DNA of 48,952 bases from an uncultured Schlesneria sp. (lineage in GTDB: Bacteria > Planctomycetota > Planctomycetia > Planctomycetales > Planctomycetaceae): positions 1 to 48,952 of the forward strand of contig CAIULL010000251.1 of the NCBI GenBank assembly GCA_903899985.1. Direction: 5' to 3'. A program made the position numbers and the translations under genes. Every line of letters begins with the position of its first letter. Positions within the stretch are counted from its first letter, which is position 1. Below, piece after piece: positions 1-48,952 of the stretch. The notes under the pieces were generated by a model, which did not search any database, was not told where the DNA came from, and saw only the letters and a list, made by a program, of their open reading frames with translations.

Positions 1-3
1 ATC

Positions 4-34
4 CCGAAACTTGACTCAATGAGTCAAGTTTCGG
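4..34. repeat. Perfect 15-bp inverted repeat at the window edge
   Basis: Positions 4-18 and 20-34 are exact reverse complements around a single central base (arm CCGAAACTTGACTCA). It lies about 80 bp beyond the stop of the minus-strand GlmU-like gene, so it could be part of its terminator, but no T-run follows on that strand. The TGAGTCA core could also suit a dimeric DNA-binding protein. Function undecided because the window is cut here. Confidence 0.6.
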
Positions 35-113
35 ACCTGAAGAACTAAAAAACCGTAGCACTCTCTATCTTCACTTGGCAGCACGACGAAGCTTTTCATC
101 AACCGTTCAACGC

Positions 114-1082
114 TTACTTGCTGCCCAGTTTCTGGAACGGACCGACCGTCGTCCCAGACGGAACGTTCAGCGGTCCTTCCAGGACCGCATGAGGACCGAT
201 CTGACAATTATCGCCGATCACGACTGCACCGCTGATATGCGTAAAGGGATGGATAACTGTATCGGCTCCGATCTGAACCTGAGGATCGATAAACGTCTGC
301 TCGGGAACGACAATTGTCGTTCCATTCACCATCCAGCGCGACATCGCCGACTGGAGCAACGTACGGGTGACTTGCGCCAATTGTTCTCGCGTGTTCACCC
401 CCAGCGCTTCGACCATATCGAAGGCCTCAAGAGCCACGATCGTTCGCCCTTCATCTTTCAAAACGCGAGGGCAATCGGTCAAGTAATATTCCGCCTGGCT
501 GTTGTTAGGACGGATCTTATCGAGCGACGCGAGCAATCCTTGCGAATCGAAGGCGTAGCAACCGGTATTGATCTCCTGAACTTTCTTTTCTTCGGGTGTC
601 GCGTCTTTTTCTTCGACAATCTTTTCGAACTGGCCTTGTCCGTTTCGAATAATTCGGCCAAGCCCGAAATTCGCCTCGGTCACGGCAGTCCCGATCACGC
701 ACGCTGCCCCTTGTTCGCGTTGCGTCTTAAGCAGTGACTCCAGCGACTCACGCTTGAGCAGCGGCGTATCGCCTGCCAGTACCAGAACGGGACCGTGATG
801 CGAGCGAAGCTGCTCCTGGCACATCATGACGGCATGTCCCGTCCCTTTCTGCTCGGACTGCAACGCGAACTCGATATCGCGATGCTTCGATAATTCAGCC
901 TGAACCATCTCGGCACGATGTCCGACAATGGCCACGATTCGGGTCACTCCCGCTGATCGAGCCGCGTCGATGACATATTCGATCATTGGTCGGCCACAGA
1001 CATTATGCAGCACCTTAGGGAGCGCCGACTTCATTCGCGTGCTTTTCCCTGCCGCCAGAATGATCGCCATCGAACCAGACAT
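114..1082 (-). CDS. GlmU-like UDP-N-acetylglucosamine pyrophosphorylase, short form
   Basis: Nucleotidyltransferase of 322 residues that would make UDP-GlcNAc from GlcNAc-1-phosphate and UTP for peptidoglycan, lipid A or other glycans in the cytoplasm. Seen: the nucleotide-binding start AIILAAGKSTRM (residues 6-17) with a following lysine (PKVLHN), QKGTGHAV (78-85), the metal-binding Asp in LAGDTPLL (about D105), EEKDA (157-161) and NTG (172-174). A left-handed beta-helix begins at about residue 265 (IGADTVIHPFTHISGAVVIG) but ends after only about two coils. Bifunctional GlmU proteins are about 450 residues, so the acetyltransferase active site is absent and another enzyme must supply GlcNAc-1-P. 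The ATG at 1082 has an AGGAG nine bases upstream. A related sugar-nucleotide pyrophosphorylase with another sugar substrate is possible. Confidence 0.85.
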   Translation of the reverse strand: MSGSMAIILAAGKSTRMKSALPKVLHNVCGRPMIEYVIDAARSAGVTRIVAIVGHRAEMVQAELSKHRDIEFALQSEQKGTGHAVMMCQEQLRSHHGPVLVLAGDTPLLKRESLESLLKTQREQGAACVIGTAVTEANFGLGRIIRNGQGQFEKIVEEKDATPEEKKVQEINTGCYAFDSQGLLASLDKIRPNNSQAEYYLTDCPRVLKDEGRTIVALEAFDMVEALGVNTREQLAQVTRTLLQSAMSRWMVNGTTIVVPEQTFIDPQVQIGADTVIHPFTHISGAVVIGDNCQIGPHAVLEGPLNVPSGTTVGPFQKLGSK

Positions 1083-1481
1083 TTCTCAGTGCTCCTGAAT
1101 TAATTGACGAGTTTTACTGAACAAGTTCTTGAGGGATTCGCTTCCGAGCTGACCATAAAGTCGCGGCACCTCGAGGCCGAGTCCCATTTCATGATCAAAA
1201 ACTTCTTGAAAACACCCGAAGAGAGCGGAGCTTGCAACCTCCCCTCCCCTTCAAGAAGTCGCGAATCTTAGCAAAGTCGCTGCTAATAGAAGAGAGTCGG
1301 AAACAGTTCGAATTAATTCAAAATTTCTCATCGGCAACTTCCGGCTTGCGTTGCGCTCGCGGTTTGTTGAAGATATCAATATCTGCCGATGAATCCGCCT
1401 TGAATTTCGCTGTCAGACAGCTTTCGCCCGCTTGCGAAACTGGATCTGACAGCCCCGCCGTCGTTCCTCGCTGAGCTTCGT
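1083..1481. other. Divergent intergenic region with an inverted repeat
   Basis: About 400 bp between the minus-strand GlmU-like gene and the plus-strand PSD1 gene; it must hold both promoters, but I see no convincing -35/-10 pair. ACTTCTTGAA at 1201-1210 is repeated inverted at 1250-1259 around a purine-rich then C-rich loop. No credible ORF. Confidence 0.4.
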
Positions 1482-4400
1482 ATGAATATGACTTACGCAA
1501 CTTCGAAGATTCGAGCTATTTTCTTTTCCTGTGCCGTGCTGTCGGCTGTCCTCAGCTACGATGTGGCAATCGCCGATTCCAACTCTGCCACAGGGTCGCC
1601 ACCGCCAAACCCGTCGTTTGAAGCAGACATCCGTCCGATCCTGAAAGCGTACTGCCTCGACTGCCACGGGGGTGCCGAAAAACTTTCAGGAGGATTAGAC
1701 CTCCGTTTACGCCGATTTATGGTAACCGGTGGCGAAAGCGGTACAGCGATTCAGCCAGGAACGCCCGCTGACAGCCTGATCTTGCGCCGTATGATCTCTG
1801 GAGAAATGCCGCCGGGTGAAAAGAAAGTTCCCGCCGACAAAGTTCAGATCATCGAACGCTGGATTGCTGCTGGCGCTCCGACCGCGAAGGAAGAACCACT
1901 CACACTGGACCCCGGAATCGGCATCACGAGTGAAGAACGAGCCTACTGGGCCTTCCAACCGATCCGCCGACCTGATGTTCCCAGCGTCAAAAGTGCAAAC
2001 CTTGTGAAAACGCCAATCGATTCGTTCGTACTCGCCAGGCTCGAATCGATCGGGCTGAGCCTGAATCCAGAAGCGGACCGATTCACCCTCTTGAAGCGAG
2101 CCTATTTTGACTTGATCGGTCTCCCCCCTTCACTGGAAGAGACTCAGGCATTTCTGAAAGACGAGTCACCCAGTGCTTACGATGCCATGCTCGACCGGCT
2201 CCTTGAATCCAAACATTACGGCGAACGGTGGGGGCGGCATTGGCTGGATGTCGCGGGATATGCCGACTCAGAAGGAGACGGAAACACCGACACCGTCAGA
2301 TCGTATATCTATAAATATCGCGACTATGTGATTAAGTCACTGAACGCCGACAAGCCGCTGAATCAGTTCGTGATCGAGCAGCTTGCCGGAGATGAACTGG
2401 TCGCTCCACCATTTAAGAACATGTCTCCAGAAACGATCGAAACGTTGATCGCTACGGGGTTTCTTCGGATGGCGGCTGATCCAACAGCCAGCGGTCAGGG
2501 CGATCCAGAAACGTCACGAAATCTGGTTGTCGCCGATACCCTGAAGATTGTTTCATCGTCGCTATTAGGACTTAGCGTCGGGTGTGCCCAGTGTCACGAC
2601 CATCGCTACGATCCGATCCCGCAGTCTGATTATTACCAGTTACGCGCCGTATTTGAGCCGGCCCTGAACTGGAAGAGCTGGGTCATTCCGCGTGATCGAG
2701 TCGTTTCGCTTTATACCGATGCTGACCGGGCAAAAGCGGCCGAAGTTGAAGCGGACGCTGGAAAATTACAGGCTGCCTACAACGAGAAACAGGCAAAACT
2801 GGTCGCGGAAGCATTCGATAAGGCGTTAGAAAAATTCCCCGAAGACCAGCGGGAAGTTCTGCGAGAGGCATTCAAAACACCCGACGACAAACGGACAGAC
2901 GAACAGAAAAAGCTGGTCGCCACAAATCCCGGGCTGAACGTGAACCCTGGCGTCCTGTACCAGTTCAACGCCGCGGCGGCAGAGGAACTGAAAAAGGATA
3001 TGGCGGTCATCCAGGCCAAACGAGCGGAAAAACCGGTCGAAGATTTTATCAGCGTGCTGACTGAACCCGCCGGACCACCGCCAATCACAAACATTTTTCA
3101 TCGGGGAGATCATCGCCAGCCGACAAGCATTGTGAAACCGGCTGATCTGACGATCGCTTCTCCTGTGGGCCAGCGGTTCGAAATTCCTGAACACGACCCG
3201 GTGCTTCCATCGTCCGGTCGTCGGCTTGCCTGGGCCAGACATCTGGTCAATGGCCAGCACCCTCTCTTGGGACGAGTTCTTGCCAACCGCATCTGGCTGA
3301 ATCATTTTGGTAAAGGGATCGTCGACACACCGGGCGAATTGGGCGTGCTGGGAAGTCGACCGACGCACCCCGAATTGCTCGACTGGCTCGCCGACGAACT
3401 GGTGCGCCAGGGCTGGAGCCTGAAACGTCTGCATAAAGTGATCATGACATCGTCCGTCTATCGCCAATCCTCGCGCCGGATTGATGCGACGGCAGCATCC
3501 ATCGATTCTGATGGAGCACTCTATTCCCGCTTCAGCGTCAGGCGACTGGAAGCGGAAATCGTTCGAGATCGGATGCTCGCAACAAATGGTCGACTCGACA
3601 AAACTCAATTTGGTCCACCTGTGGAAGTCGTCGAAGACTTTGCCGGTCAGGTTCACGTCAAAGACGATTCTGCCCGGCGCAGCGTGTATATCCAGAGCCG
3701 ACGCAGCAAGCCAGTGTCGTTGTTAACCGCATTCGATGCTCCGGTCATGTCGGTCAATTGCGACCGGCGAATCAGCAGTACAGTTGCCCTGCAGTCGCTG
3801 ATGCTGATGAACGGCGACTTCACGATGAAACAAGCTGATCAACTGGCAAAGCGATTGCGGCTGGAAACCCCCAATGATCTTGACCGCGACTTAACCCGCG
3901 CGTTTGAAAATCGATTCCCCAGCCGACAAGCCGCCTGGCAATATGGCTATGGAACAGTCGTTGATGCCCCGTCGGCCGGGCCGGCAGCGTCCGCGACCGT
4001 CCAGTTTCAGCCGTTCGCTCACTGGACGGGTTCGCAGTGGCAGGCTTCAAGTGCGTTTCCTGATTCCGTCGTCGGGCATGCGTTTCTTCACACGTCAGCC
4101 GGACACCCTGGTAACAGTCAACAACGATCTGTCATCCGTCGATGGACCGCCCCCGAAAGCGGAATCGTTTCCATGAAAGGGTCACTGAAACATCATTCCG
4201 AATCTGGTGATGGGATTCGATCAAGAGTCATTTCCAACCGCGCGGGTCTCGCGGGGACGTGGTTGTCGAAAACAAACACCGTTGAGACCAGCGTCGCCCG
4301 GATCGAGGTTCAGCAAGGAGACATTCTCGATTTCGTCACCGATTGTCTTGAGGCTGATACCAGTGACTCATTCGACTGGGCCTTTAGCCTTCAATTGACT

Positions 4401-4673
4401 GACAATGCTGGCCAGGAACGAGGCCGTTGGGATTCTACGGCCGATTTTCATGGTCCTTTGACCACGTCGGCCCCTCAACAGATCGCGTATGCGTGGCGAC
4501 TTGCTTACTGCCGCCCGATCACGGCGGACGAATTGGAAATGGCCTGTCAGTTTCTCGACCAGCAATTGCAGACATTACGAGCGGTCGCAGCCAAGGGTGA
4601 TCACGAGTTGATTGCACTTTCCAGTCTGTGCCAGCAAGTTCTGAGCAGCAACGAGTTTTTGTATATCGATTGA
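1482..4673 (+). CDS. Planctomycete cytochrome-like PSCyt1/DUF1549/DUF1553 (PSD1) protein
   Basis: Exported protein of 1063 residues. Seen: an N-terminal signal-like segment (residues 1-32); a PSCyt1 domain with a heme-type CLDCH site (C58, C61, H62) and the usual EMPPG motif; the DUF1549 block with FDLIGLPPS and RWGRHWLDVAGYADS; a second CxxCH, CAQCH (C368, C371, H372), followed by DHRYDP; an Ala/Glu/Lys-rich helical insert around residues 405-525; and the DUF1553 block with NRIWLNHFGKGIVDTPGELG and TSSVYRQSS. This architecture is strongly amplified in Planctomycetes, where it always seems paired with a DUF1501 protein, here 40 bp downstream; its substrate is not established (a role in polysaccharide or sulfated-glycan use is often suspected). 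ATG at 1482 is chosen; another in-frame ATG follows at 1488, and no good ribosome-binding site separates them. Confidence 0.9.
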   Translation: MNMTYATSKIRAIFFSCAVLSAVLSYDVAIADSNSATGSPPPNPSFEADIRPILKAYCLDCHGGAEKLSGGLDLRLRRFMVTGGESGTAIQPGTPADSLILRRMISGEMPPGEKKVPADKVQIIERWIAAGAPTAKEEPLTLDPGIGITSEERAYWAFQPIRRPDVPSVKSANLVKTPIDSFVLARLESIGLSLNPEADRFTLLKRAYFDLIGLPPSLEETQAFLKDESPSAYDAMLDRLLESKHYGERWGRHWLDVAGYADSEGDGNTDTVRSYIYKYRDYVIKSLNADKPLNQFVIEQLAGDELVAPPFKNMSPETIETLIATGFLRMAADPTASGQGDPETSRNLVVADTLKIVSSSLLGLSVGCAQCHDHRYDPIPQSDYYQLRAVFEPALNWKSWVIPRDRVVSLYTDADRAKAAEVEADAGKLQAAYNEKQAKLVAEAFDKALEKFPEDQREVLREAFKTPDDKRTDEQKKLVATNPGLNVNPGVLYQFNAAAAEELKKDMAVIQAKRAEKPVEDFISVLTEPAGPPPITNIFHRGDHRQPTSIVKPADLTIASPVGQRFEIPEHDPVLPSSGRRLAWARHLVNGQHPLLGRVLANRIWLNHFGKGIVDTPGELGVLGSRPTHPELLDWLADELVRQGWSLKRLHKVIMTSSVYRQSSRRIDATAASIDSDGALYSRFSVRRLEAEIVRDRMLATNGRLDKTQFGPPVEVVEDFAGQVHVKDDSARRSVYIQSRRSKPVSLLTAFDAPVMSVNCDRRISSTVALQSLMLMNGDFTMKQADQLAKRLRLETPNDLDRDLTRAFENRFPSRQAAWQYGYGTVVDAPSAGPAASATVQFQPFAHWTGSQWQASSAFPDSVVGHAFLHTSAGHPGNSQQRSVIRRWTAPESGIVSMKGSLKHHSESGDGIRSRVISNRAGLAGTWLSKTNTVETSVARIEVQQGDILDFVTDCLEADTSDSFDWAFSLQLTDNAGQERGRWDSTADFHGPLTTSAPQQIAYAWRLAYCRPITADELEMACQFLDQQLQTLRAVAAKGDHELIALSSLCQQVLSSNEFLYID

Positions 4674-4721
4674 GTAGGCCTCACGACAATCCGAGAAACC
4701 TCACGCACAAGAGTGACGTCC

Positions 4722-6194
4722 ATGACGAATGATTTACCAATGAACACGACGAGCCCTTGCTGTAGCACGCGGCGTCAATTCCTGGCGACCAATGCATTCG
4801 GGATCGGCAGTTTCGCACTCGCGTCACTGCTTCGCGAGGAAGGGTTGCTGGCCTCGCCTCCCGGAAAGCCTCGCGAATCTCAGGCAAACGATATGAAGCG
4901 GCGGTCGCCTCCTTCGGCACCGAAGGCAACTGCCATGATTTCCATGTTCATGCACGGCGGACCCGCTCACATGGACCTGCTGGACCCCAAACCGGAACTG
5001 ACGAAACATCATGGTCAGGACTATGGTGGCGAGGTCGCATTCAGTTTCGTCAACCGTGCCAGCAAAAAGCTGTTCGGCAGCCCCTGGAAATTCGCGGCAC
5101 ATGGACGATGCGGTACCGAAGTCTCGGAACTTCTGCCTCATACGGCGGGGATTGTCGACGACATCTGTGTCGTGCGGTCGATGCATACCGGCCACAACGG
5201 GCACGAGGTTTCGATCCGATATTTTCATGGTGGCATTCCCGCAGTGACGGGTCGGCCCACGATGGGAAGCTGGATCGTCTACGGACTGGGGAATGAAAAC
5301 CAGAATCTACCGGCGTACCTTGTACTGGCTGACCCCGGTGGTCATCCGGTTGACGGGACATTGAACTGGTCCAGCGGATTCATGCCGCCGTTATTCCAGG
5401 GAACCGTGTTGCGGGCTGAAGAACCACGGATCTTCAATCTCGACCCGCCACCGCAATTACGTGGTCCGCTGCAGCGACAGAATCTCGATTTACTGGCTCG
5501 ACTGAACAAGAAGCATCTGGAACAACATCCCGGTGAATCGGATCTCGAAGCCCGCATCGCCAGTTACGAACTGGCCGCTGCGATGCAGACCGAAGCGAAA
5601 GAAGCCTTGGATATCAGTCAAGAGCCTGAACACATTCATAAGTTATACGGCCTTGATCAGCCTCATTCTCGGGAATACGGAACGCGCTGCCTGATCGCTC
5701 GGCGACTGGTCGAACGAGGAGTTCGGTTTGTGCAGTTGTTTCTCGGCGGCCAGCCGTGGGACACTCATAGCGATATCCGTAAAAACCTCCCCGCAATTTG
5801 CCAGCGAACGGACCAACCGGCCGCAGCACTTGTCACCGACCTGAAACAGCGTGGGATGCTCGATTCCACCATCGTCCACTGGGGTGGAGAGATCGGACGT
5901 CTGCCAGTCAGCGAAGGGGATCTTACTGACGGAAACGGCCGTGACCACAACGGTCAGGGGTTCTCGATCTGGCTTGCGGGGGGCGGTTTCAAGCCAGGAA
6001 TGACGTATGGCGAAACAGACGAAGTCGGCCACCGGGCCGCCGTGAATGTCGTCACACCAAACGACTTTCAGGCCACGATTCTTCGTCAACTGGGTCTCGA
6101 TCATTCGAAGCTGTTGTTTCAATTCAACGGCCGCGAACAACAGATCACCGACGGAAGAACTGCTCGCGTCGTTTCAGAAATCCTGACGAGCTGA
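4722..6194 (+). CDS. DUF1501 family protein with Tat signal
   Basis: About 490 residues of the DUF1501 family, alkaline-phosphatase-fold-like exported proteins that accompany PSD1 proteins. Seen: a twin-arginine leader, STRRQFLATNAFGIGSFALA, near the N-terminus, implying folding before export; then SMFMHGGPAHMDLLDPKP, MHTGHNGHEVSIRYFHGG, the LFLGGQPWDTHSDI segment and VHWGGEIGRLP...GRDHNGQGFSIWLAGGG, all typical conserved His/Asp-rich stretches of the family. It sits 40-50 bp after the PSD1 gene and is probably co-transcribed. A GTG at 4713 and ATGs at 4722 and 4740 are all possible starts; 4722 is chosen because ATG is the commoner start. The reaction is unknown; partner of the upstream cytochrome-like protein is inferred from recurrent pairing. 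Confidence 0.9.
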   Translation: MTNDLPMNTTSPCCSTRRQFLATNAFGIGSFALASLLREEGLLASPPGKPRESQANDMKRRSPPSAPKATAMISMFMHGGPAHMDLLDPKPELTKHHGQDYGGEVAFSFVNRASKKLFGSPWKFAAHGRCGTEVSELLPHTAGIVDDICVVRSMHTGHNGHEVSIRYFHGGIPAVTGRPTMGSWIVYGLGNENQNLPAYLVLADPGGHPVDGTLNWSSGFMPPLFQGTVLRAEEPRIFNLDPPPQLRGPLQRQNLDLLARLNKKHLEQHPGESDLEARIASYELAAAMQTEAKEALDISQEPEHIHKLYGLDQPHSREYGTRCLIARRLVERGVRFVQLFLGGQPWDTHSDIRKNLPAICQRTDQPAAALVTDLKQRGMLDSTIVHWGGEIGRLPVSEGDLTDGNGRDHNGQGFSIWLAGGGFKPGMTYGETDEVGHRAAVNVVTPNDFQATILRQLGLDHSKLLFQFNGREQQITDGRTARVVSEILTS

Positions 6195-6317
6195 TTTTGA
6201 AGGTCGTCCAATTTCGATTTGATCTCGCGCCGCGTGACGAGTTTTGGTATACTACTCTGCGGTGGGTGGACGCCTGTGTTCGCAAAGACTCTTTCTCTCC
6301 CTGCAGGAGATTTTCTG

Positions 6318-7556
6318 ATGATTTCATCTCGATTGCTACAGTGGACTGCCGTCCTCGCCATGATCTCGGCAGTGATCATCTCGCCATTGACCGTTGGTGC
6401 GTGTCCGTTTTGTTCGGCACCATCGCTGACGCTGTCCGAGCAGGTCGCTCAATCAGACGCCGTTGTTCTGGTGAAATGGGTCGGTGGCCAGGCTGCGAAG
6501 GTCTCTGACGCAGGGTCGACTGAATTCGAAGTCGTCGACGTCGTTCATCAGCCGGACGGTGGCAAGCTGGCCAAAGGAAGCAAGATCAGCCTCGTTCGCT
6601 ATCGATCAGCCAAACCGGGCGATCAGTTCATGCTGTTCGGGACAAAAGTCGAATCGGCCATCGAATGGGGTAGTCCCCTGGAAGTCAGCAAGGTCGCGTA
6701 CGACTATATGCGAAACTCGCCCAAACCAAGCCTGCCCGCTGGGGAACGATTGGCGTTTTTCCTCAAGTACCTGGAAACCGATGACAAGATGATTTCGGAC
6801 GATGCGTTCGGCGAATTTGCCAACGCCGCCTACGCCGATGTTGCCAAGTTGGCAAAACAACTCCCCCGTGAAAAACTGCGAAAGTGGTTGACGTCGAAAG
6901 ACGTCTCGCCAGGACGAACCGGCCTGTACGGCATGATGCTGGGGCTTTGCGGTAACGCCGACGACGCCAAACTGATGGAAGAAAAGATTGTCGAACAGAC
7001 TGACGATTTTCGTTTGGGTGTCGACGGAATCATGGGTGGCTATCTGCTGCTGACGGGCGACAAGGGTTTGGAGCTGATCGAAAAACAGAAATTGACCAAC
7101 GCAAAGGCCCCTTTCAGTGAGACTTACGCCGCCATGCAGGCGCTGCGGTTCATGTGGCAATATGGTGATGGTCGCATCTCGGTCGATCGATTGCGTCAGT
7201 CGATGCGACTGCTGCTCGACCGACCGGAACTGGCCGACCTCGTCATCGCCGATTTGTCACGCATGAAGGACTGGTCCGTGCAGGATAAGTTGATGTCGCT
7301 GTACGACGCCCCGGAAAATATCCCCTCGGTGAAACGAGCTATTGTCCGGTACATGCTGTCGAGTACCAAAGACACGGGCGAAAAGAAGCCCGACGCGACG
7401 GCCGCAACAGGTGCCTCGTCGGGTCCCTCTGCAGCGACCAGCGAACCTGTCGAAGTTCCTGCTCACGTTTTGAAAGGGCAGAAATGCCTGGAAGAACTGG
7501 AACAGAAAGACCCGAAAACCGTCAATGAAGCCAAGCGGTTTTTCCTGTTGAAGTGA
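6318..7556 (+). CDS. Exported CPFC-motif protein, copy 1
   Basis: Secreted protein of 412 residues, function unknown. Seen: signal peptide MISSRLLQWTAVLAMISAVI... with cleavage expected before or at ACPFC; the mature start ACPFCSAPSLTLSEQVAQSDAVVLV resembles a recurrent planctomycete N-terminus. A beta-rich first domain (about 30-130) contains KPGDQFMLFG. The helical C-terminal domain has GMMLGLCGN, GVDGIMGGYLLLTG and ADLVIADLSRMKDW. The frame is open back to 6219, but the ATG at 6318 is preferred because CAGGAG lies about eight bases upstream and a clean signal peptide follows. Copy 2 begins 44 bp downstream. The Cys pair could be a redox or metal site, but there is no thioredoxin fold visible, so I assign no activity. 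Confidence 0.85.
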   Translation: MISSRLLQWTAVLAMISAVIISPLTVGACPFCSAPSLTLSEQVAQSDAVVLVKWVGGQAAKVSDAGSTEFEVVDVVHQPDGGKLAKGSKISLVRYRSAKPGDQFMLFGTKVESAIEWGSPLEVSKVAYDYMRNSPKPSLPAGERLAFFLKYLETDDKMISDDAFGEFANAAYADVAKLAKQLPREKLRKWLTSKDVSPGRTGLYGMMLGLCGNADDAKLMEEKIVEQTDDFRLGVDGIMGGYLLLTGDKGLELIEKQKLTNAKAPFSETYAAMQALRFMWQYGDGRISVDRLRQSMRLLLDRPELADLVIADLSRMKDWSVQDKLMSLYDAPENIPSVKRAIVRYMLSSTKDTGEKKPDATAATGASSGPSAATSEPVEVPAHVLKGQKCLEELEQKDPKTVNEAKRFFLLK

Positions 7557-7600
7557 AATCAAGAGCGACCACCACGCCACCCATTACACTGGGGTTCAAG

Positions 7601-8851
7601 ATGCCAAGGAATCGGCGCTTTTCATTGATTGGATTGATTGCCTGTATCACGGCCGCTACTGCGTTTGCCGTTCATGCGTGCCCGTTTTGCCCGCCGACCG
7701 ATGCGACGCTCAGCGAAAAACTCGCTCAATCCGACGCAGCATGCGTCGTGCAATTTCTGAGTTCCGTCGACGGTGAGGAACTCTCCATGCAGAAGACGAC
7801 GTTTCAGGTCCTTAAACAATTGCGTCCTTCGGATTCGTATAAGCCTTCGTCAAAAATCGAAATCCCGATCGGTGTCACAGGAAAACCAGGCGATTTGTTC
7901 CTGTTGATGGGCCAACTGAAAAACGACGAAATGGAATGGAGCCTCCCCATCGAAATGGATGAGCTGGGTCGTGAAGAAAAATACCTTCGGAACGCCCCCT
8001 CTCAAGAAAGTCCGCCCGTCGAACGACTCGCCTATTTCCTGAAGTTTCTCGACGACAATAACAACACCATTTCGACCGACGCGTTCAGCGAATTTGCGAA
8101 GTCGAAATTCGAGGATGTTGAACAACTCGCTCCGCAGATTTCGCGAGCCAAAGTCAGAGCCTGGCTGGAAGATCCGAACCCTCAACTGATCGTTCGTCGT
8201 GCGTTCTACGGGATGTTGCTTGGACTTTGTGGTAACGACGCTGACGCTGAATTTCTCAAGCAAAAAATCCAGACGATGGACGCCAATAACAACCGGATCG
8301 GCGTCGAAGGATTGATGGGGGGGTATCTGCTGTTGCGAGGTCAATCAGGATTGCAGTCAATGATCGAACAAAAAATCGACTCTTTACCTGCAACGTTGTC
8401 GAACGATGATCCCCGGCTTTCCGATCTGAATGGTTTTCGGATGACGCTCAGTTTTTTGTGGGATTACCGGCGCAGCCAGTTTGGTGAAGAACCTCTTCGA
8501 GCGGCCATGCGGCGATACCTGAACCGGCCCGAATTTGCCGACCTGGCGGTCGTCGATCTGTCCCGTTGGAAAGACTGGAAACCACTCGATCAATTGATCG
8601 CCGCCTACGGTCGTGCTCCCTGGGATTCCCGATCGGCGAAAGAAAAAATCGTCGCCTATGCACTCAGTTGCCGCAAAGACGTCCCGGCCGGGGCCGGTGC
8701 GAAACTGCCGGATCACGCATTAAAGGCTCAGTCCTTCCTTGACAGCCTCGACCCCGAATTCGTTCAATCGGTGAAACAAGCGGGAGGTGGATTGGCACCG
8801 CCAGGCAAAACACCACCGAAAGCCAATCAGCCCGACGCGACATCCAATTGA
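7601..8851 (+). CDS. Exported CPFC-motif protein, copy 2 (tandem paralogue)
   Basis: About 416 residues, clearly homologous along its length to the preceding gene: signal peptide MPRNRRFSLIGLIACITAATAFAVHA, then ACPFCPPTDATLSEKLAQSDAACVV, GKPGDLFLLMG, FYGMLLGLCGNDADA, GVEGLMGGYLLLRG and FADLAVVDLSRWKDW. A GTG at 7553 overlapping the stop of copy 1 would extend it by 16 residues, but the signal peptide argues for ATG 7601. It has a Pro/Lys-rich tail. A local gene duplication is the simplest explanation; the two diverge enough to suggest distinct roles. The M24 peptidase gene follows after 45 bp, so the three may share a transcript. Function unknown. Confidence 0.85.
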   Translation: MPRNRRFSLIGLIACITAATAFAVHACPFCPPTDATLSEKLAQSDAACVVQFLSSVDGEELSMQKTTFQVLKQLRPSDSYKPSSKIEIPIGVTGKPGDLFLLMGQLKNDEMEWSLPIEMDELGREEKYLRNAPSQESPPVERLAYFLKFLDDNNNTISTDAFSEFAKSKFEDVEQLAPQISRAKVRAWLEDPNPQLIVRRAFYGMLLGLCGNDADAEFLKQKIQTMDANNNRIGVEGLMGGYLLLRGQSGLQSMIEQKIDSLPATLSNDDPRLSDLNGFRMTLSFLWDYRRSQFGEEPLRAAMRRYLNRPEFADLAVVDLSRWKDWKPLDQLIAAYGRAPWDSRSAKEKIVAYALSCRKDVPAGAGAKLPDHALKAQSFLDSLDPEFVQSVKQAGGGLAPPGKTPPKANQPDATSN

Positions 8852-8896
8852 AGCCGCCACTGAGCACCTGATTCAGCGTGACGAGAAGAAAAATCC

Positions 8897-10078
8897 ATGT
8901 TCGATCTCCCAGCGATTCAAGCCGCAATCCGTGACAGTCAACTCGACGGATGGCTCCTTTACGATTTTCGATCCAGCAATATTCTGGCGCGACGTATCCT
9001 GCAGTTTGCAGACGGGCCAGCCGGATCACGTCGATGGATGTATTTTATTCCCAGTGAAGGATCGCCAAAAAAACTCGTCCATCGTATTGAATCCGGTGCG
9101 CTTGATCATCTGCCTGGTGACAAACTGGTTTTTCTCAAATGGCAGGAGTTTGAAGCCGGCGTCGCCAGCCTGGTCGCAGGCCGGAAACGGGTGGCGATGG
9201 AGTATTCTCCACGTAACGGCAATCCCTATATTTCACGCGTTGACGCGGGAACCGTCGAACTCGTGAAGGCCAGTGGAGTCGATGTCATTCCCTCCGGTGA
9301 CCTAATTCAGTTGTTCGAAGCGGTCTGGGATGACGCTCAATGGGCCATGCACCTTGAAGCGAGTCGCCACACCGATTCGGCCTATGTCGCGGCATGGAGT
9401 TTCATCGCGAGCGAGATCCGATCACGGGGTGAGACAACCGAAGCGGCCGTTCGCGATGTGATCATGGCCCATTTCGCGAAACACGGCTTGACCACGTATC
9501 ACCCGCCGATCGTGGGTGTGAACGCCAACAGCGGTGATCCCCACTATGAAACGGGAACGGCACCGATCCGAAAGGATGACTTTGTCCTCGTCGATTTGTG
9601 GGCCAAGCTCGACAAGCCACGAGCCGTTTACAGCGACCTGACCCGCACCGGTTTCGTCGGTGACACTGTCCCTGCAAAATACGAAGCGATCTTTCAAATT
9701 GTCGCAGCAGCACGAGATGCCGCCATTCAACTTGTTCGTGACCGTTTCGCTGCCAAGCAGGTCTTACAGGGTTACGAAGTCGACGACGCATCGCGACGAG
9801 TCATCGAAAAAGCGGGTTACGGCGAATACTTCGTTCACCGAACGGGCCACAGCATCGGCCAGGAAACGCATGGTAACGGAGCGAACATCGATAACCTGGA
9901 AACCCACGAAACCCGTCGAATCCTCCCCGGCTGCTGCTTCTCGATTGAGCCGGGAATTTACCTGCCCGAATTCGGTGTCCGCAGCGAAGTCGATGTCTTC
10001 GTGGATCGAAGCGGCCAAGTCCACGTCACCGCCGGCGAACTTCAAACATCGGTCATCCCGATCTTGAAAGATTTTTGA
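8897..10078 (+). CDS. M24 family metallopeptidase (Xaa-Pro aminopeptidase-like)
   Basis: Cytoplasmic pita-bread-fold peptidase of 393 residues, expected to remove an N-terminal residue preceding proline, or to act on dipeptides. Seen: a creatinase-type N-terminal domain (about 1-150, DGWLLYDFRSSN) and the M24 catalytic domain with all five dinuclear-metal ligands recognisable: D233 (VLVDLW), D247 (YSDLTRTG), H318 (HRTGHSIG), E351 (SIEPGIY) and E364 (RSEVDVF). No signal peptide. The length fits bacterial PepQ/PepP-type proteins. It is not possible to decide aminopeptidase P versus prolidase by reading; one alternative is a creatinase-like C-N hydrolase. It is close behind the CPFC paralogues (45 bp), with no obvious functional link. 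Confidence 0.9.
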   Translation: MFDLPAIQAAIRDSQLDGWLLYDFRSSNILARRILQFADGPAGSRRWMYFIPSEGSPKKLVHRIESGALDHLPGDKLVFLKWQEFEAGVASLVAGRKRVAMEYSPRNGNPYISRVDAGTVELVKASGVDVIPSGDLIQLFEAVWDDAQWAMHLEASRHTDSAYVAAWSFIASEIRSRGETTEAAVRDVIMAHFAKHGLTTYHPPIVGVNANSGDPHYETGTAPIRKDDFVLVDLWAKLDKPRAVYSDLTRTGFVGDTVPAKYEAIFQIVAAARDAAIQLVRDRFAAKQVLQGYEVDDASRRVIEKAGYGEYFVHRTGHSIGQETHGNGANIDNLETHETRRILPGCCFSIEPGIYLPEFGVRSEVDVFVDRSGQVHVTAGELQTSVIPILKDF

Positions 10079-10429
10079 AGTTCGATCGAAGCCACAACAA
10101 CGCTAAAAAACTTGCAGCGAACCACAATCGACGGAAATTCTGCGCGTCAAATCGCATCACGCGTGTTGAGACTGCTGAGGCCGATCAAATCTGCCCTCCG
10201 TGATGGTTGCGGCTGACAAAATTTCGACCACCTGGAAATTCTCGGCCCATTCACAGGCCATTTCCGCGAGATCAAGAAGTAACGAACCGCTTCTTTTTGG
10301 CTTTGCCGAAATACAACTCAGCAGAATTCATCTTCGCAGCGAAGGAAGAATTTTCGCCCCTTGGGAAACGGCATCAATTTCGCACCTGAAGCCTGAGCCA
10401 TATCTTACAAGTGAAAAATGGGGCCAATC
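10079..10429. other. Intergenic region before the TPR gene
   Basis: About 350 bp with no credible gene and no strong hairpin terminator. It presumably carries the promoter of the TPR gene; the AT-richer part is just before 10430, but I cannot point to a reliable -35/-10 pair. Confidence 0.3.
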
Positions 10430-13400
10430 ATGTCGCGTTCGTTTTGGTTGATACTCTTAACGGCCTGCGCGTCGTCATCTGGTGTTTCGGCACAGGACCG
10501 GCTTTTGGGAAAGCCAGTAGTGGTCATCAAAGATAAGGCCACGCTCGAGGTGGGCGGCAAACCCTCGCGAACAGTCGTGGAAGGCTCGGTCTTTTTCGTC
10601 GACAAAGTTGATGGGGAATCGCTTTGGATCAACGCCGAACGAGCCTATTTGCGTCGAGCCGACGTCATCCCATTCGAGGACGCGCTCGCCCACTACACGC
10701 GAAAGCTGGAGACTGACAAAACAGCCAATAATTATCGGCATCGTTCCGAGATCTGGGGACGGAAAGGTGAATTCAACAACGCACTCGAAGACATGAACGA
10801 AGCCATCCGATTGAATCCAGCATCGTCGACCTTATTCAATGCCCGCGGAGTTCTGTGGGAACACAAGAAAGACTTGGACAAAGCGATCGAAGACTACAGC
10901 GAGGCGATTCGTTTAGACCTGAACAACGGCCTCGCATATCACAATCGCGGTAGTGCGTGGGGGAGAAAGAGGGACTTCGAAAAAGCGATCGCGGACTATA
11001 GTGAGGTATTGAAGCTGACGGATCCGAATGCGAAATCCGGTGTGTCGACCGAGCTCAATTTCACTGGTGGCGATCCGGTTTCCATTGTGAACTTGCGTGC
11101 GCGAACACTGAACCTTCGGGGTATGGCATGGGAACACAAAAGCGATTTCAACAGGGCAATCGCCGACTTCAGCGACGCGATTCGTTTAGACCCGAATTAC
11201 GGCAACGCATATCTCAATCGCGGGATCGCGTGGAGCAACAGGAATGACTTTGATCAGGCGATCGCGGATTATCATCAGGCGTTAAAGTATACGAACCCGA
11301 ATGAGAAAACTGGGATGTTCACGGGGCTGAAAGGCACGAGCCGGGATTCGGTTTCTGCGGTGAACTTGCGAGCGTGGACGCTGCAAAAACGTGGCGAGGC
11401 GTGGGAACATAAAAAAGATTACGATAAAGCACTCGCCGATTTCGAAGAAGCAATTTTGTTTGACCCGAGATTTCCGCTTCCACGAATTCACCGGCGCGGC
11501 GTTTGGCTTGCGTTGAAAGCCTGGGACAAACTGATCGTGGATTGCGATCTTGCCATCCAGGAGAACCCCACTGACGCCATGCTTTTCTATACGCGAGGCT
11601 ATGGCTTACATCAAAAGGGTGACTACGACAAAGCACTTGCCGATTACGAAGAAGCAATCCGGCTTGATCCGAAGTTTCAGCTTCCGCGATTCAAACGACG
11701 CGAAGTCTGGGGTACGTTGAAAGCCTGGGACAAACTGTTCGCCGATTGTGATCGGGCAATCCAGGAGAATCCCAAAGACGCCATGCAGATCTGTTCGCGA
11801 GGTTTGGCCTGGGAAAACAAACATGACTACGACAAAGCGCTCGCCGATTTCGAAGAGGCGATCCGCCTTGATCCAAAGCTTCAGCTTCCACGTATGCATC
11901 GACGCAGCGTCTGGTACGCATTGAAGGACTGGGACAAACTGATCGCGGATTGTAATAGTGCCATCAAGGAGAATCCCAAAGACACGATGCTTTTTGAACT
12001 CAGAGGTTTCGCAACACGGCATAAAGGTGACTTAAACAGCGCGATCGCAGATTTCAGCGAAGCGATTCGCTTAAACCCGAAGCTCCGCAGCGCCTATGAC
12101 AATCGTGGAGACGCATGGAGACTCAGGCATGACTTCGACAAGGCGATCGCCGACTATAACGAAGCATTGAAGCGTACAGAACCGGATGAGAAATCCATCG
12201 CGTTGAACGAGTCTGAAGAAACTGGGGGTGAGGTGTTTTCCACGGTTAATGCTCAAGCGCTGCTGCTGAACAAACGCGGCCTGGCATGGAGACACAAAAA
12301 GGAATACGACAAAGCGATTGTCGATTATGAAGAAGCAATCCGGCTGGACCCAAAGTTTCAGAATCCTCGAAATAACCGTCGCGACGCCTGGGTGGCGTTG
12401 AAAGCCTGGGATAAGCTGATCGCCGATTGTGATAGTGAAATCAAAATCAATCCCAACGACGCCACGCTGTTCAATTGGCGAGGTTCTGCATTCCAGCAAA
12501 AGGGTGACTTCAACAAAGCCCTTGCCGATTTCGAAGTAGCAATTCGGCTCAACCCGAAGTTTCAGCGACCTCGAAGCAACCGACGCTACATTTGGGAGAC
12601 GATGAAAGCGTGGGACACGCTCATCGCAGATTGTGATCGTGCGATTCACGAGAACCCCAACGATGCCGAGTCGTTCGATCAGCGCGGTTTCGTGTTTATG
12701 CACAAGGGTGACTACGACAAAGCGCTCGCCGATTACGACGAAGCAATCCGGCTTGATCCGCAGCTTCAGTCTGCTCACACCAAACGACGCATCGTTTTGG
12801 GTGCGATGATGGCCTGGGACAAGCTGATCGCCGATTGTGATGGAGCGATCAAAGAAAATCCCAACGATGCCACGCTGTTCTACTTGCGTGGAATCGCGTT
12901 TCACTCAAAGGGCGAAAACGACAAGGCGCTCGCCGATCTGAAGGAAGCACTTCGGCTGGATCCAAAAATTGAACTTCCAGTAAGCATTCGACTTGTCGTT
13001 TTGGGTGCGCTGAAGTCATGGGACAAACTGATCGCGGATTGTGACCGTGCGATCAAAGAGAATCCCAATGATGCCACACTGTTCAATTGGCGAGGCGTGG
13101 CCTGGGAAAACAAAAAAGATTACGACAAAGCGCTTGCCGATTTCGACGAAGCAATCCGGATTGATCCGAAGTTTCGGCTTCCTCGATTCCACCGACGCGA
13201 AGTCTGGGGTGCGTTGAACGCCTGGGACAAGCTGATCGCAGATTGTGATAGTGAGATCCGATTGAATCCCAACGACGCCGCGACGTTCAACTTGCGAGGC
13301 GTGGCCTGGGTAAACAAGAAGGATTATGACAAAGCGCTTGCCGATTTCGACGAAGCAATCCGGATTGATCCACAATTTCAGCCTCCTCGAGGCCACCGAC

Positions 13401-14593
13401 GCCAAGTTTGGGGAGCTTTGAAAGCGTGGGACAAGCTGATTGCCGACTGTGACAGCGAGATCCAATTGAATCCCAACGACGCCGTGATGTTCAGTTTGCG
13501 AGCTGCGGTCTGGTCAAACAAAATGGACTACGAAAAGGCGCTTGCCGATTTCGACGAAGCAATCCGGATTGATCCAACCGATCAACTCAATCGAAGCCAC
13601 CGACGAAACATTTTGTATACATTGAAAGCATGGGACAAGCTGATCGTGGACTGCGATGCCGCGATCAAAGAACACCCCAAGGACGCCACGCTTTTCAACT
13701 TCCGTGGTGTCGCTGCTCAACAAAAGGGTGATTACGAGAACGCGCTTGCCGATTTCGACGAATCGATCCGACTGGACCCGAAGTCTCCGCATCCGAGGCG
13801 CTACCGACGCGATGTCTGGTTTGCATTGAAAGCCTGGGACAAGCTGATCGCAGACTGTGATACTGCGATCAAAGAGAATCGCAAGGATGCCACATTATTC
13901 AATTTGCGCGGCTTAGCTTGGGAAAAGAAAAAGGTTTACGACAAAGCTCTTGCTGATTACGAAGAGGCAATACAGCTTGACCCGAACGATCAATCCCCGC
14001 GAAGCAACCGACGCGACGTGTGGAATGAATTGAAAGCATGGGACAAATTGATCGCGGACTGCGATCGTGCGATCAAAGGAAATTCTGAAGACGCCACGTT
14101 ATTCAATTGGCGAGGCGTGGCCTGGGAACGAAAACAGGATTATGACAAAGCCCTCGCCAACTTCGAAGAAGCGATCCGGCTGGACCCTGGAAACCAACTC
14201 TGGCGAAGCAACCGGCGTGACGTTTGGGGAAAACGCGGCGAGTGGGACAGGGTTGCTTCCGATCTGGAGGCAACGTTGGCAGACGGGACATCGACAGCCG
14301 GAACATATAATGAACTCGGCTGGCTGCGAGCAACATGCCCCGTTGAAAAACATCGAAATGGTCAACAGGCCGTTGAATATGCCACCAAAGCATGCGAACT
14401 AAGCGAATGGAAAGACTCCGGTTTTATCGGGACTCTTGCCGCCGCATACGCAGAAACAGGCGAATTTGATAATGCGCTCAAGCAGCTCGACAAAGCGGTG
14501 GCAATGGATCCGACAATCTATCCTGAAAGCCGCCGCGATATGCGAAACGCCTTCAATGAAAAGAAGCCGTATCACAGGTTGCCGACGAAATGA
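10430..14593 (+). CDS. Very long TPR-repeat exported protein
   Basis: About 1387 residues. Seen: signal peptide MSRSFWLILLTACASSSGVSAQ; a small N-terminal beta domain (about 25-80) of the kind preceding TPRs in planctomycetes; then roughly thirty tetratricopeptide repeats. In much of the protein two 34-residue repeats form a 68-residue unit: a classical TPR (KxDYDKALADFEEAIRLDPK) followed by a variant (HRRxVWxALKAWDKLIADCD...ENPxDA). The C-terminus (about 1300-1387) is a TPR cap with LGWLRATCP and TKACELSEWKDSGFIGTLAAAYAE. TPR arrays act as protein-binding scaffolds; the partner is unknown. ATG 10418 is an alternative start four codons upstream; 10430 gives the cleaner signal peptide. At DNA level the units are similar enough to recombine, so copy number may vary between strains. 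It is convergent with the next gene (44 bp between stops). Confidence 0.9.
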   Translation: MSRSFWLILLTACASSSGVSAQDRLLGKPVVVIKDKATLEVGGKPSRTVVEGSVFFVDKVDGESLWINAERAYLRRADVIPFEDALAHYTRKLETDKTANNYRHRSEIWGRKGEFNNALEDMNEAIRLNPASSTLFNARGVLWEHKKDLDKAIEDYSEAIRLDLNNGLAYHNRGSAWGRKRDFEKAIADYSEVLKLTDPNAKSGVSTELNFTGGDPVSIVNLRARTLNLRGMAWEHKSDFNRAIADFSDAIRLDPNYGNAYLNRGIAWSNRNDFDQAIADYHQALKYTNPNEKTGMFTGLKGTSRDSVSAVNLRAWTLQKRGEAWEHKKDYDKALADFEEAILFDPRFPLPRIHRRGVWLALKAWDKLIVDCDLAIQENPTDAMLFYTRGYGLHQKGDYDKALADYEEAIRLDPKFQLPRFKRREVWGTLKAWDKLFADCDRAIQENPKDAMQICSRGLAWENKHDYDKALADFEEAIRLDPKLQLPRMHRRSVWYALKDWDKLIADCNSAIKENPKDTMLFELRGFATRHKGDLNSAIADFSEAIRLNPKLRSAYDNRGDAWRLRHDFDKAIADYNEALKRTEPDEKSIALNESEETGGEVFSTVNAQALLLNKRGLAWRHKKEYDKAIVDYEEAIRLDPKFQNPRNNRRDAWVALKAWDKLIADCDSEIKINPNDATLFNWRGSAFQQKGDFNKALADFEVAIRLNPKFQRPRSNRRYIWETMKAWDTLIADCDRAIHENPNDAESFDQRGFVFMHKGDYDKALADYDEAIRLDPQLQSAHTKRRIVLGAMMAWDKLIADCDGAIKENPNDATLFYLRGIAFHSKGENDKALADLKEALRLDPKIELPVSIRLVVLGALKSWDKLIADCDRAIKENPNDATLFNWRGVAWENKKDYDKALADFDEAIRIDPKFRLPRFHRREVWGALNAWDKLIADCDSEIRLNPNDAATFNLRGVAWVNKKDYDKALADFDEAIRIDPQFQPPRGHRRQVWGALKAWDKLIADCDSEIQLNPNDAVMFSLRAAVWSNKMDYEKALADFDEAIRIDPTDQLNRSHRRNILYTLKAWDKLIVDCDAAIKEHPKDATLFNFRGVAAQQKGDYENALADFDESIRLDPKSPHPRRYRRDVWFALKAWDKLIADCDTAIKENRKDATLFNLRGLAWEKKKVYDKALADYEEAIQLDPNDQSPRSNRRDVWNELKAWDKLIADCDRAIKGNSEDATLFNWRGVAWERKQDYDKALANFEEAIRLDPGNQLWRSNRRDVWGKRGEWDRVASDLEATLADGTSTAGTYNELGWLRATCPVEKHRNGQQAVEYATKACELSEWKDSGFIGTLAAAYAETGEFDNALKQLDKAVAMDPTIYPESRRDMRNAFNEKKPYHRLPTK

Positions 14594-14637
14594 AATTGCA
14601 ATTGGTATTCGCTGTTGCTCGACGATGCCTCGATTCC

Positions 14638-16524
14638 TTACTTCTTGAAATCCAGTCCCGGATCGTCTGGTGCTCCGCCGTAAAGCTTGAAGTTGAAGCC
14701 ATTGTCCGACAGCACGACAAGACCGGGCATCTGAGCACCGTCGGCTCGCTCAAGGACGAGGACCGCACCATCCACTGAGTATTTCCCGCCGAATTCCTGC
14801 TTCTTTCCTGCTTGCTCGTAAGACCACGTGAACTTTGAATCGGTGGTCAATTCGAGGGAAAAGGTTGAACCATCAGGTCGCTTGGCGGTCCATTTGCCAA
14901 CGATCTTTGCCGCGTCAATCGATTGTGGCGCGACAGGTTGATCGCCAGACGCTGTGGCATCGGGGGGCTGAGGAGTCGGCTGGCTGGCCTCTTTTGAGGC
15001 CTGGTCTTCCCCGACGAGCTTGAGAAGTTGCGCCGACAGCTGATCATTCGGCAGCAGCTCCACAACATGCGCGTACTGTTTACGAGCTGCGTCGGGGTGC
15101 CCACAAGCAAGATAATGGTAAGCCAGAACGAACCGTCCTTCGGCGGCGGACGGATTGGCGTTGGTGTAAGCCTCGAGCGCTCGTAACTGTTCCGTATAAG
15201 TCGTTACGCTGGCGTACATACCACCCAGGGTCGTCCAGTCCCATCCGGGTCCGGCTGACAATACGGCGTACAATGTTGCCGCGGCCTGCTTGTAGTCTTT
15301 CGTCGCGAAGAAAATCAAAGCACGAAATTCGTGCAAGGCGGCGTCCTTCGGCAGGGCCTTGATCGCCGCATCGATTTCGCGTGATGCCGTCGCATAGTCT
15401 AACTGCTTAAATGCCGTGCGAGCCAATTCCAGGTGGGCTGTCCCCTCCTGCACTTCGGCGGACGTCGACTGATTATTGGCAGCAGGCACAGCAACACCAG
15501 AGGCGTCCACGATCGTCGCGTCGCCGGGCTGCTGGTTGATCACCGTGATTGGCTGTGAATAGTCGTAATACGCGGAAGTGCCGCCGCTGCTGACATAGTA
15601 GGGATTGCTATAACTTGCATAGCCTGAATTATACATGATCGAGCCGAGTGCCCAGGCACCAAGCCCCCATGTGATCGGTGCGGCATACCACGGACGTCCC
15701 CAATATCCGCCCCAGCCACCGTGCCAGTAACCACCCCAGCCACCATTCCAGTAGCCGTGGTTGTACCCATTGGCGTAACCGTGTGCCCAGCCATTCCAGT
15801 ACCCGCCACCCGCAGGGTGGTTCCAGTTGCCATTCCAATTGCCATGCTGCCAGTTGTTGTAGTACGGGCGATTGGAGGCGATGTTAATGTTGTTGTGAAT
15901 GTTGTTGAAATTATTGTTACCGATCTGGCCGATGTTCGTACGGTTTCCGATATTTGTCCGGTTACCGATGTCCGTACGATTGCCGATTCCGCCCCCGATA
16001 TTCGTGCGGTCGCCAATCCCTCCGTTGACATTGGGGCGCATCCCACCTTGATTTCCCCCCGCAAATGGGTTGCGCTCGCCATTTAATCCGCCGCCGAAGC
16101 GATTTCCGCCACCATCGAACTGGGGCCGATTTCCGCCGCCGAAATTCTGCTGGAAAGATCCTCCACCGACGGGATGACTGAAGGAGGGACTATGATTGGA
16201 GATATTGCCAATATCCGGTCTCGCACCACCTCCAAAGTTCGACCCTCCACCAATTCCGCCGCCCCCAAAGTTAGGCCGCGCGCCACCGCCACCAAAGTTG
16301 CCTCCGCTAAAACCTCCGCCCCCACCCCCGCCGAAGTTGGGTCGTGCTCCACCACCGCCGCCAAACCCGCCGCCACCACCACCAAAGCTGGGGCGAGCTC
16401 CTCCACCACCACCAAAGCCGCCCCCGCCACCACCTCGACCGCCGAAACCGCGCGCGAAGACCGCTTCAGAGGGTATTAACATCGCCGCAGATAACAAGAC
16501 GGCACAGACAGAATTGATTCTCAT
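14638..16524 (-). CDS. Glycine-rich exported protein with C-terminal TPR and small beta domain
   Basis: 628 residues. Seen: signal peptide (residues 1-25, ending FARG); a low-complexity segment (about 25-280) of GGGGFGGGGGARP-type repeats, then Asn/Gly-rich IGNRTNIG repeats and a Trp/Tyr/Gly-rich stretch (NGYWNHGY-like); a helical TPR-like region (about 350-510, AHLELARTAFKQLDYATASREID, AALHEFRALIFFATKDYKQAA); and a C-terminal beta domain (about 540-628, IVGKWTAKRPDGSTFSLELTTDSKFTW) resembling lipocalin-like DUFs. The cell envelope is the likely location. The repetitive DNA at about 16,170-16,470 creates long proline-rich antisense reading frames that are not genes. 56 bp downstream of the NTF2-like gene on the same strand, so probably one transcription unit. 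Function unknown. Confidence 0.85.
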   Translation of the reverse strand: MRINSVCAVLLSAAMLIPSEAVFARGFGGRGGGGGGFGGGGGARPSFGGGGGGFGGGGGARPNFGGGGGGGFSGGNFGGGGARPNFGGGGIGGGSNFGGGARPDIGNISNHSPSFSHPVGGGSFQQNFGGGNRPQFDGGGNRFGGGLNGERNPFAGGNQGGMRPNVNGGIGDRTNIGGGIGNRTDIGNRTNIGNRTNIGQIGNNNFNNIHNNINIASNRPYYNNWQHGNWNGNWNHPAGGGYWNGWAHGYANGYNHGYWNGGWGGYWHGGWGGYWGRPWYAAPITWGLGAWALGSIMYNSGYASYSNPYYVSSGGTSAYYDYSQPITVINQQPGDATIVDASGVAVPAANNQSTSAEVQEGTAHLELARTAFKQLDYATASREIDAAIKALPKDAALHEFRALIFFATKDYKQAAATLYAVLSAGPGWDWTTLGGMYASVTTYTEQLRALEAYTNANPSAAEGRFVLAYHYLACGHPDAARKQYAHVVELLPNDQLSAQLLKLVGEDQASKEASQPTPQPPDATASGDQPVAPQSIDAAKIVGKWTAKRPDGSTFSLELTTDSKFTWSYEQAGKKQEFGGKYSVDGAVLVLERADGAQMPGLVVLSDNGFNFKLYGGAPDDPGLDFKK

Positions 16525-16580
16525 GGTTTGATTCTCTTGATCAGTCCGATGCGGTTGAATTCGTAAAAGCTGTCAGGCAC

Positions 16581-17681
16581 CTATTCTGCCGGAAGCGGAG
16601 GCCGTCGTTTGACAATAATCTCTTGAATGTCTTCGATCGATTCGCCATCGATGATGCGGTCGATTGATCCCCAGGCGGTCGTATCAGCGTCGATGGGCCG
16701 GTAATAATTCGTCGACGAGCCCGTTTCGCCGTTTGCGGTTGCTCCCTGCATTTTCACAATCCAGCGGTCTCCAGCGTTCACCCAGAATCCTGTGGAATGC
16801 CCCCCGTGCGAATCAAAGATCCATGATTGAAACTGCTTCGTCACTGCGTTCCATCCAATGCGGACCGTTCCGGACATGGCAACCTGGCCAGCAACGTTGA
16901 CCTTGAAATCCTGCATCAGAAAGTTGCCATTGTCGTGCCATCGGCAGACGGTGTGCACCACGGAGTCGGGGCCTTCCTGAATCCATTCGCCGACCAGCCA
17001 CGAGAGATCTCGTTCAAGGTGGTCATGGGGAGTCAAAGCGGCGGGCGGAGCATTCCAGTCGCGAACACAGGCAAGTTGCCAATTCCCGTCGACCTTCACA
17101 TGGATGGCAACATAGACCGTGGCATCTTCAGGATCTTCCTTTGAGTCTTTCGACCGTGCCGATCCTTCCTCAATGGCCAGCATGGGTGTCAGCACGCGGA
17201 TCGAGGTGATATCGACCTCCATCGAGGCGTCAGGAAAATTCTTGAACACACTCGCGAATGCTTCTTGGATCTTCTCCCGCCCCTTCACGACGCCGTCGTT
17301 CTCATCGATCATTTCCGCTTTCGGTGAAAACAGCGACGCCAGCCCTTTGGAGTCGTGCGCGTTGTAAAACTTTGTAAAGGCTACGGCAGTGGCGCGGATC
17401 GCGCGTTCGTCCTGGTCTACGGGCGTCGTCGCGCCCCGGGCGATAGCGGGGTCGGCAGGCTTCTTCTCCGCGTCGGCGGGCTTGTTGCCGGCGTCGACCT
17501 TAGGAACCAGTTGAATTCTCTTTTTGACAAGTTCTGGCGCTGCGCCGCCGGCTGCGACTCTTGGCTTGATCAAGTCGACCGCAGTGTCGACCTGTTTATC
17601 ACGATCCTGCGCCCGGGCGAAGTCACCGCCAAACGCAACAATGACGATCGAAGCAAACACAATTCCGCGATTGATACTCAT
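16581..17681 (-). CDS. Exported NTF2-like (SgcJ/EcaC-type) protein
   Basis: 366 residues: signal peptide MSINRGIVFASIVIVAFGGDFARAQ, a low-complexity Lys/Ala/Pro linker (to about 90), an NTF2/SnoaL-like cone domain (about 95-215: IRATAVAFTKFYNAHDSKGLASLFSPKAEMIDENDG, then WQLACVRDW), and a second beta-rich domain (about 220-360: DLSWLVGEWIQEG, GTVRIGWNAVTKQFQSWIFDSHGGHSTG) similar in pattern to DUF1579-like lipocalin folds. SgcJ/EcaC family members are usually called oxidoreductases or ketosteroid-isomerase-like, but catalysis is rarely shown. The gene is upstream of, and probably co-transcribed with, the glycine-rich TPR gene. The activity is unproven; a ligand-binding secreted protein is equally likely. 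Confidence 0.8.
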   Translation of the reverse strand: MSINRGIVFASIVIVAFGGDFARAQDRDKQVDTAVDLIKPRVAAGGAAPELVKKRIQLVPKVDAGNKPADAEKKPADPAIARGATTPVDQDERAIRATAVAFTKFYNAHDSKGLASLFSPKAEMIDENDGVVKGREKIQEAFASVFKNFPDASMEVDITSIRVLTPMLAIEEGSARSKDSKEDPEDATVYVAIHVKVDGNWQLACVRDWNAPPAALTPHDHLERDLSWLVGEWIQEGPDSVVHTVCRWHDNGNFLMQDFKVNVAGQVAMSGTVRIGWNAVTKQFQSWIFDSHGGHSTGFWVNAGDRWIVKMQGATANGETGSSTNYYRPIDADTTAWGSIDRIIDGESIEDIQEIIVKRRPPLPAE

Positions 17682-17988
17682 GGTGCCCGCTGCAAAAAAG
17701 GGGGTTCGAAAAGACCAGGAAAGTGCAGATGCGACACGGCCCTTAGACGCCCCTATTATAATCGTGGCGACCGTGCGAAGCGAGGATCGGCGGCGTGATC
17801 AAACTTGCAGGTGTCAGCAACACGCGTGATTTTTTAGTATGGGATGCAATCGCTCGTTCGATCTTCGTCAGGATCACATGTGGTGATCCAACCTGAGTGT
17901 CGGCCCGCCCGGAAAACTCCCCTTCCGTCCCGACCTGATCTCGCCCTGGACGACAACGGCCAGGCCGCTTCGATATCGAAAAGCCTGT
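17682..17988. other. Intergenic region
   Basis: Roughly 300 bp between two minus-strand genes. TATTATAAT at about 17,754-17,762 is AT-rich and could be part of a -10 region, but no matching -35 was identified. No gene or strong hairpin seen. Confidence 0.3.
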
Positions 17989-18885
17989 TCAATTTACTCT
18001 GGAGACCACATCGGGTTCGTTGGAGCGAGACTCGGCAGTGGCCACTGGCGCTGCCGAGTCAGGTACTGGCGTGGTTGCGGCCACTGGCGGGAAGATCGGG
18101 TTCATGAGCTGGTCGACGAGGGAATCCGACATCGCCCCTTGAATTCCGTAATCCGACGGCCATCTGGCAGGCAGATAAAGCGTCCCGAAAAGCCAGTCGA
18201 TCCAGGGCCAGGTCGCACAGTAGTTGCGGTCGATCGGCCCGGATTTGGTGTGATGCCAGTGGTGGAACGCGGGGGTGGAGATCAGCCACTCAAGCGGTCC
18301 GAGCCGCCAGTTCAAGTTGGCGTGAATAAAGAACCCCCAGACAATCCCGATCATTTTGACAGCGAGCGCCACGTCGCTTCCCCCCTGCTCCCTGGTCGGC
18401 CCCGCCAGACCCAGTACGTATAACGGAACCAGGCCACAGAAATGGCCGAAGACTATGTCGAACGGATGAGCCCGACTGCTGACCAGGAAGTCCATCTCCT
18501 CGGCGCTGTGGTGAACTGCGTGGAACCGCCAGAGGAATGGTACTTCATGGCACCAGCGATGGCCCCAGTAATAACCGATATCCACAAAAATCAGCCCCGC
18601 GACAATGCGAGCCCAGGGGGGCAACGACCCTGCGGCCTCGAGCATAAAGCCTGGAACGTAACGGTGCGCCAGCCAGGCGAGCGCACTGACCGGGACCGCG
18701 AGCAGGACGGCCGGGACGAGACCGCTGATGAAGTAATACGCCAGGTCAACGCCAACCCCCTTGCGAAAAATCTTCTGAGGCTGGACCGAAAAGATTCGCT
18801 CCAGCGGGACGAAGATCACGACCAGAATCAACAGCCACGCGCTGAGACGAGCGACATCAGCAACGACGGAAGGGACTTGCGTCAT
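17989..18885 (-). CDS. Sterol desaturase / fatty acid hydroxylase superfamily membrane protein
   Basis: About 298 residues, an integral membrane di-iron oxygenase of the ERG3/ERG25/AlkB-like superfamily. Seen: hydrophobic segments near residues 10-30, 50-75, 90-110 and 165-200, and the histidine clusters GHRWCHE, FHAVHHS and FHHWHHT that bind the two irons on the cytoplasmic face. The substrate is a lipid (sterol, fatty acid, carotenoid or alkyl ether); none can be chosen from sequence. The frame is open to 18960, but the ATG at 18885 is preferred because CCAGGA lies five bases upstream and the 25-residue extension (polar, GC-rich) does not look like protein. Some planctomycetes make sterol-like lipids, but that is only background, not evidence here. 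Confidence 0.85.
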   Translation of the reverse strand: MTQVPSVVADVARLSAWLLILVVIFVPLERIFSVQPQKIFRKGVGVDLAYYFISGLVPAVLLAVPVSALAWLAHRYVPGFMLEAAGSLPPWARIVAGLIFVDIGYYWGHRWCHEVPFLWRFHAVHHSAEEMDFLVSSRAHPFDIVFGHFCGLVPLYVLGLAGPTREQGGSDVALAVKMIGIVWGFFIHANLNWRLGPLEWLISTPAFHHWHHTKSGPIDRNYCATWPWIDWLFGTLYLPARWPSDYGIQGAMSDSLVDQLMNPIFPPVAATTPVPDSAAPVATAESRSNEPDVVSRVN

Positions 18886-19063
18886 GGTTCCTGGAGCCTT
18901 TTCTTTTGAAAGGAGCGGCTTTTCCAGAGGGCAGGGCTTCCCCGCCCCGACGGTCACCATCGGCAGGGCAATCGCAGCCCTGCGCGGGACGCTTCGACCG
19001 GCACGGGACCGGACTGAGACGCGCGGAACAGCGAGACGAGGAATTCACGCACGATCATACATA

Positions 19064-19096
19064 AAGGCCGGTTGGAACGAAGCCCCAAACGGCCTT
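19064..19096 (-). terminator. Likely terminator of first PEP-CTERM gene
   Basis: AAGGCCG (seen at 19064-19070) pairs with CGGCCTT (19090-19096), extended by TTGG/CCAA. On the minus strand it lies about 30 nt after the stop of the PEP-CTERM gene and is followed by only a short TTTAT run, so it is a weak intrinsic terminator at best. Confidence 0.45.
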
Positions 19097-19127
19097 AAAA
19101 GAAGCCTGACTTGAGTTTCGACCGATG

Positions 19128-19925
19128 TCAGGCCTTCGCGGCTTTGAATCGCCGACGAGCGTGTACCGCGCCGACCCAGATCATGCCGAGAGCTGTCAGG
19201 GCCACTGTGGAAGGTTCGGGAACGGGGTTCATCGTTACGCCATCCAGGTAGGCGATTGGCGGCTGAGCGTTCGGGTTGCCACTGGCCGCGACCGACAACC
19301 CGACTGCGTAAAAGCTTAACACTTCGCTTCCGGTTGTATCGGCCGTGAATTCCAGTTGTTGCTGCGTCCAGGGTGTCGAACCTGCGCTGGGGTTGTTCAT
19401 CAAAGACGAAGTCTGAAAATTGCTCTTGCTGAGGGCAAGGGTGTCGCCGAGACCAACCTGCCATACATCCGTCGTCGCACCGTGAGTGTTAATCTGCTGA
19501 CTGGAGGCTTGATAGAAGCTGATATTGTACGTTTGCCCCTTCACAAGGCCGTCGACAGTCTGGTAAAGCGTGGTACTGTACTTCGGTCCCGAGTCCACCA
19601 TGAAAAAGTTACTGCCATCAAAGTTGCCCCCTGGAGAGACGCCAACCTGAAGATAACCGGTGCTTTGACTGTCGTTGTTCCCCGTGACGAGGAACGCCTT
19701 GGCAGAGGAATTGATATCCAGGGTCCAGTTGGGAATGACCGCGCCGGGTGTTAAGACAGTGCCATTCGGATTGAAGGTTTCCAGTTCTGCCTTGCCATTC
19801 GCGGGAGCACTATTTTCGAAGCTGCCGTTAATCACGAGGTTTCCCGCGAACGCAGCGGATCCACCCACCAGCGCTACGAGAGCAGCAATCACAATCGCGA
19901 TTGAGGCAAATTTCACACGTCTCAT
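19128..19925 (-). CDS. PEP-CTERM sorting-domain protein (DUF642/choice-anchor-like), gene A
   Basis: 265 residues. Seen: signal peptide MRRVKFASIAIVIAALVALVGGSAAFA; a jelly-roll-like extracellular domain with NLVINGSFENS at the N-terminus, VIPNWTLD, FFMVDSGPKYSTTLYQTVDGL and LSFYAVGLS, the pattern of DUF642/choice-anchor domains; and a C-terminal sorting signal VPEPSTVALTALGMIWVGAVHARRRF (PEP motif, hydrophobic helix, Arg cluster). Such proteins are exported and processed by an exosortase (EpsH/XrtA type), usually alongside exopolysaccharide production. No exosortase is in this window. ATG 19925 follows a purine-rich site (GGCAGAAGAG). It carries the leader element at 20016-20227 upstream. 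Confidence 0.9.
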   Translation of the reverse strand: MRRVKFASIAIVIAALVALVGGSAAFAGNLVINGSFENSAPANGKAELETFNPNGTVLTPGAVIPNWTLDINSSAKAFLVTGNNDSQSTGYLQVGVSPGGNFDGSNFFMVDSGPKYSTTLYQTVDGLVKGQTYNISFYQASSQQINTHGATTDVWQVGLGDTLALSKSNFQTSSLMNNPSAGSTPWTQQQLEFTADTTGSEVLSFYAVGLSVAASGNPNAQPPIAYLDGVTMNPVPEPSTVALTALGMIWVGAVHARRRFKAAKA

Positions 19926-20015
19926 GACTCTTCTGCCTTCACAGAATCATTCAACTCACTCTGTTCGCGCGGGCGTCAGAATCAACATGATTCCAACTGA
20001 ACAACACGCGCGGAT

Positions 20016-20227
20016 TACTTCGCTTGATTTACGGGGGTCACCGCCAAGCCCGTCCAGCGACAGGAACTCGGTGCGGTTTCAACTTCAGACCCGCTTCAAG
20101 AAAGCGATCCAGAGCAATCCATGCCGAACAGATCGGTATGGCCTGAAGAGTGATGTTTCTCGGTGTCATTCGTGTGTCCGAGTTAACATAGTCATAGACA
20201 ACTGGTCACGTGCGGCAATGGCGAAAC
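20016..20227 (-). promoter_or_regulatory. PEP-CTERM promoter/leader element, copy A
   Basis: Read on the minus strand this ~212-nt stretch aligns with copies B and C. Shared landmarks in order: a TTTCGCCATTGCC block, TTGTCTA, a hairpin CTCGG...CCGAG, a hairpin CCATaCCG...CGGcATGG, a hairpin GATCGCTT...AAGCGGGTC, the box GAAACCGCACCGAGTTCCTGTC, and a last hairpin CTGTC...GGCGG followed by GTGACC. It ends about 90 nt before the ATG of gene A. Whether it is a structured 5' UTR, a promoter/operator array or both is not decided; see findings. Confidence 0.6.
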
Positions 20228-20374
20228 TCAAGCAAAAATGAAAAGCGTTCACCTTTTGGCCGACTGCAATAATGCCTGACGAGCTAACTGAGCCAGAAAT
20301 CAGCTCGCTTCATCATGCCTGGACTGGACTTACGTGACAGGCGAAGGCGATCTCTCTTTGGATGATGCGGAAAT

Positions 20375-20407
20375 GAAAGAAGCCGCCCAATCATGAGCGG
20401 CTTTTTT
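20375..20407. terminator. Bidirectional hairpin terminator after gene B
   Basis: AAGCCGC (20380-20386) pairs with GCGGCTT (20397-20403), with TTTTTT on the plus strand and TTCTTTC on the minus strand. On the minus strand it lies about 145 nt after gene B. The preceding sequence GGAAATGAAAGAA is shared with the terminator at 21845-21885. Confidence 0.6.
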
Positions 20408-20547
20408 GATTTCGAATTCTCATTCGCATTCGGCGGACAGACCGGTCCGCCATCGGTGAATACCGGCTGCGACATCGATTCTACTGAGACCCGAGAGGCC
20501 TGTGTTGTGGGAACCAGCTCCGAAGCCGCCAGCATTGCTCATCGCAA

Positions 20548-21267
20548 TTACGCAGCCTGTTTCCGGCCTCGGCGATAAGCCCCGATTGCCATGGCAAGTC
20601 CACCAATTCCAATCAGTGCGAGAGAGGAAGGCTCGGGAACTGAGGTCGGCTGTGAAGACGACGATTTTGAGAGAACAACGGTATCACTTCCACTTGTTGT
20701 CCCGAAATCCAAAACAACGTTGCTGAGCGTGCTTGAGGCGGTAATCCCGGTGATGTCGAACGTAAACGTTGCTGTATTCAAGACACTCGGACCATGTCCT
20801 GTGATGGATGAATTGGCGTTATTATAAATCCCATTTTTATCACCGGGGCCGATAATTAACTCATTCGGCTTGCCTCCGCTGAGCGTGGTAAGACTAATTG
20901 CCGTTCCTGTTTCTGACGCCGCCCAATGTGTGAGACTAATTGGACTACTAGAAACGTCTGTTGCCACAGACCCCTTAGTGATCGTCGCAGTTGTACCGAG
21001 GCTTGACTTTAGTGTCTCACCGGATGCTCCCGTGACGTTGAACGTAATTCCGTTGATCATCTGACTGTCTGCCGTCGGGTCAGCGGTGTAGTTCGTCAGC
21101 GTTAACGTCAAAGTGCCATTTCCGAGTGTGAAATCGGCTTCTCAGCTCACACTGCCACCACCGGTTGTCGAACCGGTTGGCGTGACGTACTGAATCATTC
21201 CAGCCCCAGCCATCTGGCCAAAGCTGCAAACAAACGCCAATCCCAACAACCACATATTCATTTTCAT
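20548..21267 (-). pseudogene. PEP-CTERM protein gene B, interrupted by an in-frame TGA
   Basis: Reading from ATG 21267 (AGGAAG upstream) gives a signal peptide MKMNMWLLGLAFVCSFGQMAGA, MIQYVTPTGS and then TGA as codon 42 (21144-21142). Without changing frame the sequence continues sensibly: EADFTLGNGTLTLTLTNYTADP, then a beta-rich domain (ISLTHWAASETGTAISLT, TATFTFDITGI) and a sorting signal VPEPSSLALIGIGGLAMAIGAYRRGRK. The undivided length would be 239 codons. The stretch around the stop resembles the beginning of other planctomycete PEP-CTERM domains where a sense codon such as GGA or CGA would be expected, so a single nonsense change is likely. Sequencing error or genuine loss cannot be told apart here; reinitiation at 21111 would produce a protein lacking a signal peptide. 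Leader copy B lies about 40 nt upstream. Confidence 0.75.
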
Positions 21268-21307
21268 TATCAGCCGACTTCCTGCATTTCCAAGTGATGT
21301 TTGACGT

Positions 21308-21525
21308 TCACTTAACTTGAAGCACCGAGAAGGTCTCCTGCCGATCACTTTGATCGACAGAAACTCCGTGCTGTTTCGACATCAGAACCGCATGAAGTTA
21401 TGCGATTCCGGTCACGCCACGCCCTACGTACCGGCATGGCTTAAAGATTTTTGTTCTCGGACGAATTAACATGCCCGAGCTAGATAGGTTCTAGACAGAC
21501 ATTCTCAGCGAGCAATGAAGAAAAT
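21308..21525 (-). promoter_or_regulatory. PEP-CTERM promoter/leader element, copy B
   Basis: Second copy of the ~215-nt element, ending about 40 nt before the ATG of gene B. Minus-strand landmarks: TTTTCTTCATTGC, TGTCTAGAACCT, CTCGG...CCGAG, GCCATGCC...GGGCGTGGC, CGCAT...ATGCG, GAAACAGCACGGAGTTTCTGTC, then a very good hairpin CGATC-AAAGT-GATCG inside CTGTC...GGCAG, and GGAGACCTTCTCGGTG. It has the clearest hairpins of the family. Confidence 0.6.
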
Positions 21526-21844
21526 CGAGAAAATAAAAAATAAATCGCGTATCTGGAAAACCATCTGGCCGCGATTGAAGTAAGCAGGCTTTCCGAAGGG
21601 AGAAGCCAGTCGCTCTCGATGCGCTCGACATCAAAGTAAAAAGCTTTATTCGTAGTCCAAGAAACCAGGATGTCCCCTGCGTCTACAAACAGCCGACAGC
21701 GTGGAGAGACGAGAATCACAAGGATTTCAATCCGTTTGTGGCCTTTAGATAGCGAAGCACACTTGATTATTTCTGCCGAAGTTGCCCCCGGCCCTCTTGC
21801 AGATGTGACTGAATCAGTACCAGGGAGCAGGCGCATGGAGTGGA
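21526..21844. other. Intergenic region between leader B and the gene C terminator
   Basis: About 320 bp with no credible gene. A minus-strand open frame runs through it but also covers the terminator and part of leader B and has no ribosome-binding site, so it was not accepted. Confidence 0.35.
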
Positions 21845-21885
21845 AATGAAAGAAACCGCCCATCCGTGGGCGGTTTCTTCCATTT
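21845..21885 (-). terminator. Intrinsic terminator of PEP-CTERM gene C
   Basis: GAAACCGCCCA (21852-21862) pairs exactly over 11 bp with TGGGCGGTTTC (21867-21877) around a TCCG loop; the minus strand then reads TTTCTTTCATTTCC. It is about 150 nt after the stop of gene C. Confidence 0.75.
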
Positions 21886-22035
21886 CAAATTGTCAAATGC
21901 AGATTGAAGGGGGCATTCATTGGCCGCCGGTTGACACCAGCAACACATTTCAGAGCAATCTTCAGCGCGTCGTTCGGACGCCACTTAAAAAAAAGTTTAC
22001 GCGGATTTCGAATGACGTTCCCGACAGCAAATTTA

Positions 22036-22845
22036 TCAGACACTCTTTGTCGCGCGTCGTCGAGCACGAACCGCGATAAGACCAAGAACACCCAACGCCG
22101 AGAGAGCCAATGTTCCGGGCTCGGGTACCGGGTGTAAATCCACCGACACCCCGTCAAGAAGGACGAAGGGGGGAACACCGTCCGGCGAACCGATCGCCAG
22201 AAAATTCAAGACGTCGCTCGTCGAATCGGCCGTAAAGGAGAATCTCTCCTCCATCCATCCTGTGAAACCATGGGATTCATTATTCACAACTTGCGTACTT
22301 TTCACCTGGCTCCCAAAGCTCACCTGAACCTGCTCCGTAGTGGCGCCGGTAAAACCCTTTTGTTGAGCACCTGCCCAATAGAATGTGACATCGTAACTCG
22401 TACCAGATGTCAAGCCATTGATCGTCTGCGAAATCCCGCCACCCCGATAACTCTGCCCAGCGTCGAGTGCCAGATAATTCCCACCATCAGGACTCGATGC
22501 TGTGAGGCCGTTATTAACGCTTCCACCGCCAGTTCCCGGCCCCCAAAGGTAGAACGTGTTACCGTATTGTGGGCTGTGTGATCCTGTTGTGTCGGCTGTA
22601 CCTGACCCCATCAGGAAGCCGTAGGTCTTATCCGTGACAGTCCATCCGGTTAGTGTTGTATAACCAGCTCCGGAGTTCGAGGGATTGGCAAGCTGAGAGG
22701 GGTCACCATTATACCCGCCGGTGAAACTAGTAAAATTGCCGTTGGTGACCAGCAGATTACCCGCGTGGCTCAAATTGGCAGGACCGATTGTCAGAATGAT
22801 CGCTGCAATACCGACGACAACCTGTCTTCCGAACGATGCTCGCAT
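22036..22845 (-). CDS. PEP-CTERM sorting-domain protein, gene C
   Basis: About 269 residues. Seen: signal peptide MRASFGRQVVVGIAAIILTIGPANLSHA; an N-terminal NLLVTNGNFTSFTGGYNG; TLTGWTVTDKTYGFLMGSG; YLALDAGQSYRGGGISQTINGL; FVLLDGVSVD; and the sorting tail PVPEPGTLALSALGVLGLIAVRARRRA. The order NGNF...GW...Q.I.GL...D is that of DUF642/choice-anchor domains, as in gene A, so A and C are paralogues. ATG 22845 is chosen over 22863 because GGAAAGAG precedes it by about ten bases and a normal signal peptide follows. Export by Sec and exosortase processing are inferred from the tail. It has a partial leader (22884-22936) directly upstream and a full leader copy C further up. Confidence 0.9.
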   Translation of the reverse strand: MRASFGRQVVVGIAAIILTIGPANLSHAGNLLVTNGNFTSFTGGYNGDPSQLANPSNSGAGYTTLTGWTVTDKTYGFLMGSGTADTTGSHSPQYGNTFYLWGPGTGGGSVNNGLTASSPDGGNYLALDAGQSYRGGGISQTINGLTSGTSYDVTFYWAGAQQKGFTGATTEQVQVSFGSQVKSTQVVNNESHGFTGWMEERFSFTADSTSDVLNFLAIGSPDGVPPFVLLDGVSVDLHPVPEPGTLALSALGVLGLIAVRARRRATKSV

Positions 22846-22883
22846 CTTACAAGCTCTTTCCATCTTCTTTTTACTGACACATC

Positions 22884-22936
22884 TTTCACTGAGTCTTGTC
22901 TGTATGCCACGTTGACAAACAGATTCTCCGTGTTTT
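22884..22936 (-). promoter_or_regulatory. Partial fourth copy (3' part) of the leader element
   Basis: On the minus strand, CACGGAGAATCTGTTTGTC, then AACGTGG, CAGACAAGACTCAGTGAA resembles the last third of copies B and C (CACGGAG..TCTGTC, AAGTGG, GACTCTCAGTGAA). It ends about 40 nt before gene C, the same position copy B has relative to gene B. The 5' part of the element is missing. Assignment is by eye and tentative. Confidence 0.35.
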
Positions 22937-23238
22937 CTTTATTTAGGTGAGGCGTTCGACCAATTCGAATAGTCGTAACACGTCAGACTTACGGCTTCGG
23001 GATCCTGGGTTCCCTGGACCGTTCATGAGCATTTTCGTGAGAGTTACAATTCCGAGCGCAAGAACCGCTTCGGCACGCATACTCTCACAGAACGTTGTTG
23101 TGTATGCGGGAATGGAATGCTGAATCACAAGAATGTGAGTCAACTGGGTCGAGCAGGACACCTACGCTCAACTCCCACAATCACATCGTTTTTTTCATTT
23201 CAACCTGGTTACTTAGTTTATTAATCACATACGATATT
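22937..23238. other. Gap between partial and full leader copies, possible gene remnant
   Basis: About 300 bp. On the minus strand, AGG then ATG at 23198 begins MKKTM but meets TGA at codon 6; the following codons read LWELSVGVLLDPVDS, reminiscent of a broken signal peptide. No intact gene. It may be what is left of a fourth PEP-CTERM gene that leader C once served. Confidence 0.3.
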
Positions 23239-23455
23239 CACTTGCCTTGATTCACTGAGAGTCTCCTGCCAACCACTTTCGCAGACAGAGACTCGGTGCT
23301 GTTTCGAGGCGTGAAACGGTTCAAGCCAGCGACCGCGATGTCGCCGCTGCGCACAAATTCGAAATTGTTTTAAGAATTAAATTCTTGGTGATCTCGCTGT
23401 GTCGGATCACAAAAGGTTTTAGACAGCCGCTCTCATACGGCCACGAAGAAAACGA
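23239..23455 (-). promoter_or_regulatory. PEP-CTERM promoter/leader element, copy C (orphan)
   Basis: Third full copy (~217 nt): TTTTCTTCGTGGCC, TGTCTAAAACCT, GTGATC...GATCAC, CAGCG...CGCTG with inner GCGAC...GTCGC, CGAAACAGCACCGAGTCTCTGTC, CTGTC...GGCAG, GGAGACTCTCAGTGAATCAAGG. Its first hairpin has a different stem sequence from copies A and B but is still paired. It lies about 390 nt from gene C, with no intact gene in between. Confidence 0.55.
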
Positions 23456-23863
23456 CAGAAACACGAAATATTTTGCACTTTTAGGCAAACGCGATCATTG
23501 TCGGTAAAACGACCGTTGCTCAAGAAAAGGTAAGTCGTCGCATTTGTGTGTCGAACCGCAATGAGAAGGATAGAGGGCACTCGAAAACAGCACCGCGGCA
23601 ACGTGTGCGAACCATTTAAGGTAGCGAGTTTTATCAATAGACGACTAAAGTTACCGTGCGGAGAGTCGCGTCTACAATTTGAGGCAAAAATGTGATTTGC
23701 CTGCCCTGCGGTGCATTGATCAATGCCATCGATATCGGCCCGGCGAAGCGAGTTGAAAAATCGCACTCATTTCGACCTCAATGATATCGAAAAGCCGGTG
23801 CGGACGAGTCGACTCAACAGACGAAGTCGGTACGTTTTGCAAAGACGTCGTTCGGATCTTGAT
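23456..23863. other. Intergenic region
   Basis: About 400 bp of AT-richer sequence without a credible gene; reading frames here lack ribosome-binding sites and overlap leader C. Confidence 0.3.
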
Positions 23864-23903
23864 AAAAATCAAAAGCCTTCGTGCGGTACTCAAGCACGAA
23901 GGC
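23864..23903 (-). terminator. Intrinsic terminator for the small membrane protein gene
   Basis: GCCTTCGTGC (23875-23884) and GCACGAAGGC (23894-23903) form a perfect 10-bp stem; the minus strand continues TTTTGATTTTTATC. It is about 115 nt after the stop at 24020, which supports that minus-strand gene. Confidence 0.8.
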
Positions 23904-24019
23904 GTTACGACATCAACGATTGAATCACATTATCGGGGATAAACCCATGTGGCCTGGTCACGATCAGTCAAGGTGGCGATCGCGCAAAAAACCGGTTCAA
24001 CTGATAAATGGATAAATGA

Positions 24020-24376
24020 TCAGCAACTCTTCCGCTGGCTAACCCAGAAGCCGAGAAATGCGCCCGAGATCGCACCTACGCAAAGGCTCGCGGCAATCGC
24101 ACCCGGGATCCCCGAGGATGTGTATCCGACAGAAACCGAGATCAGCCAAAGTGCGAAAAGCACGATGATCAAAAGATGGTCGATATCCTTTTTCCGACTG
24201 CCGAAACCATTGCCGCAATTCACGAGATCATCATCAACGTGAAGAACAAGCCAAACTGGAAATAGTGCTGGAAGGAGAAAAGCACCAAAGGCCGAACCGA
24301 TCACCATTGAACGAGTCAGTCCCGAAACATCTTCCAACAACTTTTTGTTCAACGATTGAGAGACAGAAGAAATCAC
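24020..24376 (-). CDS. Small hypothetical membrane protein
   Basis: 118 residues, not recognised. Three hydrophobic segments: about 25-45 (MVIGSAFGAFLLPALFPVWLVL), 67-85 (LLIIVLFALWLISVSVGY) and 88-112 (GIPGAIAASLCVGAISGAFLGFWV), with Gly/Ala-rich helices that suggest tight packing; the loop between the first two is acidic then basic (HVDDDLVN, GSRKKD). Start is GTG at 24376 with CAGGG about nine bases upstream. A perfect minus-strand terminator follows at 23864-23903. It is a single-gene unit with no informative neighbours; no function assigned. Confidence 0.6.
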   Translation of the reverse strand: MISSVSQSLNKKLLEDVSGLTRSMVIGSAFGAFLLPALFPVWLVLHVDDDLVNCGNGFGSRKKDIDHLLIIVLFALWLISVSVGYTSSGIPGAIAASLCVGAISGAFLGFWVSQRKSC

Positions 24377-24842
24377 TGAAGTAAACCCTGTAATGAAACG
24401 CCCGCGATGAAAAACACTCGATGCCGAAACGCTGGAGGAACTTGACGCTGGACTTGTCTTCTAAGTTCCTCGTGTTCAGGGAGCGGAAACTCCTGGCAAA
24501 CCGCTTGCAGCGGCTCTTGTCGAAGCGTTCTAGGCACAGCCAGTTTGTGCGGCCAGCTCTTTTCTCAAGGAAATGGTTAGTTTTACCACTGGATTTGCGT
24601 TCACATCTTCAGCTGACTTTCATTATCGCTTGTACCCGACCGTCCTGTTTCGGAAATCGACCGTTCGCAAAATGTCGGCTTATTTCTTTCGAATCTGCAT
24701 CAGGCCAGACTGAGTGCCAACGTGCAATCGACGTTTTCGTCGGTCGGCAGCAAGAGACGATGTCACGCGCATGGCGAACATCCAAAATCAACATGTCTGA
24801 TCCGCGAAGAACTCTGGTCGGTTCGATCAGCGTCGGAATAAC
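24377..24842. other. Intergenic region
   Basis: About 465 bp. A plus-strand frame (24421-25005) spans it but runs antisense through the tRNA and its terminator and has no homology I recognise. I see no gene here. Confidence 0.35.
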
Positions 24843-24895
24843 CAAAAAAATTACGGCGAATTACTGGCAAAAACACTGCCAACAATTCGCCGTAA
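24843..24895 (-). terminator. Intrinsic terminator of tRNA-Gln
   Basis: TTACGGCGAATT (24851-24862) pairs exactly with AATTCGCCGTAA (24884-24895), enclosing a second hairpin (TTGGCAG...CTGCCAA-type pairing, TGGC/GCCA), followed on the minus strand by seven T. It starts about 7 nt after the tRNA 3' end. Confidence 0.9.
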
Positions 24896-24901
24896 GTCTA
24901 A

Positions 24902-24972
24902 TTACCCGACCAGGATTCGAACCTGGACAAACAGAACCAAAATCTGTTGTGCTACCGTTACACTATCGGGTA
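24902..24972 (-). tRNA. tRNA-Gln(TTG)
   Basis: 71-nt cloverleaf on the minus strand: acceptor TACCCGA/TCGGGTA, short D arm GTG...CAC, anticodon stem ACAGA/TCTGT with loop TTTTGGT giving anticodon TTG (reads CAA), variable loop of 4, T arm CCAGG-TTCGAAT-CCTGG, discriminator A. CCA is not encoded. The weak first pair and T at position 1 are usual for bacterial tRNA-Gln. It is monocistronic, with its own terminator. Confidence 0.95.
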
Positions 24973-25236
24973 AGCCGGTGGGTAATCTATCGAATGGACG
25001 CATAGAGTGGCAAGGGGAGGTCTGACGGCAAAACGTCTGATTTTTGGATTTGAGCCCATCGAAGACTGAGTTTCGTCAGATTGGACTGATCCCGGCTTGA
25101 ATATCAATTGTTATCCCACTACGATGTGTCCCCCCGTGAGGCGGCTCCCTGTGAGGTTTGAGCCGTCCGTTGGGGCGGACCGGTATTGTAGGCTCATGCT
25201 CAATTTAGATCGCCAGATAGGCGGGAGTGATTCGTT
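24973..25236. other. Divergent intergenic region between tRNA-Gln and the small basic protein
   Basis: About 265 bp that must hold the minus-strand tRNA promoter and the plus-strand promoter of the small basic protein. A small hairpin GTCCG...CGGAC occurs near 25,170. No gene seen. Confidence 0.3.
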
Positions 25237-25473
25237 GTGACCATCGATAAGAGTTTGAAGCGGAAGGGGCGTCTGGCTCGCCTTCGCAGTGTAATGACGC
25301 GGGATGAACGTATTACTCAGATGCAAACCGACGAGCGTTGGGCCGACGGCACCAGCCCGTTTGGTCTGCCAAAGCTGCGCGTTGTCCGTCTGGTTGTCGG
25401 CAAGAAGAAGAAAAAGAAAGCCGCCGGAGAGGACAAGAAAGACGACAAGAAGAAGGCCGCCAAGAAGAAGTAA
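25237..25473 (+). CDS. Small basic protein of the Planctomycetes/Verrucomicrobia/Chlamydiae type
   Basis: 78 residues. The core MTIDKSLKRKGRLARLRSVMTRDERITQM...WADGTSPFGLPKLRVV matches my memory of a short, highly basic protein family conserved in the PVC group, possibly ribosome-associated; the function is not established. The C-terminus (about 56-78) is a Lys/Asp/Ala tail (KKKKKK, KKDDKKKAAKKK), expected to bind nucleic acid or be disordered. Start is GTG 25237 with GGGAG nine bases upstream. A clear terminator follows at 25557-25601, so it is likely a short, well-expressed single-gene transcript. Confidence 0.8.
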   Translation: MTIDKSLKRKGRLARLRSVMTRDERITQMQTDERWADGTSPFGLPKLRVVRLVVGKKKKKKAAGEDKKDDKKKAAKKK

Positions 25474-25556
25474 ACCTTTGGTTTGCTTCGGATCTGGTTT
25501 GTCCAGACCGGCGTATTGCGAGGTTTTTCGCAGTCGCTCTCTGATCAGTCAAAAAG

Positions 25557-25601
25557 CAGACGGACGACTTGAAAAAGGTCGATCCGTCTGTTTTCGTTTT
25601 T
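25557..25601 (+). terminator. Intrinsic terminator of the small basic protein gene
   Basis: CAGACGGA (25557-25564) pairs with TCCGTCTG (25583-25590), with further CGAC/GTCG pairing inside, then TTTTCGTTTTT. Because it covers the upstream part of the next open frame, it argues that the DUF167 gene starts after it. Confidence 0.85.
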
Positions 25602-25619
25602 CGTCAGCGAGGAATTGCG

Positions 25620-25931
25620 GTGGTTTCCGTGGAACAAACCGTGAACGGACTTGTCCTTCCTGTGAAGGCTCAGCCGGGCGCCCGACGGAATGGTGTGACG
25701 GGAGTGCATGACGGTGCACTGAAAGTTGCCGTCAGTCAGGCTCCTGAAAAAGGAAAAGCGACCGCCGCAATCATCAATGTCCTGGCGGAATCTCTGGGGA
25801 TCAAGAAAAACCAGATCGAATTATTGAGCGGCCAGACTTCGACGCACAAAAAATTTCTGATTCGGGAAATCGATCTGGATGATCTGACGAAACGAATCTC
25901 AGAACTTCTTACCGAGTCGGATTCGGCTTAA
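25620..25931 (+). CDS. DUF167 (YggU/UPF0235) family protein
   Basis: About 103 residues, close to the usual family length. Seen: LVLPVKAQPGARRNGVTGVHDGALKVAVSQAPEKGKATAAIINVLAESLGI and IELLSGQTSTHKKFLI, the diagnostic DUF167 motifs (VxPxARxxxV, L.V.v.APp.GkAN-like with T in place of N, GxtsrxK). The family is a small alpha/beta protein of unknown function found in most bacteria and in eukaryotes. The frame is open from a TTG at 25569, but that lies inside the terminator hairpin; GTG 25620 has GAGGA six bases upstream and gives the family N-terminus. Confidence 0.85.
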   Translation: MVSVEQTVNGLVLPVKAQPGARRNGVTGVHDGALKVAVSQAPEKGKATAAIINVLAESLGIKKNQIELLSGQTSTHKKFLIREIDLDDLTKRISELLTESDSA

Positions 25932-26085
25932 TCGTGAAGCGGGAATATTTTTTTCGGTCGACTCAAAAGCCGCCGCAAGCAGTTCGCCAGGAGCTTCCGC
26001 TCCATGAACCTGAGAAACTTCAGCAAAGCTTCGAACGGCAAGTTACTCAAATACATTCCGGCCTGCTCGAGTACCATCGCATCCA

Positions 26086-27993
26086 TCAATCAAAATCCGT
26101 CAGTTGTTTTGGCGCGCGTGCCGCACGCAAGGCATTCAAAACGGCGAGAAGATCGATGACTTCCTGGGCGATGGCACCAGAAATTGGCGGAAGAAGTCCA
26201 CTCGCGGCGAGAATCATGCCTCCCACGCTCAAAACCATCCCTCCCACCGCGCTTTCCAGCACGATCCGTCGCAACTGTTGACCGATATGTAATAGCTCGT
26301 CCACTTTGCTTAACGAACTATCCAGGATCACCGCATGAGCCGCTTCGGAGGTAATATCCGTGCTCCCTCCAAGCGCGATCCCAACGGTTGCGGCCGTTAA
26401 AGCAGGCGCATCATTGATCCCATCACCCACGAACACCGTCTTCGCGAGTCTGGTCTCGTTCCGGATCAGTTCGAGTTTTTGTTCTGGTGTCTGGCTGAAA
26501 TGGACCTCCTGAATTCCAATCAGATCGGCCAGATACCGCACTTCGGATTCACGGTCGCCCGAAACAATCATCACTTTTTGAAAATGATGTTTGGGAGATA
26601 AATGCTGGATAAAGGGGGCGCCATCCGCTCGGGGCTGGTCACGAAATCGGCAGGTGACGGGAATCTGATCATCAATAATGGCGATGCATTCCATGCCGGC
26701 CACCTGCAAAGGCAAGCTCTCTAGAATCTGAGTAATTCCTTCGTCGGAAGAGTGCCTGGCCAACTTGGCTCGACTGGTCACGCGCACACGGCGACCGGCG
26801 ACGACTCCGGTCAAGCCTTCCCCTGGCAGTTCGTGAACTTCACTGACGTCGTGCAGCGGCACGTGTCGTTCGCGCGCCAGAGTCATAATCGCCGAGGCGA
26901 GCGGATGCTTGGAATACCGTTCCAGGCTGCCCAGCAGCGACAGCGCTTCGTCTTTGCTGAGCCCGGGACCGGGGATGATCTCAGTCAGTGCTGGCCGTCC
27001 GTACGTCAACGTGCCGGTTTTATCGAAGATCGCAACTCGACAAGTCGCGATCCGTTCCAGAACGCTAGGATCACGAATAATAATTCCCCGGCGGGCTGCC
27101 AGCGAAATCGATCCGATGATCGCCACGGGAATCGCAATCAGCAGCGGGCAAGGGGTCGCAACGACTAATACGGCCAGAAACCGGGTGACGTTTCCACTGA
27201 GCCACCATGCGATCGCCGCCAGCGCGATCGCGAGCGGAGTGTAGAAGGCTCCGAGCGTATCACCGAGCCGTCTCATGCGAGGTCGATTTTCATCGGCCGC
27301 CTGCATCACTTTCATCACTTGAGCGTAACGGGAATCGACCGCCAGCTTGTCCGATCGGATCGTCAGGGCGGCTTCACCGTTCATCGCGCCGGACAGGACC
27401 ATGGAACCCGCCGACTTTGGCATCAGGTAGGGTTCACCCGTCAGAAACGCCTCGTCCATCGAGCCATTTCCCGCCACGACGGTTCCGTCTACGGGACAAA
27501 TCTCGTGCGGAAACACCACCAGCGTGTCACCAATCACAACTTGATCGACAGTGATGTCCTGAATCACTTCCCCGGACTTGCGATGAGCCTTCGTCGGCAT
27601 CCGACGGGCCAGAGCATCCAGTACAGACGACGCGCTTTTGACGGCAAATGCTTCCAGTGCCTCACCGCCAGACAGCATCAGGACGACAAGCGTTCCCGCA
27701 AGATATTCTCCCAACAGAATCGATGTAATGATCGATAACCCTGCAAGCAGGTCCGAACCAAACTCAAAATGAACCAGTTTCCAAAGCAGTTCGGCGACCA
27801 GAGGCAACCCGCCAAAAACAAGTGCGACGATCAATGGCCAGTCCATCAGCCTGAGAGGGCCGACCATGGCCAAACCGCTCGTCGTGAATCTCAGAGAAAG
27901 ATGAACGACGATGGCGATCGATGCCAACAGCGCAATCCACTTATCGAAGTAATGTTCATCGTGCATGGGAACCGGACCAGGGGTGGATGGCAT
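26086..27993 (-). CDS. Heavy-metal P1B-type ATPase with a TPCP membrane motif
   Basis: 635-residue ion pump of the inner membrane. Seen: no N-terminal HMA metal-binding domain; membrane helices at about 20-75 and 80-110; actuator TGEP (185-188); membrane helix with TPCPLL (280-285) in the place of the usual CPC; phosphorylation site DKTGTLT (D324); SKHP (361-364, the P1B HP dipeptide); GEGLTG (391-396); hinge GDGINDAP (523-530). Metal specificity in P1B pumps tracks the residues around this intramembrane proline: CPC is typical of Cu or Zn/Cd/Pb pumps and SPC of Co/Fe pumps, while TPC is rarer and its substrate (nickel, iron or manganese have been proposed for such pumps) is not settled. It is 90 bp downstream of the glucan synthase gene on the same strand; no metal regulator is nearby. 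Confidence 0.88.
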
Positions 27994-28082
27994 GCGATGT
28001 TTTTTCCAATCGCGTCAGAGGGCTCGTGAAACAATCGATCACTAAGTTTATAGCGGCTGATGTTTGTCGTGACGAACGTGAA

Positions 28083-31000
28083 CTAACCCAATTCAACTTC
28101 AACCTGGTGACTGCGCCGGTCGTCGCTGAGCGCAATCAGACAATCATTCTGATCCACACCATCAAGCGTGACTCGTTTCACGGATCGACTCGGTTCGGGT
28201 TGCAGAACCGTGATGCGATAAAAGGTCTCTCGGAAGCGGTACTGGATCGTGTACGACTTCCAGTCGGCGTGAAGACAAGGGGCAATTCGCAGCTTGTCCA
28301 CTTCCAGATGCAATCCAAGCAGTGATTCAGTAATCAAGCGGTACATCCAGCCGGCAGAACCGGTGTACCACGTCCAGCCGCCTCGTCCAATATGAGGGGC
28401 GACTGCGTAAACATCAGCGGCAACGACATACGGTTCAACCTTGTAGACGGCGATCTGTTCAGAAGTCGAACCGTGATTGACAGGGTTGATCAACGAGAAC
28501 AATTCCCAGGCTCGTTTGTGGTCACCGAGTTCGGCAAAGGCCATCACGGTCCAGATTGCGGCGTGAGTGTACTGGCCTCCGTTCTCGCGGACTCCGGGAA
28601 CGTAGCCCTTGATATATCCCGGATCGAGTGCCGAATGATCGAACGGCGGATCGAACAGCTGAATCAGACCACTGTCGCGTCGCACGAGCCGTCGATCAAC
28701 GGCGTCCATCGCCATTCGTGATCGAGCGGGGTCACCCGCTTTCGCCAGGATGGACCAGCTTTGAGGGAGCGAGTCGATCTGGCATTCGATATTCGTCGCC
28801 GATCCAAGCGGCTCGCCATTATCAAAGTAAGCACGTCGATACCATTCGCCATCCCAGGCGTGCTCTTCGATATTTCGAATCAATTTTGCCGCCTCGGTTT
28901 CGCAGCGTTCCGCAAAATTCAAATCACTCCGTGCCCGCGCAATCTTGGAAAACTTCTGCAAAATGTCGTAAAGGAAGAACGCGAGCCAGACGCTTTCCCC
29001 GTTCCCCTTTTCACCGACCAGATTCATGCCGTCATTCCAATCACCACAACCGATTAACGGAAGTCCATGGGCTCCGAACGACAGTCCATTGACGATCGAG
29101 CGAACACAGTGCTCATAAAGCGTTGCCGATTCGTTCGATCGCGTGGGAAGATCGTAATAGGCATCTTCATCCGGCTTAACGGGACGACCTTCGATAAACG
29201 GAACGACTTCGTCCAGAACTCCCGTATCGCCCGTTCCCATCACGTATCGACAGGCAATCAGCGGCAACCAGAGAAAGTCATCTGAAAAGTGAGTTCGGAC
29301 TCCCCTCCCCTGCGGTGGGTGCCACCAGTGCTGGACGTCCCCTTCCCCAAACTGATGCCCGGCACAAGTCAGCAGATGCTCGCGTATCAATCGGGGTTCG
29401 GTGTGGATCAGCGCCGCAACATCCTGCAATTGATCGCGAAAACCAATCGCTCCGCCTGATTGATAGAATCCGCTTCGCGCCCAGAACCGGGAGGATAACG
29501 TCTGATACAACAGCCAGCCGTTGGCCATCAAGTTGAGCGCCGGATCTGGGGTTTCCACACGAACAGCGCCGAGCGTGTGGTTCCAAAGCCCCCAGACCGA
29601 TTCCAAAGCATGTCTCGCCGGCTCATGGCCCCGAAACCGCTGGACCAGCGTACGGACATCGTCAATGTCCCGCCCCACTCCCATCGTGAATACGATTTCC
29701 CGTTCACGGTTGTCGGCCAGTTCGAAAGAAACCTGCATCGCGGCACAAGGGTCCAGACCCGCGCCAACCTTCCCCGAAAGCCGCATGCGGGACATTGCAG
29801 CCGGCTTCGTGGAATTTCCGTTCCGTCCAAGGAATTCTGCTCGATCTCCCGTCACACTTCGTATGGGATCACTCACGTCGATGAAGGCGATCCGTTCGGA
29901 AAATTCGATGCTGTAGGGATTGCGTGCAACCAATGCTCCGCACTTTGGATCGACTTCGGTCACGACGTGCATCAGAGACTTGGATCGCATTTCTGCCAAT
30001 ACCCATTCAGAATATGCGGTTGCCGACAGTCGTCGCGATCGGCCCGAGGTGTTTTTAACCTTGAGAACGGCGAACTTGATCGGAGCGTCAGTCGCGACAT
30101 AGATCCAGAGTTCCGATGTAATACCGTTTTCGGTGTACTCGAAGACGCTGTATCCAAATCCGTGCCGGCAAACGTAAGGCCTGGTACCGCGAGCGGGCTG
30201 TGGCGTCGGTGACCAGTAGTACCCGCTCTCTTCGTCACGAAGGTAAAACGCTTCCCCGCTGACGTCCGACACAGGATCGTTATTCCACGGAGTCAGTCGA
30301 AATTCATGAGCGTTCAGTCCCCAGGTATAGGCTCCGCCACTTTCGGAAATCACGGTCCCGAAATTCGGATTCGCAATCACATTGACCCATGGTGCCGGTG
30401 TGACCTGGCCTGGTTCGAGACGGATGACGTATTCACGTCCGTCCGTCGTGAATCCACCGAATCCATTAAAAAACAGCAGATCTCGCGACGAAGTTTCGAC
30501 ATTCGGCATGACATCCATTCGACGCAACCGGCTGGGCAAAAGCTCGGCAACCCGCACGTCGGTACGTGCTCGACGTTCAACCTGCTCGGCCAGCGTTCCA
30601 TCGGTATCAACGATGATGACTCGAGCGACGGTTTGAAACAGGATGCGATCTTCGTCCGACATCTGTTCAGCGCGACGAACGAAAATTCCGCCTGGTCGGT
30701 CGAGTGTTTGAACGCCGATCCCGGCTGAAATCACCCCGATGATCAGATCCTGCAAAACCTGCCGATAACCGGACGAGTCTTCGTTCCAGATCACAAGATC
30801 AACGGCGAGGCCCTTCAGTCTCCAGTAGGCTTGCGCCTGGACAACCTGTCGAACAAGGTCGATCTTCTCGGCGTTTGAGATCCGCAAAAGCACGATGGGT
30901 AAGTCGCCCGAGATGCCATAGCCCCAAAGTCCCGATTGTCCTCGCAGATTCTTTGCCAGAATCGTTGAATTTGCTCGACGGGCAGAAGTGGCGTAAATGA

Positions 31001-34000
31001 CTGAACTGGCCAGCCGACCGAACAACTGAGCATCCGATTCACTGGAATTGAGCTGCCGCAGCAAAACCTGCCCATGAGTCCAGGCCATATCGAATACGCG
31101 GTCGGCAAGATGTCGATCGTGATATTTGTCGATCAGTGTCAAAGCCCCATCACGCGACTCAGACATGCCGACGACAAGATCAATGATCACCGCTTCGTCA
31201 GGTGCCAGCGAGATTCGTCGGCGGATGGCAGCGATCGGGTCGAGGACCGAGCCATCACTGTTAGTCAGGTTTCCAGAACGCCCCATGGCCAGCGGAGCTG
31301 CCGTTGTGCGGTTCCGACCGATGAATTTGGATCGATCTGTTTCGTACGAAGCATCGCCGACCGACGGCCCGCGCACGTCCAGAATATGCATCATCCAGGG
31401 GGGCTTTTCCTGATGCGATCGAGGCCTGCGGGTACAGAGAATCGCCTGTCGTTGTTCGAGGATTTCGGTCTGAACGAACAGATTTGAAAACGCCGGGTGC
31501 GTCGCGTCGGAATTCACGGCGGCAAGCACGACCTCTGCATAGCTTGTCAATTCGATCGTCCGGATGACCTTTGAACGATTCACGATCGTCGTACGACGAA
31601 TTTCAATGTCATCTTCGGGCGAAACGGCAATCTCGGTATGAAGTTTGATCAGGCTGTCTCGACGCCGGAATTCGGCTCGTGCCTGTGAGAAAATCGCCTC
31701 GTAACGTTTGGTTGGTTGAAGTGTCGGTTGATGCGATGTCGACCAGACTTCGCCGCTGTTGACATCGCGGAGATAGCAGAAGATTCCGGTGCTGTCGCGT
31801 GTGCTGTCTTCGCGCCAACGATTGACGGCAAGATCTTTCCACTGGCTATATCCCCCTCCACTGTTCGTCACCATGACATGGTAGCGGCCGTTCGACAGCA
31901 GATGAACTTCGGGGCCTGGAGTGTTCGGTGTCGTAAAGACACGAATCAGCGACTCGCGATCACCAACTGGCGGACGATCGGATGAGACCTCACTCGCGTG
32001 CGGAAAACACGGAAGCGCTTGTGGAATTCGCTCTTGCAACAACAGATCCGTTGCCTGGAATTCCGGGTCTGATTCGAACCGTTTTTGCATCGGGCGATTG
32101 AGCAGCACGTAGGCCAGCGAAAGAAATGTCATCCCCTGATGATGAGCCATATAAGACTGCACGACCGCGTACGATTGTCCCCTGGACAACCGCGATGGCG
32201 TGTAATCAACAGCCTCGTGAAATCCATATGTTCCCTGAAAGCCTTTGACGGTCATGACCTGCAGGTTGGCGCAGGCCTTTCTCGGGGCCACCATCAAGCC
32301 CATCGCAGCAGCGTAAGGGGCGATGACCAGATCGTCCGCCAGACCTCGCTTGAACCCCAGACCCGGTACACCAAACGCCCGATATTGATAATTCAACTGT
32401 GCGTCGGTCGCCTGATAACCCGATTCCGAAACACCCCAGGGGACTCCCCGCTGTTTCCCATATTGGATCTGGCGGTCAATTACGGCATGATAGGTCTGAT
32501 CAAGCAGGGTGTTGTCATATGTTGGCATGACCAGTAACGGCATCAGGTATTCGAACATGGAACCACTCCATGACAGCAATGTCTGTTGACCGTGCAACGT
32601 CGTCAGTGACCGCCCCAAAGCGAACCAGTGTTCCTGTTCAAGCCGTCCCTGGGCGATTCCGACAAAGCTCGCCAGCCGCGCCTCCGATGCAAGCAGGTCA
32701 TAAAAACTGCCGTCACGCCGCATCTCACTGACGTTAAACCCAATCGCCAAAAGACGACGTCGAGGGTCGTATAAAAAGTCGTATTCAATATCGGCGAACT
32801 CGCGGCACTGATCCGCACGTTCATCGATATCCAGCAGGACTCGATTCGCCTGCTGGATCGATGCATGCAGGAGTTCTCGTAACTGAATCAGCCATGTCAG
32901 TTCGGCTGGTTCAAGCGACTTGGCTTTCGGCACAATGGCCGAATTGGAAAGGGAATCGGGACCCAAGTCACCGCATTGATCATTAATGAATGGGCCTGCA
33001 ATCATCGCATCGATCTTCGGGAGCAACAGGCTCTCGAAGCCTGCGATGTCACGTAATGAGGGAATTTCGTCCAACTGTGTGAAAACCGCTTGCCATTCGC
33101 TGACCTGCTGAAATCCGTTGGCTGATCCGTACGGTTTTACGCTCGGCAATGTCGTCGAATGGGTCAACCACAAAGCGTTGGACGAGAGATCGGCAAGCTG
33201 ATCAAGACATTGTTGTTCGAGATCTCGCACGACCACGACGACAGGGTTTTGATCGATATCCGACGAGCCCTTCAGAAACTTGGCCGCGGCGCTCTGGATC
33301 TCTTGCAACAACTCGCACGATGTCGTGAGCTTCTGCGTAACGGGGATTTTAGTATTGTTTCGACGCAAGAGGATCATCAGCTCATCATCCGATCGAAGAT
33401 CGCGATGGGGCGGTGTGACGGTGGCATCGTTCGACGGTACGACTGAATCGGAAGATAGCCCGAAACGCGATCGAGCGGCCTTTTCCTTCTTTCCGTTTAC
33501 ATCAGCCTCAAGGATTTGAAGCGTCATCGGTAACGACTTCCAAAACCCAGATGAGATCAGCTTATTATCACCCAGCTCGATAAGTCCGCGACGTAACGTC
33601 AACAGGTGACCCGATAGATTTCCACTGTCGACGGCAGAGACGTATTTGGGAAAGAGCGGTTGCAGCGAACGGGTGTCGTACCAATTCAAAAAATGACCGT
33701 GAAATCGTTCAAGTCGGCCCATCGATCGCATGACATTGCTGGTCCGATCAAGCAATTGTCGAGACGTAATAAAGCCAAAGTCATAGGCAGCAAGATTCGC
33801 CAACAGCGAGAGACCAATATTGGTCGGTGATGTCCGATGAGCGACGACGGGTGTGGGAAATTCCTGAAAGTTATCAGGCGGCAACCAATTGTCTTCCGGT
33901 CCGACAAATTTTTGAAAAAATCGCCAGGTCTTCCGAGCCAGACCGTGCAGAAATAACGTCTGCTCAACGTCGAGCACGTCGTTTCGTTTTGGAATGGGCT

Positions 34001-37000
34001 GGCTGATTTTCCAGGCGATAAAGGGAGCCATCATCCAGGCCACAAGTATCGGCGCAGCGATCCAAAGCGATTCACGGCGAAAACCCATCAAAATTCCGCC
34101 GACAACGATCGACAATATCGGTGCAATCCACATTGTCCGATACCAGTCAACCACCCCCCCCGTTCTTTCGCGTTCGGCGTCGCTGGAGGTCTTCCATTCA
34201 AGCATCCGCCGGTGCGTCCAAACTCCCCGGACAATCGTTCGCACAATTGCATCAAGACTGAAACAGGCCTCGTAGGGAAGAAAGGCGATGGTCAACGCCG
34301 ATTGCATCAGGCTGGTGCCGAAGGAATTGAACGACCTTCGCAAATGCATGGCGAGCGGAAGTTCCGCCGCTTTTCGAAACGATGCCACGAATGACACACA
34401 GAGCGAGGGGATCAACATAATCCCGACGACAACCGCCGTCACGAATCCAGGTCGTGTCAGGTCGAACCAGGCCAGGATCAATATCAGAATGACGGCGAAT
34501 GGAACAACACTTCGTCGCAGGTTATCCAGAATTTTCCAGCGAGAAAGGAGGCTGATGGGATTGCCGCTTGATGGCAACAACCATCCAGCGATTTGCCAGT
34601 CGCCTCGAATCCAACGGTGCCGCCGACTGACATCGGACTGATAACTGGAGGGAAAACTTTCAAAGACGCAGATGTCACTCACCAGCCCAGATCGAGCATA
34701 GCAACCTTCCAGCAAATCGTGACTGAGAATTCGATTTTCCGGAAATCGCCCGTCGACAGTCGCCGAAAACACATCGACGTCGTAGATCCCTTTGCCGATG
34801 AACGAGCCTTCGCGGAAAACGTCCTGGTACACGTCTGAGATTGCGCGTGTATACGGGTCAATGCCGGGTTCACCGCCAAACAGTTCCAGAAACCAGGAGG
34901 GCCTCGTTTTCTCGAATCGGACTGCAACCCCGGGTTGCAGGATCCCGTAACCTTCAACGACGATGTTCCGACGGGGATCGAGCTGAGCCCGATTAAGTGG
35001 ATGGGCCATCGTTCCCACAAGTTGTCTGGCCGCGTCGCGCGGCAGCAGAGTGTCGGTATCAAGTGTGATGACATACTTCACGTCAGTCAGCAGCGCGACA
35101 TCACCCACAACCAGCGAAAATCCATCGGTCGAGCCCTGCAGTAAAAGCTTGTTAAGTTCGCCAAGTTTCCCTCGCTTTCGCTCATAGCCCATCCAGACCT
35201 GTTCCTGGGGGTTCCAGCGACGCGGCCGATGTAACAGGAAAAAGAGATCGGTCGGTAACGAATCAGTATCGTCTCCGTTGTTCTGGCATTCCGCTTGATC
35301 GCGATATTTCGCATTGAGAGATTCAATCCCCGCGCCGGCCAAAGCGATTAAGGCGTCGTCTTCGGGCAGGACCTGCTCGACCGCGTCGCGGACATCTGTC
35401 AGTAAACAGAAACGCAAGTGAGGATCGCGATTTGCAAGATAGCGAACTTCAAGTCCTTCCAAAAGTCGTTTCACACCGTCATGCGTGACCAGCATCGTGG
35501 GAACTACCGCGAGAGCACTGCATTCCACGGGAATTCCCTCAGAAAAATCCATTCGCGGCAAACGATTCGGCCTGACGAACATCGTCGTCAACCAGTTCAC
35601 CAGCCCAACCCCCAGATGAGTCGCGCTGACGAAGAGAAGCGCGGCGACAAACCATAAGCCGAACCGCTGACCGTGAAGGATTGTCGTTCGTTCTAAAACC
35701 CCAGCGGTCACCAGAGTTGAAATCAGGCCGATCCCACCGACATAGAATAAAAGAGGCTGCTTGCTTACCAATTGTGCCGCAAAGGTAACGATGGAATGAC
35801 GCATTTGAGCTGCGCGTTCCAGTTGGGGCAGTCCCTTGTCAACGAGATAGAACCCGACATGTGACTTCCGATCTGATGCTCCTTTTTCTAATTCCGATCG
35901 TCGCGCCAGGTGAATTGCTTTTGCCGCAACGTCGTGTTCGGAAAGCGGACTTCGCTTGGCCATGGCTTCGATCACGTGACGATATTGGTCGCGCGTGCTG
36001 AAATCCATGTTTGAATAGACACCAGCCGGATCATCCCGCAACGAATGCTCGACGACACTCAATCCTTCAACGAAATCGCGCCAGTCAATCGCTTCGAGTT
36101 CACGCAAACTGTTAATGCTGTTACCAATCGAAACCTGATCGACCGCCTGCTGATGTCCTTCGATCTGAACCATATTTTCAATGGTTTGCCCGTTTTCCGC
36201 CAACCGCTGCTCGACCCAGGTGAGTGGAAATGCGAGTGCCGGACTTTGGCGTTGAAGTCGCCGCGCCAGTTCCGCCACAAACGCACTGGAAAGAACAGGA
36301 TTCGGTCTCGCCATATCGGCCAGGCACAGCACCAGATCTTTAGGCGAGGTCTCGACACATTGAATGAACTGATCGGCCCAGTGAGCGGCCGAGTCACGAT
36401 CAAGGCGACCCGTCGCGATTCTTGCGGCGACGCGACGCAAATTCTCGATGAGCGCCTGCCGCATCATGATCGGCACGGCCCAGAGCTCACCCAACTTGAG
36501 CGGTCGCCGTCGCTGATAGGCCGCCACATACGTCCGCAGAGTTTCAGCATCGATCCTTCCATCAACGTGCGAAATCAATTCGAGCGCCAGATCGTAGACG
36601 CAGGGATATCCCGCGGAAGGACCGTTCATCAGCCGAGGCAGATCTCGGCTGTACTTGGTCGGCAGATGTCGTCGAGCGGTCCGGATCTGCTCTTCGATCA
36701 AATAGTAGTTGTCGAGCAACCACTCCCCCGCCGGCACGATGTGTCGATCATGCTGCACAGCATCGAGCATCAACTTGTAAGCTTCTCGCAGAATGTTCTG
36801 GTTATCGGTCAGCCGAACCAGCAACCGGTCTGGTCCCGACCGAGGGTCGATTTCATGCCATGCGGCCAGCGTCTCGGCATGTTCCTCTAACTGGCTTAGA
36901 CTGAATAACTCTGAGCGTAAGGGTAAGTCGTTTCCAAATTCCCGGAAAAGACCATCAACGCCGATCCTTGCTTTTAAACGCTCGATTCCCTGGCGAATCG

Positions 37001-37019
37001 TCTTGCTGCGCAGCTTCAA
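28083..37019 (-). CDS. Cyclic beta-1,2-glucan synthase-like protein (GT84-GH94, NdvB/Cgs-type)
   Basis: 2978 residues, the length of Cgs/NdvB proteins. In order: N-terminal cytoplasmic region (1-410); membrane helices (about 415-480); a processive glycosyltransferase domain with LDTDT (D654, D656) and RHRWIRGDW (about 800); two more membrane clusters (about 835-885 and 963-1003); a glycoamylase-like domain with WGVSESGYQATD (about 1520) and a VQSYMAHHQGMT segment; two GH94-type sugar-binding domains (about 1740-2000 and 2240-2500); and a C-terminal GH94 phosphorylase-like domain with DWNDGMN (D2660, D2663) and GGQYTHAAIW. In known enzymes the GT part extends beta-1,2-glucan from UDP-glucose and the GH94 part sets chain length before cyclisation. 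The product would be a periplasmic glucan; here this is inference. Start is TTG 37019 with AGAGGA seven bases upstream. Confidence 0.88.
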   Translation of the reverse strand: MKLRSKTIRQGIERLKARIGVDGLFREFGNDLPLRSELFSLSQLEEHAETLAAWHEIDPRSGPDRLLVRLTDNQNILREAYKLMLDAVQHDRHIVPAGEWLLDNYYLIEEQIRTARRHLPTKYSRDLPRLMNGPSAGYPCVYDLALELISHVDGRIDAETLRTYVAAYQRRRPLKLGELWAVPIMMRQALIENLRRVAARIATGRLDRDSAAHWADQFIQCVETSPKDLVLCLADMARPNPVLSSAFVAELARRLQRQSPALAFPLTWVEQRLAENGQTIENMVQIEGHQQAVDQVSIGNSINSLRELEAIDWRDFVEGLSVVEHSLRDDPAGVYSNMDFSTRDQYRHVIEAMAKRSPLSEHDVAAKAIHLARRSELEKGASDRKSHVGFYLVDKGLPQLERAAQMRHSIVTFAAQLVSKQPLLFYVGGIGLISTLVTAGVLERTTILHGQRFGLWFVAALLFVSATHLGVGLVNWLTTMFVRPNRLPRMDFSEGIPVECSALAVVPTMLVTHDGVKRLLEGLEVRYLANRDPHLRFCLLTDVRDAVEQVLPEDDALIALAGAGIESLNAKYRDQAECQNNGDDTDSLPTDLFFLLHRPRRWNPQEQVWMGYERKRGKLGELNKLLLQGSTDGFSLVVGDVALLTDVKYVITLDTDTLLPRDAARQLVGTMAHPLNRAQLDPRRNIVVEGYGILQPGVAVRFEKTRPSWFLELFGGEPGIDPYTRAISDVYQDVFREGSFIGKGIYDVDVFSATVDGRFPENRILSHDLLEGCYARSGLVSDICVFESFPSSYQSDVSRRHRWIRGDWQIAGWLLPSSGNPISLLSRWKILDNLRRSVVPFAVILILILAWFDLTRPGFVTAVVVGIMLIPSLCVSFVASFRKAAELPLAMHLRRSFNSFGTSLMQSALTIAFLPYEACFSLDAIVRTIVRGVWTHRRMLEWKTSSDAERERTGGVVDWYRTMWIAPILSIVVGGILMGFRRESLWIAAPILVAWMMAPFIAWKISQPIPKRNDVLDVEQTLFLHGLARKTWRFFQKFVGPEDNWLPPDNFQEFPTPVVAHRTSPTNIGLSLLANLAAYDFGFITSRQLLDRTSNVMRSMGRLERFHGHFLNWYDTRSLQPLFPKYVSAVDSGNLSGHLLTLRRGLIELGDNKLISSGFWKSLPMTLQILEADVNGKKEKAARSRFGLSSDSVVPSNDATVTPPHRDLRSDDELMILLRRNNTKIPVTQKLTTSCELLQEIQSAAAKFLKGSSDIDQNPVVVVVRDLEQQCLDQLADLSSNALWLTHSTTLPSVKPYGSANGFQQVSEWQAVFTQLDEIPSLRDIAGFESLLLPKIDAMIAGPFINDQCGDLGPDSLSNSAIVPKAKSLEPAELTWLIQLRELLHASIQQANRVLLDIDERADQCREFADIEYDFLYDPRRRLLAIGFNVSEMRRDGSFYDLLASEARLASFVGIAQGRLEQEHWFALGRSLTTLHGQQTLLSWSGSMFEYLMPLLVMPTYDNTLLDQTYHAVIDRQIQYGKQRGVPWGVSESGYQATDAQLNYQYRAFGVPGLGFKRGLADDLVIAPYAAAMGLMVAPRKACANLQVMTVKGFQGTYGFHEAVDYTPSRLSRGQSYAVVQSYMAHHQGMTFLSLAYVLLNRPMQKRFESDPEFQATDLLLQERIPQALPCFPHASEVSSDRPPVGDRESLIRVFTTPNTPGPEVHLLSNGRYHVMVTNSGGGYSQWKDLAVNRWREDSTRDSTGIFCYLRDVNSGEVWSTSHQPTLQPTKRYEAIFSQARAEFRRRDSLIKLHTEIAVSPEDDIEIRRTTIVNRSKVIRTIELTSYAEVVLAAVNSDATHPAFSNLFVQTEILEQRQAILCTRRPRSHQEKPPWMMHILDVRGPSVGDASYETDRSKFIGRNRTTAAPLAMGRSGNLTNSDGSVLDPIAAIRRRISLAPDEAVIIDLVVGMSESRDGALTLIDKYHDRHLADRVFDMAWTHGQVLLRQLNSSESDAQLFGRLASSVIYATSARRANSTILAKNLRGQSGLWGYGISGDLPIVLLRISNAEKIDLVRQVVQAQAYWRLKGLAVDLVIWNEDSSGYRQVLQDLIIGVISAGIGVQTLDRPGGIFVRRAEQMSDEDRILFQTVARVIIVDTDGTLAEQVERRARTDVRVAELLPSRLRRMDVMPNVETSSRDLLFFNGFGGFTTDGREYVIRLEPGQVTPAPWVNVIANPNFGTVISESGGAYTWGLNAHEFRLTPWNNDPVSDVSGEAFYLRDEESGYYWSPTPQPARGTRPYVCRHGFGYSVFEYTENGITSELWIYVATDAPIKFAVLKVKNTSGRSRRLSATAYSEWVLAEMRSKSLMHVVTEVDPKCGALVARNPYSIEFSERIAFIDVSDPIRSVTGDRAEFLGRNGNSTKPAAMSRMRLSGKVGAGLDPCAAMQVSFELADNREREIVFTMGVGRDIDDVRTLVQRFRGHEPARHALESVWGLWNHTLGAVRVETPDPALNLMANGWLLYQTLSSRFWARSGFYQSGGAIGFRDQLQDVAALIHTEPRLIREHLLTCAGHQFGEGDVQHWWHPPQGRGVRTHFSDDFLWLPLIACRYVMGTGDTGVLDEVVPFIEGRPVKPDEDAYYDLPTRSNESATLYEHCVRSIVNGLSFGAHGLPLIGCGDWNDGMNLVGEKGNGESVWLAFFLYDILQKFSKIARARSDLNFAERCETEAAKLIRNIEEHAWDGEWYRRAYFDNGEPLGSATNIECQIDSLPQSWSILAKAGDPARSRMAMDAVDRRLVRRDSGLIQLFDPPFDHSALDPGYIKGYVPGVRENGGQYTHAAIWTVMAFAELGDHKRAWELFSLINPVNHGSTSEQIAVYKVEPYVVAADVYAVAPHIGRGGWTWYTGSAGWMYRLITESLLGLHLEVDKLRIAPCLHADWKSYTIQYRFRETFYRITVLQPEPSRSVKRVTLDGVDQNDCLIALSDDRRSHQVEVELG

Positions 37020-37059
37020 AGGTGATTCCTCTATTCAAAAAAATAATCGTTAACAGGCC

Positions 37060-37152
37060 GGGGACTGACGCATTTTCATGGCGATAAACACTGAACTCAT
37101 TTGAGTCACTCAAGCCTGACTCAATCTTTGCCCATGAAAATGGGCTGTCCCC
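37060..37152. repeat. 93-bp inverted-repeat element (MITE/REP-like)
   Basis: GGGGACTGACGCATTTTCATGG (37060-37081) is repeated inverted at 37131-37152 with about 17 of 22 positions matching (outer GGGGAC and inner CATTTTCATGG are identical). The ends resemble the GGGGACAG... termini of REP-type elements mobilised by RAYT-family transposases, as remembered; none is in the window. No coding capacity. It sits in the leader of the glucan synthase gene. Confidence 0.6.
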
Positions 37153-37175
37153 CTGCATTTCCCGTAAGCGATTAC

Positions 37176-37231
37176 AAAAAAATAGGCCGACGCATCGAAA
37201 CCTCTGTTACGAGGTTCGTTGCGTCGGCCTA
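37176..37231 (-). terminator. Long perfect hairpin with T-run
   Basis: TAGGCCGACGCA (37183-37194) pairs exactly with TGCGTCGGCCTA (37220-37231); inside, AACCTC (37199-37204) pairs with GAGGTT (37211-37216). The minus strand continues with TTTTTTT. This is an excellent intrinsic terminator for a minus-strand transcript coming from the right, that is from 37,366 or beyond. Confidence 0.85.
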
Positions 37232-37365
37232 CTATTTACCTAGCCAACCCGAGGGAATGGCTCTTGAAACTAGTCTACCGAAACGTTGCCCACACATACC
37301 GCGAGCAAAATCATTCAACCTGATTGAGTATAGGTTACTGCGCAGGGCGTCTATTCTCAACTGGC

Positions 37366-37548
37366 TTATCGCAACTTATGCACTTCAATGCCCATCTCAT
37401 TGTCGTCAACCGCGTCTTCGATACCTTTCTTCAGAAGTTCTGCCTCCGTGCGAATTGGGAAATAAAGGCCCGTCCAATTTCGATTTTCAAAGTTGCCAGC
37501 ATACAAACCAGATTCAAAGAAGGGTTTTTGGCAATCTGTGAGAAACAA
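37366..37548 (-). CDS. Possible small protein or 3' remnant of a gene
   Basis: The minus-strand frame ending at 37366 has a protein-like C-terminal half (CQKPFFESGLYAGNF, ENRNWTGLYFPIRTEAELLKKGIEDAV), about 60 residues if started at TTG 37548. Further upstream the frame runs into the hairpin repeats and stops looking like protein. The strong minus-strand terminator at 37176-37231 lies 130 nt after the stop. Either a short gene or the tail of a gene whose 5' part was replaced by repeats. No function recognised. Confidence 0.35.
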   Translation of the reverse strand: MFLTDCQKPFFESGLYAGNFENRNWTGLYFPIRTEAELLKKGIEDAVDDNEMGIEVHKLR

Positions 37549-37590
37549 CCATGAATTTGAAACATGCGTCGTGGCGACGCTCAATTTTAA

Positions 37591-37693
37591 AGCTCTCCAC
37601 CGACCTCGCGTCGGTGGAAGCAGCGACTGGGAAGCTACACGCGGCCTCATCGCAAAATGGCAAGCTCTCCACTGACCTTGCGTCAGTGGAAGC
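37591..37693. repeat. Paired hairpins with compensatory stem change
   Basis: Two copies of AAGCTCTCCAC(C/T)GACCT... The first has stem CCACCGAC/GTCGGTGG (37597-37604 with 37610-37617), the second CCACTGAC/GTCAGTGG (37669-37676 with 37682-37689). Flanks are the same and loops are CTCGC and CTTGC. The stem difference is C:G to T:A on both sides. A third, imperfect chimeric hairpin (CCCACTGGCG...GTCGGTGGAG) lies at about 37,762-37,786. Confidence 0.75.
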
Positions 37694-37850
37694 CACGACT
37701 GAAACGCTATTGAATGTAAAACCAGGTTGTTTGCGAGAAGACTTAGCTTGAAAGTCGCTGCTCCCACTGGCGCAGGGTCGGTGGAGAGTATTCTCCGTTA
37801 ACACATCACGTGATTAAAGCTGTTTTTCAGGCAAAAAAACTTCTACATCG

Positions 37851-38783
37851 ATTGTCCCCTCAAGCATTACCCGTGAACGATTACCGTTCGTTAGGCAACT
37901 TTGGAATCTTTGGGCAACATTGGACATTGACACCCTTGCGTGGCAACTCCGGGTGCCACTGGCGTGCATCTTTGCTCGCCAGTGCTCTTGGTTTCCGCCC
38001 GGTCCGCAGTGAAACATCGATTCAAAAACGTTGAGCAACTCTGGAATTTTTGCGCAACTTTGGACATTGACGCTCTTCCGTGGCGACTCCAGGTGCCACT
38101 GGCGTGCGTCTTCGCTCGCCAGTGCTCTTGGTTTCCGCCCGGTCCGTTGTGAAACATCAATTCAAAATCCGTTGAGCAACTCTGGAATCTTTGCGCAACT
38201 ATGGACATTGACACCCTTCCGTGGCGATGAAATCCGTGCCTCCGCTTGACGGCCTTCCGTCAAGCAGTGCCCGGCGACACAACAACCGTCATTTCAAAAT
38301 CCGTTGAGCAACTCTGGATTCTTTGAGCAACTATGGACATTGACGCTCTTCCGTGGCGATGAAAACCGTGCCACCGCTTGACGGCCCTCCGTCAAGCAGT
38401 GCCCAGCGACGCAACGACCGTCGATTCAAAATCCGTTGAGCAACTATGGAATCTTTGAGCAACTATGGGCATTGACGCTCTTCCGTCGCGATGAAATCCG
38501 TGCCACGCTTGACGGTCTTCCGTCAAGCAGTGCCGAGCGACACAACGAACTTCGTTTCAAAAACCGTTGAGCAACTATGGGTTTTGACACTCTTCCGTGG
38601 GAACACAGGGAGCCGGATGCCACTGGCGTGCGTCTTCGCTCGCCAGTGCTCCTGCTTTCCGTGAAATCCGCTGTGAAACATCAATTCAAAAACTTTAGGC
38701 AACTATGGGAAACTATGAGCAACATTGGACATCGATTGCCCCTCCGCACTGCCCATGAACGGTTACCGTTCATTAGGCAACGA
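37851..38783. repeat. Tandem array of about seven units with interchangeable hairpins
   Basis: Core beginning TTGAGCAACT (or TTAGGCAACT) recurs at 37891, 38031, 38172, 38304, 38436, 38567 and 38695: periods 140, 141, 132, 132, 131, 128. The core reads about GAGCAACTCTGGAATC, TTTGAGCAACTATGG, ACATTGACGCTCTTCCGTGG. Each core is followed by one of two hairpins: type A, CACTGGCG...CGCCAGTG (37957-37984, 38097-38124, 38621-38648), or type B, GCTTGACGG...CCGTCAAGC (38244-38265 and in the next two units). The array is bounded on both sides by a third hairpin type, TGAACG...CGTTC followed by TTAGGCAAC (about 37,873-37,900 and 38,753-38,783). Short frames across it are period artefacts. Confidence 0.9.
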
Positions 38784-39691
38784 TGGTGAAGTTTGGGTAA
38801 CAATGGGTTCTGCTCGCTCATACACGCTCCGTGGGCGGATTCAGAAGTGTCGGTGCCGAGGGCTGAAAAGTCTCGCGCGGAATCCGATACGATTTGCTTT
38901 GATATCGACGACCACAGTCTGTTCCGCGGTTATCCAGAAGGGATAATCAGGACTTTGAACAGAAGGCAGCAAAGTTAACGAAGAAAGAGTTGGAAGGAGC
39001 CGGCTGTCTGTTCAATCCAGATTTGCCACCGGCGGCAACGTCCTTAAAACGCTGTCGACCAGTTTGATTTGACTTCCGCGAGATTCCCTGGATCTCCAAT
39101 CATAACATCAGGCCGGATCGGTCTTATGCTTCCTGCCCCCTTCGTTACCTTCGTTGACTTCGGTTCAATTCCCCGGTTTGAAATCCCGACAAATCCATAA
39201 TCCATCCTTCTCCATTCAAGCTTCCGTTTCAACCTCTTCGGTCTGTTTTTTCAGGTCACTCGGCAGAAACCAATACCACTTTCCACGGCAAATCCCAAAC
39301 ACTCTCAACACACACCACATCTTAACATATCATTACGACAACGCAAACACAACACAAAATCAACACAGATTCTTAACGCTTGGAAGATGCTCATGGGAAT
39401 GGTCGATTTAGGGCAGCGGTTGGGGACAAACCCCGTCTCCCCCGGTCTGACGAAATGCTGACGTAGGCGAGCCTAACCCTCGTTCTATATTGCGTTAGAA
39501 AACTTCCTCCGATAACTCGCGGCCTGGGTCGTTCGTCCTGTTCTTGAAAAGGCCAGCACCCCCAGCGCCACGCAATAATCGATCGTCGCGATTAAACGCA
39601 GGTTTAAGCATTTGAACGCGGGCTTCGTTGAAGCCTAATTTCGCGGCCAAGAAAATTCCAATACTTTTAGCGATTTTTCTTTGACGGAATC
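38784..39691. other. Gene-poor spacer between the array and the accessory island
   Basis: About 900 bp. It starts with a degenerate end of the array, then mixed unique sequence, then an A/C-rich tract (about 39,300-39,370). A minus-strand frame at 39495-39761 with CLYASRAGLTRFRQ and LLRGAGGAGLFKNRTND looks slightly protein-like but overlaps the promoter of the next operon; I left it out as a gene. Confidence 0.4.
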
Positions 39692-39720
39692 TTGTCAACC
39701 CCGCGCGAGATGCGTATAAA
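39692..39720 (+). promoter_or_regulatory. Sigma70-type promoter for the accessory operon
   Basis: TTGTCA (39692-39697), spacer of exactly 17 bp, TATAAA (39715-39720), about 40 bp before the ATG at 39763. Two mismatches in total to the consensus hexamers. Confidence 0.55.
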
Positions 39721-39762
39721 CACAATCCGTTTTCACTGTATTGTATTTTCAGAGTAGACATC

Positions 39763-40383
39763 ATGCTCCACCGTGCCGCCCAAGTCATACGCGATTGCGA
39801 GGGACAGCTCCGTGGACTTATCGCCGAAGCATCAGCAGCCGGCGATTACGATGCCGTTGATCAGATTGCAGCTTGGGCTCGCACTCTCGCTGCAATGAAA
39901 CCATATTTACCTCGCCATACCGATTCGATTCCGCCTGCCTCCTTGGACACGCGGAATGGATTTGGCAAAGACTCGAACGAGCAAAATAACGCCGCACCGA
40001 GCCAAATTTCTTCTCCCCATCCAAGGCGGCCTACAGCGAAAAAGGCTACATATCCAAAGTTTTCCCGGCAACGGAGTGAGTTAATAAAGACCGGATGGTC
40101 AAAGAAAGAAAAACAGGAATATTCGCATCGTGCACCGTGGACCGTAGTCGAGGTGTTAGCCAGCCGAATAAACCAATGTCGGGGCCGCACATTTACTTCT
40201 GAAGAAATTTTTCCTTTGTCTGATCCGAATGGGGTCGAGATCCCGTCCTATCAAGCATACCTTTGCTTAGCTTGGCTCAAAACCGAAGGCTTGATTGTAC
40301 AGGACGGCCGTCAGGGGTATTACATTGCAGTGGATGGTGATTTATCAACGGCGGCTCAGGTTAATTGGAAGAAGATGACATAG
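39763..40383 (+). CDS. Hypothetical protein with a C-terminal winged-helix-like domain
   Basis: 206 residues. N-terminal helical part (1-50: LRGLIAEASAAGDYDAVDQIAAWARTLAAM) of a type I have seen in accessory-region proteins; a low-complexity linker (about 55-110) rich in Ser, Pro, Lys and Arg; and a C-terminal part (about 120-195: WTVVEVLASRI, RTFTSEEIFPLSDPNGVEIPSYQAYLCLAWLKTEGLIVQDGRQGYYI) with the helix-helix-turn-helix-wing pattern of wHTH proteins. It may be the regulator or a DNA-binding specificity component of the following module, from which it is separated by 95 bp. Start ATG 39763 follows a weak site and the promoter at 39692. Function is inferred from fold pattern only. Confidence 0.65.
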   Translation: MLHRAAQVIRDCEGQLRGLIAEASAAGDYDAVDQIAAWARTLAAMKPYLPRHTDSIPPASLDTRNGFGKDSNEQNNAAPSQISSPHPRRPTAKKATYPKFSRQRSELIKTGWSKKEKQEYSHRAPWTVVEVLASRINQCRGRTFTSEEIFPLSDPNGVEIPSYQAYLCLAWLKTEGLIVQDGRQGYYIAVDGDLSTAAQVNWKKMT

Positions 40384-40478
40384 AACCCGCTGCAAGAGCC
40401 TTCGATATTCAGCCTGAATTTTGAGCGTATTGCATTCACGTCCTCCCACACGGAGGTCCCAGAGTATTGGAGAATTAA

Positions 40479-42428
40479 GTGCCAACACCATGGAGTTTCG
40501 AACAAAGATCTCGTCGATCCGTCAAACGCGATCCATTCGAAGCGGAATTCTTCACAGGGACCGAAGATTCCGAGGAAATCTTCGGTCGTACGGATGCACT
40601 TGTCCGCGAGGCGGTCCAAAACACTCTGGATGCTAGAAACCCGAAGGCCAGTGGACCTGTGCGTATTCGTTTTGCTTTAAGCAAGCCGGAAGAGATTCTT
40701 GGCTCAAGCAGTGCAGAGCCATTCCTTAATGGACTTATTCCGCACCTCAACGTCCTGGGCAATGAGGTGGTAAACACAGCCAAGGGTGTGCCTGCAATGC
40801 CGTTCCTGACGATCGAGGATTTTGGTACTCAAGGATTATGTGGAGATCCAGCAAGGAGCTTGGACCCGGAGAGCTTTGACCCGAACGATCCTCAATTCTT
40901 CTACTGGTTTTGGAGGAACATTGGCCGGTCGGGAAAGGGTGGAGCAGACATCGGACGGTGGGGCCTTGGAAAGACAGTATTCCCTGCAACATCGAAGATT
41001 AATGCGGTTTTTGGATTGACTGTGAGGAGCACCGACGGGCGGAAACTGCTTATGGGCCAGGCCATCACAAAGATCCATAGGATCGGCCAGGAGGAATATG
41101 TACCTGAGGGTTTCTTTTGCGATCCAAACGCGAAGAACGAACTCCAGATGCCCTTTGAAAACACGGCTATTGTCGATGACTTTGAGAAGAGTTTCCGATT
41201 AACTCGTGGGAACGAACCAGGGCTCTCTGTGGTTGTTCCATTTCCATTCGACAGAGTCAAATCTTCCGAATTGATGCGGTCACTGATCCTGCATTTCTTT
41301 CTCCCCATCCTTCGAAATCAGCTAATCGCCGATTTTAGCGGCCCCGAAATTGGTGATTTGCGAGTGGACGCTCAGACCATACGTAGCCACGCTGCAACAC
41401 TCGAATGGAAAGGACCACGCCGAGAAAAAAAAGACAGACCACCTCCATTTGATTTCGCTGATTGGGCATGGAAAAAACAAGCTAAGGACGATTTGGTCCG
41501 CTTGATTACCCCCACTGACGCAAAGGTTCCAATGTGGGGAGATCATCTTGTCGAACCTGAAGTGCTTGCAAAATTGAGGGCGGCCTTTGAAGCTTCCGAG
41601 AGAATCGGAATTCGCGTTCCAATGACAATTGAGAAGAAAACTGGCGCAGTTGAAAACACGTCCTTTGATGTTTTCCTTGAAAGGGATTCCGATGTGGCCC
41701 GCAGCGAGGATCATTTCATCCGTGAAGGAATGACAATTAGCAGCATCGACACGCTTGCCGGACATAAAGGGACGCGAGGACTCGTGCTGGTGGACGAGAA
41801 ACCGTTGTCTGGCATGCTCGGCGACGCGGAGGGGCCTGCACACACCGACTGGGGCACGGGTGAGTCGAGACCGGACGCAACTTATCTCCGATGGAAAAAA
41901 CGCGTAAGCTTCGTTCGGCTGAGCATCGCAAAACTCCTGTTAATTCTTTCTCCTCCCCCGAAAGGCTTGGACGAAGATTGGTTGCAGGATATCTTCGCAA
42001 TTGATGACCCTAAACTTCAGGGGGCGAAAAAAGCGAAAGGTAAACAAAAGAAGCCTGGACCGCCGCCTCCTCCACCACCCCCTCCGCCATCAAAACCAAA
42101 GCCAATCCGCGTGGTCACATGTCCGAATGGGTTCCGCATACTCGGAAATGAAGTGATTTCGGAGTTGCCAGACCGCGTACGGGTACGCGTGGCCTACGAT
42201 ATGCCCTCTAAAGATCCGTTTGCAACTTATAGCGTCTTTGACTTTCGGTTCGAGCCGGGCAAGCATAAGCCCCTGGATATCACGCTGACAAATGCAGAAT
42301 TCGTGCAGTGCGAGAACAATCTAATCGTGTTCGCGCCGAAATCTGCTGGCTTCGAGCTCCAAGTCACCGGATTCGATATACATCGAGATTTGATCGTCCG
42401 TGCCGAGCATGAGGAGTTCGAAGTATGA
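40479..42428 (+). CDS. GHKL-type ATPase (MutL/MORC/Hsp90-like), candidate defence protein
   Basis: 649 residues. Bergerat-fold ATP-binding motifs visible in order: N box LVREAVQNTLDA (41-52; E44, N48, D51), G1 box IEDFGTQGL (112-120) and a G2-like GRWGLGKTVF (159-168). A middle region (about 200-520) of mixed alpha/beta sequence follows, then a run of ten prolines flanked by Lys (about 526-542) and a beta-rich C-terminal domain (about 548-649). Proteins starting with this REAxQNxLDA box occur beside Dcm/Vsr and other restriction-type genes; MutL/MORC-like ATPases in such neighbourhoods are known. GTG 40479 is the start, with GGAG six bases upstream. The stop overlaps the next ATG by four bases, so the next product is translationally coupled. 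It likely senses or clamps DNA; that role is inference. Confidence 0.8.
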   Translation: MPTPWSFEQRSRRSVKRDPFEAEFFTGTEDSEEIFGRTDALVREAVQNTLDARNPKASGPVRIRFALSKPEEILGSSSAEPFLNGLIPHLNVLGNEVVNTAKGVPAMPFLTIEDFGTQGLCGDPARSLDPESFDPNDPQFFYWFWRNIGRSGKGGADIGRWGLGKTVFPATSKINAVFGLTVRSTDGRKLLMGQAITKIHRIGQEEYVPEGFFCDPNAKNELQMPFENTAIVDDFEKSFRLTRGNEPGLSVVVPFPFDRVKSSELMRSLILHFFLPILRNQLIADFSGPEIGDLRVDAQTIRSHAATLEWKGPRREKKDRPPPFDFADWAWKKQAKDDLVRLITPTDAKVPMWGDHLVEPEVLAKLRAAFEASERIGIRVPMTIEKKTGAVENTSFDVFLERDSDVARSEDHFIREGMTISSIDTLAGHKGTRGLVLVDEKPLSGMLGDAEGPAHTDWGTGESRPDATYLRWKKRVSFVRLSIAKLLLILSPPPKGLDEDWLQDIFAIDDPKLQGAKKAKGKQKKPGPPPPPPPPPPSKPKPIRVVTCPNGFRILGNEVISELPDRVRVRVAYDMPSKDPFATYSVFDFRFEPGKHKPLDITLTNAEFVQCENNLIVFAPKSAGFELQVTGFDIHRDLIVRAEHEEFEV

Positions 42429-43201
42429 TCCGACGATTCAACTACACCGGAAGAAAGCCCATTCCATCAGAAAACGTGCACATTCGTCTCAACGCTGATC
42501 GAACAATTGATGTAAATTGGAATTTCGAGGAAGGCTTTTTTCCGTCTTCGGCGTTCGTAATTGTTGAGGCATTTTCAGGTGGATCGTTATCCGGCGAACG
42601 ATTTAGGTTCGGCACCGTCGGCACACGCATAATTCCATCTGTCCGACAGCTAACGGATGCCTTGGGAGAATCTCCGTTTTTCAAATTCAAGGTCGTCGAT
42701 TCGACCGAGGCCGTGGGGCAGCTGCTTGGGATCGCCGAGATGATCCGTCCTAAGCGGGAAGGCGACGACGATGGCGCTGCACAAAGGTCAATACTACCAG
42801 TCAATCCGACGGATCTAGAGGATCAGGTTTGGCGACTCACATTTTTGCACGGACGACCTTGGTTAGAGGTTAACAGCCGCATCGACGGCATTATGCAACT
42901 GACTCGCTCTGATCGTCGGTTTTTTTCATTGGTTTACGCCTCGGTAGTTCGAGAAATTCTCACTCGTATATTGGTAATTGAGCAATTTACGGACCCGGAT
43001 GGCGATCCTGATGATTGGCACGTTCAATGGCTAAGATGGGGGATTCACTGGCACCCAGACAATGAACGCCCAGCAGAAGGTGAGCGAGACAAGCAGCTGG
43101 ATACGTGGATCGAGTGGATTGAAGAGGTCTGCTCTGCCTTCTGCAAAAAGCACGATGTACGTAGGCATTTTGAACTGGTTGATTCAGCGGAGGCGAAATG
43201 A
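42425..43201 (+). CDS. Unknown protein, second gene of the GHKL module
   Basis: 258 residues, not recognised. The N-terminal half (1-125) is beta-rich (NVHIRLNADRTIDVNWNF, AFVIVEAFSGGSLSGERFRFG, FFKFKVVDSTEAVGQLLGIAE); the C-terminal half is helical and rich in Trp, Asp and Glu (RFFSLVYASVVREILTRILV, DPDDWHVQWLRWGIHWH, DTWIEWIEEVCSAFCKKH). No nuclease or NTPase motif is evident. It starts within the stop of the GHKL gene (ATGA overlap) and ends within the start of the third gene (ATGATG), implying fixed stoichiometry, perhaps a structural or adaptor subunit. No signal peptide or membrane segment. Confidence 0.75.
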   Translation: MIRRFNYTGRKPIPSENVHIRLNADRTIDVNWNFEEGFFPSSAFVIVEAFSGGSLSGERFRFGTVGTRIIPSVRQLTDALGESPFFKFKVVDSTEAVGQLLGIAEMIRPKREGDDDGAAQRSILPVNPTDLEDQVWRLTFLHGRPWLEVNSRIDGIMQLTRSDRRFFSLVYASVVREILTRILVIEQFTDPDGDPDDWHVQWLRWGIHWHPDNERPAEGERDKQLDTWIEWIEEVCSAFCKKHDVRRHFELVDSAEAK

Positions 43202-43926
43202 TGGGCGATCAACTTCGTCGATTGAACGAAAATGGTATTGCGATCTTTAAGGACTACCTTGCGGACGCACGTAAGGACGGTTCTCTTGCGGCGCCATATC
43301 ACATACTCACCTCGCCAGAACTCTCATCCTCAATAACTGGAGCGCCGCTAATCGAACGTCCGGGATTCACCACAAAAAGGGACGCCGCCGAATACTTGGC
43401 ATCAGCACTTGCTCCGATTGACAAAGGAGACCCTGTTCGCGATGCCGGCCTTTGGACATGGCTAGCACTATTTTTCTTTGATGACATCTGTCCAAAGTCT
43501 TCCAGAGGAATTCGTAAGCCCAACGCAAACCCTCACTATATTCTGGACCCTAACAATTCTCAGCGAAGTTACCGCCACCTTCTTGCGACGCCCTATCGCA
43601 TCCTAAGAGCCCTTCCCGATCACAACCGAATCTTTCTCGACGCGCCCTTACCAATACATGGCGACCTCGTGGAACAGACAGTCGGTCGTCTATATGTGAT
43701 TCGCAAACCTGCAGTGAGTGAGCTTATCGATCGTCTCTACTTCGACAAAAAGCGAGGATGTCAGAAACGAGGAATCCTAAACAAGACAGCAAAGCCAGGG
43801 GACTTAAGGAATAGATTGCCGGTTCGGATTGAACAATTGGAAATGACGTACGACATCGATTCATTAAGCGGAGACCAGCTTCTCGGTCTTCTCGGAGCGG
43901 AATTTGCAAGTTGGTGTTCGAACTGA
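43198..43926 (+). CDS. Unknown protein, third gene of the GHKL module
   Basis: 242 residues. Distinct features: GLWTWLALFFFDDICPKSSRG (about 103-123), YILDPNNSQRSYRHLLATPYRI (about 133-154) with conserved-looking aromatic and basic residues, and a C-terminal MTYDIDSLSGDQLLGLLGAEF. The combination resembles a DUF (I think DUF6339) remembered from accessory regions, but I cannot verify this. No obvious catalytic signature; an Asp/Glu/Lys nuclease core is not visible. The start overlaps the previous stop. The stop is 47 bp from the stop of the convergent vsr-like gene, with no clear terminator between, so the two operons may form antisense transcripts. Confidence 0.75.
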   Translation: MMGDQLRRLNENGIAIFKDYLADARKDGSLAAPYHILTSPELSSSITGAPLIERPGFTTKRDAAEYLASALAPIDKGDPVRDAGLWTWLALFFFDDICPKSSRGIRKPNANPHYILDPNNSQRSYRHLLATPYRILRALPDHNRIFLDAPLPIHGDLVEQTVGRLYVIRKPAVSELIDRLYFDKKRGCQKRGILNKTAKPGDLRNRLPVRIEQLEMTYDIDSLSGDQLLGLLGAEFASWCSN

Positions 43927-43973
43927 CGACGCATGTCTCCGGTTCGGGGCCTAAGATGAACTCGACCAAGTCA

Positions 43974-44414
43974 TTATTCCGGAATTGAATTGCGTCCATG
44001 GGTAATCTGAATTAACCGTCGCTCCAGCTTTGCCGACAACCGACTTACCCCTGCAGTTTCACATTCCCACACGACTATAACGATCCAGCCGAGATTCTTG
44101 AGTTGCCGTAGTTTCACTCGGTCCCTCTGAACATTGTCTGCAAACTTCTTGTTCCAGAACTCAATTCGGCTCTTCGGAGAATATGCGAATCGACATCCTC
44201 GGTGCCTATGCCAGAAGCAACCGTGGACGAAGATCGCGGCGTGATAACGAGGGAGAACGATATCGGGCGAACCGGGCAAATCCTTTCGGTGCAATCGGAA
44301 GCGGTAGCCGAGCCGGTGAAGCAATGACCGAACAACAAGTTCCGGCGAAGTATTTTTACTTCGTATCCGCGACATGTTCCAACTGCGGTGTTCCTTCGTT
44401 ATCCTGTCGACCAT
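43974..44414 (-). CDS. Vsr-type DNA mismatch endonuclease
   Basis: 146 residues, the normal Vsr length. Seen: RSWNMSRIRSKNTSPELVVRSLL (the N-terminal SxNMxxIxxKxTxPE motif), LPGSPDIVLPRY with the catalytic Asp, IFVHGCFWHRHRGC with the metal/phosphate-contacting His residues, EFWNKKFADNVQRD and WIVIVVWECE. In E. coli Vsr nicks 5' of the T in T:G mismatches made by deamination of Dcm-methylated C. Vsr genes next to a C5-methyltransferase are standard. ATG 44414 is chosen; it overlaps the methyltransferase stop by 16 bp, as expected for coupling, and longer frames upstream lie inside that gene. In the absence of an obvious restriction enzyme, a direct defence role is possible but unproven. Confidence 0.92.
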   Translation of the reverse strand: MVDRITKEHRSWNMSRIRSKNTSPELVVRSLLHRLGYRFRLHRKDLPGSPDIVLPRYHAAIFVHGCFWHRHRGCRFAYSPKSRIEFWNKKFADNVQRDRVKLRQLKNLGWIVIVVWECETAGVSRLSAKLERRLIQITHGRNSIPE

Positions 44415-46060
44415 GAGTTTAACTTGCCCGCCTTCAGTAGTAGGCTCGAGACCGAACGCGCAATCTGGTACGCCAAGTACGGTGGAACTGCGTTTCCTAC
44501 TTGTACGCATTGCGACGTGCGTGGACCACAAAAGTAGTAGTTATCAGGGAACGTCTGCAAGCGTGCTGCTTCTCTAACGGTCAGGCTGCGGCACTGCGTC
44601 GCATCCGGATGGATGAAATAATGCCCGTCTTTGGATATGTGCGACGTGATGGTCGTTGATGGCAAATCCGCGACCTGAACCCGAAAACGATCTTCAAAGT
44701 CACCGGATGCCGCGTTGTCGTGATCTGGCTGCAAATCAACGGGAAAATCGCTTAGTCTCGGCGAAATTCCATGTGTCCCCGCGTAGCATGCCGCGAACAG
44801 ATACCGGGCAAGATCGCTGTCCATATGTGCCCGGGTTTCATGGTTGCAGACCCCTTGAAGCCGTTTATCTTGATACCACCATGCAAGCGGATTTTTTTTT
44901 GATGGCGTGTTACTCGATTTGACAAAATTACCTCCACGGTCATCCACTGGGACTTCCAAAGCTGTGACGACATTATGAATCTCGTCGTAAATCATGGTGT
45001 CATCTCCGTCCCCGAGCGTCTTCAACCATCCGGAATCGTGGTTTGATCCATTAACCAGCGTCTGTCCATTGATTGTCTCAATCCATTGTTGAGCGCCGTC
45101 ACTCAGGGTGACGTACTTTGCCCCTTCGCGTCTACGCGACAGCCCGCTTCGTAGTCTGGGCAGATCCCCAATGACCTCGTTGACGGTCGGGGCGCGTTCT
45201 TTTGAAAGTGGCGACAGATCGACGTCGCCGAGATCCTCGCGAATTCCAATCAGAATGACACGATGTCGAACCTGCGGAATGCCGTATTGTTCGCAGGCCA
45301 CGATGAAGTCCGTCGGTTCGTACATTTCTTTCAGTAACGATGTTCCCGTGGAGACGACCGGAACGATGCGATATCGCTGCGACGCCGCAGATCGCTTTAT
45401 TTCGCCAAAGGCGGACTTTGGCGACTGAAGGTCACCAATGATGGCGTCGAACACTTTTTTGTTGTTTACAACTGCGGACAACAAGCCTTTCACATTCTCC
45501 ATCACAAAAACCGCCGGCCAATGATCCGCGATAATCCGGAGGTACTGCCGATACAATGACGAACGGTGGTCGTCTTCAATTCGATAGGACGCATTACCTT
45601 GGTTACGGACACGACCGACAACCGAATACGCCTGACAGGGCGGTCCGCCGATCAGCACCCAAGTTTTTTTCATCTCGCCAATCGCTTCGCGAATTCTTTT
45701 GGAGATCGCCAGATGCTGGCTGTCTGACGCACCAAGTTCTGCATGAAGAGCTTCGTGTTCTGCGGCCTGCCATCGTGTGTATAAATCCGAAGAAATCTCT
45801 TTCAGACGTTCGGGCAACGTGTGGAGCGGCAGCTTCTGTCGAAGCACTTGGTAATAAAGCTCGGGTACATCTTCCGTTTGAAACTGACGGAAGAAGCTTC
45901 GCAAGCGAAGCGTCTCATGCGCGTACGCATCTTTTTCAATCGAAAGAGCTACTTTGAACGAGGGGCAGCCAGAATCAGGGATGAATGCACTGAACCCTTC
46001 TCCAAGTCCCCCTGGGCCCGCAAAGATGTCGACCACCGGAATCGTCCGCGAAACGGGCAT
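44399..46060 (-). CDS. DNA cytosine-5 methyltransferase (Dcm-type)
   Basis: 553 residues. Motif I VVDIFAGPGGLGEGF (9-23, SAM binding), motif IV GGPPCQAYS (catalytic C142), motif VI ENVKG (188-192), motif VIII QYGIPQVRHRVILIG (258-272), motif IX REAARLQTFPD (496-506) and motif X QVGNAVPP (520-527). The target-recognition region between VIII and IX is about 220 residues, fairly long; the recognised sequence cannot be read from it. Role: 5-methylation of cytosine in a specific site, self-marking for a linked restriction or defence activity. ATG 46060 has GGAAAA seven bases upstream. The downstream vsr gene overlaps; two small unknown genes precede it on the same strand after 130 bp. Confidence 0.95.
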   Translation of the reverse strand: MPVSRTIPVVDIFAGPGGLGEGFSAFIPDSGCPSFKVALSIEKDAYAHETLRLRSFFRQFQTEDVPELYYQVLRQKLPLHTLPERLKEISSDLYTRWQAAEHEALHAELGASDSQHLAISKRIREAIGEMKKTWVLIGGPPCQAYSVVGRVRNQGNASYRIEDDHRSSLYRQYLRIIADHWPAVFVMENVKGLLSAVVNNKKVFDAIIGDLQSPKSAFGEIKRSAASQRYRIVPVVSTGTSLLKEMYEPTDFIVACEQYGIPQVRHRVILIGIREDLGDVDLSPLSKERAPTVNEVIGDLPRLRSGLSRRREGAKYVTLSDGAQQWIETINGQTLVNGSNHDSGWLKTLGDGDDTMIYDEIHNVVTALEVPVDDRGGNFVKSSNTPSKKNPLAWWYQDKRLQGVCNHETRAHMDSDLARYLFAACYAGTHGISPRLSDFPVDLQPDHDNAASGDFEDRFRVQVADLPSTTITSHISKDGHYFIHPDATQCRSLTVREAARLQTFPDNYYFCGPRTSQCVQVGNAVPPYLAYQIARSVSSLLLKAGKLNSWSTG

Positions 46061-46190
46061 TCAAATTTTCCGAGTTAAATAAGATTTCAAAGAAACAATT
46101 TGGACGGGATGATACATGCGTTTGCCGAGCGACACCCGAGCGGAATTTCGAATTGCTGTCGCATCCTAGCAGATCCCCACCAACGCACCA

Positions 46191-46661
46191 TTAAGCCAGT
46201 TCCATAATGGCTTTCGCCATCCATTTGCGGGCATCTTCCAAGTTTACAGTAGCCTTTCCTTCGCTCGCGCTGTCTTCGTCTGTCCATACCCCGTTTGGAT
46301 CGTTCCAAGTCAACCAATCAATCAATTCCGTTCGGGTCCCGTCGCGAAGCAGACTTTGCTGGTGCTTTGGATCGTGGTTTTCGAATGGCGGTCGCATCCC
46401 ATGTGATTCTGCCAGAATAGCAAATGCTTCATCGGCACCAATTTCGTATGGAAGTTCGTCCCCAAGAATCGCAAACAATCTATCGATTGATAATTCGAGG
46501 ATATCGCACTCTGGTCCGGTGAGAACCTGCTCCCCGTCATCACGAGTATATTCTTTTGCTCGAGTGTCGAGGTGGAAGCCGCCCCCAAACTCACGGACAA
46601 GCTGCCTCAACCAAGCTGAAGCGGTGTCTGCCGTTGAATCAATTGGAAGATTGAGGTTCAT
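46191..46661 (-). CDS. Hypothetical protein upstream of the methyltransferase
   Basis: 156 residues, acidic, not recognised. Conserved-looking parts: TASAWLRQLVREFGGGFHLDTRAKEY (helix then beta), CDILELSIDRLFAILGDELPYEIGADEAFAIL, and EDARKWMAKAIMEL at the C-terminus. No signal peptide. The start ATG (46661) overlaps the stop of the preceding gene in an ATGA arrangement, so the pair is translationally coupled. Its distance of 130 bp to the methyltransferase leaves open whether it belongs to the same transcript. Confidence 0.7.
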   Translation of the reverse strand: MNLNLPIDSTADTASAWLRQLVREFGGGFHLDTRAKEYTRDDGEQVLTGPECDILELSIDRLFAILGDELPYEIGADEAFAILAESHGMRPPFENHDPKHQQSLLRDGTRTELIDWLTWNDPNGVWTDEDSASEGKATVNLEDARKWMAKAIMELA

Positions 46662-46987
46662 TGCGTTTCGCCTTGTGTACTGATTTTAGAAAGTTCAATC
46701 ACGCGCAGTCTATTCGTTTCGTTTTGAATGTCGCCAAGTCGCAACCACCGGTCGCCGGCTTTTTGAACGACATCGATTGGGACGTCGTCATTTTCAGCTT
46801 GTAGCAGTTCCCGTTGGACGGTATCCGGAGTAAACCCAAGCCATTTGCCCCACCCGACGATGTGCCGGTATTTCGTGGTTTTCACGAGCCGGTCTATTTC
46901 GATCATGTTTGCCTCGTATTCTGCGGCGTCGGAGATCTTTGGTATGACTGACGATGTATTGTTGCCTGCAGATTGAGAACCCATCAT
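46658..46987 (-). CDS. Hypothetical small protein, possible DNA-binding partner
   Basis: 109 residues. The middle section MIEIDRLVKTTKYRHIVGWGKWLGFTPDTVQRELLQAENDDVPIDVVQKAGDRWLRLG has a helix-turn-helix-like stretch (WGKWLGFTPDTVQREL) but no family I can name. It is the first gene of the minus-strand accessory operon, so an autoregulator is plausible. It is coupled to the next gene by a 4-bp overlap. Start ATG 46987, with a second in-frame ATG at 46984. Confidence 0.65.
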   Translation of the reverse strand: MMGSQSAGNNTSSVIPKISDAAEYEANMIEIDRLVKTTKYRHIVGWGKWLGFTPDTVQRELLQAENDDVPIDVVQKAGDRWLRLGDIQNETNRLRVIELSKISTQGETQ

Positions 46988-47487
46988 TGTTGCCTTTAAA
47001 TTTGCCAGGTTAAACGGTGAAGTCGTCGAGCTTCAATAGACTTCTTTGGTAAATTCAACGTTTGGCGTCCGTTTCTTGAAACACCGATCGTCTAACCAAT
47101 CTCCCCCTTGTCCCCTGCGCTATCCGCAGTCAAACGGGCAGAACCGAAACGTTGATTTTAGTGATCGGCTCAATGAAGTCGATCCGGTGTCGCATTCATT
47201 TTGGTTCATCGACGAATATTATAGATTACAAATTTTATCCGTAAAGTTGAGGATTCAGAAATTCGCAGTCTTGTTGTTCATAGCCTCGTAACTCATCACA
47301 TTATCGCGGGTGACTTGGACGTCGTGCGCACAGTGTGCCAGCACAAGCCAGAAGATTGTAGCGAATGCAAGTTTCGTACAAGACAAGATTTCGCCAATCG
47401 CCTTGAACCGTCGCGTGCGACCGTTTTGGTCTTCTGGTCGAACTCCTGCGCGGCGAATCCCTCACGAGGTCGAAACCAGATGTTTAA
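46988..47487. other. Intergenic region, AT-rich in part
   Basis: About 500 bp holding the promoter of the small-gene/methyltransferase operon. An AT-rich part lies at about 47,200-47,250. The plus-strand frames in it lack protein-like composition and ribosome-binding sites. No clear terminator for the toxin gene was seen. Confidence 0.35.
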
Positions 47488-47802
47488 TTAGCCATTGGAG
47501 CCGCGATTTCGCCAATACCCTATTCGGCGACGAGCGTGAGCGACGGCAAGGATAACAGCCTCGGTCTCGCATAGCTCAACGATGATTGAATAGGGAAACC
47601 GCTTCAAGTTCGATCGTCGGATGTCTCGTCCCTCGGACGCGGCCTCATGCGGAGGAAGATTTTTGGGATCATTCTCGACGCGCCGCAGCGCGCTTTCGTA
47701 GGACAGCAGGAATCTTAGCCCGACTCCGACTTCACGTTGTTCGTACCAAGACGCCGCCTGGTAGAGTTCTTGTTCTGCTTCCGGCCGAATAAGAACCAAC
47801 AC
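47488..47802 (-). CDS. Type II toxin of the RelE/ParE family
   Basis: 104 residues. Seen: LIRPEAEQELYQAASWYEQREVGVGLRFLLSYESALRRVENDPKNLPP, IRRSNLKRFPYSIIVELCETEAVILAVAHARRRIGYWRNR, the typical beta-alpha-alpha-beta order with the C-terminal Val-Ala-His-Arg-Arg end of ParE-like toxins. ParE proteins poison gyrase and RelE proteins cut mRNA at the ribosome; the sequence alone favours ParE but does not settle it. Start GTG 47802 shares a base with the stop of the antitoxin gene (TAGTG), which fits translational coupling from the antitoxin. Confidence 0.9.
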   Translation of the reverse strand: MLVLIRPEAEQELYQAASWYEQREVGVGLRFLLSYESALRRVENDPKNLPPHEAASEGRDIRRSNLKRFPYSIIVELCETEAVILAVAHARRRIGYWRNRGSNG

Positions 47803-48041
47803 TACCGATTCTCACTTTGAATTCTGTGACGAATTCGCTGAAGCGATTCATTTGCGTCAATTGCTTCCGATGGGTTAACGTGATGACGCTCCGAACGGGC
47901 GAGTATCTCAACCTTCCACCCGGCGTCGATTTCGGATTGAGAATCAGCCGACGTCAGACTCTCAAGAAGCTCGACCGCGAGCAACTCACGATCATTGTCG
48001 TCCAATTTCAACGCGCTTTCACGAATCTCTTTTAGAGTCAT
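47802..48041 (-). CDS. Addiction-module antitoxin (short helical, TIGR02574-like)
   Basis: 79 residues: MTLKEIRESALKLDDNDRELLAVELLESL, AGWKVEILARSERHHVNPSEAIDANESLQRIRHRI. The sequence pattern (LxxxER/DRxxLAxxLLxSL, then W...I..R..) matches the small putative addiction-module component usually paired with RelE/ParE toxins. It lies first in the operon, as antitoxins do, and would bind and neutralise the toxin and repress the promoter. The ATG at 48041 has no strong ribosome-binding site (AGAG nearby). Confidence 0.85.
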   Translation of the reverse strand: MTLKEIRESALKLDDNDRELLAVELLESLTSADSQSEIDAGWKVEILARSERHHVNPSEAIDANESLQRIRHRIQSENR

Positions 48042-48132
48042 GGTTCACGATCCAGGTGATAGGCAGACTGTTACCAGACTTGATTCTCAATCGCGTTCAC
48101 TGACCTGTCAATATCCCAATGAGCGGGAATCA

Positions 48133-48426
48133 TTAAATACGCACGTTTGCCAGATTTAATTCCGACTCCGCCAACACAGCTATTTCATGTTCCGCTTGTG
48201 AATGGCTGAGAGTGTATCGAGCTCTCGTCTTGAGCAGCGTCAGCTGATCAACTTGTTGGAGAAGACGGTCCATTTCAACAAGTTCGTCTGGGGTCAGTGG
48301 CTGTTCGCGTTTACTTGCAAGCAAGTCATCCAGTCGAGCCTGGGCGGATGGTGCCAAGAGACTGTCCGCCAACGCTTCTAATTCGTCGATACTCAGTTCC
48401 GTCAATAGTTCCGAGGCTCGAACCAC
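48133..48426 (-). CDS. Small hypothetical protein, antitoxin-like
   Basis: 97 residues: ELLTELSIDELEALADSLLAPSAQARLDDLLASKREQPLTPDELVEMDRLLQQVDQLTLLKTRARYTLSH. Entirely helical, with Leu/Asp heptads. I recall similar short proteins next to HNH-nuclease or PIN-type genes, in a two-gene arrangement; here no partner is visible, and the gene ahead is the antitoxin 90 bp downstream. Start GTG 48426 with GGAG seven bases upstream. No function assigned. Confidence 0.6.
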   Translation of the reverse strand: MVRASELLTELSIDELEALADSLLAPSAQARLDDLLASKREQPLTPDELVEMDRLLQQVDQLTLLKTRARYTLSHSQAEHEIAVLAESELNLANVRI

Positions 48427-48952
48427 GAGGCGTCTCCAGGAAATTACGTGATCTTCCAGTCATTATTGATTGGGCTTAATTCGCTCCAAGCTTCGCTCGG
48501 TCCCCGAAACAATCACCTGATCGGCGATGATGCTGCGTAAAACCGATGCGATCTCGTTCGCCCGTTAATTGTCTCACCGACTTGAATGATCCGCAACACC
48601 GATCCGATCGCCATCCTACAGAAGCCAGGTTTGGCAGACCAACGCGTCGATTTCGCGGTTCCAAATTCGCTTCCACTTGAACGAGCCAACATGGAAAGCA
48701 GAAAAAAAGTGGTCAACGGGCGACGAGTTCTCTGGTCACCGAATTTGCTTCTGCCGGGACAAACCAGGGTGGAAAGCGAGGGAGTTCGACCGATGAAAAC
48801 CGATGAAAAAACGCGTTTGGCGCTGTGCAGATAATGTGGACGGTTTTTGCTGATCGGTTCCGACGCTGGCAGCGTCGGCCACGTGGCCGATGCTGCCAGC
48901 ATCGAGGCCGATCAAAGGTTTGATATCGAAAATGTGCAACTTCAAAGGCGGG
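48427..48952. other. Region without a credible gene up to the window end
   Basis: About 525 bp. Minus-strand frames here overlap the palindrome at 48852-48916 and have a non-protein composition. It may contain a decayed gene, but nothing recognisable. Confidence 0.35.
48852..48916. repeat. Nested palindrome
   Basis: A 21-bp near-perfect inverted repeat centred on CACGTG (48880-48885): arm GACGCTGGCAGCG-TCGGCCAC at 48862-48882 against 48883-48903, 19 of 21 paired with the other two being G:T-type differences. Each arm is itself a small palindrome (GACGCTGGCAGCGTC, GATGCTGCCAGCATC). An outer GATCGG/CCGATC pair (48852-48857 and near 48907-48912) encloses it. Confidence 0.75.

What the first reader, a model, noticed from the sequence alone, without database searches (positions are those of the whole stretch)
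39763..46060. Candidate undescribed defence system: GHKL ATPase plus two unknown coupled proteins, convergent on Dcm and Vsr
Seen directly: a promoter and wHTH-like gene, then three genes overlapping by 4 bp each (GHKL ATPase, unknown 258 aa, unknown 242 aa), then 47 bp later, in the opposite direction, vsr and dcm overlapping each other. Known: MutL/MORC-type GHKL ATPases have been found in restriction-type neighbourhoods with Dcm and Vsr, and the MZA defence system combines a MutL-like protein with Z1 and AIPR proteins. Here Z1, AIPR and any recognisable restriction nuclease are missing, and their place is taken by two proteins I cannot assign. Inference: methylation marks self, the ATPase complex detects unmethylated or invading DNA, and Vsr or an unknown protein cuts.
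Basis: partly seen in the sequence, partly recalled or inferred. Interest (0 to 1): 0.85.

Follow-up and report, generated by a model that had tools for sequence, protein, structure and literature searches.

The report
Three-gene ATPase cassette beside Dcm/Vsr
A conserved three-gene cassette (a GHKL-type ATPase plus two partner proteins that no database model names) sits next to a DNA cytosine methylase and its repair enzyme where a restriction enzyme would be expected, and looks like a divergent, untested branch of a phage-defence candidate known only from predictions.

Summary
The cassette GHKL-G258-G242 is conserved well beyond this genome: 53 of 56 loci, from several phyla, carry all three genes. 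Dcm or Vsr lies in the fetched flank of 26 of 56 loci, and of 16 of the 27 with at least 5 kb on both sides. G258 and G242 pass no Pfam, NCBIfam or PADLOC cut-off. Pooled profile comparison links them, in gene order, to the second (PDC-M33B) and third (DUF6339) genes of other GHKL cassettes found beside Dcm; the link is moderate. So this looks like a divergent relative of PADLOC's untested candidate PDC-M33, within the GHKL/Dcm/Vsr neighbourhoods described in 2008. One clade of 14 long Dcm proteins has 11 members with no gene of 90 aa or more between them and a cassette, which suggests that the cassette does the restricting. Against an obligatory methylation mark: 7 of 16 further cassette genomes show no C5 methylase, and the window's closest relatives show no Dcm beside the cassette.

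The parts
39763..40383 (+). 206-aa HTH-like gene; optional first gene of the cassette. Homologues stand in the same place in L022, L025 and L082 (invariant GWSK and HRA motifs).
   Evidence: found in 4 of 56 loci; no Pfam hit above cut-off
40479..42428 (+). GHKL-type ATPase, 649 aa: N-box R43-E44-x2-Q47-N48-x2-D51-A52, D114-x-G116, G159-x2-G162-x-G164-K165, T181; then a proline-rich linker and a C-terminal part.
   Evidence: PADLOC PDC-M33A 3.5e-13 over residues 38-291; no Pfam or NCBIfam hit
42425..43201 (+). Partner 1 (G258), 258 aa; probable distant profile relative of PDC-M33B-type partners.
43198..43926 (+). Partner 2 (G242), 242 aa; probable distant profile relative of DUF6339 (PF19866).
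43974..44414 (-). vsr, very-short-patch-repair endonuclease (likely ATG at 44414; the ORF is open to TTG 44531).
44399..46060 (-). Long C5 cytosine methylase (553 aa, C142); best PADLOC model DrmMII 1.6e-91; member of the 14-row long-Dcm clade.
46191..46661 (-). 156-aa ORF upstream of dcm on the same strand; a 34-residue match lies between Vsr and the ATPase in L021 (1.9e-5). Possible minor part.
   Evidence: 70 loci searched; second-best 0.15 in L055
46658..46987 (-). 109-aa ORF overlapping the previous one by 4 bp; membership unknown.
   Evidence: no match in 70 loci

Best explanation
The cassette is the effector half of a restriction-modification-like defence. Dcm marks host DNA. Vsr repairs the T:G mismatches that deamination of 5-methylcytosine causes. 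The ATPase, with its two dedicated partners, acts on DNA lacking the mark, as an ATP-driven clamp in the manner of MutL or MORC, and stands in for the restriction enzyme. Shown: gene order and coupling, ATPase motifs, linkage to Dcm/Vsr, and that no gene of 90 aa or more separates cassette and Dcm/Vsr in 11 long-Dcm loci. Inferred: that it is defence, that it reads methylation, that it clamps DNA. Unknown: what, if anything, cuts. In other lineages the same kind of cassette sits beside complete type II systems or in genomes where no C5 methylase was found, so the mark it reads may be exchangeable.
For: 53 of 56 loci carry all three genes; the gap from ATPase stop to G258 homology has median -4 bp over the 49 loci measurable. 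In 12 Planctomycetota genomes 9 of 13 cassettes have a Dcm within about 7 kb; my own arithmetic from genome sizes gives about 0.06 expected by chance. In the window's 8.0 Mb assembly the only Dcm and the only Vsr found are those beside the cassette. One clade of 14 long Dcm proteins (SH-aLRT 100) has 11 members with no gene of at least 90 aa between Dcm/Vsr and cassette, one with GmrSD between, two beside DUF6339-type cassettes. In 9 of those 11 Dcm is convergent with the cassette. At the window itself none of ten local proteins is a recognisable restriction enzyme. GHKL ATPases work in defence elsewhere: VcSduA needs E27 (PMC12137116, passages read).
Against: 30 of 56 loci show neither Dcm nor Vsr, and 11 of the 27 with at least 5 kb on both sides. 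7 of 16 further genomes show no C5 methylase. The window's nearest cassettes (L015, L016, L019, L061, L063, L066) show no Dcm or Vsr; only L016 and L061 have at least 3 kb on both sides, but the genomes of L061 and L063 have no C5 methylase at all. Direct contact of Dcm and cassette is not unique to the long clade: L018, L023 and L065 (short Dcm) have it too. Outside the window the far side of the Dcm/Vsr block in the long-Dcm loci was hardly annotated (L025's next gene is ThiC), so a restriction enzyme there is not excluded. GHKL membership rests on motifs: no Pfam hit, E. coli MutL not significant (probability 10), topoisomerase VI B only E 0.8-1.
Confidence: 0.47

Rival explanations
1. The cassette is a self-contained defence system that clusters in restriction-modification islands but does not depend on Dcm or Vsr.
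For: 7 of 16 further cassette genomes show no C5 methylase. Dcm/Vsr linkage changes at least 8 times on the ATPase tree. Neighbours vary: EcoRII-type enzyme, GmrSD, a DUF2357-PDDEXK_7 protein, N6/N4 methylase, AAA_21 protein.
Against: Linkage far above chance, and one long-Dcm clade that goes with directly adjacent cassettes across several phyla.
Confidence: 0.28
2. It is a dedicated MutL-like helper of Vsr repair: it assists T:G repair at deaminated 5-methylcytosine rather than defending.
For: Vsr in 21 of 56 loci (this includes a fragment in L076 and a weak hit, 3.9e-4, in L049). In L018 an HhH-GPD glycosylase follows Dcm; such enzymes can do the same repair (recalled). MutL works with Vsr in very short patch repair (PMC2292703, section 6).
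Against: Cassettes occur in genomes where no C5 methylase was found. Divergence and patchy spread (5 of 398 Pseudomonadota, 3 of 247 Bacteroidota, 7 of 247 Acidobacteriota by profile, 12 of 392 Planctomycetota by a single-protein query) look more like defence than repair.
Confidence: 0.13
3. It is an accessory that regulates or boosts an ordinary type II system whose restriction enzyme was lost or is an unrecognised neighbour in the window.
For: EcoRII-type family beside cassettes in L022, L024, L052, L057 (one of four scanned). DUF6339-type cassettes stand beside AlwI, Sau3AI or another type II enzyme on three plasmids.
Against: 11 of 14 long-Dcm loci have no gene of 90 aa or more between, in several phyla, so loss would have to be repeated; outer neighbours were not annotated.
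Confidence: 0.12

Closest known systems
PADLOC candidate PDC-M33 (PDC-M33A ATPase, PDC-M33B; a DUF6339-like third gene in most loci seen here)
   Same: ATPase matches PDC-M33A (window; 18 of 28 members of a mixed set of 18 ATPases and 10 G242). Two further genes of similar size follow; Dcm nearby in five of five PDC-M33A-type loci and Vsr in four.
   Different: No PADLOC model matches G258 (0 of 41); PDC-M33B finds nothing in the window's genome; G242 is not matched by PF19866. The two cassette types are separate branches of the ATPase tree. PDC-M33 is an untested prediction; no paper in the library holds the term.
MORC/paraMORC restriction-modification neighbourhoods (Iyer et al. 2008, PMC2292703, sections 4-6 read)
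   Same: GHKL ATPase with Dcm and Vsr in a mobile, patchy neighbourhood.
   Different: About 70% of the MORC neighbourhoods in that paper have a superfamily II helicase; none among the ten local proteins here. Its text does not describe partners like G258 and G242; its figures are not held, so the unnamed X and Z domains of its Figure 2 could not be compared.
HEF_HK / Response_reg_2 elements (PMC8011034, passages read)
   Same: GHKL protein plus partner beside C5 methylase and Vsr.
   Different: Two Pfam domains that do not match here.
[not shown]
VcSduA / paraMORC3 Shedu (PMC12137116, passages read)
   Same: GHKL ATPase used for phage defence.
   Different: Nuclease fused on the same chain; no such domain found here.
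CapK/CapS regulators of immune operons (PMC13373217, passages read)
   Same: GHKL protein linked to defence.
   Different: HTH-STAS-GHKL kinase and STAS-wHTH repressor; the paper's text has no mention of Vsr, MORC or DUF6339.

Membership tests
PDC-M33 (PADLOC) | ATPase matches PDC-M33A | tested here: met
   3.5e-13 for the window, residues 38-291 of 649 only; 18 of 28 members of A7, which holds 18 ATPases
PDC-M33 (PADLOC) | second gene matches PDC-M33B | tested here: not met
   0 of 41 G258 members at E up to 1; none in G000. Remote relation by pooled profiles only
DUF6339 (PF19866) | third gene passes the Pfam cut-off | tested here: not met
   0 of 13 members of A1 at E up to 0.1. Profile probability 79.1, 90.2, but 12.6 with gap-rich columns dropped
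GHKL superfamily | N-box E..N, DxG, GxxGxGK and T motifs in order | tested here: met
   E44, D114, G159, G162, G164 invariant and N48, K165, T181 at least 90% in 38 sequences; G116 at least 90% in the 13 of A3 but not in the 38
GHKL superfamily | significant similarity to a known member or model | tested here: inconclusive
   no Pfam hit; MutL not significant; PDB profile: topoisomerase VI B at E 0.8-1 over the N-box, best hit an uncharacterised protein at 0.0026 elsewhere
[not shown]
   absent among the ten local proteins
DISARM class 2 | DrmMII-like methylase | tested here: met
   1.6e-91
DISARM class 2 | drmA, drmB, drmC genes | tested here: not met
   none matched by the six proteins scanned with PADLOC; no helicase or PLD domain among ten local proteins
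Type II restriction-modification | C5 methylase | tested here: met
   PF00145 5.3e-42
Type II restriction-modification | recognisable restriction endonuclease | tested here: not met
   none among the ten local proteins
any anti-phage defence system | protects against phage or plasmid | not testable with these tools
   needs an experiment

The most novel reading that the evidence does not exclude
A methylation-reading restriction system with no dedicated nuclease: the GHKL complex traps or compacts unmethylated invading DNA, as eukaryotic MORC proteins compact chromatin, with two structural partners, so that restriction works by silencing rather than cutting.
Probability: 0.15. Interest if true: 0.88.

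Novelty: new variant of a known kind. Interest (0 to 1): 0.55.

Why it matters
It joins scattered leads (paraMORC neighbourhoods, PADLOC's PDC-M33, DUF6339) into one architecture: a GHKL-type ATPase with two fixed partners beside a C5 methylase. It also points to a compact version, with no recognised restriction enzyme at the window locus, in which the question of what restricts can be tested directly. If the cassette is the effector, orphan-looking Dcm/Vsr pairs beside it are not orphans, and the ancestry of MORC chromatin ATPases gains a tractable bacterial model.

Tried and rejected
Family models: nothing above a cut-off for G258 or G242 in Pfam, NCBIfam or PADLOC (NCBIfam saw only the window's proteins, and Pfam only the window's G258). 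PDB profiles of A1, A2 and A3 gave nothing significant (best E 0.3-0.56). Viral contigs: no relative of G258 or of the L085 third gene. Phage records: none for the L055 G242. Plasmids: none for the window's G242, one for that of L055. Homology of G258 with the ATPase C-terminus: not seen (probability 0.1). A shared fourth gene in Dcm-less relatives (L061 against L063): not seen. The 862-aa gene beside L032 is a sensor kinase. MutL and the two-HATPase protein of L064 as direct relatives of the ATPase: not shown by single-sequence profiles. Promoter: not supported. Small subgroups of second or third genes alone give mostly weak links (probability 0.2-42.6, one at 86.8). Literature: searches, of whose listings I opened five papers (PMC2292703 sections; PMC8011034, PMC12458937, PMC12137116 and PMC13373217 passages), showed no description of this cassette; PDC-M33 and DUF6339 returned zero papers.

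Full report
OBSERVATION. The ORFs are as reported. Vsr and Dcm are certain. The ATPase, the 258-aa protein (G258) and the 242-aa protein (G242) have no match above a Pfam or NCBIfam cut-off; PADLOC's PDC-M33A touches the ATPase over residues 38-291. Promoter-like sites are no more frequent than in shuffled sequence.

CONSERVATION. G258 as a single query was found in 12 of 392 Planctomycetota genomes, the window's own included. A pattern scan for G242 returned 40 loci, labelled Planctomycetota, Acidobacteriota, Pseudomonadota, Bacteroidota, Cyanobacteriota, Myxococcota, Nitrospinota and others, with one 5.7-kb contig labelled archaeal. Profile searches found G242 in 5 of 398 Pseudomonadota, 3 of 247 Bacteroidota and 7 of 247 Acidobacteriota genomes, the centre of each draw and some genomes already known included. 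After leaving out seven duplicate contigs (L027, L034, L042, L046, L050, L051, L081), 56 loci remain; 53 hold all three genes on one strand, in the order GHKL, G258, G242; some have truncated or split genes. The median gap from the ATPase stop to G258 homology is -4 bp (n = 49), from G258 to G242 homology 2 bp (n = 51). The three exceptions are a contig edge (L057) and two decayed loci (L060, L083). Closely similar loci L035-L038 were kept in this count.

LINKAGE. Dcm is in the fetched flank of 24 of 56 loci, Vsr in 21, either in 26; with at least 5 kb on both sides 15, 14 and 16 of 27. Weak or partial hits are among these: L049 (Vsr at 3.9e-4, no Dcm by profile), L076 (Vsr fragment), L045 (Dcm at a contig edge), L023 (Dcm at 3.4e-10). 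Whole-genome searches of the 12 Planctomycetota genomes found C5 methylases in 11 and Vsr in 7. Merging fragments I count 14 methylase genes and 9 Vsr genes; 9 and 6 of them lie within about 7 kb of a cassette. In the window's genome the single Dcm and single Vsr found are these. Against this, of 16 further genomes that I chose among the 40 loci, 7 show no C5 methylase, and on the ATPase tree the Dcm/Vsr label changes at least 8 times (55 rows; loci with a flank under 3 kb and no hit were not counted). That tree is a quick one with 15 of 52 inner branches unsupported.

NEIGHBOURS. Where other genes stand with the cassette they vary: a family of four with an EcoRII C-terminal domain in the one scanned, an HhH-GPD glycosylase, GmrSD, a DUF2357-PDDEXK_7 protein with an AAA partner (PADLOC PDC-M26A), a protein with two HATPase domains, a helicase, an N6/N4 methylase, an AAA_21 protein (20 neighbour proteins scanned with Pfam in 45 and 58). 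A tree of 30 Dcm proteins has one clade of 14 long members (SH-aLRT 100). Eleven lie beside a cassette with no gene of 90 aa or more between (window, L021, L025, L030, L053, L055, L075, L078, L080, L082, L084), one has GmrSD between (L026), and two belong to DUF6339-type cassettes (L088, L089); the neighbour labels were set by hand. In 9 of the 11 Dcm is convergent with the cassette; L021 and L055 are in tandem. Direct contact also occurs with short Dcm (L018, L023, L065), and outer neighbours of the long-Dcm loci were hardly annotated, so the replacement reading is a suggestion. The HTH-like gene leads the cassette in the window, L022, L025 and L082.

Profile-profile comparison (single-comparison values). 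Second genes against G258: probability 89.7 with nine sequences, 91.8 with gap columns dropped, 77.9 with thirteen. Third genes against G242: 79.1, 12.6 and 90.2 in the same calls. Crossed pairs stay at 0.4 or less, apart from small subsets (up to 1.2). None of 60 column shuffles reached the observed score for either matching pair, and five decoy families gave at most 0.9. Leaving out one subgroup at a time gives 20.0-88.7 for G258 and 49.2-91.3 for G242. Single subgroups are mostly weak (1.0-42.6 for G258; 2.1, 23.6 and 86.8 for G242), and the second genes of L085-L089 do not detectably match across their three subgroups, so the pooled alignments lean on gene position. Common origin of both pairs is therefore probable, not proven. 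The ATPases align at probability 100 over the ATPase and middle region.

MECHANISM. Most motifs for ATP binding are kept across both cassette types (38 sequences, 9 of them DUF6339-type), so an active ATPase is likely. The partners show no nuclease signature that I could recognise in their conserved columns; this is inspection, not a test. Adjacency to the long Dcm makes the cassette the best candidate for the restricting part. That it reads methylation, and how it disables DNA, is inferred. Because cassettes also occur where no C5 methylase was found, the signal may differ between lineages.

KNOWN OR NEW. GHKL ATPases with Dcm and Vsr were described in 2008 (PMC2292703). PDC-M33 is a prediction without a paper in the library searched. 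What is added here is the divergent cassette type, its partners' probable relation to PDC-M33B and DUF6339, its spread, and the long-Dcm version. I file it as a new variant of a known, unproven kind.

Noticed in passing
window 37895-38580: Array of 132-140 bp tandem repeats upstream of the cassette (89-90% matches) in a stretch where I assigned no gene.
   Followed up: partly
window 11420-11994 and 12294-14179: 204-bp tandem repeats inside the 1391-aa ORF 10418-14593, so repeats of about 68 residues.
   Followed up: no
window 47488-48041: ParE-type toxin and Unstab_antitox gene pair on the minus strand close to the cassette.
   Followed up: no
window 28083-37019: Giant 2978-aa ORF with a TTG start; it looks like a cyclic glucan synthase (recalled, not searched).
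   Followed up: no
L019 and L025 (G337): One genome carries two divergent cassettes; Dcm and Vsr were found beside only one of them.
   Followed up: partly
L076 (G648) 9923-10503: Decayed-looking locus: truncated ATPase and a Vsr fragment overlapping on opposite strands.
   Followed up: no
L064 3950-7281: A protein with HATPase_c_3 and HATPase_c domains and a 356-aa gene without a Pfam hit directly upstream of the cassette, with Dcm and Vsr: two GHKL modules side by side.
   Followed up: no
L101 (Haloplanus sp. GX21 plasmid) 3954-7537: DUF6339 gene in a halophilic archaeon after several small genes, with a separate ATP-binding protein beside Dcm and Pycsar genes.
   Followed up: no
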